IMG/VR virus record: IMGVR_UViG_3300028800_000023
Coordinates: 1 to 44,122 of that record
DNA: 44,122 nucleotides
Strand: one strand, 5' to 3'
Source of the DNA: a virus
The notes beneath the pieces were generated by a model, which saw only the letters and a program-made list of their open reading frames with translations, did no database searches and was not told the origin of the DNA. Within the stretch, counting starts at the first letter, position 1; each line of letters starts with the position of its first letter. Positions 1 through 44,122 of this stretch are shown piece by piece. The position numbers were made by a program, and so were the translations under genes.

Positions 1-127
1 AATTCATGGGTGGATTCTGCAGGCGTATGCGCCAAAGACGCTAAGTTTAAAAAAGGTCTCGCCGCAGGCGCTATATGCGGAGCAATTGTTTCTGCCGTTG
101 GTGCGAGCGCATCAGGAACAGTCAATA
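1..127. repeat. Terminal direct repeat (left copy), circular contig overlap
   Basis: These 127 bases are identical to 43996-44122. The reading frame of a lipoprotein gene continues perfectly through the joint, as expected for a circular or circularly permuted genome whose contig ends overlap. An overlap of exactly 127 bases matches a common maximal assembly k-mer, so it is probably an assembly overlap and not a biological terminal repeat. Confidence 0.95.
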
Positions 128-237
128 CTTCGATTAATTCGAAGTTTCCGGGCTGGAACTGTGACGCAACAAAACTGGTATCAGATTTATCAGCTCTGGC
201 TAATGCGGCATGTACTGTAGTATTTCCAACGCCGTAA
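1..237 (+). CDS. Phage lipoprotein, C-terminal part (gene starts at 43828)
   Basis: This is the 3' part of a gene that begins at 43828. Joined across the 127-base overlap it encodes 134 residues. The part seen here carries a small-residue-rich hydrophobic stretch (GLAAGAICGAIVSAVGASAS), long enough for a membrane helix, then a polar tail with two cysteines. A GTG at 10 could be mistaken for a start but has no ribosome binding site and is internal. It is followed after 47 bases by the endolysin gene, so the protein is placed in a lysis cassette. A lipobox plus a second hydrophobic segment is the general architecture of unimolecular spanins, but the hydrophobic segment is not C-terminal, so that role is a guess. 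Confidence 0.85.
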   Translation, partial: NSWVDSAGVCAKDAKFKKGLAAGAICGAIVSAVGASASGTVNTSINSKFPGWNCDATKLVSDLSALANAACTVVFPTP

Positions 238-284
238 ATTAGGATATACTCTAAAAATTCCAACCTAGGACAACAGCCGAAGCC

Positions 285-665
285 ATGAATGAAAACTTGG
301 ATAACTTAACGCCAGTTGAGAATAAACAGGTTTTCTTTCTTCAGTGTGTAGCGAGATTCCTCTTCGATGCAAGGTCGATGGGGTATCTCGCTACTTTAGG
401 TGAAGGATGGCGATCCCCCGAAACCTGTGCACTCTACGCTCAAGAAGGAAAAGGAATAACAAATAGTCTTCACACCAAAAGGCTTGCTATTGATTTGAAT
501 TTCTTTTTTCAAGGAAAACTTCTCACTACGATTGAAGACTATACCCCTCTAGGAAAACTTTGGGAAAGCTATTCAACTTCGATTTATACCTGCACTGCTG
601 GGGTATTCTTTTCACCCCGTCCCGATTCAGACCATTTCTCCGTCGAAGATAATGGCGTAAAATAA
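285..665 (+). CDS. Endolysin, M15-family (VanY/L-Ala-D-Glu-type) peptidase
   Basis: The 126-aa protein has the zinc and catalytic pattern of family M15 peptidases: H63 and D70 in SLHTKRLAIDLN, and H117 in PDSDHFS, with D114/D116 as nearby acids. GWRS near residue 41 matches the conserved stretch before the first zinc ligand in phage M15 endolysins. It would cut peptide crosslinks in peptidoglycan at the end of infection. No signal peptide is present, so a holin or other membrane lesion is needed for access to the wall. It follows the lipoprotein gene and its stop abuts the convergent fibre operon with no bases between. The start ATG at 285 is supported only by a weak upstream purine stretch. 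Confidence 0.88.
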   Translation: MNENLDNLTPVENKQVFFLQCVARFLFDARSMGYLATLGEGWRSPETCALYAQEGKGITNSLHTKRLAIDLNFFFQGKLLTTIEDYTPLGKLWESYSTSIYTCTAGVFFSPRPDSDHFSVEDNGVK

Positions 666-1829
666 TCAACCGCCTTTTTCGATAATCTCCCAATTCACTG
701 TTGAAGTAGTATCGGCAGCACCGCATTTAAAACCAAAACTGGTGCCTGCAGTTTTTGAAGACTCATATACCGGCCCCGTTGGTGCACCGCTGTGATTAAT
801 AAGGGATAAGAAAATCCTACTGGTAGCGGTAACGGAGGAATTAGTCACAACCACTTCGGACGAACCGTTACAAGTATCTGTTCCGGAACCTTGTTTTGCA
901 TTTGATCCTTCTGCAACTTGTAATCCTTGGCCAACGGTCTGAACATTGATTGACCCGTTAGTGGTAAAAAGAATGGTGTGACCGAACCCACCAGTTTCCA
1001 TCAAAATACTGGTATTACTGTCAAGGACTAACCCATATGTGGTGTTGTTAGAAAAGCCCCCCCAGTGAGAAGAGCCTCCATTGTCGTAGAAAATTCTAAT
1101 TCCACGTTGACCAGATGTTGCTGTGCTGAAAAGAGAAAGATATCCCTTGCCGGTGCTTGTATCTAAAGATCCCCAAACAGACCCGTCAGCTTCTTCAAAT
1201 TGAAGAAGGCCCGCATTTGCGATCCCTCCTCCAGATCCACCAGTAGCTTTTAAATTTAAATTCCCGCCAACAGCACCAGTACTTGCTCCTGCATGAAGAT
1301 TTAAGTCCGCTCCTGTTCCGGAAACTGCAGGAGCGCCAAAATCTGTGACGTTAAGAGCAACTGTCCCAAGATTACTCAACGTCGTATTCGCTCCCGAGCT
1401 TCCCGCGGCAGCGCTTGTCCAGGTAGTTCCATTTGAAGTAAGAATATTTCCATTCGAACCAGGAGCTACGAAAATAGGACTTCCAGCACCATTTCCTAGA
1501 ATGACATTATTCGTAGTTAAAGTAGAAAGTCCCGTCCCACCGTAAACAGTACTCACAGGAGTTCCGCGCCATTCCCCACTTGCGATAGTTCCGACAGTAG
1601 TGAGACTCGAACTTCCTGCTAAAGGAGAAAGACCGGCACCGCTTACCGTAGTTGTTCCTCCTGCTGAAGAAACAGAAATATTAGCCGAGCCTGAAATGAT
1701 CTGTGCTGCAGTCGTATCCCCGTTAATAGAAGAAATACCTCCTCCGCTCCCGCCATTCACGACAGGAGTTAACCACGCATATGCTTGAAGAGAAAAAACA
1801 AGAATTAGGAAAATTGAAATTTTATTCAT
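666..1829 (-). CDS. Exported tail-fibre-like protein with signal peptide
   Basis: The 387-aa protein begins with a clear Sec signal peptide (MNKISIFLILVFSLQAYA, then WLTPVV) followed by a glycine-rich linker GGSGGG. The next segment has fibre modules familiar from phage tail fibres and chaperone-tethered fibres: GTIASGEWRGTPV, YGGTGLSTLTTNNVILGNG, and NGNILTSNGTTW. The C-terminal half is Ser/Thr/Gly-rich beta sequence with no motif I recognise, ending in a region with paired cysteines (CNGSSEV, FKCGAAD). It is the last gene of a five-gene operon; its start overlaps the stop of the upstream gene by four bases. Phage tail fibres normally have no signal peptide, so this product is predicted to leave the cytoplasm. 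The target receptor is unknown. Confidence 0.85.
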   Translation of the reverse strand: MNKISIFLILVFSLQAYAWLTPVVNGGSGGGISSINGDTTAAQIISGSANISVSSAGGTTTVSGAGLSPLAGSSSLTTVGTIASGEWRGTPVSTVYGGTGLSTLTTNNVILGNGAGSPIFVAPGSNGNILTSNGTTWTSAAAGSSGANTTLSNLGTVALNVTDFGAPAVSGTGADLNLHAGASTGAVGGNLNLKATGGSGGGIANAGLLQFEEADGSVWGSLDTSTGKGYLSLFSTATSGQRGIRIFYDNGGSSHWGGFSNNTTYGLVLDSNTSILMETGGFGHTILFTTNGSINVQTVGQGLQVAEGSNAKQGSGTDTCNGSSEVVVTNSSVTATSRIFLSLINHSGAPTGPVYESSKTAGTSFGFKCGAADTTSTVNWEIIEKGG

Positions 1830-2332
1830 TGATATTGTCCGCCTGTTGCAATTGTTCCAGCACTGTTACCTGGAAAATAGTTTATCCCTGCTCCGCCCGT
1901 TAATATCACTCCATTCACTGTAGAGGTGAATTTCGGTCCAGTAGCCGAGCCGGAAAAAATATCGTTGAAGGCCTGAGTTAGCCCTCCATATTGAGCTTGT
2001 GCAAACCCACCAGGAAATGCTGGCGTTCGAGTTCCTCCACTTCCTGAATCACCAATGAGAACGGGTAAGTCGGATCCTACGAGCAGACGTTGAGTTGGTG
2101 CGCCTGAACCGGAAGTTGGCCCGATTAATGTGTAATGTGCTGAAGTACTGGCCAAACTAAAATCCAAAGATCCTGCCGCTGTGATAGGAGACCCAGCAAC
2201 CGACATGAAACTGGGAGTTGTTGCCGCGACTGAAGTGACGGTACCTGAACCACTACTCCCACTCACAACAGGAGTTAACCACGCATCCGCGGAAAGAGAG
2301 AAAAGAAGAATAAATAGAAATACAAATTTCAT
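1826..2332 (-). CDS. Exported fibre-like protein with signal peptide
   Basis: The 168-aa protein has an N-terminal signal peptide (MKFVFLFILLFSLSADA, then WLTPVVSGSSGSG), closely parallel to its downstream neighbour; a 19-base stretch at the cleavage junction is identical in both genes. After the linker comes a phage-fibre module (VTSVAATTPSFMSVAGSP, then SLDFSLAS), followed by a short beta-rich tail. It lies in the same operon, overlapping the next start by four bases. Probably a short secreted fibre or adhesin subunit; function unknown. Confidence 0.82.
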   Translation of the reverse strand: MKFVFLFILLFSLSADAWLTPVVSGSSGSGTVTSVAATTPSFMSVAGSPITAAGSLDFSLASTSAHYTLIGPTSGSGAPTQRLLVGSDLPVLIGDSGSGGTRTPAFPGGFAQAQYGGLTQAFNDIFSGSATGPKFTSTVNGVILTGGAGINYFPGNSAGTIATGGQYQ

Positions 2333-2334
2333 AG

Positions 2335-2919
2335 TTAATCAAAAAGCTGGAACATTTGCCCGTTGATTGAAGATGCTGCCGTATAGGTGATAGTAACCTG
2401 TATGTAATCAATGCTAACGGAAGAGGTATTAGTGGCACTTTGATAGGACGCCACTACACCAAAATTACTTGCATTGATATCTGTTGCGGTCCACGATTGT
2501 CCCCACAAGTCAGAAACACTTCCAAACGTCTGCACGCTATCAGAGGGGTTGGATAACTGTTGATTAGAGGCGTTATTGTTCCCGCCAATCACACCGCCTT
2601 TTACCAGCTCTACGATGTTGCTAAAATAACTACCTCCGCCAGTGCCGTTCTTATGTCCATTGATGTTTACTGTAATGCCGTTGATCGTTGCTCCTGCTGG
2701 GATACTAAAACCATAATTACTACCTTGAAGGTAATGCGTATTATTACCGGCGGAAGAAGTAGCTGTTGCGTATACCCCATCCGCCAAAGTGATGTTTCCG
2801 GGATTTGTCCAAGTAAGCGTGCCGACGGCGCTGTTATCTGCACCAGTGCCTGCGTTATTAGGTCCCGCAGTTAGAGCAAAAAGATTTAGGGAAAATAAAA
2901 GAATTAAAAATATTTTCAT
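2335..2919 (-). CDS. Exported beta-rich protein with signal peptide
   Basis: The 194-aa protein starts at the ATG at 2919, which overlaps the upstream stop codon (TAATG). A longer in-frame start upstream is rejected because it would hide the signal peptide MKIFLILLFSLNLFA. The mature part resembles beta-sandwich modules in phage and secreted proteins: GTLTWTNPGNITLADGVYA, a GATINGITVNINGHK stretch and VSIDYIQVTITYT near the C-terminus. No catalytic motif is visible. The tight overlap with both neighbours puts it in the exported fibre operon. Confidence 0.8.
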   Translation of the reverse strand: MKIFLILLFSLNLFALTAGPNNAGTGADNSAVGTLTWTNPGNITLADGVYATATSSAGNNTHYLQGSNYGFSIPAGATINGITVNINGHKNGTGGGSYFSNIVELVKGGVIGGNNNASNQQLSNPSDSVQTFGSVSDLWGQSWTATDINASNFGVVASYQSATNTSSVSIDYIQVTITYTAASSINGQMFQLFD

Positions 2920-3905
2920 TAGAAACCCTTGGTGTAGGCAACTACGTCCCAAAATCCTGCAGTAGAGTTATAGATTGCTCCGATGTAATCTGTTTTTCCC
3001 GAAGCAGTTTGAGTTAACGTTGTAATGTCAGATCCAAACCTAAACCCTCCTGCGCTCGTATTCAATGCTGCCGTTCTTGACCCACCAGAAGCGTTAATAG
3101 AAATCACGATTTTCTGCCCTGATGTTGGATTTGAAGGAATTGCGATCGTAGGATTTTGCGTGGTAACCAAAGTAAAAACAGTTCCTAGGGAGGCGTCAAG
3201 AGCAGGAGTAGAGCCATCAGTAAGTGCTACGACAACAGCTTGCCCCGTTTTTTTCCAGGAAAAATTTCCAGAGCCATCATTTTCAAATCGGCTACCTGCG
3301 CCACCTTGGCTTGAAGGAAAACTCGTTGTAACGTTATTTATTTTTGTGATATTTCCTGTAAAAGATTTAATCCCCGCAAAAACTTGAGTAGTAGTGGAAA
3401 CGCCTCCTGGATTACTTCCATCCGCAGGTTGAAGTGTAATCGTTCCTGCGGAAATCCCCCCGCCATTAGAATTCGGAGAAGAACCAAAAGCTCCAAAAGA
3501 AACGGTGGCCTGTTTGGCATTTAATTGCGTTTGAATGGCGGATGTTACACCAGAAACATAGCCTAATTCAGTAGGGGTAACTGCGCTCGATGTGAGGGAT
3601 TTAGAACCATCTAAATAGGGAACAGTGGAAACACTTAAAGCCGAGAAAATCGGAGCACTTGAAAAAGTTTTCACCCCACCTAAAGTCTGTGTGCTTGCCG
3701 TTAATCCTCCTGGATTACTTCCATCCGCAGGCTGCAAAGTTAAAGTGGAACCCGAAATAGTCCCCCCATTTACATTGGGAGAGGAACCGAAAGTCCCCAT
3801 CGCGGAAACTCCTCCGCCGCCACCACTACTTCCGCCGGAACAAAACGGAGTAAGACACGCAGAAGCATTAAGAGAAAGTAATAATGTTAAAAGAAGTTTT
3901 TTCAT
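2919..3905 (-). CDS. Exported tail-fibre-like protein with internal duplication
   Basis: The 328-aa protein has a signal peptide (MKKLLLTLLLSLNASA) and then CLTPFCSGGSSGGGGG; the cysteine at the cleavage site could make it a lipoprotein (ASAC). Two copies of a module of about 46 residues follow (FGSSPN.NGG.IS, LQPADGSNPGG, FS/FT), repeating with a period of 101 residues. Between them lies TELGYVSGVTSAIQTQLNAK, a phrase common in phage and secreted bacterial fibres. The C-terminus (DASLGTVFTLVTTQN, NPTSGQKIVI, FGSDITTL, WDVVAYTKGF) is a typical phage fibre/tail end domain. It is part of the exported fibre operon, and its stop overlaps the next start. Confidence 0.85.
   Translation of the reverse strand: MKKLLLTLLLSLNASACLTPFCSGGSSGGGGGVSAMGTFGSSPNVNGGTISGSTLTLQPADGSNPGGLTASTQTLGGVKTFSSAPIFSALSVSTVPYLDGSKSLTSSAVTPTELGYVSGVTSAIQTQLNAKQATVSFGAFGSSPNSNGGGISAGTITLQPADGSNPGGVSTTTQVFAGIKSFTGNITKINNVTTSFPSSQGGAGSRFENDGSGNFSWKKTGQAVVVALTDGSTPALDASLGTVFTLVTTQNPTIAIPSNPTSGQKIVISINASGGSRTAALNTSAGGFRFGSDITTLTQTASGKTDYIGAIYNSTAGFWDVVAYTKGF
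3403..3428. repeat. 26-bp direct repeat, copy 1 (period 303 bp)
   Basis: The 26 bases here are identical to 3706-3731. The period of 303 bp equals 101 codons, so this is the DNA trace of a recent in-frame domain duplication encoding the repeated LQPADGSNPGG phrase of the fibre protein at 2919-3905. Confidence 0.9.
3706..3731. repeat. 26-bp direct repeat, copy 2
   Basis: Identical to 3403-3428; it encodes the first (N-terminal) copy of the repeated phrase in the fibre protein read on the minus strand. Confidence 0.9.
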
Positions 3906-4232
3906 TTACTGTCCTTGCATTAAAAGTACGCTCGAGACGTTTGGCGTTACAGTTGTAAGATAGACCGCATTCGACGGCGCGTGTAGAGGTTCGTAGTTTC
4001 CTCCCGCGGGAATCGGAATCCCTTGAGGACCTACCTGAACACCTGAAAAGTTTGCGTAAACGGTATTTGAACCGGTATTCACGATAAGAAGATAAGATCG
4101 TAAAGTGTTTTGAGGAAAAAACTGAGTGCTTACACCAGTAGCAACCCCAGAAATTACTGGGCCGTACATATAGAAATTCGCCCGTGCCATTCCCGTCACA
4201 AGTGAAAAAAGAATCAAGATATACTTCACCAT
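3906..4232 (-). CDS. Small exported protein with signal peptide
   Basis: The 108-aa protein has a signal peptide (MVKYILILFSLVTGMARA). The mature part resembles small phage virion/decoration proteins: LRSYLLIVNTGSNTVYANFSG, an IPAGGNYEPLHAP turn and NAVYL. Such modules without a leader are usual in phage structural operons. A good ribosome binding site (GGAGAAAAAC) precedes the ATG. It is the first gene of the exported operon and follows the neck terminator gene after 17 bases. Its role is unknown; it may be a surface or scaffolding partner of the fibres. Confidence 0.75.
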   Translation of the reverse strand: MVKYILILFSLVTGMARANFYMYGPVISGVATGVSTQFFPQNTLRSYLLIVNTGSNTVYANFSGVQVGPQGIPIPAGGNYEPLHAPSNAVYLTTVTPNVSSVLLMQGQ

Positions 4233-4249
4233 TTGTTTTTCTCCTAAAT

Positions 4250-4825
4250 TTACGTAGTCCAGTTAAGTAAGTAGTCTTCGTCACCAATGACAGTATGAAT
4301 GCTGCCCGATGCTGATTGAATCGTCAAAATCGGATATACTCTTTGAATTTCTCTTCTTAAGAAAACGCTCATTATGACTCTATCGATAAAGCGCTCATTC
4401 ACCAAGTCGGGGATGTGTCGTAAGGGACTTACTTCGACAAAACCCATATTCGCATAGCGCAGAGCTTCTAAATTAGTTTGAATTTGAAATCCGTCTCGGA
4501 TTAACCCGGCAACCTCTAAAGCGTTTGGCCCGTAAATACTGCAGTTCACATCCAAAGTTTCATGCCGCTGATAAACGGAATTTCCCACGTCATCCACACC
4601 AACATAGGCATTTGCATCAGGAGCAGCAACATCGATTCCCATTGCAATCCAATTGACCGTCAGGTCCGGCTGCTTCGGAGGTTCCACTTGCCACTTGGGT
4701 CTCACCAATGTTCCGTCTAAACCCGATACGCCAACGATGACAGTCTGAACAAATTGAGTGAGGTTTAGACTCCTTGGAAGCGGAGTCGTAGACGTTGGAA
4801 GAATGTAGGGTTGCGGAAAGCTCAT
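4250..4825 (-). CDS. Phage neck/tail terminator protein (LIC_12616/gp12-like)
   Basis: The 191-aa protein matches in layout the neck terminator family found between head-completion genes and tails of myoviruses: LNLTQFVQTVIVGVSGLDGT, then VRPKWQ..PPKQP, and a conserved acidic middle (DVAAPDANAYVG, HETLDVNCSIYGPNA). The start at 4825 gives MSFPQPY and overlaps the upstream stop as ATGA; the ATG seven codons earlier is less likely. It would close the tail end or join tail to connector. The family assignment is from memory of conserved phrases. Confidence 0.7.
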   Translation of the reverse strand: MSFPQPYILPTSTTPLPRSLNLTQFVQTVIVGVSGLDGTLVRPKWQVEPPKQPDLTVNWIAMGIDVAAPDANAYVGVDDVGNSVYQRHETLDVNCSIYGPNALEVAGLIRDGFQIQTNLEALRYANMGFVEVSPLRHIPDLVNERFIDRVIMSVFLRREIQRVYPILTIQSASGSIHTVIGDEDYLLNWTT

Positions 4826-5187
4826 GAAGGTACCTCTGCAATGCAAGTTCCCTCTGTGTATCCAGGTCCCCAGTTTGAATAATCCGCAACGGTCTGCACC
4901 TGATATCGCTTTCCTTTGAAAACCAAGATGCTCGAATATTTTCCCGGTGCTGTTGCAATGATTTGTCCCTTAAAAAAGAAAGAAGAAACGTCCGCTACGC
5001 GAAGTTCTTCGGGTAAACGTTGAAGGGTTTTAAAGTCTGCTGGTTGAATAGACCCTACGGTATCTAAGACACTTTCGCGAAGGCTATTTTCACCTAGAAA
5101 ATTAATACTAGGCAAGCGAGTAATAACCTGCATCGCGTCTACAAAATCCGGATCTGACATGAGTTCCGTGACGCCGATGAAAGCCAT
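4822..5187 (-). CDS. Head-tail connector/head closure protein
   Basis: The 121-aa protein begins MAFIGVTELMSDPDFVDAM, a pattern I associate with small connector proteins next to DUF4054 adaptors, and contains ESVLDTVGSIQPAD and a C-terminal KRYQVQTVADYSNWGPGY typical of stopper-like small beta proteins. ATGA overlaps link it to the terminator downstream, and it overlaps the upstream gene by a single base. Probable role: completion of the head-to-tail interface. Position contributes most of the evidence. Confidence 0.65.
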   Translation of the reverse strand: MAFIGVTELMSDPDFVDAMQVITRLPSINFLGENSLRESVLDTVGSIQPADFKTLQRLPEELRVADVSSFFFKGQIIATAPGKYSSILVFKGKRYQVQTVADYSNWGPGYTEGTCIAEVPS

Positions 5188-5678
5188 TAGTTTTCTCCTT
5201 TGACTACGTAGGTGATGGCATTTCTCATTTGACCTGTGACGATTAAAGCTTTTGTTCCTTTAAACCCTCGGGCTTCACGCGCATCTAGGGTTGCGGGCGA
5301 TGGTGCTTCAATCCCTTCTTGAGAATTGATAACTTTTTTAATGGATTGAGAAGCGATAATCCCGATACGGTTATACGCAGGCGATAAAGCCGAAACGCCT
5401 TTTGAGAGGGCGTCTACGGCAGCCTTCTTAAACTGCGCGATAATTTCGGGTTGAGCTTGTCGAATCCCGATTTCCATAACAGGCCGAGCGGGTATGTTAT
5501 TAATGGGAGAACCAAAATTATTAATAGCCAAAAGTGTTGCATTATTAATCATCGAGTCTTGCTTACGGTCTGTCGTCTCTTCAGGAATCCCCACCAAAAT
5601 GTCGTCCCGTTTAAACTTCGAAATGATTTTATTAAAATCACTCGTGAAGTCTTCCGTGACTGTAAGGGTGGGTTTCAT
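5187..5678 (-). CDS. Tail completion / virion morphogenesis protein (HK97 gp10-like)
   Basis: The 163-aa protein has the phrases of the HK97 gp10/phage morphogenesis group: ILVGIPEET near residue 27, NNATLLAINNFGSP, INNIPARPVMEIGI, and a C-terminal GFKGTKALIVTGQMRNAITYVV (the usual 'L..TG.+...I.+.V' ending). These proteins complete the tail end of the connector. It overlaps the DUF4054 gene upstream by four bases (ATGA), as part of the head-tail operon. Confidence 0.78.
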   Translation of the reverse strand: MKPTLTVTEDFTSDFNKIISKFKRDDILVGIPEETTDRKQDSMINNATLLAINNFGSPINNIPARPVMEIGIRQAQPEIIAQFKKAAVDALSKGVSALSPAYNRIGIIASQSIKKVINSQEGIEAPSPATLDAREARGFKGTKALIVTGQMRNAITYVVKGEN

Positions 5679-6064
5679 AGCTGGATCGCTCCTGCTCCGA
5701 AAATCCTGGCTAGATGAATGAATTGCTTCCCGTAGTTAGTGAGATTCCAGTATCCTGCATCTTTTTCAGCGGTGGAAACGGTATCGTAGCCGACCGTGAC
5801 TGAACCGACCGTCTTGGTGTTTGCGATTCCACCAGAAACGCCCGGAACTCCGCCCGTACTTGCGGCGGCCTGATTTTGCATGGATAGAGTTATCTCGTGG
5901 GCAACGTAAAGGCTTACACCATTCACCCAAGCGCGTTTCCAGATACACTCACGCACTTGAATAACAGCAAGTGTCACCCAGAAGTTAATCTGTTGATCGG
6001 GGTACTTTACTTCATCGGCGAATTCCGGAAAATTCGCTCGGAATAGGCCGATATCGAAAGTCAC
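5675..6064 (-). CDS. Head-tail adaptor, DUF4054 family
   Basis: The 129-aa protein begins MTFDIGLFRANFPEFADEVKYPDQQINFWVT; 'FR..FPEFAD...YPD..I..W' is the signature of DUF4054 phage adaptors. A second conserved block, LYVAHEITLSMQNQ, and a C-terminal NLTNYGKQFIHLARIFGAG also match. The protein would sit under the portal as the adaptor ring. It starts three bases after the upstream lysine-rich gene and is coupled by ATGA to the next gene. Confidence 0.85.
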   Translation of the reverse strand: MTFDIGLFRANFPEFADEVKYPDQQINFWVTLAVIQVRECIWKRAWVNGVSLYVAHEITLSMQNQAAASTGGVPGVSGGIANTKTVGSVTVGYDTVSTAEKDAGYWNLTNYGKQFIHLARIFGAGAIQL

Positions 6065-6067
6065 TTT

Positions 6068-6454
6068 TTACCCTTTCTTAGATTTTTTCTTCTCGGGCTC
6101 CGCGTCCTTATGTTCTTCCGCTTCTTCTACTGCCTTAGATTTTTTCTCTTCACGCGCATCAGCCAAGGTTTTCTTAGCTGATTCGTGAGCTACGGCAGGA
6201 GATGGTTTAGCTTTCTCTTCGGCTTGAGCTTTAATTCTGGCCAAGGTTTTCTTGGCAGCTTCAGCAGAATTGACAGCAACTGGTGCAGAAGGTTTCTCGG
6301 CATCGACGATCCACCCGCATTTTACATACTGCAAAAATGTCGGGTCGGATTCGATGTCTTCTGGAAGTTCGCGAACACCTTTTTTATAGTCTTTTCCCTT
6401 AACGCCTTTTTTGTCGCCAAGGCGAACAGACTGCTTTATCTGATACCATCCCAT
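6068..6454 (-). CDS. Small head-region protein with charged Lys/Glu tail
   Basis: The 128-aa protein has a short N-terminal domain of about 50 residues (MGWYQIKQSVRLGD..., DPTFLQYVKCGWIVDA) followed by a low-complexity tail rich in Ala, Lys and Glu, with a repeated AKKTLA phrase at about 86 and 113. I do not recognise a named family. It is encoded between the major capsid and the DUF4054 adaptor, so a minor virion or assembly role is likely. Confidence 0.7.
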   Translation of the reverse strand: MGWYQIKQSVRLGDKKGVKGKDYKKGVRELPEDIESDPTFLQYVKCGWIVDAEKPSAPVAVNSAEAAKKTLARIKAQAEEKAKPSPAVAHESAKKTLADAREEKKSKAVEEAEEHKDAEPEKKKSKKG

Positions 6455-6468
6455 AACTTCACCTATCT

Positions 6469-7452
6469 TTAGATTCCGTCCGCGTAGCGAACAGTTTCCG
6501 GATAAACAAATTCCACTTCTCCGAACGCATACGTGTAAGGAGCATGGAACATGATGCCCTGATAGTACGCTGTCTCACGACGAATTGGAACCATCGGGAA
6601 ACGAACATAGTTGAGGTCATTGGTATAGGCAACCATGCGGTCTGTACCTGTCGCACCTTGACCGGGCAACCATTTTAAGGGTTGGATATCAAGTTCTGCA
6701 CCATTGATTTGAAGTGCAATGCTGTTTTGTTTCAAGAAGGTAAGAACCGAAACACTTCCAGCCGAAGAAACTAGTTGGCTTGAAATGAGAGAGAACTGAG
6801 TTGGTGGAAGAAGAAGTTTGCGAGGACAGACAGCCCACGCTGCATCTTCCCATGTTTGTTCAAGCAGTGTGTTCACATCGTTCAAAATCTCCTGAGGAGT
6901 TTTTTGTGCCCACGTGGTTGAACCGCTAATCCCTGTTGCAACAGTTCCGGCAGTTACACTAGTATCGTTCACAAGACCAGTTGCCCCGACATCAGACGAA
7001 CCGACATAGACCATTTGATCCGTATTCATTTGATAGAGCATGTTCAAAGCATTTAATTGCTGAGAATCGATTGGTTGCTGTGTGAGTTGTGAGCGATCAA
7101 GTTCAATCGAGGAATAAGCAACCTGTCGAGCTAACGGACGAAGTGGCAAAGTGATCTTTTGACCATTTACCATGACCGTTGCGATATTGCTTTCTCCACC
7201 TTGAGAAATCCACGGCATATTTCCACCAGCAGGTGCTGCGCTGTTTGTCAGTGTTCCTTGGCCACCGAATGCTTGACGAGTGAAGCTTGTCGACTCGTTC
7301 GCCATGGTAATTCCTGGACGGAGTTTAATATCTCGTCCCCAAGAAACCGCGACTAATGGTTCATGAAGTGTTGGATCGAAATTTTCCAACTGGTTGATGA
7401 AATAAGCTAATGAAGAGTCGCGCGTATGGCGCCGTCCACGATTGAGACCCAT
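6469..7452 (-). CDS. Major capsid protein (DUF2184-like)
   Basis: The 327-aa protein matches the DUF2184 type of HK97-fold capsid protein: FINQLENFDPTLHEPLVAVSWGRDIKL near the N-terminus, a central LNMLYQMNTDQMVYVG, and the tail end MVAYTNDLNYVRFPMVPIRRE...HAPYTYAFGEVEFVYPETVRYADGI. The gene has a strong ribosome binding site (AAAGGAGAAAC), as expected for the most abundant virion protein. It lies just downstream of the cement-protein gene in the order DUF2213, cement, capsid known from related myoviruses. Confidence 0.88.
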   Translation of the reverse strand: MGLNRGRRHTRDSSLAYFINQLENFDPTLHEPLVAVSWGRDIKLRPGITMANESTSFTRQAFGGQGTLTNSAAPAGGNMPWISQGGESNIATVMVNGQKITLPLRPLARQVAYSSIELDRSQLTQQPIDSQQLNALNMLYQMNTDQMVYVGSSDVGATGLVNDTSVTAGTVATGISGSTTWAQKTPQEILNDVNTLLEQTWEDAAWAVCPRKLLLPPTQFSLISSQLVSSAGSVSVLTFLKQNSIALQINGAELDIQPLKWLPGQGATGTDRMVAYTNDLNYVRFPMVPIRRETAYYQGIMFHAPYTYAFGEVEFVYPETVRYADGI

Positions 7453-7517
7453 TTTTTGTTTCTCCTTTAAGGTTTTGGTGCCTTAAGTATTCCCCAAGGC
7501 ACCATTTTAATTTTGAA

Positions 7518-8039
7518 TTATCGCGCTACTCGAATTTCAGCGAATCCGTTTGCGTCAACTCCGTCAGTTGCCCACTCAGCTTGAGTTGCTGTCAAGGCAA
7601 CAGCGTTTCCACTGTCTGTTCCATCAGCACGGAAATCTCCGGGAACTGCGCCATTATTCGCAGTGACTTGAACGTAGACTACTCCGCCACGTGCAGGTGT
7701 TCCCGCAAAAACAGTGACCATCGCATAACCGCGCACCATTATGCCCTGAATCTGATCAGAATTAGGTATACCGCTGGCGTTAATACTATCACTGTTCGAA
7801 TCAAGAGCGCCCGCTTGAAAAGGAACTTCGCGAACCAAGATAGCGGCGAAATCTGTTGCGGCTTCGCTACCAGAAAATTGTTGAACTCCGCCGGTCACAT
7901 ACTTTACAGGAATACCGTATTTCGACGCGTATACTCCAGAATGTGCAATCAAACGCGCAGGTTCGACATTGCTTTCATCAGGGCGGGATACTGATCCGGG
8001 GAAACCGGCAGGTGCATTAAATTTATATGCTGGACTCAT
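7518..8039 (-). CDS. Structural cement/decoration protein
   Basis: The 173-aa protein has the compact beta-rich, Ala/Gly/Val sequence of phage cement proteins that sit between the DUF2213 protease gene and the capsid gene: PGSVSRPDESNVEPA, FAAILVREVPFQAG, a central IMVRGYAMVTVFAGTPARGG and the C-terminal WATDGVDANGFAEIRVAR. It carries a strong ribosome binding site (AAAGGAG). The role, capsid stabilisation, is inferred from position and general character. Confidence 0.8.
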   Translation of the reverse strand: MSPAYKFNAPAGFPGSVSRPDESNVEPARLIAHSGVYASKYGIPVKYVTGGVQQFSGSEAATDFAAILVREVPFQAGALDSNSDSINASGIPNSDQIQGIMVRGYAMVTVFAGTPARGGVVYVQVTANNGAVPGDFRADGTDSGNAVALTATQAEWATDGVDANGFAEIRVAR

Positions 8040-8058
8040 TGATAAACTCCTTTGTTAG

Positions 8059-9402
8059 TTATTTCGCCGCGTAAAAGGCAGCGTTTTTCTTGTTGATATC
8101 TTCGGCACTCAATCCCCCCGATTTAGGGGTTGTAAGGGACGATTTCTGAATGTCGAAAGTTTTGGAAGAGCCAAACGCTTTTTTACGTTCACTCTTTAAA
8201 ATTTCGCTTACACCAATAAATACGGAGTTCACCAACGCTTCGTTTTTCGAATCCAGCGCTTTCCCGTCAGTAAAACGGTGAATGAGTTCTTTTCCGTCAG
8301 TTGTTGCATAACAGGCTTCAAGGGCTTTTACTTTCGCGTCTTTCCCTTTTGCTTTTAAACCAGGAGCTAAAATTTCAATACGGGAAGCAGCGTCACCAGT
8401 CATTTCGGATTCTTCTTCCATGTCGTCTTCGGAACCGACTGCGCCACCTTCAGAAGGCTCTGCGTCTTCGCTTTCTTCCTTTTCTTCGGATTCCTCTTCA
8501 TCATCTTTCTTTTCGCCTTCGGCATCCTTTGCCGCTTTTTCCATCATGGCGTCAATAAAGGCATCACGGGCATCCTGCTTCTTTTTCTTTTCTTCCTCTT
8601 CGGCATCTTTGGCCTTTACTTCAACAGGCTTTTCTTCGTCTTTAGCGACAACTTCAGCAGGAGCTGCTTGAGTTGGTGCAGTCGAAGCATCTTGAGGTTT
8701 CATGGATTCCAAAAGTGTTCCCATGTCTTTCATCATGCCGCACATTTTATCGTAAGCGGACATTTCACCATCTTTGGTTTTGCCTTTGGCTGGTTTTTCT
8801 TCAGCCTCAGAAACAAGTGCTTTCAGTTTTTCCATGAACGTCATTTTAATTCCCTTTCCTTTGTGTGCTGCTGCACTGTGGTCATTAATTGCATAGGATT
8901 GACCCGCTCGCCCTTCATCCACAAGAGCCACGTGATTTCCTATAATACCTTTTTGAATTCCCCGACCGATTCCTGTTTCGATGTATTCCGCATCATAACC
9001 GCAGGAAACTTCTCGAACACCTGCTTTTACTTTGGCAATTGCATCAGCATCAGTAATCAGAATGTCGGCCATCAAATCGCTTTCGTTCGCACCAGTTCCA
9101 CGGCGAACGTTTTGAATGATTCCGCAAGTAAGTGTCTTCCAGTTCTTTGGGTCAACGAAATCATTCGGATGATAAATTGTAAAAGACTTTCCCTGAAAAG
9201 ATGCAATTGTTTCAGGACGAAAAACTTCAGCGGCATCACGCGTGACAATAACTTTTCCAGAGGCATCCGGTGGAATTGGTGTTTCGCCCGCCGCGTAAAC
9301 CATTTCACCAGTGCGCGCGATAGGAACATCCAAACAAATAAGATAGCCTTCTGGCGTTTCTGAAATGCGCTCTGATAGCTGAGATGTCGCGAAAAATTTC
9401 AT
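8059..9402 (-). CDS. DUF2213 prohead protease/scaffold fusion
   Basis: The 447-aa protein starts with a DUF2213 domain of about 180 residues: TPEGYLICLDVPIARTGEMVY, VFRPETIASFQGKSFTIYHP, VREVSCGYDAEY and GIIGNHVALVDEGRAG, the last being the protease-like core. From about 200 to 330 it is highly charged (long runs of E, K and D), a likely coiled scaffold segment. The C-terminal 100 residues form a second folded domain. Cutting itself and the scaffold during capsid maturation is the family role. It lies directly before the cement and capsid genes. Confidence 0.85.
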   Translation of the reverse strand: MKFFATSQLSERISETPEGYLICLDVPIARTGEMVYAAGETPIPPDASGKVIVTRDAAEVFRPETIASFQGKSFTIYHPNDFVDPKNWKTLTCGIIQNVRRGTGANESDLMADILITDADAIAKVKAGVREVSCGYDAEYIETGIGRGIQKGIIGNHVALVDEGRAGQSYAINDHSAAAHKGKGIKMTFMEKLKALVSEAEEKPAKGKTKDGEMSAYDKMCGMMKDMGTLLESMKPQDASTAPTQAAPAEVVAKDEEKPVEVKAKDAEEEEKKKKQDARDAFIDAMMEKAAKDAEGEKKDDEEESEEKEESEDAEPSEGGAVGSEDDMEEESEMTGDAASRIEILAPGLKAKGKDAKVKALEACYATTDGKELIHRFTDGKALDSKNEALVNSVFIGVSEILKSERKKAFGSSKTFDIQKSSLTTPKSGGLSAEDINKKNAAFYAAK

Positions 9403-9410
9403 TTATATTT

Positions 9411-10169
9411 TTATTGGAGCGATTGAGCTACCGGGGTTAAAACGAACGATAGCGAAATTAAAGAATTCGCTGCTGGGGCAACAGGCACGTACGCCGTGTT
9501 TGCTCCGCTCGTTGCTCCTAAAGTGGTAAGAATTAATTGTCCACCCGTGTTGTCTGCTGTCGCGACATTTAAACTCGGTCCACCAACAACTTCGATATGA
9601 CTAATCCCCGTTCCCGAAGGAGAAGGGGTAACAACGACGCCAGTTCCGGAACCTGCAGAAGCAGTGATCGCGGTGAAAGCTTGGCTGATTGTTGGTGTAA
9701 AATTGGTTGGAAGCCCTAAAGTCTGCCATTGGGTTGCTGTAGTTGTTCCCACATCCTTAATCACATAGACCTGGCCTAACGAAAGACCCGAAGAAACGTT
9801 TGTTGTAGAAGAGGAGCCAGGAGATCCAAGAGCATAGGAATCAGCTAGCCAGCCGTTATAACCTTTAGAGAATTTTACAATGATGAATCCAACTTTAGGA
9901 TTCGGATTCCCGGTTGCTGCGGTAGAATTGGTGTGCATATAAACTGCAGCGACTTTATCGCTTCCACCAACTGTTTCTAAACCTCTGATACCCAGACCAT
10001 TTGAGTTTGCCGGGTCGACGATGAATTTAACGCTGATGGCGCTTGAACCGCCAGTCACGAAGTTATTGGAAACTTCACCGAATTGATTTTTGAGATAAAG
10101 AGAAGGAACTGTTGCCGCTGAAAGTTCTAAACCTAAAACGAGTGCAAGGAACAGTAAGGTTTTTTTCAT
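9411..10169 (-). CDS. Exported virion-like protein encoded among head genes
   Basis: The 252-aa protein opens with a good signal peptide (MKKTLLFLALVLGLELSA). The mature part has a module seen in many phage structural proteins: LGQVYVIKDVGTTTATQWQTLGLP...SQAFTA, and a C-terminal NSLISLSFVLTP. It sits between the MuF-like gene and the DUF2213 gene, where decoration proteins are common, but a Sec leader on a head protein is unexpected. A 93-base gap with a candidate -10 box separates it from the upstream gene, so it may be transcribed separately. Confidence 0.8.
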   Translation of the reverse strand: MKKTLLFLALVLGLELSAATVPSLYLKNQFGEVSNNFVTGGSSAISVKFIVDPANSNGLGIRGLETVGGSDKVAAVYMHTNSTAATGNPNPKVGFIIVKFSKGYNGWLADSYALGSPGSSSTTNVSSGLSLGQVYVIKDVGTTTATQWQTLGLPTNFTPTISQAFTAITASAGSGTGVVVTPSPSGTGISHIEVVGGPSLNVATADNTGGQLILTTLGATSGANTAYVPVAPAANSLISLSFVLTPVAQSLQ

Positions 10170-10206
10170 GGTGAAGTGGTCCTCGAAAATTTTAAGTGAT
10201 TAAATA

Positions 10207-10212
10207 AGTATA
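10207..10212 (-). promoter_or_regulatory. Candidate -10 box
   Basis: The minus strand reads TATACT in the 93-base gap (10170-10262) upstream of the exported head-region protein. No convincing -35 box lies 16-18 bases upstream, so the call is weak. Confidence 0.25.
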
Positions 10213-10262
10213 GCTTAAATTGAGACTTTGGGGATTAAAATTTCTTTTGACAAGGAAAATCT

Positions 10263-11057
10263 TCACTCATCTTGAAAAACAGGTTCCGCAAAACACCGAC
10301 AATTCGGGAATGTTCCGGGATGGCCCGTCATTCCATCATCAAGTGTTGGCGGTTTGTCCCAAGAGAAAATCATTCCTTGAAGACGTTTCCCTTTATAAAA
10401 TTTGTGCGAATGCCGGACCGCTTCATCACCAGAGTTATGCCAGCGATACTGATTCGACCCAACACTCATCGCGCGTGATTGATTAATCGCGGCATTCGCG
10501 CGTGCTGTTTCGGTGCGAGCGATCAGCATCGCGCGAGATTTCGCGACTTCCGTAGAAAGACCTAATTGTTTTTGAAGTTCCTGAATAGTGTCGGTGTTGG
10601 CTTCGGCCCGAGTTCCTGCGTAGACAGATTCTAAAGCGATCTTCTGAGCACGTAGTCCCGCTTCTAATGGGATTGAGCGAATAAGATCGACCTGTTCGAA
10701 AAGAAGAGAAGCGGCAGTCATTCCTATTTCAGAATCACCAACGTTCTTTCGAATTAAAATCCCCATTGCTTTTGATTTCTGCTGATAGGCCCGTTTATTA
10801 CTTTTTAGAACTTTATCGATCATCCTAGAGGATTGAACAGTAGCCCACGGAGTAATCTTTTCGGAATAGCGCTTTAACTCTTCCATCATTTCTTTGGAGT
10901 TTAGGAGTTTCGCGCCATCAGTGTGTTGTTCGATGATGTGGCCAGAAGCTTGTGCGATTTTCTTTAATTGCCGATAGAACTGCTTTTCAGCGGCAGCCGA
11001 AGGTTTAAACTTTCCCTTAAAAGTTTCTTTACCGTCTTTTACTTTCCAGAAAGCCAT
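10263..11057 (-). CDS. Minor head protein, Mu gpF/SPP1 gp7-like
   Basis: The 264-aa protein has the characteristic MuF C-terminal domain: RAMLIARTETARANAAINQSRA near residues 175-195, YRWHNSGDEAVRHSHKFYKGK, and the cysteine-containing end PGTFPNCRCFAEPVF. The N-terminal half is helical. MuF-like proteins bind the portal and enter the head. It overlaps the end of the portal gene by 19 bases, the canonical portal-MuF pairing. Confidence 0.88.
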   Translation of the reverse strand: MAFWKVKDGKETFKGKFKPSAAAEKQFYRQLKKIAQASGHIIEQHTDGAKLLNSKEMMEELKRYSEKITPWATVQSSRMIDKVLKSNKRAYQQKSKAMGILIRKNVGDSEIGMTAASLLFEQVDLIRSIPLEAGLRAQKIALESVYAGTRAEANTDTIQELQKQLGLSTEVAKSRAMLIARTETARANAAINQSRAMSVGSNQYRWHNSGDEAVRHSHKFYKGKRLQGMIFSWDKPPTLDDGMTGHPGTFPNCRCFAEPVFQDE

Positions 11058-12655
11058 CGAGCAATGACTCCTCGGGGTTTCTCATCGGTCATTTTAGTGG
11101 GTTCCGCCTTTTCCTCTTTTAAAGGAATCGGCCCGTCTTTTTCTCCCTCAGATAAATTATCAGGGTTCTCATCAGGCATAGGCGGTAGCTCCTCTTCGGC
11201 TTCTTGAATCTCTTCTTCTGTGATAGCCCCATAGACACCGGTTTCACGGGAAGAATTTTTTAGTTCAATCATTGCAGTCTTCTGGCTGATTAAGCCCTGT
11301 TCATAAGATTTAGTGACTGCGTCTGTTGTAGTATTCGCGACTTCAGCTTTTTCTTTCGTAGTGAGCTGATAAAGAGGAGTGAACTCAAAATTAAAATCTT
11401 CAGGCGTCGGGGTTCCATAGACGGACCTCCAAAGAAGTTTATAGATTAACGATAATCCATTTCTCAGCTTGGATTCTTGTTTCGCCCGAATATTATCGTA
11501 GTACATGCGTAAATCTGAATCGCCCGAATCATTAAGGGCCGCCGGGGATTGCGACAAAAGACGTTTAAGCGGAACGTCAATCGCACCAGAGAGTTGTTGC
11601 CCTAATTGCAAAAGTAAATCGGAAAGACCCGCAAACGAATAGCTTGTGGTTTCTAGTTCATCATTTTTATCGATAAGAGTAAGACCTTCGTTCACCTGAA
11701 GGAGGCGCATCATGTCGAACATCTTTTCAAGTCCCTGCTGGGCTTCCCCGCCAGCCGCGATAATTTCTCTTAAGCTATCCACTTTAACGGTTCTTAAATT
11801 CGCCCGGTCCACCAATTGAGCTGCCGACATCGAGGCATTGTCATACCCAATAAGCCTATCCCACACGCGTTCGAGTTTACTTTCACCCCACATCATTTCA
11901 GTGATCGCTTGGAAAAAAGGTAACTCAATTCCGATAAAACGAATGACCCGACTATAATGGACATTTACGATTCCCGTATATTTCCAGGGTTGACCGTACG
12001 TCCAGTCCTGTCCTTCTGGCCCTTTTAATTTATCGCGATTCGGATCGTTTACTGGAGCACCAAGACTTTGAAGGGCGCTACTTACAATCTGGTACATCAT
12101 GGGTAAACCGATATTCGGGCCAAACGGAATAACGGGACTCATAATGGGGTTAAGCATCCACCTATCGTAAATCGCGATTCCTTGGAACTGCCCTTCTTTT
12201 ACCGTCTCTGGGTCTAACGGAGTTGAAGGGTCTTGACCTTCAATCATGATGACGCCAAGTGCGCCGCCGTAAAGGTCTCCCCATTTAATACCGGTACAAA
12301 TGGAATCCCAGATTTGAAGTTTTGTTTCTTCTTTTTTTAACTTATCTAGGTCTACCCCTTTATCACTGGTTGAAGGAATTGCCTTCGCGCGCGTCATGTC
12401 TTCAGCGACAGAATCCACCATAGCGCCAACAACCCAAGACCCGCGATAGGCTGCTTCAAGAAGAATGCGATTTCTGGTAACAAGATTAAAAACGTACGTC
12501 CCGTCGGACAAAGTGTTGTCGTTGTTTAATCCGATGCGGGATAAAAAGTTATCGTAGCCATCACGAGTGGCTACCGTCATTTTTCGCTTATCAAATACTT
12601 TTGTGGTTTTCGGCTGTGACTTTGCTGCTTTTTTAGAATGAGTTTTCTTTTTCAA
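11039..12655 (-). CDS. Portal protein (DUF1073/phage_portal_3-like)
   Basis: The 538-aa protein has the DUF1073 portal layout: DGYDNFLSRIGLNNDN at about 33, then YRGSWVVGAMVDSVAEDMTRA, WGDLYGGALGVIMIEGQ, and FAGLSDLLLQLGQQLSGAIDVPLKRLLSQSPAALNDSGDSDLRMYYDNI in the C-terminal half, followed by a charged tail. It starts at a TTG two bases after the TerL stop, with an AAGGGG binding site inside the end of TerL; an ATG at codon 26 is an alternative start. The dodecameric portal is the DNA channel and motor docking site. Confidence 0.88.
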   Translation of the reverse strand: MKKKTHSKKAAKSQPKTTKVFDKRKMTVATRDGYDNFLSRIGLNNDNTLSDGTYVFNLVTRNRILLEAAYRGSWVVGAMVDSVAEDMTRAKAIPSTSDKGVDLDKLKKEETKLQIWDSICTGIKWGDLYGGALGVIMIEGQDPSTPLDPETVKEGQFQGIAIYDRWMLNPIMSPVIPFGPNIGLPMMYQIVSSALQSLGAPVNDPNRDKLKGPEGQDWTYGQPWKYTGIVNVHYSRVIRFIGIELPFFQAITEMMWGESKLERVWDRLIGYDNASMSAAQLVDRANLRTVKVDSLREIIAAGGEAQQGLEKMFDMMRLLQVNEGLTLIDKNDELETTSYSFAGLSDLLLQLGQQLSGAIDVPLKRLLSQSPAALNDSGDSDLRMYYDNIRAKQESKLRNGLSLIYKLLWRSVYGTPTPEDFNFEFTPLYQLTTKEKAEVANTTTDAVTKSYEQGLISQKTAMIELKNSSRETGVYGAITEEEIQEAEEELPPMPDENPDNLSEGEKDGPIPLKEEKAEPTKMTDEKPRGVIARWLSGK

Positions 12656-12657
12656 AA

Positions 12658-14214
12658 CTATGTCCCCTTACCCAGTGCTTCCCATTGTTTTATTTTGTTC
12701 CCAGCTTGGAGCATGTCGTTTATCGCGTCAAGCATTGGGTCAATCTGGTCATCAAAGTCATGACTATCATCAGCGGTGAAAGCTTCACATTCGGATACGA
12801 AGTCGTTAGTATAACTTGCTTCTTCGGGAATGCATACTTGTCCGGTTTCGATGTAAGGCAACCCATCCATCACGCGCGTCAATTTATCTTTATTTCGTTC
12901 AATTGGTTTAATGGGAATATTGTATGGCGGCATTCGAAGGGTTTGAATTAACCCGGTACCTGAGGATTTATCTTCAACCGGCATTTCTCTGATTTGTCCA
13001 AAATTTAGAAGTTCCCGAGATTTACATTTCGCCCAGAAAGCAACCGCACGCTTTTGTAATTCCGGGGCTTCCCAGCGCCCCCGAAGAAGATCAATTAAAT
13101 AAATCCTTCCATCGACACCAACACCCCATTCCTCAAATACAGTGTAATCGTTTCGCTCTTTAGTCTTCTGAGCAGTATCGGCAAAAACTTTTCTAAACTT
13201 TATTTTAGGGAGAATGGAATATCGGGTAAACCATTCGCCTCGAATGATATTTCCACCAAGAGCCACTGGTGCCTGTTGATACTGAGAGGAAAACACATGA
13301 CGTGAGATTCGGGCGCCTGTCTGATCAACGCCTTCACCTCTTTCCATAGAGAGTAATTTGTTAAGCGGTTCTTTATACGGCCAGTAGGAAAATCGACCGT
13401 TATCCGAAATGCGGTTATCGACAAGAGTCTTGTACTTTTCCGGTAAAGTATCCAGATACTCTTCATCGAGTACTGCGGGAATTCGTACATGATGCCACTC
13501 GCCGTCAACATTGCCCCCTTGAATAAACCCGACGCAATCATTCTCCGCAATCCTTTGCATGACAAGGATCATCGGAGTATCGGGATTAGCCTTACGGGAT
13601 TGTACCGTAGTTAGGAGTTTTCTGTTTGCTGCGTCGAGTTTGGCTCGGGAGAACGCGTCTTCTGGCTTGATAGGGTCATCGATAAGGATAGCACCTTGAA
13701 AGCCACTCGCCATGTGACCTGCGCGGAATCCGGTAACCTGGCCACCCAACGCAGTCGCATACACTCCCCCAGCCGGGTGACCGTCAACAAGAACATTCCA
13801 TCTTTTCTTTGCTTTTGCATCGTCTGCTATCCTTAATGGCCAGAATTCTTGATAGGGGTCTGATGTGACAATTTCTCTAGCTGTCGCGGAGTTGAGGGAA
13901 GCGAGTGAATCGGACCCGGATAAATGTAAAAACCTGGCTCTTGGATTGATCGCCAAACCTCGGGCAATAAAGTTAATAACAACCAACTCCGTTTTACTCG
14001 ATCCAGGACTGACTGTAATCGCGACATTCTTTTTCCTCCCCGCAATAACGTCGTCGACGATATCACCAATCAAAAGATGATGCCAGTTCACTTTGAATTT
14101 GATGCCTTGTCGTTGCCTAAAGAAGTAGCGAGAGAAATAGAGATGCTCTTTCTCACATTTGATTTTACGAAACGCTGTTTTTACTTCCTCTATGTCGGGG
14201 ATAGTTTCAGACAC
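12658..14214 (-). CDS. Terminase large subunit (TerL)
   Basis: The 518-aa protein has ATPase and nuclease domains. A Walker A-like motif is at about 69-76 (SPGSSKTE) and a Walker B at about 176-181 (ILIDDP). The C-terminal RNase H-like nuclease begins near [21 protein letters not shown] with [17 protein letters not shown], and acidic residues recur in the final [17 protein letters not shown]. It starts at a GTG that overlaps the end of the small zinc-finger-like gene, so translation is probably coupled. It drives DNA packaging with TerS and the portal. Confidence 0.92.
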
Positions 14215-14338
14215 GTATTTTTACTGTAACCGAAGGTAAGCCATTAGATACCCGAGCCTTAATAGCTCCACATTTCTCGCAAACTAAACAAGAAAGCCCG
14301 GCTACACTCTTCAACCAAACATGCTCGCAATTCTTCAT
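14207..14338 (-). CDS. 43-aa zinc-finger-like protein between TerS and TerL
   Basis: This short reading frame encodes 43 residues beginning [20 protein letters not shown] and continuing EKCGAIKAR. The pairs C4/H6 and C20/C23 form a C-x-H...C-x2-C arrangement that could bind one zinc ion. Its ATG overlaps the TerS stop (ATGA) and its stop overlaps the TerL GTG start in a different frame. Such tight double coupling strongly suggests a real gene. It could be a DNA-binding or regulatory partner of the terminase; no homologue is recalled. Confidence 0.7.
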
Positions 14339-14748
14339 ACGTCTTCCTCTATTTCCAAAAGCGCTTGGCGTGCTATCTCGGGAGGAATAACTTTCACCTG
14401 GTGTTGAACGTCAACCAGACCATTGATGTTTAAGTTCTTAGGAATTTCCCCGACAATTCTAGCAGCAAAGCGTTCAAGGACCGAAGGGTCACCGTCTTTG
14501 ATTGCCCTAAGAATTGCAGTCGCAACTCCTACTTCTAATGCCGAGGTATCCGGGTTCGTCGCTAAATCTTTTAACGCCTGAACATTTCCAGTCAGAGCGG
14601 TTTCAATTACTTTTTGTAAAGAGTGAAGGGTTAATTTACGAAGTGCTTTTTGTTCCGGTGATAAAGGCGGACGACCTTTCGGATTTCCTGAAGGCGCACC
14701 TTCTTTAAACTGATGTGGTTTTAAATGGTCTGTTCGTCTTTTAGCCAT
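14335..14748 (-). CDS. Terminase small subunit-like protein (DUF5681-type N-terminus)
   Basis: The 137-aa protein begins with a basic stretch, HQFKEGAPSGNPKGRPPLSPEQKALRK, the 'F..G.SGNP.GRP' signature of DUF5681 proteins that occur next to large terminases. The middle is helical, and IVGEIPKNLNINGLVDVQHQV resembles the C-terminal part of small terminases. It is placed just upstream of the zinc-finger-like gene and TerL. It would recognise phage DNA for packaging; assignment rests on position and N-terminal motif. Confidence 0.78.
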   Translation of the reverse strand: MAKRRTDHLKPHQFKEGAPSGNPKGRPPLSPEQKALRKLTLHSLQKVIETALTGNVQALKDLATNPDTSALEVGVATAILRAIKDGDPSVLERFAARIVGEIPKNLNINGLVDVQHQVKVIPPEIARQALLEIEEDV

Positions 14749-15922
14749 GACGGTTTTTAGACAGTTTAACCGCTTTTTTACCCGTAAACTTTTCCCAGCG
14801 GTCTATGATGACTTGGCAGTACTGTGGGTCTATTTCCATGCCGTAGCATTTACGGTTTGTTTTCTCGCAAGCGATGAGGGTGGTTCCGGAACCGAGATAG
14901 AGGTCTACTATTAGTTTGGCGTCTTTACCCCATTTTTCAAAGAACCATTCACAAAGCTGTGCGGGTTTTTGGGTTGGGTGTACTTTTTCTTTGTCGTGCC
15001 CAAATGTCCCGCGCCCAAAGATTCGAGCCATAACTTTCTTGTGTTTAGCCTTAGACCAGCACATCTCATAGGCGTTACCAATCATCTTATCTGCTGATTC
15101 ATTCCCGTTGTTTTTATCCCAAACAATCATGGTGCCTAATGGAAGCTTGTCACAATAATAGTCGCCGCCCCACATAAAAATCTCTTTGCAGTATTCAAAA
15201 AAACTTAGAATGTGTGCTGGATTAAATTCGCAGTCATCGCCCTGGACATTTCTATATGCTTTACCACCCTGTTTTGGATTTGTGGTGCTAGAGTTTCTTG
15301 AACCCGTTAATACGGAATAGTCCGTATCCAAATTCATCCCATACGGCGGGTCCGTAAACACCATATCGGCTTTCTCGCCGTTCATTAGTCGTACAACATC
15401 TTGTGTAGAAGTACTATCCCCACACAAAAGACGATGATTCCCAAGGCTGAACAAGCCGCCCCGTACAATAGAAGTACTTCGGGTTTTAGGCACACTGTCT
15501 GCATCACACAATCCTTCATTCGTTTCTTCTTTGAAAAATAGTTCACTCGAATCAAACATCGTTAAATCGAGATCGAAGTTCACATCTCTTAATTCAGTAA
15601 ACCACTCGGCGAGGATTTCTTTATCCCATTCCCCGCCGCCTTTGTTGGCCGCGATATTTGCAGCCTTTTCTTTTTCTTCACTCCAATTTACTTCACGGTA
15701 AGGAAACTCATGCCCCTGCCAGTGGACTTTTCCTTGAGTTATTTTCGCATCCTTAAATATTTTCTGTCTTTGATGCCCACCAATTAATCTGTCTGTTTTT
15801 CGATTGTAAACAAACCCGTCAAGACTTCCGAATTCTTTTAAGGATTTCTCGAGCTGAGAAAGTTTCTCCTCAGTAATTTTACGAGGATTTTTGGGATTAG
15901 GTTTTAACTGGCTGAACTTCAC
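14741..15922 (-). CDS. ParB-like nuclease domain / DNA methyltransferase fusion
   Basis: The 393-aa protein starts with a ParB/Srx-like domain (MKFSQLKPNPKNPRKITEE, RLIGGHQRQK; residues 1-100). The rest is an amino-methyltransferase: motif IV DPPY at 191-194 (MVFTDPPYGMN), then the AdoMet motif LGSGTT near 345 and CYGMEIDPQYCQVIIDRW. Catalytic motif before AdoMet motif indicates the beta class, N6-adenine or N4-cytosine. Start is GTG. It overlaps the TerS start by eight bases. It may protect phage DNA from host restriction; target sequence is unknown. Confidence 0.88.
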   Translation of the reverse strand: MKFSQLKPNPKNPRKITEEKLSQLEKSLKEFGSLDGFVYNRKTDRLIGGHQRQKIFKDAKITQGKVHWQGHEFPYREVNWSEEKEKAANIAANKGGGEWDKEILAEWFTELRDVNFDLDLTMFDSSELFFKEETNEGLCDADSVPKTRSTSIVRGGLFSLGNHRLLCGDSTSTQDVVRLMNGEKADMVFTDPPYGMNLDTDYSVLTGSRNSSTTNPKQGGKAYRNVQGDDCEFNPAHILSFFEYCKEIFMWGGDYYCDKLPLGTMIVWDKNNGNESADKMIGNAYEMCWSKAKHKKVMARIFGRGTFGHDKEKVHPTQKPAQLCEWFFEKWGKDAKLIVDLYLGSGTTLIACEKTNRKCYGMEIDPQYCQVIIDRWEKFTGKKAVKLSKNRHG

Positions 15923-16019
15923 TTTCGAAATTCCTTTTCAAAATTTCTAACTTAATTTCAAATTCTTTTATTAAAAGTCCCAAGCAATCTTTGCAAGTCA
16001 CTCTTAATTCCGCAGCCAT
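15897..16019 (-). CDS. Possible 40-aa protein with a CxxC pair
   Basis: A short frame of 40 residues (MAAELRVTCKDCLGLLIKEF and on) overlaps the methyltransferase start by 26 bases. It has one CxxC pair and then a lysine/glutamate-rich helix. The ribosome binding site is weak. Position and overlap are typical of small phage genes, but there is no other support. Confidence 0.4.
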   Translation of the reverse strand: MAAELRVTCKDCLGLLIKEFEIKLEILKRNFESEVQPVKT

Positions 16020-16055
16020 CTTAAGGTTAAAGGATGACCGAAAGAAAAGATAGGG

Positions 16056-16229
16056 TCAATAAAAATCAGGTATATACGTTTTCTTTGGTTTGAAATTTAC
16101 ACCGGCTAAACGGAGCCATGCAGAAAGGTTACCTTGGGTATTTCGATCAGCGTTTGCTTGGAGTTTCTTAGAAATAGTTTCGTCAGCTTTTAGGACGATG
16201 AGTTTTACTTTTGGTTTCTGTCTTTTCAC
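16056..16229 (-). CDS. 57-aa basic protein, possibly ribbon-helix-helix-like
   Basis: A GTG at 16229 opens a 57-residue frame: MKRQKPKVKLIVLKADETIS, then helices with NTQGNLSAWLRLAGV, ending in PDFY. The strand-like 'VKLIVLKADE' followed by two helices with a 'NLS.WLR.A' phrase is reminiscent of small ribbon-helix-helix DNA-binding proteins. An AAAGAA stretch lies upstream. The 350-base stretch between the methyltransferase and the lipoprotein would otherwise be empty, which supports it being coding. Confidence 0.55.
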   Translation of the reverse strand: MKRQKPKVKLIVLKADETISKKLQANADRNTQGNLSAWLRLAGVNFKPKKTYIPDFY

Positions 16230-16275
16230 TTCTTTTTCGTTTTAGCTGTCAACAAGCTGCCTGTCGAGATATTTT

Positions 16276-16914
16276 TCACTGCAAAGTATCCACGGTAAAA
16301 GTTCCCTCGTCTCCCGAGCAATCTAATAATCCAGTATCATCGAGAGTACAAGTCACTTGGGAAGTTGTTCCTTGAGCATACACTTGAGAGACCGATCGTT
16401 TATTATTCACTCCGGGATAACTAAAGAGAATCTGATTAATACCACTTGTCATTAAAATCGGCTGAGTAAAAAGGTCTGACTTACAATTTCCGTTTCCACC
16501 GGCTGGACAAAGTTCTTCGTTAGAATCCATTCCCCAAAATGTATACCCACCATCTTGCGGATTACTTTGCGAGAGATATTTTATCCCGTCATCCCAGCAA
16601 TAATCTTTTGCATTGTACTTTACGCATGATCCGGTTCCGTAAAGTGTTTCTACCGTTGCCCCGTTAGATGTCACTACGACTTTTGTTAGAGAATAAACCG
16701 TCAAAGGAATAGGGCTAGCAATTGGGGAAACGGAAGGAGAGGGACTTGCTTCGGGATTAGAAGCTACTTCAGCAGGAGATTCAGACGGAACTTGTTCGCC
16801 CGCAGGATTCACCGTTTCAGTAGGAACCCTGGCGCCTTCTTGAAGACCGCAACCAACACTTCCGACTAAACAGCTTGCGACAAAAAGATAATGAATTGTA
16901 TTTAAGATGCTCAT
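16276..16914 (-). CDS. Phage-encoded lipoprotein
   Basis: The 212-aa protein has an N-terminal hydrophobic leader with a lipobox-like SVGC at residues 19-22 (an alternative VASC lies at 12-15), then a Pro/Ser/Glu-rich linker to about residue 72 (PSPSVSPIASPIPL) and a folded domain with several cysteines (GSCVKYNAKDYCWDDG, ELCPAGGNGNCKSD, VTCTLDDTGLLDCSGDEG). The layout is that of an outer-membrane-tethered lipoprotein. It carries its own sigma70-like promoter, so it may be expressed independently, as lysogenic-conversion or superinfection-exclusion genes often are. Function unknown. Confidence 0.8.
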   Translation of the reverse strand: MSILNTIHYLFVASCLVGSVGCGLQEGARVPTETVNPAGEQVPSESPAEVASNPEASPSPSVSPIASPIPLTVYSLTKVVVTSNGATVETLYGTGSCVKYNAKDYCWDDGIKYLSQSNPQDGGYTFWGMDSNEELCPAGGNGNCKSDLFTQPILMTSGINQILFSYPGVNNKRSVSQVYAQGTTSQVTCTLDDTGLLDCSGDEGTFTVDTLQ

Positions 16915-16933
16915 ACTCTCTACCTCTGTCTAT

Positions 16934-16962
16934 ACTATAACACGTAGCGTTAAACATGTCTA
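16934..16962 (-). promoter_or_regulatory. Sigma70-type promoter of the lipoprotein gene
   Basis: On the minus strand a -35 box TAGACA (16962-16957) and a -10 box TATAGT (16939-16934) are separated by exactly 17 bases; each matches consensus in five of six positions. The start codon at 16914 follows at a distance consistent with a short leader carrying the ribosome binding site GAGGTAGAG. The -35 box overlaps the end of the RuvC gene. Confidence 0.7.
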
Positions 16963-17475
16963 ATAGAAATCCAATGAATGCCCTAATCTCCTTAATCCAA
17001 ACCCAGCTATTAGAAGCGCGTCCAGGTATCCATCATGAATACTGCCTGTTTTTTTGACAGGGAGGCCCTTTATAAGCCTTGGATAAAGCCTTTGAACCGC
17101 GATTAGAGACTTCGCCTTGGGTTTTAGGTCCTGCGATATCCCCTGATGCATCTCTTTCGCCCACTTCTGGGGTTCCACCAAAGTGGTGGGAAACTTAGTA
17201 ATTTCGAGCGCAAGTATTAGGGTCTGAAATCCCCGACCGTAGTTGAACGCGTGTTTCGATCCCATGGCGAGAGGCATCGCCCGTTCAAGGTAAGTGTGAA
17301 GAAATCCGAATTCCGCTTTGATGCGCTTTAAAAGTAAAATAGTTTTTTGAAAAGAGACTTCCTTTTCTTTCCCGTAATTTGAAACCGGCATTTCCCAAAC
17401 CGCAATCTTATCTGCACCATTTGTTACAACAAGTGCGCCACTTAATCCCGGATCAATTCCCAAAACAAAAGTCAT
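16960..17475 (-). CDS. RuvC-like Holliday junction resolvase
   Basis: The 171-aa protein has the RuvC fold signature GIDPGLSGALVV at 6-17 with D8, E64 in HTYLERA, and D148 and D152 in HDGYLDALLIAGFG, a full set of acidic metal ligands. The motif FNYGRGFQTLILALE is typical of phage/poxvirus-type RuvC-like proteins. It would resolve branched replication or recombination intermediates before packaging. It overlaps the upstream 66-aa gene by four bases. Confidence 0.88.
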   Translation of the reverse strand: MTFVLGIDPGLSGALVVTNGADKIAVWEMPVSNYGKEKEVSFQKTILLLKRIKAEFGFLHTYLERAMPLAMGSKHAFNYGRGFQTLILALEITKFPTTLVEPQKWAKEMHQGISQDLKPKAKSLIAVQRLYPRLIKGLPVKKTGSIHDGYLDALLIAGFGLRRLGHSLDFY

Positions 17476-17672
17476 TTTTCACTTTCCAAAATCTTATGAA
17501 TAAAAATCACATCGTCCACATATTTCTTTTGGTGATAAGTAAATTTCGCTGGGATCCCAGCCGATCTTTTTCTTTCTAAATCATCCCATAATTCATCGAT
17601 TAATTTTGTCGAAAATTCTGGGTGTTTTTCCGCCCACTTCATCACCAATTGGAGCTTCTCTAAATCAGTCAT
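17472..17672 (-). CDS. Small hypothetical protein co-transcribed with RuvC
   Basis: The 66-aa protein is helical and charged (MTDLEKLQLVMKWAEKHPEF...FTYHQKKYVDDVIFIHKI). I do not recognise it. Its stop overlaps the RuvC start as ATGA. The upstream region has a GTATATAC motif ending five bases before the ATG and an AAAGG stretch 12 bases from it, so the promoter and ribosome binding site nearly coincide with the start. Confidence 0.7.
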   Translation of the reverse strand: MTDLEKLQLVMKWAEKHPEFSTKLIDELWDDLERKRSAGIPAKFTYHQKKYVDDVIFIHKILESEK

Positions 17673-17697
17673 TTTTCGTATATACCTTTCTCACTTT

Positions 17698-17838
17698 TGG
17701 GTGCTGGGTGTGGGGGTGGGGTCGGGTGTTTTGTATACTTCCCTATAGGTGTAGGGGTATACCCCCTATACCCCTATCCCCTATATACAACATTTACACT
17801 CATTAATTAAATAGAATATACCCCACACCCAGCACCCA
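17698..17838. other. Palindrome-rich intergenic region, candidate replication origin
   Basis: This 140-base stretch between two minus-strand genes is framed by an 18-base perfect inverted repeat (17698-17715 and 17821-17838; core GGGTGCTGGGTGTGGGG). Inside are the palindromes CCTATAGG (17742-17749) and GGGGTATACCCC (17754-17765) and repeated CCCCTAT units, followed by an AT-rich tract (TTAATTAAATAGAATATA). It lies directly upstream of the 66-aa/RuvC genes and downstream of the prim-pol/helicase gene. The mixture of nested palindromes, short repeats and AT-rich sequence beside replication genes fits an origin or a complex terminator/operator. Confidence 0.5.
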
Positions 17839-17844
17839 TTTAAT

Positions 17845-20202
17845 CTAAATATATGATTCTTCTCCCCTTTTCATGGTGTCAGGTTTTAGGTAAAAACCCG
17901 ACACCCGTAATGACCACACCTTAAACCCATGGATTTTCTTAAATGACCCTTTCATTCGTTTCAGCATTTTTGCCGCCAGTTGGAAGTTTTTGTTCTCTTT
18001 CTTCCAAGATCCGAGAGGCCCGACACCCGAAAAAAGGTCTAAAATTTTGAAATTTTGTAAGTCAAAAGTGACCTCTTTTTTCTCAACTTTTTCTATGAAT
18101 TCGCGCATACAATCTTCCATTACTTGGCTATCATCCAATACCATCTTTTTTGCGTGAATTTCGCGCTCAAATTCTTTCGCATTTTCGGTCAATTCTAGAA
18201 ATAAATTTTCTTCTGTTTTTGCAAGGTATAGATGTTTTGCTTCAGCAAAAAGTTGGGTGCGATCTCTTTTTAAATTCTTAAAATTTAGGGCACCAACTTC
18301 AATCGGTTTAAACCTTCTATTCCCCGTTTCATCGATGAGATAGTTCTCCCTGTTTGTCGTTCCAAAGAACACGCAACGACGAGGAGACTCGATTAATCTT
18401 TTTCCATAGGGCGGTCTAAGTTTGTCGACAGTCCTAGTGATAAAGGCCTTAATCGTTTCTAATTCATTGCGTCTAAACTGAGAGAGTTCCCCCATTTCGA
18501 CTCCCCACATTCCTTGTAAGGACAGGGCTGAGTCCTTATCATGAAGATTGGGTAACCAGTCTAAGAAGTACTTATCTCCCACTAAAAGTCTACCGAAGGA
18601 ACTCTTTCCAATTCCTTGAGCACCTTCAAAAATAGGCATCCAGTCGAACTTACAGCCGGGCTCGTATACCCGCATGACCATGGCTATCATCCATTTACGA
18701 AAGACCTGAGCTAAGTATTCTGCGTCCCCTTTGGCTTCAAAGTTGTCCTTTAACCACGTGTCGAGCCTAGATACCCCATCCCATTCGGGTAACTCGTCTA
18801 AAAGGTTTTTGACTGGGTCAAACGCGTTCCTACAGGCAAGGACAATGAGGGCATCCGAAATAATCCCGGAAGAAGGTTCAAACTTATGGTAAGTCCCTAA
18901 CCAATTTTTTATCTTAGGAATGTCATCGTCGCTGATAACGTGTCCCGCTTTTCCACCCCATGGTGTGTCACAGTCGTAGGTGTCTCGGTAAGCAAACTCA
19001 TCCCTTTTAATTAGTTTGGGGCTGACTGCATTACTTAAGATGAGAATGACATTTTGGACCAGGGCAGAAGGCATTTTATTCTTATTTAGGATGAGGCTTT
19101 CCTTCCAGTTCCTTTCCTCGTCAAACTGCTTTTGTTCCTTTTCCTGTTCTTCTTTAGAGAGTTCCCTAGAAACGATGGGTTCTTTTGAAAAGGCATTGGT
19201 GGGATCTTTCGCGCGTTCCACTTCCTTAGAGGTATATCGATATACCCATTCAGCGGCGCGGATTCTGTTCTCGGTTTTTGCGTGATCGTAGGCGCATTCA
19301 CCAAGAAAAGTCGTTTTATCGGTTAAAACAGAAAGGACTTCGTTTTGATTAAGGCCTGCCGAGAATAAGGCCTTGGAAGCTTTTAAGAGATAGGCTGAGC
19401 GATCTGAAACACCGACACCCGTTTTAATGGCATCCCGCATTTCATTAGAAACGGGAAGCCAGTCAAGTTCAATGATTTCAGGCTTAAAGTCTTCAAGCCC
19501 TGGAGCGGCATCACTCACACCAGGGTTTGAAGGAGAAGTGTTCCTCGCTAGAAAACTCTCGAAATCTAGTATAGGTAAGGTCTCTATCCCGGTAAACAGT
19601 TTACTCCAGTAATACCTTTTCCCGGTATCTGGGTGAACGCTGGGCGGCAAAACGACTTGGCGGCCTTCACTATAAAGAGAGACTTCCCAAGCTCTACTCA
19701 TTCTAAATCCGTCGTGGATTTCCTTTTCGGTTAAGATTCTTTTCTCTTCTTGGGAGACCTTTTTAGAAGGCATGAGTACTTTAACCTTTTCCTCACTTTG
19801 AAAAGGGGTAACCGTTTTAAAGGGCTTACGGGTTAGGCAATAGTAGTGGAGAGATCCCCCGCCACGGCCGGACACCACACTTGGTGGAATACACCCATGA
19901 AGAAGTCTACTAACACTTTCATAAGCCGCCGAGGTGTGTGACAACTTATCGCCTTTCACATCGACATCGATAACAGCGAGATAGTAGTCCCCAATTTTAG
20001 AGGGCGTTCCTAGTCGTACGCCTATGTTCATTCCGGGGTTAAAAGTTTTCCTCAAATAGTCAAAGCTTTTACGCGGACCTGTTGTCCAGCCGGATTCTAA
20101 GGGAACTTTTGATTGATGCCTTAACCAATGGATGGCAAACCCGTACTTGTGCAGCCGCTCGCATTCAGCGAGAACCGCTTTCGGGTCGATTGGGTTTTTC
20201 AT
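17845..20202 (-). CDS. Primase-polymerase / VapE-like helicase fusion
   Basis: The 785-aa protein combines an N-terminal prim-pol domain and a C-terminal VapE/D5-type helicase. Prim-pol features: D79 and D81 in AVIDVDVKGD, the SGRGGGSLHYY loop near 111-121 and LPPSVHPDTGKRYYW at 185-199. The helicase has Walker A at 527-534 (GAQGIGKS), WGVEMGELSQF as Walker B region, and FFGTTNRENYLIDETGNRRF as sensor/arginine region. One protein therefore supplies primer synthesis and unwinding. It is preceded by a Cro-like regulator gene after three bases, so that regulator probably shares its transcript. Confidence 0.9.
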   Translation of the reverse strand: MKNPIDPKAVLAECERLHKYGFAIHWLRHQSKVPLESGWTTGPRKSFDYLRKTFNPGMNIGVRLGTPSKIGDYYLAVIDVDVKGDKLSHTSAAYESVSRLLHGCIPPSVVSGRGGGSLHYYCLTRKPFKTVTPFQSEEKVKVLMPSKKVSQEEKRILTEKEIHDGFRMSRAWEVSLYSEGRQVVLPPSVHPDTGKRYYWSKLFTGIETLPILDFESFLARNTSPSNPGVSDAAPGLEDFKPEIIELDWLPVSNEMRDAIKTGVGVSDRSAYLLKASKALFSAGLNQNEVLSVLTDKTTFLGECAYDHAKTENRIRAAEWVYRYTSKEVERAKDPTNAFSKEPIVSRELSKEEQEKEQKQFDEERNWKESLILNKNKMPSALVQNVILILSNAVSPKLIKRDEFAYRDTYDCDTPWGGKAGHVISDDDIPKIKNWLGTYHKFEPSSGIISDALIVLACRNAFDPVKNLLDELPEWDGVSRLDTWLKDNFEAKGDAEYLAQVFRKWMIAMVMRVYEPGCKFDWMPIFEGAQGIGKSSFGRLLVGDKYFLDWLPNLHDKDSALSLQGMWGVEMGELSQFRRNELETIKAFITRTVDKLRPPYGKRLIESPRRCVFFGTTNRENYLIDETGNRRFKPIEVGALNFKNLKRDRTQLFAEAKHLYLAKTEENLFLELTENAKEFEREIHAKKMVLDDSQVMEDCMREFIEKVEKKEVTFDLQNFKILDLFSGVGPLGSWKKENKNFQLAAKMLKRMKGSFKKIHGFKVWSLRVSGFYLKPDTMKRGEESYI

Positions 20203-20205
20203 GAA

Positions 20206-20409
20206 TTATCCTTTGCGATCGATAATTTTCTCGTAGGAAATTTCACCACGTGTGATTTTCTTAATCCGTTTCATATGAATGACACTGGGATAAGAAATCC
20301 CTTTCCGCCACTGGCGCACTGTTTGCGGATTAACCTTAAATAATTTCGCGATGCGTTTAGGCGTGACTTCATCAATCCAGTCGAAAAAAGAGAATTGTTT
20401 ATACGACAT
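20206..20409 (-). CDS. Cro/YdaS-like HTH regulator
   Basis: The ATG at 20409 gives a 67-aa protein, MSYKQFSFFDWIDEVTPKRI and so on, with a helix-turn-helix region: TPKRIAKLFKVNPQTVRQWRKGISYPS. A longer in-frame opening upstream would extend into the operator region and lacks a binding site. Single-domain Cro-like proteins bind operators in neighbouring divergent promoters; the region 20410-20536 has several inverted and direct repeats that could be its sites. Probably controls the switch between the minus prim-pol operon and the plus replication operon. Confidence 0.8.
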   Translation of the reverse strand: MSYKQFSFFDWIDEVTPKRIAKLFKVNPQTVRQWRKGISYPSVIHMKRIKKITRGEISYEKIIDRKG

Positions 20410-20536
20410 GCTACTACTTATCCCCCTAACCCTAAATTTAAAATTTATTATTTGATCACGGTAGGATAGACACTTCGCGTTTGTAAACAAATTTATTATT
20501 TACTTGTATGATTCAACCGGTATATACCTTTTTTCA
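20410..20536. promoter_or_regulatory. Divergent promoter/operator region
   Basis: This 127-base gap separates the HTH regulator (minus) and the SNF2-like helicase (plus). It contains the palindrome TAAATTTAAAATTTA (20433-20447), the inverted repeat TTTGT-AA-ACAAA (20480-20491), two copies of AAATTTATTATTT (20441-20453 and 20489-20501) and GGTATATACC (20519-20528). The latter supplies a TATATA -10-like box just upstream of the plus-strand start, with TTACTT at 20499-20504 as a possible -35 box. Confidence 0.6.
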
Positions 20537-22069
20537 ATGCCAGAAATTAAACTCACATTTGAAAATGGGACCTTCTTTTTGCGTAATGCCCCGAAGAACA
20601 GCAAGGTCCGTAAAGACCGGTACTGGAAGGATGTCGGCAGTAATACATTTTCCACGAGTCACATCGGGAAAGCGGCGGCATTTCGGGACGTGGCTAGTGA
20701 AAAAGTCGAAAAGATATTTAAGAGAACTTTTCAGGAGTTTTACGAATTACCGAAACTGCCGCCGTTACCTCAATTAGATACCCACCAAAGAAAGGGAATT
20801 GAATGGATACTTTCGAGGAAGAGAAGTTATTTAGCCCACGCGCCGGGGGCTGGAAAAACCGCTCAAGCGATTTTATCTGCGTACTTTGCAACCTCGAATG
20901 GTCCGAGCATTTTCGTAGTGCCGCCGAGTCTAGTGAAGAACTGGGAAAGGGAAATCCTAAAAGTCATGGAGTGGGTGAACCACTGGCCCACTGTTGCTTC
21001 TGTAGGCCGGACAAGAGAACAAGAAAATATTGCGTGGAGGGCTGAGTTCATTATTGTTCCTGATTCCATGCTCGCAAAGGATTGGGTTCACGAAAAGTTA
21101 AGAAGCTTAAAAAAGAAATTTATCGCGGTTGACGAAGCCTCCCGCCTTAAGGAACCATTTAGTCAAAGAAGCTTAGCTTTTTACGGGGGAAAAGATGGAG
21201 ACAAAGTATGGCGCGATATTTTTCGTGATTCCCGTCATGTTGTTTTTCTCGACGGCAGCCCTATGCCGAACAGGCCTATGGAGCTTTGGGCTCCAACATA
21301 TGCGCTCGATCCTTTATCTATTGATTGTCGTTCTTACGATGATTTTGGTTATTACTTTTGCGGGCCTAGATTAAATCCTTTCGGGCAATGGGAATATAAA
21401 TGGTCATCCCACGAAGCGGAACTTAAAGAAAAACTTCAAAAATCTTTCATGCAGGTAGTGACCGAAGAGGAATTAGATCATCCGGAAAGACTTCGTTCCA
21501 TGGTGTTTTTGAATGAGGATGTCCGTAGTAGAGAACAAAAGGAATGGGAACGTAAAAATCTTTCTGTCCTTCAGCTGACAGAGAAGGCTTCTCAAGGAGA
21601 TTTAGCGCGATATAGACAACAATTGGGGGTTCAAAAAATTCCTTTTATAATCCAATATGTTCAAGAAAAACTTGAAAAAGGTGAATCTATTTTACTTTTT
21701 GTCTGGCATCGCAATGTTGCAATGAGATTACAGAAAGAATTTAACTGTAAAGTTATAATCGGGGACACAAAGCCTAGAAAAAGATATTTGGCTATAGAAT
21801 GGTTCCAAGATGGAATGGATAAACTCCTCATTATGAATATTGCAGCAGGAGGCAGAGGGTATAACCTTCAGAGGGCTGACAGAGTTATCTTTGGTGAATT
21901 CTCCTGGACTGATGAAAACAATAAACAGTGCGAGAAACGGGCAAGCCGGAAAGGCTCCGCCAAAAAGAATGTGAAGTGCGACTATCTAGTAGTGCCGAAC
22001 TCGATGGACGAGATAGTTTTGAATTCTATTTTTTCAAAAGAACGCCGAGTGAAAAAGGTGATCGGATGA
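20537..22069 (+). CDS. SNF2-like DEAD/DEAH helicase
   Basis: The 510-aa protein has Walker A at 102-108 (APGAGKT), the DEAS box near 199 (FIAVDEASRLKE), a motif III region LDGSPMPNRPMELW, and a C-terminal RecA-like domain with LLFVWHRNVAMRLQKEF, IMNIAAGGRGYNLQRADRVIFGEFSW and ending in a motif VI-like NNKQCEKRASRKG. This is the phage SNF2-type helicase layout, used in replication or recombination. The ATG at 20537 is chosen over an in-frame TTG at 20504, which lies inside the promoter region. No Shine-Dalgarno sequence precedes the ATG. Confidence 0.87.
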   Translation: MPEIKLTFENGTFFLRNAPKNSKVRKDRYWKDVGSNTFSTSHIGKAAAFRDVASEKVEKIFKRTFQEFYELPKLPPLPQLDTHQRKGIEWILSRKRSYLAHAPGAGKTAQAILSAYFATSNGPSIFVVPPSLVKNWEREILKVMEWVNHWPTVASVGRTREQENIAWRAEFIIVPDSMLAKDWVHEKLRSLKKKFIAVDEASRLKEPFSQRSLAFYGGKDGDKVWRDIFRDSRHVVFLDGSPMPNRPMELWAPTYALDPLSIDCRSYDDFGYYFCGPRLNPFGQWEYKWSSHEAELKEKLQKSFMQVVTEEELDHPERLRSMVFLNEDVRSREQKEWERKNLSVLQLTEKASQGDLARYRQQLGVQKIPFIIQYVQEKLEKGESILLFVWHRNVAMRLQKEFNCKVIIGDTKPRKRYLAIEWFQDGMDKLLIMNIAAGGRGYNLQRADRVIFGEFSWTDENNKQCEKRASRKGSAKKNVKCDYLVVPNSMDEIVLNSIFSKERRVKKVIG

Positions 22070-22368
22070 AAAAAGCCGTTCCAATACTAAACGCAGGATT
22101 CGAATTGGAAGAAGCAATTGTGGATACGAGCGGAGAATTTTTTATTAGACGGAATGGGCTTCACGTCACAGAAACGTTTAAGCGTTATCTCTTTTCAGTG
22201 ATAAGTGCTCCAACCAGAGGCGAACAATTAGAGGCGAGGGTTTGTTTGTATGTTTCTACTGGAATTGAAGAAAAGGAAATAAAAAGATTTTTTGATTCCA
22301 AACCGTCCGCCTTTAATTGGGTTTTTACATATGGCGATATCATTAAGTCAAAATTAGGGGGAAAATAA
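22066..22368 (+). CDS. Hypothetical protein, 100 aa
   Basis: The start at 22066 overlaps the helicase stop (ATGA), giving MKKAVPILNAGFELEEAIVD and so on to KSKLGGK. It has a mixed alpha/beta composition with no motif I recognise. The operon context (helicase, then membrane proteins, then recombination genes) suggests an early gene. Confidence 0.7.
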   Translation: MKKAVPILNAGFELEEAIVDTSGEFFIRRNGLHVTETFKRYLFSVISAPTRGEQLEARVCLYVSTGIEEKEIKRFFDSKPSAFNWVFTYGDIIKSKLGGK

Positions 22369-22369
22369 A

Positions 22370-22558
22370 ATGAACGATCTAACTAAGGTAAACTGGGTTA
22401 TTGCGGTAGCCATTCTTGCGGTTACCCTTATTATCACGATGCCGAATTTCGATTTTGTGACGCCTACTTTGAAATCCGTAAGGGGATTTGTGTTGAACCA
22501 CAGGGTAGTGGTTAAACATTTAGACGGAAGAGACGAAATTTCCGTGGAAGGATTTTAG
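22370..22558 (+). CDS. Small membrane protein, 62 aa
   Basis: The protein has one N-terminal transmembrane segment (VNWVIAVAILAVTLIITM) and a basic, polar C-terminal part (FVLNHRVVVKHLDGRDEISVEGF). A GGGGGAAAATAAA ribosome binding site precedes the ATG. Function unknown; it is followed directly by a second membrane protein gene. Confidence 0.7.
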   Translation: MNDLTKVNWVIAVAILAVTLIITMPNFDFVTPTLKSVRGFVLNHRVVVKHLDGRDEISVEGF

Positions 22559-22735
22559 ATGATTCATTTGATTTTAGTCATAGCGATGTTTGGCCTTTTA
22601 ACCTGGATAATCACCCAGATTCCAATGCCGCAAATTTTTAGGAACATTATTATAGCGATCGTTTCTTTTATCCTGGTGCTTTGGGTTTTACAGGTATTCG
22701 GGGTTGAAACAGGTTTTAGGCATTTAAAATTTTAA
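22559..22735 (+). CDS. Small membrane protein, Thivi_2564-like, 58 aa
   Basis: This short frame encodes MIHLILVIAMFGLLTWIITQ and continues with IPMPQIFRNIIIAIVSFILV and LWVLQVFGVETGF: two transmembrane helices around an 'IPMP..FRNI' turn. That pattern matches the small Thivi_2564-type membrane proteins found in phages and proteobacteria. GGAAGGATTTT precedes the ATG, which starts one base after the previous stop codon. Two-helix topology would suit a holin, but the location in the early replication operon argues against that. Confidence 0.7.
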   Translation: MIHLILVIAMFGLLTWIITQIPMPQIFRNIIIAIVSFILVLWVLQVFGVETGFRHLKF

Positions 22736-22757
22736 CTAAACAAGAAGGAGTAGACAA

Positions 22758-23258
22758 ATGAAACTAGAACTAGCGATTTTGGCAGGAGCGGAAAGTAAAG
22801 CGTTCCTGGCGGATCTCACCACACAAATCGACCGCTTGGAAAAACTGACAAGTGGGAAATCGATTAAAGATATCGAGAACGAATCAGAAATCCCAGAGGA
22901 GACCTATGGTGCAGAAGATGAAGTGGAAGACGATGACTTTGGCGTTAAACCTACAAAGAACGCTAAGAAGTCTCAGGCGAGCGTTTTTGAGGACGAAGAA
23001 GACGACTCAGGTGTAGAGGAATTAAATTTTAAGGAAACCGCGAAGGCACCAAAAGCTGCCCCCAAAAAGGCCAAAGCCAAAAAGGTGACCCTTGATGACG
23101 TTAATGATGCCTGTATGGCTCGTGCAATGGCTGGCGGAAAAAATGGGTTTAAAGAAGTAAAAGGAATTCTAAAAAAGAAATTTAAAACCGAAAGCATTTC
23201 TGAATTAGAAGAAAGTCAATACCAGGAATGTATCGACGCTATGGCGGTGGAACAGTAA
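22758..23258 (+). CDS. Acidic early protein, 166 aa
   Basis: The protein has a helical N-terminal part (KAFLADLTTQIDRLEKLTSG), a long acidic and then lysine/alanine-rich linker (residues 45-110) and a helical C-terminal domain (VTLDDVNDACMARAMAGGKNGFKEVKGILKKKFKTESISELEESQYQECIDAM). The C-terminal domain resembles small accessory domains of phage proteins encoded next to SSB and Cas4-like nucleases. AAGGAG lies upstream. A recombination accessory role is inferred from context. Confidence 0.7.
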   Translation: MKLELAILAGAESKAFLADLTTQIDRLEKLTSGKSIKDIENESEIPEETYGAEDEVEDDDFGVKPTKNAKKSQASVFEDEEDDSGVEELNFKETAKAPKAAPKKAKAKKVTLDDVNDACMARAMAGGKNGFKEVKGILKKKFKTESISELEESQYQECIDAMAVEQ

Positions 23259-24077
23259 ATGAAAAGAGTTCCTTCAGTGAATCTGATAGGACAACCCGTG
23301 ACCCCCGCACTAGACAATTCGGTGTCTAGTGCGGGACACTCCTCTCGCGCGCATTCTAAGTTTTCAGCTTCTGGTGCTGAGAGATGGTTTAAATGCCCTG
23401 GAAGCGTTAAGCTCTCTGAAGGGTTACCGGACAAGCCATCTCCTTATGCAGAAGAGGGAACAAGGGCGCATGAGATATTAGAACTCGCCATTAAACGAAA
23501 GATTGAAAAAGACGAGGTTTACCGTTCTGATTTTCCAAACGGGAATCTTTTTCCGGATGAAATGTTTTCTTATGCGAAAAAGGCCAGAGATTTTATCGTC
23601 GATAGATGGCAGAAATTTCCTCATTCAACAATTCAAGCAGAACAAAGAGCAGACTTAACTTTCATCCATCCCGAAGCTTTTGGCACTTTTGATGCGGCCA
23701 TCATCGAGCCCTTCGGTACACTAGACGTTTTTGATTTCAAATATGGTGCAGGAGTCTCTGTGTCACCAATTGAGAATCTTCAAATGATTTTCTATGGGTT
23801 GGGGCTTGCCCACAAATACCAGTGGAACTTTAAGAGGGTTCTTCTTTGGATTATCCAGCCCCGCATTAAAGGCTATGACGGCCCGGTATTCTGGGAACTC
23901 CCTATTTTGAAACTTAAAGGGTATATACCACTCTTTAAAGAGTCAGTTCACTATGTTTTAAACGAGCCCGAGACTTACGTGGAGGGATCATGGTGTCATT
24001 GGTGCAAGGCGAAATCCATATGTCCGGCAAAGCTTGATAAGAAAGCTCAAGAGGCGAAAAGGATATTTACAGTTTAA
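23259..24077 (+). CDS. DUF2800 Cas4-like nuclease
   Basis: The 272-aa protein has the DUF2800 pattern: KFSASGAERWFKCPGSVKLSEGLPDKPSPYAEEGTRAHEILE, DAAIIEPFGTLDVFDFKYGAGVSVSPIENLQMIFY (the DxK/Q core of PD-(D/E)XK nucleases), and the C-terminal cysteines SWCHWCKAKSICPAK for a Cas4-like iron-sulphur site. The usual N-terminus corresponds to residue 31 onward; the extra 30 residues include a perfect hairpin at DNA level. It probably processes ends for single-strand annealing recombination with the DUF2815 protein downstream. Confidence 0.87.
   Translation: MKRVPSVNLIGQPVTPALDNSVSSAGHSSRAHSKFSASGAERWFKCPGSVKLSEGLPDKPSPYAEEGTRAHEILELAIKRKIEKDEVYRSDFPNGNLFPDEMFSYAKKARDFIVDRWQKFPHSTIQAEQRADLTFIHPEAFGTFDAAIIEPFGTLDVFDFKYGAGVSVSPIENLQMIFYGLGLAHKYQWNFKRVLLWIIQPRIKGYDGPVFWELPILKLKGYIPLFKESVHYVLNEPETYVEGSWCHWCKAKSICPAKLDKKAQEAKRIFTV
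23304..23335. repeat. 13-bp perfect hairpin within the DUF2800 N-terminus
   Basis: CCCGCACTAGACA (23304-23316) and TGTCTAGTGCGGG (23323-23335) are perfect inverted arms around the 6-base loop ATTCGG. It falls at codons 16-26 of the DUF2800 gene, in a part of the protein that has no counterpart in the family. There is no T-run afterwards, so it is not a typical terminator. The sequence may be a regulatory hairpin, an attenuator or a small inserted element. Confidence 0.85.
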
Positions 24078-24138
24078 AATTCTCCCTCTATAAAATTAGA
24101 AATCACTTAAAACCCTTAACACAAAAAGGAAACCAAAA

Positions 24139-24768
24139 ATGACAACACCAACGAAAAAACAAGCAGACAAAGAACTCTGTGCGATGATTACACCAGTCTT
24201 TCGCTCGAGCTATCCTCACATTTTTAAGGCGCAGGCGCCAAAGCAAGGGGACAAACTAAAGTTCTCAATCACCATGCTCTTCGACAAGAAGAAAGACCTA
24301 ACAGGTCTTGCACCAGATCGGAAAACGCCTCGAAGCCTAAAAGATGTTATTAAAAATGCAAAAATTGCGGCCTTCGGTCCTGATAAAGCGAACTGGCCAG
24401 AAGACCTTATTAGCCCGGTTCAAGATGGGGACGATCCAAAATTCGCCGATAAAAAAGGTTATCAAGGTTGTTGGGTGATTACTGCCAAGGCCAACGAAGA
24501 CGATAGACCCGGTCTTGTTGGAAAAGACATGTCGCCGATTAGCGATCCTTCGGACTTCTATCCTGGATGTTATGCTCAAGCGTACGTGCGCACCTATTAT
24601 AATGAGTATATGGGGAAGAAGAGAATTCTCTTTTACTTAGACCATGTACAAAAAGTAGCGGATGGCGAAAGCTTCGGTGGAAAAAAGGCCATTGAGCAGG
24701 TCTTTAGTCCTGTTTCTTCTCCTGATGAAGTTGTTGAAACGGATTCAGACGAAGCAACACCTTTTTAA
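24139..24768 (+). CDS. DUF2815 single-stranded DNA-binding protein
   Basis: The 209-aa protein has the DUF2815 phrases: LCAMITPVFRSSYPHIF, KLKFSITMLFDKK, IKNAKIAAFGPDKANWP, PVQDGDDPKFADKKGYQGCWVITAKA, and SDFYPGCYAQAYVRTYYN. This is the SSB-like OB-fold group that pairs with DUF2800 in phages. The acidic C-terminus (ETDSDEATPF) resembles the SSB tail used for partner recruitment. An AAAAGGAAACC binding site precedes the ATG. Confidence 0.88.
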   Translation: MTTPTKKQADKELCAMITPVFRSSYPHIFKAQAPKQGDKLKFSITMLFDKKKDLTGLAPDRKTPRSLKDVIKNAKIAAFGPDKANWPEDLISPVQDGDDPKFADKKGYQGCWVITAKANEDDRPGLVGKDMSPISDPSDFYPGCYAQAYVRTYYNEYMGKKRILFYLDHVQKVADGESFGGKKAIEQVFSPVSSPDEVVETDSDEATPF

Positions 24769-24959
24769 AATCTTTCGTAGGATGAACGAAAGCGCTGTCA
24801 TCATTCTTTTCCTTGGAATCAAGAGTATGGCAATATTCTTCCTTTCTCTAGAGGGTGATGGCGGCGTTAACTATGGTGCCGGTCCTTGCAAGTTAATTGG
24901 GATCGCATAGGTTCGAGAAACGCCTATGTCCCAGCCGGTGCCTCTTTAAGGAAAATAAA
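24769..24959 (+). other. Structured intergenic region, candidate ncRNA or leader
   Basis: This 191-base gap has several perfect hairpins on the plus strand: CTTTCGT/ACGAAAG (24772-24778 and 24786-24792), CTTG/CAAG with a GAAT loop (24812-24823), and a two-part stem GGGA-CATAGG/CCTATG-TCCC (24899-24911 and 24923-24932) just before the next gene's ribosome binding site. A 42-codon frame (24783-24911) also crosses it but its AGG lies too close to the ATG. A structured leader or regulatory RNA is more likely than coding sequence. Confidence 0.45.
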
Positions 24960-25154
24960 ATGACTGCGGTTGAGATAGCGAAAAACAGAGTTAGTTTTCC
25001 CGAAACTACAGTTGGAGACGAAGCAATTCTCGCCCAGGCCGTTCTTGATGCGTATCTTATAATTCATGAACTAGAAGGTGAAACATTCCTAAACAGACAA
25101 GGGATGGATGAATGTGAAACTTGGCTGTCAAAATACTCTGAAGGAGCAGAATGA
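24960..25154 (+). CDS. Small hypothetical protein, 64 aa
   Basis: MTAVEIAKNRVSFPETTVGD and so on, ending in SKYSEGAE; a helical acidic protein with no recognised family. The binding site AAGGAAAATAAA sits eight bases before the ATG, and the preceding region folds into hairpins. Its stop overlaps the start of the O-antigen polymerase-like gene (ATGA), so the two are co-translated. Confidence 0.65.
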   Translation: MTAVEIAKNRVSFPETTVGDEAILAQAVLDAYLIIHELEGETFLNRQGMDECETWLSKYSEGAE

Positions 25155-26338
25155 ATTTCTTTTTCTTTATTTTAATATCGGTAGTTCCGATTCTTTTAAG
25201 GCTGCATGTAGCTGAAGGCAATTCAGTCGGCCAAGCAACAGGACTTGATTTTGATGTTTACTTTTATTGCCGCCTTATCACCATTTTGGTGTGTGGTCTG
25301 ATTGTTCGCGCCTTTACGAGGCCAAAGTTTAAAACGACATACATCATTCCGCTTCTGGGATTTCAGTTTTTACTTTTGATGTCAGCAGTTTTTAGCCCTT
25401 ATACGGCGGTAGCTTTTTTAGGAATGCCTAATTACTATGAAGGGTATCTTGCTTTTACAGCTTACCTCATGCTTCTTTTTGCGGCATCAGGTGTTCAGAT
25501 AAAACTAGAAAAGTATGTTACCGTCTCTGTGTTTCTTGTTTTCTTTTTTGCGTGTCTGCAATTTACTTTTGGGAATATTTTAGATTTCAAATGGATTAGG
25601 TTCTTAGCGAATCTAAAAGAGGCAACAACTTTTGGCCAGAATCATCCGATGTATGGGAACTTTGGGAATGCGAATCACCTTGGGTTTTACTGCGCTATTG
25701 TCTTTCCTTTTCTTTTTAGCGTGATGCTGGGCAAACAACCTAAAGAAAGAGCTAAAATGACCATGGGTCTTCCCGTTTCTATCGTTTTAGTGATGGCGTT
25801 TCTCTCTGAAAACCGGGGCGGCTGGATAAGTGTTGCTATTACTTCCTTGGTGATTATGTATTTATCCCGCAACTGGATTTATCTCTTTCTTTTTGGCGGG
25901 ACATCACTTATTTTTTATCGACAAATTTTAAATAGGCTTTTTGCTGATAATTCAAGGTGGTTTATCTGGAAAAATATGTGGCCCCTTTTAAAGAGCACCA
26001 TTCTTTTGGGGAAGGGCCCGGCCACTTTTGTTTTTTACTATCCTCAGGTTCCCGGAATATTAGTAGACCGGCCCCATAGTATATACTTTCAGCTTTGGCA
26101 TGCGGGGGGCTTTGTCTCTTTAGTTCTTATGGGGTATGTTGTTTTAGATTTTTTCTATTGTTCTTTTAGGACTTTACGAGATGAAATGGATTATAACCTA
26201 TTGGGAATCACCATGTCTGTTTTAGGATTTTTGATTGCTGGAATCTTTACTGACAGTGTCGTAGGGGTTTCTCAAATTGCCTGGATTATGTTAGGGTCCG
26301 GCGTCGGTCTTATTTACCGAAAGGAAAAGAGATTATGA
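25151..26338 (+). CDS. O-antigen ligase/polymerase-like (WaaL/Wzy) membrane protein
   Basis: The 395-aa protein has about ten hydrophobic segments and the usual Wzy/WaaL phrases: GNFGNANHLGFYCAIVFP near 175, SENRGGWISVAITS near 219, WFIWKNMWPLLKSTILLGKGPATF near 275, and RPHSIYFQLWHAGGF near 312 as the catalytic periplasmic loop (cf. 'RPHN.YL'). It would act at the inner membrane on lipid-linked glycans. It is locked between two genes by ATGA overlaps on both sides in a replication operon, so it is not a stray insertion. It could alter host surface polysaccharide, as known for phage-encoded Wzy polymerases in seroconversion. Confidence 0.8.
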   Translation: MNFFFFILISVVPILLRLHVAEGNSVGQATGLDFDVYFYCRLITILVCGLIVRAFTRPKFKTTYIIPLLGFQFLLLMSAVFSPYTAVAFLGMPNYYEGYLAFTAYLMLLFAASGVQIKLEKYVTVSVFLVFFFACLQFTFGNILDFKWIRFLANLKEATTFGQNHPMYGNFGNANHLGFYCAIVFPFLFSVMLGKQPKERAKMTMGLPVSIVLVMAFLSENRGGWISVAITSLVIMYLSRNWIYLFLFGGTSLIFYRQILNRLFADNSRWFIWKNMWPLLKSTILLGKGPATFVFYYPQVPGILVDRPHSIYFQLWHAGGFVSLVLMGYVVLDFFYCSFRTLRDEMDYNLLGITMSVLGFLIAGIFTDSVVGVSQIAWIMLGSGVGLIYRKEKRL

Positions 26339-26712
26339 GTCAACCCAAAGCCCCGATGTTAGGACCGGGAAGCGTTCTATTCTTTAAGAGAGTAAAGACA
26401 TCTAAATTAAAAGCAGCCCCTGAATATTCTTTTCAAGGGACAGGTTTTGGCCTTCTTTTGGGAATGGTAGCAGACCATGAAAAAGAACCGAATTTAAGAG
26501 ATGTTTTTTGTATCCTTGGAAAACTTGGATTTGTTTCTCTAGACGATGTGGGTCACTTCTTAGGAAAAGAACAAATGGAAGAAGTGGTTAAGAAATTAGA
26601 ATTAAAATATTGGGGAGTGACGGAAGCAAAAGATCAAACCGAACTTCCCATAGAGCCCTCTGAAGTAAAAAAGCCTTCCAATTTAATCGGGATAGATGGG
26701 AACCCCCTATGA
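26335..26712 (+). CDS. Hypothetical protein, 125 aa
   Basis: The protein begins MSQPKAPMLGPGSVLFFKRV and has a middle helical block NLRDVFCILGKLGFVSLDDVGHFLGKEQMEEVV, then a short low-complexity tail. I do not recognise the family. It is coupled to the O-antigen polymerase-like gene by ATGA and to the next 27-codon frame by ATGA. Confidence 0.65.
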   Translation: MSQPKAPMLGPGSVLFFKRVKTSKLKAAPEYSFQGTGFGLLLGMVADHEKEPNLRDVFCILGKLGFVSLDDVGHFLGKEQMEEVVKKLELKYWGVTEAKDQTELPIEPSEVKKPSNLIGIDGNPL

Positions 26713-26792
26713 AGAAACTCTTCTTAAAAATTTTGATGTTCATTATTAAAGACGACCGCTTGGAACACGAATGGTGCGAGAAGAAAGATTGA
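26709..26792 (+). CDS. Possible 27-aa protein
   Basis: A frame MKKLFLKILMFIIKDDRLEH followed by EWCEKKD starts inside the previous gene's stop (ATGA) and stops at 26792, overlapping the start of the DNA polymerase. It has a hydrophobic N-terminal half. Its real role may be to carry ribosomes to the polymerase start. Confidence 0.4.
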   Translation: MKKLFLKILMFIIKDDRLEHEWCEKKD

Positions 26793-27910
26793 AACGCATC
26801 ACGTTTGATTTTGAAACCCGATCGGCCTGCGATTTAAAAAAAGCAGGGGCTTATAAATATTCGCTTGATTCCACCACACAGCCGACCTGTCTTGCCTTTA
26901 CCAGTGTTCGCGGCGTTCAGTTGATGCCTTTTCAAGAAATTAATAAGCAGTATGAAGATTTAGCCTTTTCATTTCAGCAATCTTGGGAACACTGTATTAA
27001 CCAAGGTTATGAATTCTCGGCCCACAACGCTTTCTTTGAACGCTGTATTTACGAAAATATTTTAGTCAAACGCTACGGCTGGCCACATATTCCTTTTAGA
27101 CAATACCGGTGTACTGCCGCTAAAGCTGCTGCTTGTGCATTGCCTCGAAACCTCGCAGGTGCCGGTGAAGCAATGAATCTCCCCGTGCAAAAAGATAGGC
27201 GGGGCTATCAGGCGATGATGTTAACCTGTAAGCCCACAAAACAATGGAATGCCTGGAATAAATATGCAGGAAAAATTCCGGGTAAGCCTAAAATGTTCTT
27301 AGACCCGGAAGACGCACCAGAAGTCTGGAAAATTCTCTATGACTATTGCAAGATTGACGTGGAAGCCGAGGAAGCCTTGGATAAAAGTCTTCCCGATCTT
27401 AATCCCATTGAGCAGGAAATCTGGTTTTTAAATCAAGAATTAAACTGGCGCGGACTTCGGATAGATATTCCTCTAGTAAAAAAGATTGTTTCCATTATGG
27501 AAGTGGAAAATAAGAAACGCTTGCAAGAATTAGATAAGCTCACCATGGGCCTTGTGACAAAGCCCGGTGCCACGAAATCGATTATCGAATTTTTGGAATT
27601 AGAAGGTGTAAAATTAAAAAACCTTCAAAAGAAAACGGTGGAGGATAAATTAGGTGATTTCGATTTATCTAAAGACTCGCGCACTCTTCTCGAACTTCGT
27701 AAGGCCCTTTCGCTTACGTCGACAAAAAAGTATGAAAGCTTTTTATCCCGAGCTAACGATGACGGTCGAGTACGAGATATTTTACTCTACCACGGGGCGA
27801 GTACAGGAAGGGATTCGGGAACCGGTGTGCAAGTGCATAACCTGCCCAGGCCTTTAATAAAACAAAAAGAGATTGATTATATAATCAGTGTTCTTCAAAG
27901 TGCAGAATGA
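26771..27910 (+). CDS. DNA polymerase I (family A), N-terminal fragment up to in-frame TGA
   Basis: The 379-aa fragment has the 3'-5' exonuclease (D13 and E15 in RITFDFETRS; SAHNAFFER; YCKIDVEAEEALD) and the first part of the polymerase domain including the STGRDSGTGVQVHNLPRP motif. It ends at TGA (27908-27910), two codons before the next frame's ATG, and the second fragment is in the same frame. Without the TGA the whole would be 689 codons, a normal length for phage PolA. A TTG at 26789 is another possible start, with a better upstream purine stretch (GAGAAGAAAG). Confidence 0.85.
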   Translation: MVREERLKRITFDFETRSACDLKKAGAYKYSLDSTTQPTCLAFTSVRGVQLMPFQEINKQYEDLAFSFQQSWEHCINQGYEFSAHNAFFERCIYENILVKRYGWPHIPFRQYRCTAAKAAACALPRNLAGAGEAMNLPVQKDRRGYQAMMLTCKPTKQWNAWNKYAGKIPGKPKMFLDPEDAPEVWKILYDYCKIDVEAEEALDKSLPDLNPIEQEIWFLNQELNWRGLRIDIPLVKKIVSIMEVENKKRLQELDKLTMGLVTKPGATKSIIEFLELEGVKLKNLQKKTVEDKLGDFDLSKDSRTLLELRKALSLTSTKKYESFLSRANDDGRVRDILLYHGASTGRDSGTGVQVHNLPRPLIKQKEIDYIISVLQSAE

Positions 27911-27913
27911 AAA

Positions 27914-28840
27914 ATGGAAGATGAATCAGTAGTCCCTTATCTTAAAATGCTTTATGGCGCGGACTTAGGCCCTGTTTTTCTTTCCCTACTTCGCGGCATG
28001 ATTATACCGTCTAAAGGATGTGAACTATTTGTCGCGGACTTTTCGAAAATTGAAGTCGCAGTCCTTTGGTGGCTAGCGGATAACAAACCGGGATTAGATG
28101 TTTTAAGAAGCGGAAAAGATCCTTATCTCTATATGGCAGCCGCCAACACCGGGCGCCCTTATGAAAGTTTCTCAGAAGACAGTCCTGAAAGGCAGCTTGG
28201 AAAAGCGCAGGTCCTTGGTGCAGGATTCGGCATGGGGGCTACGAAATTTCACAAGACCGCATGGGACATGTACCGGTTGAAATTGACCGAGACTCAGGCC
28301 GATTTAGCGATTAAAAATTATCGTAAAGCGAATAGCGCTGTTCCCCAGCTTTGGCGGCAGTATGAGAATGCCGCAATTAGCGCAGTAAAGAATTTAAATC
28401 GGCACCAACGCGCTGGAAAATGTAGTTTTGTTTGTCAAGATAAGTTTCTTTGGGTGACTCTTCCTTCCAAAAGAAAACTAGCTTACCGGGAACCAAGGAT
28501 TACTTGGCGAGAATCAGAATATGGTTCAAGAGAGACTTTAGAATTCATGGCAGTTAATTCTAAAACAAAGAAATGGTGCTTAGAGCGAACTTGGGGCGGA
28601 ACATTAACCGAAAACATTGTTCAAGCGGTTGCAAGGGATCTGATGATGCAAGCAATTGTTCGATTAGAAAAAGCGGGATATAAAGCCCTTCTTACCGTGC
28701 ATGACGAAGCGATTTGTGAGAAACCCATTGGAAAAGGAAATTTACAAGAGTTCACTCAACTGATGTGTCAAATTACTGGGTGGGCTCCTGGACTTCCGTT
28801 AGAAGCAAAAGGTTGGTGTGGGCCAAGATACCGGAAATAA
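27914..28840 (+). CDS. DNA polymerase I (family A), C-terminal fragment
   Basis: The 308-aa fragment carries motif A (FVADFSKIEVAVLWWLADN), the LGKAQVLGAGFGMGATKF block (motif B region) and motif C (LLTVHDEAICE), so the palm and fingers active site is here. It is in the same frame as the upstream exonuclease fragment; GAA TGA AAA ATG separates them. No Shine-Dalgarno sequence stands before the ATG, so it would depend on readthrough, recoding or coupled re-initiation. Confidence 0.85.
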   Translation: MEDESVVPYLKMLYGADLGPVFLSLLRGMIIPSKGCELFVADFSKIEVAVLWWLADNKPGLDVLRSGKDPYLYMAAANTGRPYESFSEDSPERQLGKAQVLGAGFGMGATKFHKTAWDMYRLKLTETQADLAIKNYRKANSAVPQLWRQYENAAISAVKNLNRHQRAGKCSFVCQDKFLWVTLPSKRKLAYREPRITWRESEYGSRETLEFMAVNSKTKKWCLERTWGGTLTENIVQAVARDLMMQAIVRLEKAGYKALLTVHDEAICEKPIGKGNLQEFTQLMCQITGWAPGLPLEAKGWCGPRYRK

Positions 28841-29039
28841 CGCGCCGCTTGGAGGAGAAGAAGGGGTTGTTAATGCGGATGTGGGAACAGATCTGACTAA
28901 CCTAAAAGTGGTTATAACTTATTCCAGAACGGTTAAGTGGGTTACCATGACAATCCAAGAAGCAGAAGCCACGAAAAATGCGATAGAGCGGTGTATCGAA
29001 ATTCTTCGAAAGCACGCTAATACTTTACTGAAAAACTGA
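28818..29039 (+). CDS. Small hypothetical protein, 73 aa
   Basis: The protein has a strand-rich part (LKVVITYSRTVKWVTMTI) and a C-terminal helix (EAEATKNAIERCIEILRKHANTLL). The start is uncertain: the GTG at 28818 overlaps the polymerase end; a GTG at 28881 is another choice, with GGAGGAGAAGGGG about 20 bases upstream. It is the last gene of the plus-strand operon and its end overlaps the convergent tail operon by 15 bases. Confidence 0.55.
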   Translation: MGQDTGNNAPLGGEEGVVNADVGTDLTNLKVVITYSRTVKWVTMTIQEAEATKNAIERCIEILRKHANTLLKN

Positions 29040-29363
29040 TATTCCGCCAGTGAATCTTGTCGAAACTATTTCACCTAAAATGGTGAAGGTGACCGTGAAG
29101 TCTTGGAATTGCCCGACATTTAAAAGTGCCGAGACAGCACTAGAAATCGGAACTGAAAAGTTTCCTAAATTTAATGCACCATCGATGTTGACTTGTCCTA
29201 ATGAAAGAAGAAGATGTTTTGTTGTTCCGTCGGCATTAGGAAGAGCGACATCAATTTCTGTGCAATTGGTTAGGTCTAAAGGATCACTTCCAAAGCAGTT
29301 GGAATCAATTCCTTTTAGGAACATTGTTTTTGCGTCACCTAAGAAAATCGTAAAAGGCGTCAT
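29025..29363 (-). CDS. Small tail-region protein, 112 aa
   Basis: The protein (MTPFTIFLGDAKTMFLKGID and on, with GALNLGNFSVPISSAVSALLNVG) is beta-rich and of virion character. It is the last gene of the tail operon, coupled by ATGA to the gene upstream. No named family is recognised; a fibre-tip or accessory role is inferred from position. Confidence 0.65.
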   Translation of the reverse strand: MTPFTIFLGDAKTMFLKGIDSNCFGSDPLDLTNCTEIDVALPNADGTTKHLLLSLGQVNIDGALNLGNFSVPISSAVSALLNVGQFQDFTVTFTILGEIVSTRFTGGISVFQ

Positions 29364-29701
29364 GAATTTTCTCCCTGACAGTTAACAACGCCAACAATTC
29401 TTTGAACTGGTGGGTTTAAATATTGTCCTTCAACTGTGGCAGACTGTGGATTAAAGGCACCATCTAAAGTTCCAAAGGTTCCGTCGGTATAGACCGCCAT
29501 GAAAACGACATAGAGCTTTCCATTAGCTGGGGTAAACTTTTGAGAGAAAACGCTATTATGAACATTATTCATTTTTACCGGCGAAAGAAGTAAAACTGGT
29601 GTTGCCCCGGTATCATCGTAAACCGACATTGCGACGAAATTAGGATTCGCACTCGGGAAAACAGCCGAAAAATTTACAGGAAGACCTGCTTGAGCGACCA
29701 T
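29360..29701 (-). CDS. Tail-region protein, 113 aa
   Basis: The protein (MVAQAGLPVNFSAVFPSANP ... PVQRIVGVVNCQGENS) has the short, strand-rich composition of phage fibre-associated proteins: KLYVVFMAVYTDGTFGTLDGAF. It follows the glycine-rich fibre gene after nine bases. Function unknown. Confidence 0.65.
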   Translation of the reverse strand: MVAQAGLPVNFSAVFPSANPNFVAMSVYDDTGATPVLLLSPVKMNNVHNSVFSQKFTPANGKLYVVFMAVYTDGTFGTLDGAFNPQSATVEGQYLNPPVQRIVGVVNCQGENS

Positions 29702-29710
29702 GTAAGCTCC

Positions 29711-30775
29711 TTATTGATAAATTTCTTTTACGATAATTAATCCGCTACCGCCAGCACCGCCTGCCGCGTCCGATCCAGTTCCTGCAGTGCCCGCAGCACC
29801 GACAACATAGGCATATTGAGAAAGCGGGGAAGTAATGTACGCATCTATATAACCGCCTGCACTTCCGCCATTTCCTGAAACGGTTGTATTTGTTGCACCA
29901 CTTCCGCCGGATCCTGTGTTAGTTGCTGCCGCGACTCCTGCTTGAGCGCCTGATTTATAAACTGAACCGCCCGCGCCACCAAAAGGAGATGAGCCCCCTG
30001 CGCCACCTAAAAGCGTTGCGGTACCCGCATTTCCTGTTCCTCCAGTTAATGCTATTCCCGTCGGTCCGGTTCCTAATGAAGCCGCACCGCCGGCCGAAGG
30101 TTGAGAACCTGCTGTTCCACCTCCTCCGCCACTTGCAGTTAATAAAGATGTTCCAAAAGAAGAGTCGCCCCCATTTCCGCCATTATGTGTTGCTGCGGGA
30201 TCTACACCACAACCGCCGCCGCCTCCACCAACCATTTGAACTTCGATAGCGATAGGACTTCTGACAGCATAGAAAGTGATTGTTGAATCACCTGTACCGC
30301 CTGATTTCGTGAGAGTTCCCGAAACCGAAGGAGCGCCATTTCCTGTCATATAAAGAATTGTTCCGGCAGAAATTGTAGCGAGCACGGTAAAAGTATTTCC
30401 GTTATTTGTATAGGTTGCTGTGGCTGTCGCATTTCCAGAAGCGATCATGAAAATTCGAGTAATTGAATGAGTGCCGGAACCTGAAGCGTACTTTGTAACC
30501 TTTGGTGGGAAAGCCTGCAGAGCGGCTGTAAGTTGGCCTAGAAAGGAAGCATTAACTCCGCCGTCTAAAACGTCTGCTCCAAGAATATTTGAAACAAGTT
30601 GAGCAACCTGGCTTGTTATGAAAGTTCCTTGACGAAGAGCCTTATTATTAAAGGCACTACTCGCAACTCCTGGTTGGTTTCCTAAAGGCCTATCTGTGTC
30701 GGCAAGATAAGCCGCTTGTGATTCGACATTAGCGCCGCCACCTGTTGCAAAGGGTAAAAAATCATTTGTTGGCAT
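29711..30775 (-). CDS. Tail fibre/adhesin with glycine-rich domain
   Basis: The 354-aa protein has an N-terminal base (MPTNDFLPFATGGGANVESQ, YLADTDRPLGNQPGVASSAFNNKALRQGTFITSQVAQLVSNI) typical of baseplate-anchored fibres. From about residue 185 to 345 it is dominated by glycine (QMVGGGGGGCG, SGGGGGTAGSQ, GGAGGSSPFGGAGGS), ending in SGLIIVKEIYQ. Glycine-rich tip domains of this kind form polyglycine-II sandwiches in receptor-binding proteins. It lies right after the DUF2612 baseplate gene and has no signal peptide, so it is the best candidate for the true virion adhesin. Confidence 0.85.
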   Translation of the reverse strand: MPTNDFLPFATGGGANVESQAAYLADTDRPLGNQPGVASSAFNNKALRQGTFITSQVAQLVSNILGADVLDGGVNASFLGQLTAALQAFPPKVTKYASGSGTHSITRIFMIASGNATATATYTNNGNTFTVLATISAGTILYMTGNGAPSVSGTLTKSGGTGDSTITFYAVRSPIAIEVQMVGGGGGGCGVDPAATHNGGNGGDSSFGTSLLTASGGGGGTAGSQPSAGGAASLGTGPTGIALTGGTGNAGTATLLGGAGGSSPFGGAGGSVYKSGAQAGVAAATNTGSGGSGATNTTVSGNGGSAGGYIDAYITSPLSQYAYVVGAAGTAGTGSDAAGGAGGSGLIIVKEIYQ

Positions 30776-30787
30776 TTATTCTTCTCC

Positions 30788-31453
30788 TTAAGTTGGGGCT
30801 AATTCAGTAGCCCACGATCCCGTATCCCAACCTTTTAAAAGTGCGGAATCTGCATCCCACGCGAAAAAAGGTCCCGCTCCTACAAAATATTCTGTCACCT
30901 TTACGCCTTCAGGCCTTAAAGGAATGTATCCGCCAGTGATCAGCGCTAAAGTTAAAGAAGAGATTGTAGATCCTAAAATTCCTAACGCATAGGACATGTT
31001 CTGATTATCTTGAATCAGAATTGTAATGCCTTGATCGGCAAAGAGACTATCCCAAACTTTGTAGGCGCCTTCTGTGGTACCGTCCCAGATATTCGCAGCA
31101 ATCTTTGCTCTTATAAGTAAAAGATACGCGTCATCAGGAAGAGAGGTAACTTCACCAGGCGTACCCCCTGGTTGCCATGTTCCATAATCCCAACCAAGAT
31201 TCGCAGCTCCGTCCCAAGTAAAATAAACTCCAGAAATCGGCGTTGTAATAACTCTAGAAACGCCAACCCATTGTCCTATGATGTCTAATTGATTTCCTGC
31301 TGGCGGGGTATCTAAGTCAAAAAGAGGAATAAGAGATTGCAAAAGTTGTTGCACTCTCACCTGGACAGCCACATCTGTCGCGATTGTCGAAATAAAATTC
31401 GGCTTATCTCGATTGTTTACCGGAATTAAATTTAAATAATCGGTGACGTTCAT
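30788..31453 (-). CDS. Baseplate protein, DUF2612-like (gpI analogue)
   Basis: The 221-aa protein has the DUF2612 phrases PPAGNQLDIIGQWVGVSR and, near the C-terminus, GGYIPLRPEGVKVTEYFV. Two short 'F.WD...GWD.G.W' motifs (at about 78-93 and 198-213) repeat before and after the core. It would connect the fibre to the baseplate wedge. The gene is one base from the upstream baseplate J-like gene. Confidence 0.82.
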   Translation of the reverse strand: MNVTDYLNLIPVNNRDKPNFISTIATDVAVQVRVQQLLQSLIPLFDLDTPPAGNQLDIIGQWVGVSRVITTPISGVYFTWDGAANLGWDYGTWQPGGTPGEVTSLPDDAYLLLIRAKIAANIWDGTTEGAYKVWDSLFADQGITILIQDNQNMSYALGILGSTISSLTLALITGGYIPLRPEGVKVTEYFVGAGPFFAWDADSALLKGWDTGSWATELAPT

Positions 31454-31454
31454 C

Positions 31455-32651
31455 TTAGCTCACATTTACGGTTACATCGCCGACAGCACAAACTGGATTT
31501 TCAGCTCCTGCATTTTGAAGACCCTGGTCTAAAACAATAACGGAAGACCCTTGCATGTCACTATTTTTTGCACCTATCACTGCAGTCACGGCAAAAGTTC
31601 CTTGCGCTGTAGTCCCAATAAGAGATGCCGGAATAAGAAGAGATAGAGGAAGAATCGAAGACCCGATGGGAAGAGCGTTAATATAGTCTACGATTGATTG
31701 TTTGATTTGATCTTCATAATCAGAAGACCATCCAACACCAGAAGTGACCGCAACGGTAACGTGAATTGTCGCTGTAACCGCTCTTCCAAAATAAATATTT
31801 AAAGGCATTCCTTTTGAATCGTAAACCAAAATAGGTCCGGTATTTCCAACAGGATCTGTCCCTGGTGTTTTTCCGGAAACAATCGCGTTTGCGATATCAG
31901 TACTATCCCCACCAACGACAGTGATGTTAATACTATGCGCGGGAAGGTCTAAACTATCTTCTATTTCGGTAAAGTTTTCCCAACCGATAACTTTTTCTAC
32001 TCCAGGAACATTTCCGACTCGTCCGATTGCAGAATCAAAAACGGTTTGAGCAGGAATAGCTGTTGAAATACTTTGTCTAATTCTTAAAGCAGCATCAGTT
32101 TCAACCGCCGACCCTGGTGTTGCTGCACCAGAATTGTTTACTGTTTGCCAACCCAAAGTAGGAGTAAAAATATTTGTAATCGTATCCGACTCTGCAGTCA
32201 CAAATCCAATATTTTGAGCAACTGCCAAAACATCGATTGATCCTCCACCAGGGATAACTGTAGGCGAAGGAAGAAGCCAGTTTTGATTTAAATTATCAGA
32301 AGCCACACCATTGGTGATGACTGTTCCTGCCGTTCCAACAATGGTGAGGGTAACAGTCGAAAAAGAAGGAATCTGACGAGTCAAACCATTAATTTTTACA
32401 AGCCTAGAAAGACCGACGCCTTGAGCAGTAAGCGGCGAAAAAGAATTATAAACACTTGCACCTAAGGATGCCGTATCAAAAAAAGCTTGAGCAAGAATGG
32501 CTAGAAATTGTCCATCTTGAGAATCTGCCGCTAAATACACATCCGAACCATAGATGCTTTGGTATTGAGTCGTAAGCCAGGAAAGAAACGAAGGATAGTC
32601 CGCGTAGTGATAGCCGGTTGAATCGATGTAAACTAAATCATTAAGAGTCAT
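31455..32651 (-). CDS. Baseplate J-like protein
   Basis: The 398-aa protein matches the phage Mu/P2 baseplate J family in layout: YPSFLSWLTTQYQSIYGSDV at the N-terminus, FDTASLGASVYNSFSPLTAQGVGLSRLVKINGL, a central ETDAALRIRQSIS, and VPGVEKVIGWENFTE. It builds the outer baseplate and supports the conclusion that the tail is contractile. The gene is next to the DUF2612 protein as in many myoviruses. Confidence 0.88.
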   Translation of the reverse strand: MTLNDLVYIDSTGYHYADYPSFLSWLTTQYQSIYGSDVYLAADSQDGQFLAILAQAFFDTASLGASVYNSFSPLTAQGVGLSRLVKINGLTRQIPSFSTVTLTIVGTAGTVITNGVASDNLNQNWLLPSPTVIPGGGSIDVLAVAQNIGFVTAESDTITNIFTPTLGWQTVNNSGAATPGSAVETDAALRIRQSISTAIPAQTVFDSAIGRVGNVPGVEKVIGWENFTEIEDSLDLPAHSINITVVGGDSTDIANAIVSGKTPGTDPVGNTGPILVYDSKGMPLNIYFGRAVTATIHVTVAVTSGVGWSSDYEDQIKQSIVDYINALPIGSSILPLSLLIPASLIGTTAQGTFAVTAVIGAKNSDMQGSSVIVLDQGLQNAGAENPVCAVGDVTVNVS

Positions 32652-32662
32652 GTTAAACCCTT

Positions 32663-33097
32663 TTAAAAGTACGGAACGTAGTGAACCGTCCCGTTAATTT
32701 TCATTTGAACGCAACCCGTAGCTCCTGCCAGACTTCCGCAATTAGTATAGGGTGCTGAAACCGTATTTAAATTATGTTGAACTGGAGTCGACCCAAGTGT
32801 GGCGATTCCCGTGATAGTTCCTGTTACCGTCGTAAGCGTTGCTGTCCCCGTTGCATTTTGGAAATTAACCGTCGGGATCGTAAGTGTTCCACTTAAGTTA
32901 GGGCTTTGAAGACTTGGAACAGAATAAAGCTGAGAAATCGGCAATTGTCCTGTCACATTGGGAGATCCAAAATGAACAAAAGGCACTGTATCGGTCGAAC
33001 TAACTTGGCTTCCCGTATATTGGGGCAGAGTAGAAATCGGAACTTCGGCGATTAGAAAGGTAGGTGTTAAAGCTAAAAGGAGAAAAAGTTTTTTCAT
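32663..33097 (-). CDS. Exported small protein within the baseplate operon
   Basis: The 144-aa protein has a good signal peptide (MKKLFLLLALTPTFLIA). The mature part has phage fibre-like phrases (ISTLPQYTGSQVSSTDTVPFV, LSGTLTIPTVNF, GTATLTTVTGTITGIATL) and two cysteines near the end (NCGSLAGATGCVQMKINGTVHYVPYF). Its start overlaps the stop of the upstream baseplate gene by four bases. A Sec leader inside a virion assembly operon is unexpected and parallels the exported fibre operon at 666-4232. Confidence 0.8.
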   Translation of the reverse strand: MKKLFLLLALTPTFLIAEVPISTLPQYTGSQVSSTDTVPFVHFGSPNVTGQLPISQLYSVPSLQSPNLSGTLTIPTVNFQNATGTATLTTVTGTITGIATLGSTPVQHNLNTVSAPYTNCGSLAGATGCVQMKINGTVHYVPYF

Positions 33098-33561
33098 TTT
33101 ATAATCACCTGCCCCGATTCTGTTGAAATAATAAAACCATCTTCCGTGATAAGTTCCGGATTTAAAACCGGTGGAGGTACAATTCCGCCAGTTTGATTGA
33201 CCGTCTGCACAACTGCTTGGCCAAAAATAGTGTCGATTGTTTCAGTTACCGAATACTCTCTTGTATCGGGATTAAGTTTACTTGTAAAAGCCGTGATATC
33301 GGTAACCAATAGTTGCCCACCAAAAGACGTATTTAAAGTCCGATCTCGTATAACGATATCCGCTTGCGGTTGATTTGACTTCCCTAAAACACCAGAAAAA
33401 TAGGGCGTCCCTTCAGTGGTGTCTAAATACCAGTCTCCCAAGAAAAGAAGGAGGCGTGTCTGAACCGCTTGTCCTACCGCATTAGGTTCATTGATATAAA
33501 AATTCTTCAGGCCATTGCCGAAAGTGTAATCCCCGGACGGACTGAGTTTTCTATATTTCAT
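33094..33561 (-). CDS. Baseplate wedge protein, gp25/W-like
   Basis: The 155-aa protein has the layout of the wedge family (DUF2634/gp25-like): NAVGQAVQTRLLLFLGDWYLDTTEGTPYF at 26-54, then DIVIRDRTLNTSFGGQLLVTDITAFTSKLNPDTREYSVTETIDTIFG. It sits between the spike and the J-like protein. ATGA overlaps link it to both neighbours. Confidence 0.78.
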   Translation of the reverse strand: MKYRKLSPSGDYTFGNGLKNFYINEPNAVGQAVQTRLLLFLGDWYLDTTEGTPYFSGVLGKSNQPQADIVIRDRTLNTSFGGQLLVTDITAFTSKLNPDTREYSVTETIDTIFGQAVVQTVNQTGGIVPPPVLNPELITEDGFIISTESGQVIIK

Positions 33562-34256
33562 CCTAAAAGTGCCTCAAGTTCAGTTAAAACTAAAGCCAAA
33601 GACGTTTCAGCGGCTGTTGCAGGCGCCTGGAGCATCGCTTGAGTGACCGGCGAAGTCCCTCCAGAGAAACCTGCCAAAGTTGTCATGAACGTATTTAAAA
33701 GAGACTGTAAATTCGAAAGCACAGTTAGTAAATCGGTAGTCGCATTTACTAAGTTCATCTTACCTGTCGCAGCAATTTGAAAATAGGTTGTTCCTGCATC
33801 CGTGCGGATTTGAAGCTTTGAGTCGCTAATTCCGGGAATGGCGTTCGGCTGGGACTTAGGTCCTGGGATCGCAAACCCGTCGGATAAATCATGCATGCGG
33901 GCTTCCATGGCCGGTTGTACATCCCCTTGCTGCCACCATGCGTCGATACATCGGGATGAAAAAACGACAAGAACTTCATCGCCCGCTGCAAGTGGAAACG
34001 TGATGGTGAATCCCCCACCACTCGGGAAAACGATCGGAACATCTAAAAGAAGGGGGAGATTAACTTGCGTGAAGTTTCCATTTTCATCAACGACAGTTCC
34101 TTGAATTGAAGGCTGCACTTCACACGTCATCGCATCGAAATCGATGTTAGTAATAATTCCAGGAAGAGCGGTCCAGATAGAAACTTGTCGGCCATCTAAA
34201 ACAGTTTTTAAAGTTTCTTCAGGTTCGTTTAAAAGCTGGACGCGGTTAATACTCAT
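33558..34256 (-). CDS. Gp138-like membrane-puncturing spike protein
   Basis: The 232-aa protein has the Gp138 N-terminal OB-like domain: TALPGIITNIDFDAMTCEVQPSIQG, LPLLLDVPIVFPSGGGFTITFPLAAGDEVLVVFSSRCIDAWW, ARMHDLSDGFAIPGPKSQPN. It is followed by a short beta-helix-like stretch (KLQIRTDAGTTYFQIAATGKMNLVNATTDLL) and a helical end. It forms the tail spike tip. ATGA overlaps on both sides. Confidence 0.86.
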   Translation of the reverse strand: MSINRVQLLNEPEETLKTVLDGRQVSIWTALPGIITNIDFDAMTCEVQPSIQGTVVDENGNFTQVNLPLLLDVPIVFPSGGGFTITFPLAAGDEVLVVFSSRCIDAWWQQGDVQPAMEARMHDLSDGFAIPGPKSQPNAIPGISDSKLQIRTDAGTTYFQIAATGKMNLVNATTDLLTVLSNLQSLLNTFMTTLAGFSGGTSPVTQAMLQAPATAAETSLALVLTELEALLG

Positions 34257-35305
34257 AGAGAACCCGCCCCCAACTGAACTGTGTTCAATGGATTTGTGGA
34301 AACATCAGTTCTTAGACAAATAAGATTGCAATACCAGTCAACTCCTCGAGTATCACCAGTAAGTTCCAAAACAAGAACGTAGTAGGTTCCGTCGGCAGCT
34401 AAATCTCTTGGAGTTAAATTATTAATCGCTGCGACTTGGTTTGCGGTATTTTGGTTTGCAAGCGATGCGGCTGCAAGCTGCTCTAGATTTAAAGCTTGAA
34501 GGGCAACACTTTTATTATCAATCACGATAAGACCGCCAACTCTGATGTTGGGGTTTAAAAGACATTTTACATTTACACCTTCGTTTGTTTGGTTTGGAGT
34601 CCCAACCATTCCGGTTGCGGCAGTCAAAACAACCCTGGTGCCAGGTAAATACCCCTTATTCGCGATGAAAGTGACCTTTTCGTTTTGAATTGACCAGGAA
34701 GTCTGTGTCGTTTGAGAAATATTTCTAAGATAGTTTTTCGCAGGTCCGTAGAGAACTTTTCCACGAGGAAGCTGATTTTTAGGAAGTGCTGCAGTATATC
34801 CTTGTGTCACTCCCTTTTGGGACATGGAGTTTATACAAGCCGTTATCTGGTCATTTTGAGTTGACCCTTTGGCGAGAGAACTTATTACTACAGAGTAATT
34901 GTAAGCAGTATTCCCATCGCCCGCGATAATATCGATAAAGGTATCTGTCGCACTTTCGCGGCCTAAAATAACTTGCTTAATGTTTCCTTGAAAAACGACG
35001 CCATAATTTGTCGCATAACCTGCTTGAAGAATTACTCTTTGATTGGTGTAGTTCTTCCTAATTAAAATGGCCGTTTCATTTTCAAGATTGTAAACTCTGA
35101 TGTTTGCCGTATTAGGAGTCGCCGTGTCGGTGCGTTTGACTGCGAATTTTATTCTAAGTTGAGAGAGATCAATCCCCTCCCCTCTGGTGTTTGTCACCAA
35201 AAGAGTGCATACGCGCCCGTACTGTTCTCCTGAACCGGTTTGAGCGATATCAGACGCATTCGTATTTAATGGATTTGTGCTTACTCGGTTACCCATTAGT
35301 TGCAT
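34253..35305 (-). CDS. Baseplate hub protein (gp27/gpD-like)
   Basis: The 350-aa protein matches hub proteins encoded beside Gp138-type spikes: LRIKFAVKRTDTATPNTANIRVYNLENETA, VVFQGNIKQVILGRESATDTFIDIIAGDG, and VKCLLNPNIRVGGLIVIDNKSV. The hub links spike and tube. The ATG at 35305 overlaps the upstream plug gene by 17 bases; an internal ATG three codons later is also possible. Confidence 0.82.
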   Translation of the reverse strand: MQLMGNRVSTNPLNTNASDIAQTGSGEQYGRVCTLLVTNTRGEGIDLSQLRIKFAVKRTDTATPNTANIRVYNLENETAILIRKNYTNQRVILQAGYATNYGVVFQGNIKQVILGRESATDTFIDIIAGDGNTAYNYSVVISSLAKGSTQNDQITACINSMSQKGVTQGYTAALPKNQLPRGKVLYGPAKNYLRNISQTTQTSWSIQNEKVTFIANKGYLPGTRVVLTAATGMVGTPNQTNEGVNVKCLLNPNIRVGGLIVIDNKSVALQALNLEQLAAASLANQNTANQVAAINNLTPRDLAADGTYYVLVLELTGDTRGVDWYCNLICLRTDVSTNPLNTVQLGAGSL

Positions 35306-35615
35306 CCGTTAGAAAATAGAGATTACTGTTCACACCAAGGTTGTCATAAGTAGGAACTGCATCAGGATTCCCATCAGTCGAAACCCAAAATTGTCCGTCA
35401 ATCCCGAGATAACCTAAACCGGCAAGACAATCCGCTCCTGTAATAAGAGGGATATTCGCGGCAATTGGATCGTTGGTGTTTGCATCCGCGATGTCTAAAA
35501 CCCATCCGGCATCGGCAGAAGGATTATATTTACAGGTAAGAAGATAGTTCACTCCTGCCAGAGCAATTTCAAAAGTCTGTGGTTCATTCACCAAGGGGAT
35601 TAAAAGGGTTGTCAT
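35289..35615 (-). CDS. Baseplate plug protein (Pam3 gp18-like)
   Basis: The 108-aa protein (MTTLLIPLVNEPQTFEIALAG, LLTCKYNPSADAGWVLDIADAN, IPLITGADCLAGLGYLGIDGQFWV) has the recurring phrases of the small cyanophage Pam3-type plug family, found in simple contractile baseplates between the Dit-like protein and the hub. It overlaps the upstream gene by four bases. The family name is from memory. Confidence 0.75.
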   Translation of the reverse strand: MTTLLIPLVNEPQTFEIALAGVNYLLTCKYNPSADAGWVLDIADANTNDPIAANIPLITGADCLAGLGYLGIDGQFWVSTDGNPDAVPTYDNLGVNSNLYFLTDATNG

Positions 35616-36184
35616 TGAGATACCCCAGTAATGTTAGGGTTGACTGCCTGAGCACCACTAAGAAGGCCGGATTGCTTTTGCCCGACGTTTTTTGTTCCTT
35701 GGTTGCTCTGAGGATTTTTCTGATTCGCTCGTGGAACATTAGTGGTGCTGACGTTCACGATGATAACTTGCTGAAAAGTCATTTCTACTTTTAAACAGTT
35801 CTCGGTAAATTTATCCGTAAGCTGCCTTAGGTTCTGCAGAAGCATGTCTTTATAAATTCTTTTTGGTGTCGTGATAACAAAAGGTGCTCTAGAAATCTGC
35901 AAAAGTAAAAGCTGCTGATAAAGTTCGGACAGAGCGCTTCCATTGAAAGTACTTTGAAGACCTGTGATTAAATTATTGTTTTTAAAATAGGCCGTCATCG
36001 AAAGAGATGTTGGCTCTTTAAAAGCATGATCAGTAATCGAAGCCCCGACTTGCACGGGCTGTTTTGTTATGGTCAAGGTGTCGTTTGTCGTTTCATCAAC
36101 AACGACTTGAAGCTGAATACTTCCCAATGTCCGTTTCGGACCGAAAAGAGATTGTAGCGTTATCGGTTCGGCTGGGAAACTCAT
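35612..36184 (-). CDS. Dit-like baseplate/tail hub protein
   Basis: The 190-aa protein has the Dit-like pattern of myoviruses: LGSIQLQVVVDETTNDTLTITKQPVQVGASITDHAFKEPTSLSMTAYF, and a C-terminal VEMTFQQVIIVNVST. It links the tape measure/tube to the hub and is coupled by ATGA to the tape measure gene upstream. The C-terminal 35 residues are polar and unstructured. Confidence 0.8.
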   Translation of the reverse strand: MSFPAEPITLQSLFGPKRTLGSIQLQVVVDETTNDTLTITKQPVQVGASITDHAFKEPTSLSMTAYFKNNNLITGLQSTFNGSALSELYQQLLLLQISRAPFVITTPKRIYKDMLLQNLRQLTDKFTENCLKVEMTFQQVIIVNVSTTNVPRANQKNPQSNQGTKNVGQKQSGLLSGAQAVNPNITGVSQ

Positions 36185-37452
36185 CGAGTCACCGGGGCTA
36201 GATTTCCTGCAGTATTAAAATTCTGCATAGTATCCGAACTAGAAACTTTTCCAATTGTCGTGGCATCAGCACCAGGTTGCGTATAAATATTAGTCTGTTG
36301 GTGGAGAACCGCCGAAGATTGATTTGAAGACCCTCCCCCGCCATAAGCAGGAGATAACGGAATCCCGGCGGGGCCAGCGTTTCTAATATTCGCGGCAGGA
36401 TTTCCGCCTCCGATAAAATCTAAAACTTTTCCGCCTAAAGATGAAAAAAATCCCGTGACGTGCCCGCCAAAGACATTCCATTTTGCGTCAAGGGCTGTGA
36501 TCCCCGCCGTAAGCGCACTCACAGCTAAAACCAAAAGTCCGATTGGGTTTGCATTTAACACGACATCAAGTGCCGCTTGTGCAGCCGTTGCAATTTTTGT
36601 GGCGTTCGTCCAGAGAGTATATACCGAGGCTAGAGCGACAATTGCAGTGGTAAGGGCTGTAACGCCTGCAACCATACCGACGATAATTTTTGTCATCTCA
36701 CTGCCCCAATCAATGAGTGACTTTCCGCCTTCTTTAAAAGTTCTTAAATCATCGTAAAGAGCGAGAAGAGCACCCCCTAAGGCTAATAGTTGTCCCAGAG
36801 GAGTAGCCAAAAATTCTAGATTTAAAAGTTTCCATGCAGCGATTACTGCAAGAATAATGGTGGACCATCCGTTTGTTTTATTATCGAGTAAAACAAAAAA
36901 CTCATACACTCTCTCTAGAATAGACCAGAGTCTTAATCCTAAAGAGGTTGCGGCTTCTACGGCTTTGAAAACAGACTTGATAAAGGCTTCAAGAGTGTGC
37001 TGAATTTTCGGCATGTTTGCATATATCTGCTGCCGAAATTTATCTGATTGCTGAGTAAGAAGATTAAAAAATTTTGCCGCTGTTCCCTTATAAAGAGCAT
37101 CAAAAGCGTATTTCGTTTTGGTGAGACTGATATTGAGGCGAACGGAATCTTGGATGACTTTATTTAGATTGACTCCTGCTGCACCATACGCTTTTAAAAG
37201 TTCTTGTCGAAGAATGAGCGCTTTATTAATCGCGGGCGCCAGGATTTTGTATTCATATCCTATATTCTCAAAGCCTTCAGAAATTTTAGAAAGGCCAAAA
37301 ACAATTCCCGCCCCCATTGCTTCTGTTGCGGCGTAAAGAGCAGAAACTTTTAAAGTTGCGGACGCGATAGAACGGTTGAACTTAGAAAGGCTTGCATCAT
37401 CGACGCCAAAGCCTAAGCCCACCAAAAAGCTTTTAATGACTTCGCCGTTCAT
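36181..37452 (-). CDS. Tail tape measure protein
   Basis: The 423-aa protein is helical with several hydrophobic segments (LLALGGALLALY, IIVGMVAGVTALTTAIVALASVYTLW, IGLLVLAVSALTAGITALDAKWNVFGGHVTGFF), typical of tape measure proteins. The short length fits a tail of moderate length. It directly follows the frameshifted chaperone extension, whose stop overlaps the ATG (ATGA), the classic order. Confidence 0.88.
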   Translation of the reverse strand: MNGEVIKSFLVGLGFGVDDASLSKFNRSIASATLKVSALYAATEAMGAGIVFGLSKISEGFENIGYEYKILAPAINKALILRQELLKAYGAAGVNLNKVIQDSVRLNISLTKTKYAFDALYKGTAAKFFNLLTQQSDKFRQQIYANMPKIQHTLEAFIKSVFKAVEAATSLGLRLWSILERVYEFFVLLDNKTNGWSTIILAVIAAWKLLNLEFLATPLGQLLALGGALLALYDDLRTFKEGGKSLIDWGSEMTKIIVGMVAGVTALTTAIVALASVYTLWTNATKIATAAQAALDVVLNANPIGLLVLAVSALTAGITALDAKWNVFGGHVTGFFSSLGGKVLDFIGGGNPAANIRNAGPAGIPLSPAYGGGGSSNQSSAVLHQQTNIYTQPGADATTIGKVSSSDTMQNFNTAGNLAPVTR

Positions 37453-37685
37453 TCTTCGTTAGCCTTCCTATAGCGTTTTTCGTTTTCGGCCCGGACATCT
37501 AAGTAATCATTCATTCGAGCGACATCCGAAAGATCTAAAGTCCCGTCAATTAGGCTTTCGTAGAGGCACATTTTTTCACCTACGGGACGCATTATCCACT
37601 CCTCACCATCGGGCATTGAGATCCAGTCTACGGGTCTTCTCGTCTCAACTCCCCCACTGCCTGCTATTTTTGAGGGAGTCCTGCA
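37449..37685 (-). CDS. Tail chaperone C-terminal extension made by -1 frameshift (gpGT-like)
   Basis: In the -1 frame relative to the upstream chaperone, 78 codons are open from the slip site to the TGA at 37449-37451. The sequence includes VDWISMPDGEEWIMRP, GEKMCLYESLIDGTLDLSDV, then MNDYLDVRAENEKRYRKANEE, and stops with ATGA overlapping the tape measure start. It has no start of its own that makes sense. A fusion of 134 + 78 = 212 residues is expected, as for lambda G/GT-type tail assembly chaperones. Confidence 0.82.
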   Translation of the reverse strand, partial: CRTPSKIAGSGGVETRRPVDWISMPDGEEWIMRPVGEKMCLYESLIDGTLDLSDVARMNDYLDVRAENEKRYRKANEE

Positions 37686-38086
37686 AAAAAACTTGAAAGA
37701 TTATAAACAAAAGCTCGGCCCGCGCATTGAAGTAAAACCGGAAGTTCTAAATCTTGCATCATAAGAAGAGATCCGTTAGAAACTTTCGCCCAGCCAACTG
37801 ACTGTTTTACTTCAACTGCAGAGAGAAGACCGAATAGAACTAATTCGGAATCCGCATCGGAAAGTTTTCCCAAACCGTTTACGATAGGAGAAACAATCTT
37901 TGCAAGCGCTTCTAGCTTTTCATTCTCAGATAATTTTTCAGGGTTTTGAAGTTTTTTCGTTTCCCCAAAGGCGGGCAGAATATCTGAAAGAATCGGACCC
38001 ACCCTGCGAACGATGTGATATTGTTTCAGCGCGTCAAGTTTAGAAAGCTTAAACTCACGTCCGCCGATAGAAAAATCCCTATCCAT
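37664..38086 (-). CDS. Tail assembly chaperone (gpG-like), short form
   Basis: The 140-aa protein (MDRDFSIGGREFKLSKLDAL, HIVRRVGPILSDILPAFG, LPVLLQCAGRAFVYNLSSFFAGLPQK) has the length and position of the gpG-type chaperone: after the tail tube gene and before the tape measure gene. The last codons contain a T7 slippery run, and the stop TAG lies at 37664-37666. Confidence 0.82.
   Translation of the reverse strand: MDRDFSIGGREFKLSKLDALKQYHIVRRVGPILSDILPAFGETKKLQNPEKLSENEKLEALAKIVSPIVNGLGKLSDADSELVLFGLLSAVEVKQSVGWAKVSNGSLLMMQDLELPVLLQCAGRAFVYNLSSFFAGLPQK
37685..37691 (-). promoter_or_regulatory. -1 ribosomal frameshift slip site (T TTT TTT)
   Basis: The minus strand reads AGT TTT TTT GCA in the chaperone frame, so the heptamer T TTT TTT allows both tRNAs to re-pair after a -1 slip. 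It lies six sense codons before the zero-frame stop, and the -1 frame is open for 78 codons to the tape measure start. Downstream G-rich sequence (GGCAGTGGGGGAG) could help pausing. Confidence 0.75.
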
Positions 38087-38099
38087 GGCTTACCTCGTT

Positions 38100-38540
38100 T
38101 TACTGGCCTGCCCCTAGGATAGTATTAACTGAGATGCTGTCAAATTCCCATTCGTTAAATCCGGCTTCTTTTGCGTATGTCAAAGCTGGCTTCTTTCTAA
38201 AAGCGCAGGACTGAAGAACTGAAAAGTCTCCGCGAGCAGAATCAGAAAGCGTAATGGTGTTTAAGCCCCAAACTGCGGAAGACGTTGTTTGAAGGTCATA
38301 CATAATTTGAAGAAGCTGATTGATTGGTGAAGTCTTAAGAAGTCTTACCTTGATTTTTCCAGAGTCGTCAGCAACAAGAGAATGCTGGCCTTTTCCATCC
38401 GCACCAATTGTCATGACGTTTTTGTCTGTGGACGGTTCTAGTGTAATACCTTCTTCGGCGGCAGCGGCACCTGCGGCCATATTAAATGCTCCACCGGGGC
38501 CTGCAATAGAACAATTAATGTTTAAGAATGAATAGACCAT
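38100..38540 (-). CDS. Tail tube protein (DUF3277-like)
   Basis: The 146-aa protein starts MVYSFLNINCSIAGPGGAFN and contains DDSGKIKVRLLKTSPINQLLQIMYDLQTTS, the pattern of tube proteins paired with DUF3383 sheaths. It polymerises into the inner tube. It follows the sheath gene after 18 bases, the usual sheath-tube order. Confidence 0.85.
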   Translation of the reverse strand: MVYSFLNINCSIAGPGGAFNMAAGAAAAEEGITLEPSTDKNVMTIGADGKGQHSLVADDSGKIKVRLLKTSPINQLLQIMYDLQTTSSAVWGLNTITLSDSARGDFSVLQSCAFRKKPALTYAKEAGFNEWEFDSISVNTILGAGQ

Positions 38541-38558
38541 AGGAGTTTTCCCTTTCGG

Positions 38559-40703
38559 TTAGCGATTTACATCCACCAAAATGTCGACGGATTGAATGGC
38601 GCCCGCAAGCTTGATAGCGACTTGGATGGGCGGGCTTTTCCGCGCGTCCCTGTCACTTTGCGATTGAAGAGCGACACTTTGAGCAAAAATGTAGTAGCCG
38701 AATTTTAAGAACTGGCCAGTTTCAATTTGACCGAAGCTGGGACCGTTCCAAGTTCCCGGAGCAACTAGGCCGTTGTTTACGGCTTGGCTACATACTGCAC
38801 CGATTGCGTTTGTGAGCTGATTTACGCCCGCATCGGTTTGAGGAATCTTAGTGGTGCTTGTGTAGAGCACATTATAAACGGCAGTTTGAATTGCGTTTTG
38901 AAGCCAGTCTGTCCCTTGAATTTCGTCAAAGTATGCAGGTCCCGCCATCACGCCTTGTTGGATGATTGTCGTATCGTTCACATAATCAACAAACACGTTA
39001 CAGCGTTTTGCAATGAGAGTACTCGCTTCTTCCTGAGTTAAGTCTTCACCAACCACGCCAGGTTCTTGTTTGAACATCAAAGTAATCGTGGTGTTCTGGG
39101 CTGTGAAATCAACTGTGAAAGCGCGTCCGAAGAAGGAGGCAATTGCTGCGACATTGTTTCCGCTGTACTGATTGAAAGACTGTAAATACCCGCCAGCTTT
39201 CATTCGGCTTGCAAGATCGTTCGAAACTTCAGCACTGAGCACGTTCGTATTGGTGATTGTTACACCAAACACACGGGTAAGGTCTAAGGCTTCGACAAAA
39301 TCACAGACCGCGATATTCTGGTCATCCGTTGGCTGAACGGAAGCTTGGAACATAATTCCATACCAGGCTGCCGACATGTTTTCCAAAACGGTGACACAGG
39401 CAACCGGGCTTTCGGCATTAAATCCAGGAATAAGAGCTTGAGAAGTTGAAGCGGTTAGCATTAGCTGAGCAGAAATATCTGTTCCGCTTCCTGCTGCTGT
39501 TGCATAACCAACACTCGATGCGACAGCTCCACCAGTAAGGTTTCCGCCGGAAAGATCGATATGTGTACTCGACTTTGCGAGAGTAAAAGAATTTCCTGCA
39601 GTTCCTGCCAGTAGGAAAGTGACCGTTACCACGTTTGCCGCAGTCGAATAGGAAGCCTGGTCAATATTGGAGTCTACCGAGGCTGCCAAGAAAGTTTGAA
39701 GATTCGCGGCTGTTGCGTTTGCCGTAGGTCCGACAAGAACTTGGTTACCTGTTGGATTAACCGCAACGAAAGTGATCGCTGTTCCATTGACTGTCAAAGT
39801 ATCTGGTGCAACTCCGCCAGCTAAATCGCCTGAACCAGAAACTGCGATATTCGCGCCGCTCTTAGTTAAGCCATAAGAATTTCCCGCTGTCCCATAAACT
39901 TTTGCAGTAATCGTCGTGACAAGTCCTAGGGTGTTATAGGTACAGGCAGAAAGATTTACGTCTGCGGAAGCCGATAAAAAGGCTTGAAGATTCGCGATTG
40001 TCGCATTGTCATCAGCACCAATTTTTACTTGGTTGCCTGAAGGCGTTCCCGTCACAAAAGTGACCGTCGTTCCCTTAATGGTGACTGTATCCGCGTTTGA
40101 AGGTTGTCCGGAAAGTGTGATTGTTCCGGAAGCCTGAGCACCATAACTTGGATTTGTGGTTAAAGTGATTGTCCCAGAAGCCTGAACACCTGCGCCTGTA
40201 GAATTGCTCGAGATAACGAAATTTGTTCCGTTCCAAACGCATGTTCCTGCGCCCGAAAGAGCGGTTGTGATAATTGTTGCAACTGCGTTTAGATTCGCGG
40301 CTGCTGTAAAATCAAGACCGGTTAAAGTGTGAACCGTGCCGTCAATCGAAATGACAAAGCTTCCTGCGCTAATTGAAGTCCATGCAGAAATTGCAGATTC
40401 TCCCGCAGTTAAGATCCCACCATCGTTTTCTGCTTCACTGGCAGTTCTAAACCATCGGCCGATCATAAGAGTCGCGGGTGAAGGATTTTGTCCGAAATAA
40501 AGAACGGCTGCCTGATATTCAGGAGCGTTTACTCCGAATTCCGCTGCCACTTCGTCTATCGTTGAATACGTTCGAAATCTTTGAACGCCATTAATGACGT
40601 TTGAGTCACCGGCAATCATCAAAGTTCCAAAAGACCGAACCGCAGCCGCGAGAGGACTGAGGCTAACGGTAACACGCACGATGTTCGAGACGGATAAGCT
40701 CAT
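38559..40703 (-). CDS. Tail sheath protein (DUF3383-like) with large insertion
   Basis: The 714-aa protein has the DUF3383 sheath ends: SVSNIVRVTVSLSPLAAAVRSFGTLMIAG and EVAAEFGVNAPEYQAAVLYFGQNPSPATLMIGRW at the start, and TITLMFKQEPGVVGEDLTQEEAS, RCNVFVDYVNDTTIIQQGVMA, then KSPPIQVAIKLAGAIQSVDILVDVNR at the end. Between about 199 and 392 it carries two tandem copies of a beta-rich module (VTIKGTTVTFV / LTVNGTAITFV ... GTAGNS). Sheaths of this family are usually about 450-520 aa, so the insert is an embellishment likely on the outside of the tail. Confidence 0.9.
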   Translation of the reverse strand: MSLSVSNIVRVTVSLSPLAAAVRSFGTLMIAGDSNVINGVQRFRTYSTIDEVAAEFGVNAPEYQAAVLYFGQNPSPATLMIGRWFRTASEAENDGGILTAGESAISAWTSISAGSFVISIDGTVHTLTGLDFTAAANLNAVATIITTALSGAGTCVWNGTNFVISSNSTGAGVQASGTITLTTNPSYGAQASGTITLSGQPSNADTVTIKGTTVTFVTGTPSGNQVKIGADDNATIANLQAFLSASADVNLSACTYNTLGLVTTITAKVYGTAGNSYGLTKSGANIAVSGSGDLAGGVAPDTLTVNGTAITFVAVNPTGNQVLVGPTANATAANLQTFLAASVDSNIDQASYSTAANVVTVTFLLAGTAGNSFTLAKSSTHIDLSGGNLTGGAVASSVGYATAAGSGTDISAQLMLTASTSQALIPGFNAESPVACVTVLENMSAAWYGIMFQASVQPTDDQNIAVCDFVEALDLTRVFGVTITNTNVLSAEVSNDLASRMKAGGYLQSFNQYSGNNVAAIASFFGRAFTVDFTAQNTTITLMFKQEPGVVGEDLTQEEASTLIAKRCNVFVDYVNDTTIIQQGVMAGPAYFDEIQGTDWLQNAIQTAVYNVLYTSTTKIPQTDAGVNQLTNAIGAVCSQAVNNGLVAPGTWNGPSFGQIETGQFLKFGYYIFAQSVALQSQSDRDARKSPPIQVAIKLAGAIQSVDILVDVNR
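39528..40109 (-). repeat. Two tandem inserted domains in the tail sheath
   Basis: Copy 1 (residues about 199-297) and copy 2 (about 298-392) align through TVTIKGTTVTFV/TLTVNGTAITFV, GNQVKIGADDNATIANLQAFL/GNQVLVGPTANATAANLQTFL and GTAGNSYGLTKS/GTAGNSFTLAKS. They split the sheath phrase just before SSVGYATAAGSGTDIS. The copies differ considerably, so the duplication is old. Confidence 0.85.
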
Positions 40704-40805
40704 AGATTTTTCCTTTATTTCGCTAGCGGTTTGGATTTCCGTAGCACTGCAGTATTTTGCATTTCGCTATTTAATCTCAATTCTAAAGTATACGTCAAGA
40801 AAGGA

Positions 40806-41021
40806 TCATCCGCTATGTTCAGTTAAAATTTTTTCCAAGTCGTGAACGAACTCCAAGTATTTGTCTATCTGCAATATGGAATCCCGGTAGTTTGTTTTGA
40901 TGGAATAGTAATCTCTTTCAATAAGTTGTTTTAGAATTTCTCTCGAATTGGGGCGTGGCGGCTTCATCGCCGCAATTGCTAAAATGAATTCGAAAGGTGT
41001 TTTCTTTTTCCGGTGACTCAC
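40806..41021 (-). CDS. Small hypothetical protein, 71 aa
   Basis: The GTG at 41021 opens a basic, helical protein (MSHRKKKTPFEFILAIAAMK, then EILKQLIERDYYSIKTNYRDSILQIDKYLEFVHDLEKIL). It is the first gene of the tail operon, 102 bases upstream of the sheath start. The downstream gap includes a TATACT-like box on the minus strand that may serve the sheath gene. Coding status is moderately supported by helical composition and position. Confidence 0.5.
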   Translation of the reverse strand: MSHRKKKTPFEFILAIAAMKPPRPNSREILKQLIERDYYSIKTNYRDSILQIDKYLEFVHDLEKILTEHSG

Positions 41022-41053
41022 ATTTTTCTCATTTTTTAGTGTACAATTAAAAA
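41022..41053. promoter_or_regulatory. Divergent promoter region
   Basis: Only 32 bases separate the minus-strand tail operon from the plus-strand gene at 41054. On the plus strand TACAAT (41042-41047) lies six bases from the ATG, so the transcript would begin at or near the start codon. No Shine-Dalgarno sequence is visible. Confidence 0.4.
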
Positions 41054-41461
41054 ATGATCCAGTCTCAGAAATTCAGCATTTCGAAATCAGGCGTAGTGCG
41101 TGGCGGCGAAGCTTCTTATTCTGCAGATACCGACACGGGCGAAATCAATTACAACTACGAAATTGACAAGCCTTGGCCTCTTTCTCCCATCACGGGTGCT
41201 GATAAATATTCCGCGAACCCCCAAGAATTACTTTCTTCTTTCTTTAAAAATGTTGGGGACAAACTCACCATAGGTCCTGTGACTTTCACAGCAACTGTGA
41301 TTGTCCCTGGTGAGACGGATGTTTCAATTACAATCGAAGGAAAAAATATCCAGGGGTCCGCAGTTTTGGATACCTCTGGGACGTATTTCAAAATTAGAAG
41401 TCTTACGGCAACTGGAAGTGTTTACGGCTTTACAGTCAATCTGCAGTTAACCCCTGAATAA
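41054..41461 (+). CDS. Hypothetical protein, 135 aa
   Basis: The protein (MIQSQKFSISKSGVVRGGEA, with VTFTATVIVPGETDVSITIEG and SVYGFTVNLQLTPE) is beta-rich with no leader and no known motif. It begins a three- or four-gene plus-strand block and is followed after 12 bases by a secreted protein gene. Function unknown. Confidence 0.7.
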   Translation: MIQSQKFSISKSGVVRGGEASYSADTDTGEINYNYEIDKPWPLSPITGADKYSANPQELLSSFFKNVGDKLTIGPVTFTATVIVPGETDVSITIEGKNIQGSAVLDTSGTYFKIRSLTATGSVYGFTVNLQLTPE

Positions 41462-41473
41462 AGGAAAACTAAA

Positions 41474-42133
41474 ATGAAAATAGTACTCATGTTAGCTCTG
41501 CTAGCATTGCCTCTCTATGCTCACGAAAATACCGAGGAGTATGGAAAAGCCTATGCTAAAAAATATTCAAACGCGATTAACACCTTGGATGATTTGAAAT
41601 CCCGAACAGACGAAGCCCTCGACTTCGCGTTTAAAGTCGCTGTCGTCAATCTTCGCGATAAAGGTTTTTACGCGGATGCCGATCAGATTGAATTTGAATG
41701 GAATACCGAATGGCGGGGCGCCATTTTTACTCGTGACATCGGGCATATTTATTTAAGTTCTTGGTTAGAAAACACCTACGATAAAATCGAGAAGGCCTTA
41801 GGTGTTGAAACCTGCAAAGCCCTTCACATTTCTATAATCAAAACGGTGAACTGCTCTTTACCAGTTCTTTTTGGAGGATGTAGTTGGGACATGACTGGCG
41901 TTCTTGAATCGCGCCGTCAAGATTACATTGATCATTTCGCGCATGGTGCTGTGTACAAAGGCCTTCTTCCTGAAGTCACGTGGGCCGGTATTACAGTAGG
42001 TTGCTGGGCAGGCACGGCAGGCGTCGGGGCATTTCTATGCTCCATTGCAGCAAGCGGTGCTGAATGGTTTGCCGCTGATATCGTAGGACCGCCTCTTGGT
42101 GGAAAACTCTATGACGCAATCTGTGGACAATAA
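41474..42133 (+). CDS. Secreted hypothetical protein with signal peptide
   Basis: The 219-aa protein has a signal peptide (MKIVLMLALLALPLYA, then HEN). The mature region starts helical (KAYAKKYSNAINTLDDLKSRTDEALDF), has five cysteines, and ends with a hydrophobic, Gly/Ala-rich stretch (TWAGITVGCWAGTAGVGAFLC, SIAASGAEWF) that may be membrane-active. No family is recognised. A binding site AAAGGAAAACTAAA precedes the ATG. It shares a short accessory block with the papain-like protease. Confidence 0.72.
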   Translation: MKIVLMLALLALPLYAHENTEEYGKAYAKKYSNAINTLDDLKSRTDEALDFAFKVAVVNLRDKGFYADADQIEFEWNTEWRGAIFTRDIGHIYLSSWLENTYDKIEKALGVETCKALHISIIKTVNCSLPVLFGGCSWDMTGVLESRRQDYIDHFAHGAVYKGLLPEVTWAGITVGCWAGTAGVGAFLCSIAASGAEWFAADIVGPPLGGKLYDAICGQ

Positions 42134-42296
42134 GCCTAAAATTCATTTAAAGAGTCCGCGAGGATGGTTAAAAAATTCTCGCGGACTTCTTTTAACCTTC
42201 TGTGATATTTTCATTCCTGGAAAGTTTGTCTCGGCGAATAAATTAGACGTGGAGTGTAAGAAGTGCCTCAAGATCCCAAAACGCACTCGAACTTAG
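42111..42296 (+). CDS. Small cysteine-containing protein, 61 aa
   Basis: The ATG at 42111 follows GGTGGAAAAC and overlaps the previous gene. The protein (MTQSVDNKPKIHLKSPRGWL, LLLTFCDIFIPGKFVSANKL, DVECKKCLKIPKRTRT) has a C...CxxC pattern like a small zinc ribbon. A strong inverted repeat at 42153-42187 lies inside the frame, so it may be a terminator and not coding sequence. Confidence 0.5.
   Translation: MTQSVDNKPKIHLKSPRGWLKNSRGLLLTFCDIFIPGKFVSANKLDVECKKCLKIPKRTRT
42153..42187 (+). terminator. Possible rho-independent terminator
   Basis: AGTCCGCGAG (42153-42162) pairs perfectly with CTCGCGGACT (42178-42187) around a 15-base loop and is followed by TCTTTT. It ends the transcript of the secreted protein gene (41474-42133), or partly attenuates the two small genes that follow. 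Confidence 0.6.
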
Positions 42297-42496
42297 AAAT
42301 CCTCTGCCTTCGACAAGAAGTCGAGATAAAAACCTGGCGTGAACAATCCCGCAAAGCTTCAAAACTTTTCCTTCACCTACTTCATGAATACGTAGAAGAC
42401 GAATGCCTTTGCTGTTCGGAAGATAACTACCATTGCTTACCTTGCCGAATTTCTGACTGGCAAAATCAATATGAAATTCTTAGAAAGAAAAAGTAA
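42263..42496 (+). CDS. Small cysteine-rich protein, 77 aa
   Basis: A GTG at 42263, nine bases after GGAG, opens a protein with a helical first half (LRQEVEIKTWREQSRKASKL) and a cysteine-rich second half (DECLCCSEDNYHCLPCRI) that resembles a zinc-binding knuckle. It overlaps the previous small gene and ends 17 bases into the convergent protease gene. No family recalled. Confidence 0.55.
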   Translation: MPQDPKTHSNLEILCLRQEVEIKTWREQSRKASKLFLHLLHEYVEDECLCCSEDNYHCLPCRISDWQNQYEILRKKK

Positions 42497-43400
42497 AGAA
42501 ATCTAGGGCAGCTTTTAACATTTCTAAAACCTTAAAAAGAAATGGTGTAGGCACGTCGACTTGTTTGGGTAAGGTCAAATCATAGTAAAGGGCTTCTGTT
42601 GCAATTGCGTCGCAACGTTTTCCCTTTTTGTTTGTTGCTTTAATTCGGATGTAACCCTTTTCTCCCCATCCAGGTCCCCACGAATTCTTGATAATGTAAT
42701 ACCCTACTCCGTTAGGAAGGTTTCCGGCTAAATCAAAATCGCATTTTCCTTCACAAGAATAACCCACCAATTCCACCATGTGGTCGATAGATGTAGAAGA
42801 GCAATTCGAATAAACGCCGCTTTGATAATTTTGAAAACCGTCATCCGCAGCAACTTCAGTAGCCAAGGGCTTTTTAAGCTGAGAAATGACGTAGGCGATG
42901 TCTTTGAAAGAAGGTCCTGACGCTGAACCCAACATCCGGTATGCCACGCCGCTCGCGGCAACGGGACCTTTTTTACAAGACGTTTGGTGAGCCGTGTAGG
43001 GCTGAAAGTTATAAAGAGGCGGACCCATTTTATCAATCATGTATTTCGCTGCATCAAAATCCCCACCGTTACAACCGGACATGTCTTTCGCGCAATTAAG
43101 AAGGTACATGAAAGAAAGACGCCCGGGGTCTTTTAGACCTGTCGTGATATAGGTATTTCGCAAAGTGTCGGTAAGACTGAAATCCCAGCAACTTCCGCAC
43201 TGCCCTTGGTCTTCTACTTGAGAAAGTTGTGGAATAAGAGAGAACTCGTTTGGGATAGAAACATTTACCCCAGTGAAAGAAACCTGCATTTCAGATTGCA
43301 AAAAGATGTTTGATTTTCTTTTAAGCCCTTTGGCGTACTTTGGGTGATGGTAACCGAAAGCAACTTGGGATAAGATTAGAAAAGCAACAAGGAAGCGCAT
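42480..43400 (-). CDS. Secreted papain-like (C1A) cysteine protease
   Basis: The 306-aa protein has a signal peptide (MRFLVAFLILSQVAFG) and a complete C1A catalytic set: oxyanion Q65 and nucleophile C71 in DQGQCGSCWDFS, the CNGGDFDAAKYM motif near 110, H207 in SIDHMVELVGY and N239 in YYIIKNSWGPGWGEKGYIRI. Several cysteine pairs suggest disulphides. The stretch before the catalytic domain (about 17-50) is too short for a normal I29 inhibitor prodomain. It would act outside the cytoplasm. Complete papain-family enzymes with leaders are unusual in phages. It is transcribed alone, between two plus-strand blocks. Confidence 0.9.
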   Translation of the reverse strand: MRFLVAFLILSQVAFGYHHPKYAKGLKRKSNIFLQSEMQVSFTGVNVSIPNEFSLIPQLSQVEDQGQCGSCWDFSLTDTLRNTYITTGLKDPGRLSFMYLLNCAKDMSGCNGGDFDAAKYMIDKMGPPLYNFQPYTAHQTSCKKGPVAASGVAYRMLGSASGPSFKDIAYVISQLKKPLATEVAADDGFQNYQSGVYSNCSSTSIDHMVELVGYSCEGKCDFDLAGNLPNGVGYYIIKNSWGPGWGEKGYIRIKATNKKGKRCDAIATEALYYDLTLPKQVDVPTPFLFKVLEMLKAALDFFTFSF

Positions 43401-43444
43401 TCTTTGTTTTCCTCCTCAAGAAATCTCTTAAATTTTGTGAGTTT

Positions 43445-43473
43445 TTAAACGGAACGTGTTTAATTAGTATAAC
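43445..43473 (+). promoter_or_regulatory. Candidate promoter of the lysis block
   Basis: A -10 box TATAAC (43468-43473) lies 17 bases after a poor -35 box TTAAAC (43445-43450). The -10 neighbourhood (ACGTGTT... TAGTATA...ACAGAGG) closely resembles the sequence around the lipoprotein promoter at 16921-16944 on the minus strand. It would drive the 105-aa protein, lipoprotein and endolysin. Confidence 0.45.
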
Positions 43474-43513
43474 AGAGGAGTCTGGTTAAAACCCACTACA
43501 AAAAGGAAAAACT

Positions 43514-43831
43514 ATGAACGATAAATTGAAAGATTTAATCAAAGGATTGTCGGACGCAGGAATCTTTGCGTCAGATGTTTCGGGCGGATTTTCTTTTAAA
43601 GAAATCAATGAGCTCGTGCAACTTTCCCAAGACGTTTCACTTCTGGTAAAAGAAGCCCCTGATTTAAAAGCGCAATATTTAGCTCTGGACGATGCGTCTC
43701 GCGCAGATCTTCATGCGTATGTCGCGTCTCTTCAGGACTTTCCAGCTAACGCTTCTGTCGACGCGTTCATTAAAAAAATTCTTGAAATTGCTGTCGCAGC
43801 GTCTGCGCCGGTAGAAGAGGCGGTAAAATGA
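43514..43831 (+). CDS. Hypothetical protein of lysis block, 105 aa
   Basis: The protein (MNDKLKDLIKGLSDAGIFAS, then SFKEINELVQLSQDVSLLVKEAPDLKAQYLALDDASRADLHAYVASLQDF, and an Ala/Val-rich end) is predicted helical and acidic with no transmembrane segment. AAAAAGGAAAAACT precedes the ATG. The stop overlaps the lipoprotein start as ATGA. It resembles small tail or holin-associated phage proteins, but I cannot name it. Confidence 0.7.
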   Translation: MNDKLKDLIKGLSDAGIFASDVSGGFSFKEINELVQLSQDVSLLVKEAPDLKAQYLALDDASRADLHAYVASLQDFPANASVDAFIKKILEIAVAASAPVEEAVK

Positions 43832-44122
43832 AAAAGCTATTATTTATTTTGCCACTTTTCCTTTTTGTTTCCTGCAGTAAAACAAATCCTTCCGCAATTC
43901 AATGTGACCTAGAAGACGGATTAGAAGGCACTATTGCTTACGGGATTGAATCTGTTCTTAATTGCACAGGAAGCGCCGCAGTTCGCACTTCTGTCAATTC
44001 ATGGGTGGATTCTGCAGGCGTATGCGCCAAAGACGCTAAGTTTAAAAAAGGTCTCGCCGCAGGCGCTATATGCGGAGCAATTGTTTCTGCCGTTGGTGCG
44101 AGCGCATCAGGAACAGTCAATA
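43828..44122 (+). CDS. Phage lipoprotein, N-terminal part (continues at 128-237)
   Basis: Start overlaps the previous stop (ATGA). The leader MKKLLFILPLFLFVSC ends in a lipobox (FVSC), giving a lipid-anchored protein with mature sequence SKTNPSAIQCDLEDGLEGTI and on. The frame runs through the terminal 127-base overlap to the stop at 237, total 134 residues. It lies directly before the endolysin gene, consistent with a lysis-related or outer-membrane role. Confidence 0.87.
   Translation, partial: MKKLLFILPLFLFVSCSKTNPSAIQCDLEDGLEGTIAYGIESVLNCTGSAAVRTSVNSWVDSAGVCAKDAKFKKGLAAGAICGAIVSAVGASASGTVN
43996..44122. repeat. Terminal direct repeat (right copy)
   Basis: Exact copy of bases 1-127; see the left copy. 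The length of the unique circle is therefore 43,995 bp. Confidence 0.95.

Follow-up and report, generated by a model that had tools for sequence, protein, structure and literature searches.

The assembly of tailed phages is generally considered an entirely cytoplasmic process, and we know of no head fibres that are made with signal peptides. PblA and PblB are phage tail proteins that serve as adhesins and are not known to have a signal peptide, and Llp and Cor are small receptor-masking phage proteins that are exported to the envelope and are not fibres. In Bdellovibrio bacteriovorus, all 21 mosaic adhesive trimer (MAT) fibres carry a conserved domain of ~130 aa after the signal peptide (PMC10769870). 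A leader on fibres that related viruses make leaderless is unusual for virus fibres, and a literature search for Sec-exported fibres of tailed phages found no description of them, which is weak evidence of novelty since most subscription papers and preprints lay outside its scope. In this context we describe a cassette of five leader-bearing genes in an uncultivated virus record, and compare it with related phages in which similar domains occur with and without a leader.

The stretch of DNA analysed here, which we call the window, spans all 44,122 bases of IMG/VR record IMGVR_UViG_3300028800_000023. It has a 127-base terminal repeat at its ends, so the genome is probably complete and circularly assembled. 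The gene set is that of a contractile-tailed phage (myovirus), with TerL, portal, a MuF-like protein, a head protease, a major capsid protein of the DUF2184 type and neck genes, together with tail sheath, tube, tape measure, baseplate and tail fibre genes. A gene at 14741-15922 (minus strand) combines a ParB-like N-terminal part with a DNA methyltransferase C-terminal part. When a genome collection was searched for the host, the sole match was a 39-kb phage-like contig in a Nitrospirota MAG, which we do not trust as host evidence.

The cassette consists of five consecutive and tightly packed minus-strand ORFs (4232-3906, 3905-2919, 2919-2335, 2332-1826 and 1829-666), just as the original prediction had described it, and neighbouring genes share 1 or 4 nt, adjoin directly or stand 2 nt apart. 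A clear Shine-Dalgarno sequence (AGGAG) is present before gene 1 only, and genes 2-5 look translationally coupled. Gene 1 (3906-4232) encodes a small beta protein of 108 aa belonging to a family with the pattern RSYLLIVNxGS...IPAGGNYEP, gene 2 (2919-3905) a 328-aa fibre, gene 3 (2335-2919) a 194-aa protein with no family match, gene 4 (1826-2332) a 168-aa fibre-like protein and gene 5 (666-1829) a 387-aa fibre. Next to the cassette lies the neck/tail terminator (4250-4825, minus strand; PF23961, E 2.9e-28), which borders a site that is variable among relatives. The other border of this site in relatives is the tail sheath (38559-40703 in the window, minus strand; phrog_205, E 8e-110), and in the window the site has widened still more, since lysis genes and others separate the cassette from the sheath.

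All five proteins begin with a leader of Sec type, as had been predicted: a short, positively charged n-region is followed by a hydrophobic core and a site that resembles A-x-A. The predicted cleavage falls between MVKYILILFSLVTGMARA and NF in gene 1, between MKKLLLTLLLSLNASA and CLTP in gene 2, between MKIFLILLFSLNLFA and LTAG in gene 3, between MKFVFLFILLFSLSADA and WLTP in gene 4, and between MNKISIFLILVFSLQAYA and WLTP in gene 5. Likewise, the mature start (W/C)LTP followed by a Gly/Ser linker is indeed common to three of the five; a leaderless counterpart of this LTP N-terminus (WLTP/CLTP) was sought and not found. Exported receptor-masking lipoproteins of the Llp/Cor type would have a lipobox ([LVI][ASTVI][GAS]C) where the leader ends. 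Cysteine at position +1 occurs only in 2919-3905, where it follows ASA and does not form a canonical lipobox; the other four proteins have no such residue. Leaders were called with a simple home-made predictor of n-, h- and c-regions, which yielded 4 calls among 813 core structural genes of relatives, i.e. a background of ~0.5%, three of these four being the N-terminus of the sheath, and none among seven baseplate-attached tail fibres. Leaders of the cassette type very probably export their proteins through Sec.

The bodies of the proteins had been described as mostly tail-fibre-like, which is borne out for 666-1829, 2919-3905 and 1826-2332, all of which contain phage-fibre modules, and not for 2335-2919 and 3906-4232, which gave no match of known function. 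In 666-1829, K1-lyase_C (PF24146) occupies residues 316-383 at the C-terminus (E 4.4e-11). The protein encoded by 2919-3905 matches a PHROG annotated 'virion structural protein', and its last 104 aa are 55% identical to a minor tail protein of Streptomyces phage Kromp. A sequence search of the PDB with these two largest cassette proteins returned no match. Residues 30-92 of 1826-2332 are 46% identical to a leader-bearing fibre of 1268 aa in contig L092. Homologues of 3906-4232 were found with a leader in L092, L125, L129, L096 and L177 and without one in a podovirus-like contig (L181), and tblastn of the L125 homologue against cultured phages gave no match. An unrelated phage, contig L005, has a leaderless fibre cluster directly after its putative major capsid gene, which includes relatives of two window proteins: a 602-aa fibre with 56% identity over 243 aa to 2919-3905, and a 226-aa protein with 38% identity over 208 aa to 9411-10169, a gene outside the cassette that is discussed below. 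This arrangement suggests that both modules are virion fibres when leaderless, the assignment of leaderless homologues to the virion being based on gene position and similarity-based annotation.

At least two leader-bearing genes at structural sites had been left out of the original prediction, namely 9411-10169 and 32663-33097. The first (9411-10169, minus strand) lies between the MuF-like and protease genes, a position that is taken in Edwardsiella phage ZHS by a gene annotated as head fibre, and its predicted cleavage falls between LSA and ATVPSLYLKNQFGE. Proteins at this site in relatives share the start (Y)PSLVLKNQFGE and then diverge, with total lengths from 70 to ~830 aa; among distinct examples, 16 carry a leader and 11 do not. 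In 12 of the 15 scored leader-bearing proteins the predicted cleavage site is 7-11 residues ahead of NQFGE, and in 10 of the 11 leaderless ones the initiator Met is 7-10 residues ahead of it. Moreover, the NQFGE segment is 52% identical among leader-bearing proteins with unrelated bodies, as conserved as elsewhere, compared with 7% for random windows. This spacing and conservation indicate that the N-terminus of the mature protein is a transferable module which is constrained with or without a leader. Head-fibre or decoration features of this kind, i.e. the position between MuF and protease and the conserved N-terminal segment, are found in 9411-10169 only and in none of the five cassette genes. 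The structure predicted for the head-site family was of poor quality (pLDDT 69), and a fold search with it found no useful match, and tblastn of leader-bearing and leaderless head proteins against cultured phages found none either. One contig (L108) has tandem head-site proteins (356-2860 and 2941-3600), both with a leader and the NQFGE motif, one of them 834 aa long as called.

The cassette itself occupies the site between terminator and sheath, which we followed through relatives collected by their neck terminator (query 4250-4825) and major capsid protein. Four states were found at this site: it is empty, it holds a protein of ~118 aa without a leader, it holds the same protein with a leader, or it holds a multi-gene island of leader-bearing proteins. 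Alignment of the ~118-aa proteins shows the leader simply prefixed to the common domain. Multi-gene islands occur in the window, L092/L093, L125 and L129; that of L092/L093 encodes leader-bearing proteins of 105, 1268 and 264 aa, and the second gene of the L129 island has its predicted boundary between SANA and YLTPIGAG, an echo of the WLTP/CLTP of the window. The small neck-site protein of relatives was modelled confidently as a beta-sandwich (pLDDT 89), for which a fold search gave good matches only to uncharacterised phage proteins and no PDB match below E 0.001. Among the cultured dwarf myoviruses with annotation that we examined, none was seen to have an extra gene between the presumed terminator and sheath, and tblastn of leader-bearing and leaderless neck proteins against cultured phages was without a match. 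Two further observations concern single contigs: a leader-bearing neck-site protein (L101, 12171-12957) has an inserted domain which by eye resembles an insert in the tail sheath proteins of this lineage, and the leader-bearing island of L125 includes a leaderless 323-aa protein (8666-9637) that appears glycosyltransferase-like by eye.

Leader state has changed repeatedly at both sites. The neck protein requires at least six changes on a tree built from capsid and terminator proteins, and well-supported branches force four of these. A second tree, of capsid, protease and terminator, was inferred by a quick method; on it the head site requires at least seven changes, six of them forced, and the neck site, in a smaller scored set, at least four. 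These counts are of changes in either direction and do not tell gain from loss. Unpaired cysteine is as a rule disfavoured in exported proteins. At the head site, mature proteins with a leader have 0.42 cysteines per 100 aa versus 1.10 without (permutation p 0.00015), and at the neck site 0.72 versus 1.91 (p 0.0095). The number of cysteines is even in 15 of the 16 head-site proteins that have a leader. The same holds for all seven window proteins that have a leader and are either fibres or encoded at structural sites; the mature parts of 2919-3905 and 666-1829 have two cysteines each. When relatedness was corrected for by independent pairs, the head site kept the direction (4.7 vs 0.5 of 6 pairs) at a level that is not significant (median p 0.125), and the neck site offered too few pairs for the test. 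The cysteine pattern is thus good, not conclusive, evidence that the leader-bearing proteins traverse an oxidising compartment. The export of a set of phage fibres, which was the central claim of the original prediction, gains support from the homologues with and without a leader, the preserved mature N-termini, the cysteine depletion and, as a control, the leaderless core fibres.

The canonical tail fibre of the window is a separate gene (29711-30775, minus strand; phrog_11303, E 4e-24) that is leaderless here and in all seven relatives. The idea that the cassette encodes the baseplate-attached tail fibre was rejected, since that role belongs to 29711-30775, whose N-terminal segment (NDFLPFATGGGANVESQ...) is absent from the leader-bearing cassette proteins. 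Within the baseplate gene cluster there is a leader-bearing fibre-like protein (32663-33097, minus strand), which has a leader-bearing homologue at the same place in L125, between two wedge genes, and no tblastn match in cultured phages. In four near-complete relatives, further proteins with leaders, 261 to 1215 aa long, are encoded downstream of the tail fibre, which itself has none; in one of these relatives the 1215-aa fibre has a Gly-rich tip like that of tail fibres, and is plausibly a receptor binder.

Other genes of the window carry leaders as well. A papain-family cysteine protease with a Sec leader (42480-43400, minus strand; PF00112, E 3e-40) has relatives without a called leader in L125, where it lies between terminator and sheath, and in G001, and gave no tblastn match against cultured phages. 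The leader-bearing 219-aa protein of 41474-42133 (plus strand) has as its neighbour 41054-41461 (plus strand), and homologues of both stand side by side in L125. Finally, a 134-aa gene spanning the circular junction (43828-44122 plus 1-237, plus strand) has a lipoprotein-like leader, LFVSC followed by SKTN, and adjoins the presumed endolysin at 285-665.

What these leaders are for can be read in several ways. We tentatively favour, at somewhat less than even confidence, the reading that the cassette encodes accessory fibres of virion type which are exported by Sec and bind to particles at or after lysis. The wider proposal, that this myovirus lineage sends accessory virion fibres through the host Sec system for periplasmic maturation and mounts them on finished particles at lysis, is put forward with a little more reserve. 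The favoured reading has its basis in the sequences: leaders of cleavable type precede fibre or decoration domains which related phages make leaderless. The infected cell would export the fibre proteins across the inner membrane through Sec; the leader would be removed in the periplasm, where the fibres would fold, possibly as trimers, as K1-lyase_C suggests. Lysis would then bring the exported fibres together with particles built in the cytoplasm, to which they might bind by the same N-terminal segments as the leaderless versions, becoming fibres of the head or neck that are added late and make adhesion more diverse. We know of no precedent for fibre binding after lysis. Since the same N-terminal segment occurs with and without a leader at structural sites, both forms most likely reach the same target, the particle, and its retention in the exported proteins points more to the virion than to the host periplasm or surface as their destination. 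Against this stands the fact that the window phage also exports a protein that is not a fibre, the papain-family protease, which fits envelope functions.

The original prediction had placed the exported fibres in the host periplasm or at its surface, for receptor masking or adhesion to prey. On such a model they could work at the host envelope or in the surrounding medium rather than on virions, masking receptors against superinfection or on debris, altering the adhesion of infected cells, or being released as free adhesins. This is a serious rival, if a somewhat less likely one than the favoured reading. It accommodates the evidence for export equally well, and the further exported genes (the protease, 41474-42133 and the lipoprotein-like gene), the leader-bearing 1215-aa fibre with its tail-fibre-like tip in one relative and the room for lipidation left by the CLTP of 2919-3905 all accord with it. 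However, the genes are located in structural clusters, no signal for translocation across or anchoring in the outer membrane was seen, and an envelope role would not predict that an N-terminal segment common to leaderless proteins stays conserved after export. That the leaders are unused or only partly used, the proteins being built into virions inside the cytoplasm and keeping a hydrophobic N-terminus that might serve as an anchor, is unlikely: although the position among structural genes and the existence of leaderless homologues would suit such a course, the leaderless homologues start where the A-x-A boundary lies, cysteines are depleted and even in number, and core fibres never carry a leader. 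Hydrophobic N-termini that merely resemble signal peptides by chance are scarcely credible, there being nothing in their favour beyond the limits of a home-made predictor, and are ruled out by five calls in a row here, recurring in independent phages, against the low background in core genes.

If the preferred reading of Sec-routed virion fibres is true, tailed phages would have a second, extracytoplasmic stage of assembly. If the same fibre domains have gained and lost signal peptides time and again, then either the phage obtains some of its virion surface outside the cytoplasm, or virion fibre modules have repeatedly been turned into exported adhesins. Leader-bearing and leaderless proteins occur as natural pairs, and a distant relative, phi1422, is in culture, so that the question can be put to a direct test.

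Among known systems, the Bdellovibrio phage phi1422, a dwarf myovirus of phiPLPE type (PMC3391216), resembles the window in its distantly related structural genes and in having leader-bearing proteins downstream of a leaderless tail fibre (gp67), namely gp68 (1430-3274, 614 aa) and gp75 (5299-5811, 170 aa), both deposited as hypothetical proteins; the main text of its genome paper does not mention signal peptides (PMC3391216). Unlike the window, phi1422 has no gene between its neck and sheath genes, and homologues of the five cassette genes were not detected in it. With the head (capsid) fibres and decoration proteins known from tailed phages (e.g. phage 7-7-1, PMC12796354), 9411-10169 and its relatives share a conserved N-terminal segment and variable bodies, but 9411-10169, a candidate head fibre, has a signal peptide, with which no head fibre is known to be made. 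As in PblA and PblB, phage structural proteins would serve as adhesins, here with signal peptides; as with Llp and Cor, phage proteins would be sent to the envelope, here fibres rather than small envelope proteins. The suggested kinship with Bdellovibrio MAT fibres holds at most as a functional likeness. Membership was rejected in a comparison with the published description of the post-leader domain: the ~130-aa domain is absent, and the cassette proteins have only the leader, LTP and Gly/Ser linker in common before their bodies diverge at once. Nor was a C-terminal S74 domain matched in the window, or a characterised NS74 tip found through the PDB for 666-1829 and 2919-3905. The cassette is phage-encoded and linked to structural genes, and its proteins in the window are much shorter than MAT fibres (relatives reach 1268 aa). 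Like MAT fibres (PMC10769870), it comprises several related proteins per genome, all five with a signal peptide before a mosaic of phage-fibre-like modules and probably trimeric, and either reading, virion or adhesin, is relevant to the route by which fibre modules of phages come to stand on bacterial surfaces, and to where MAT-like fibres came from.
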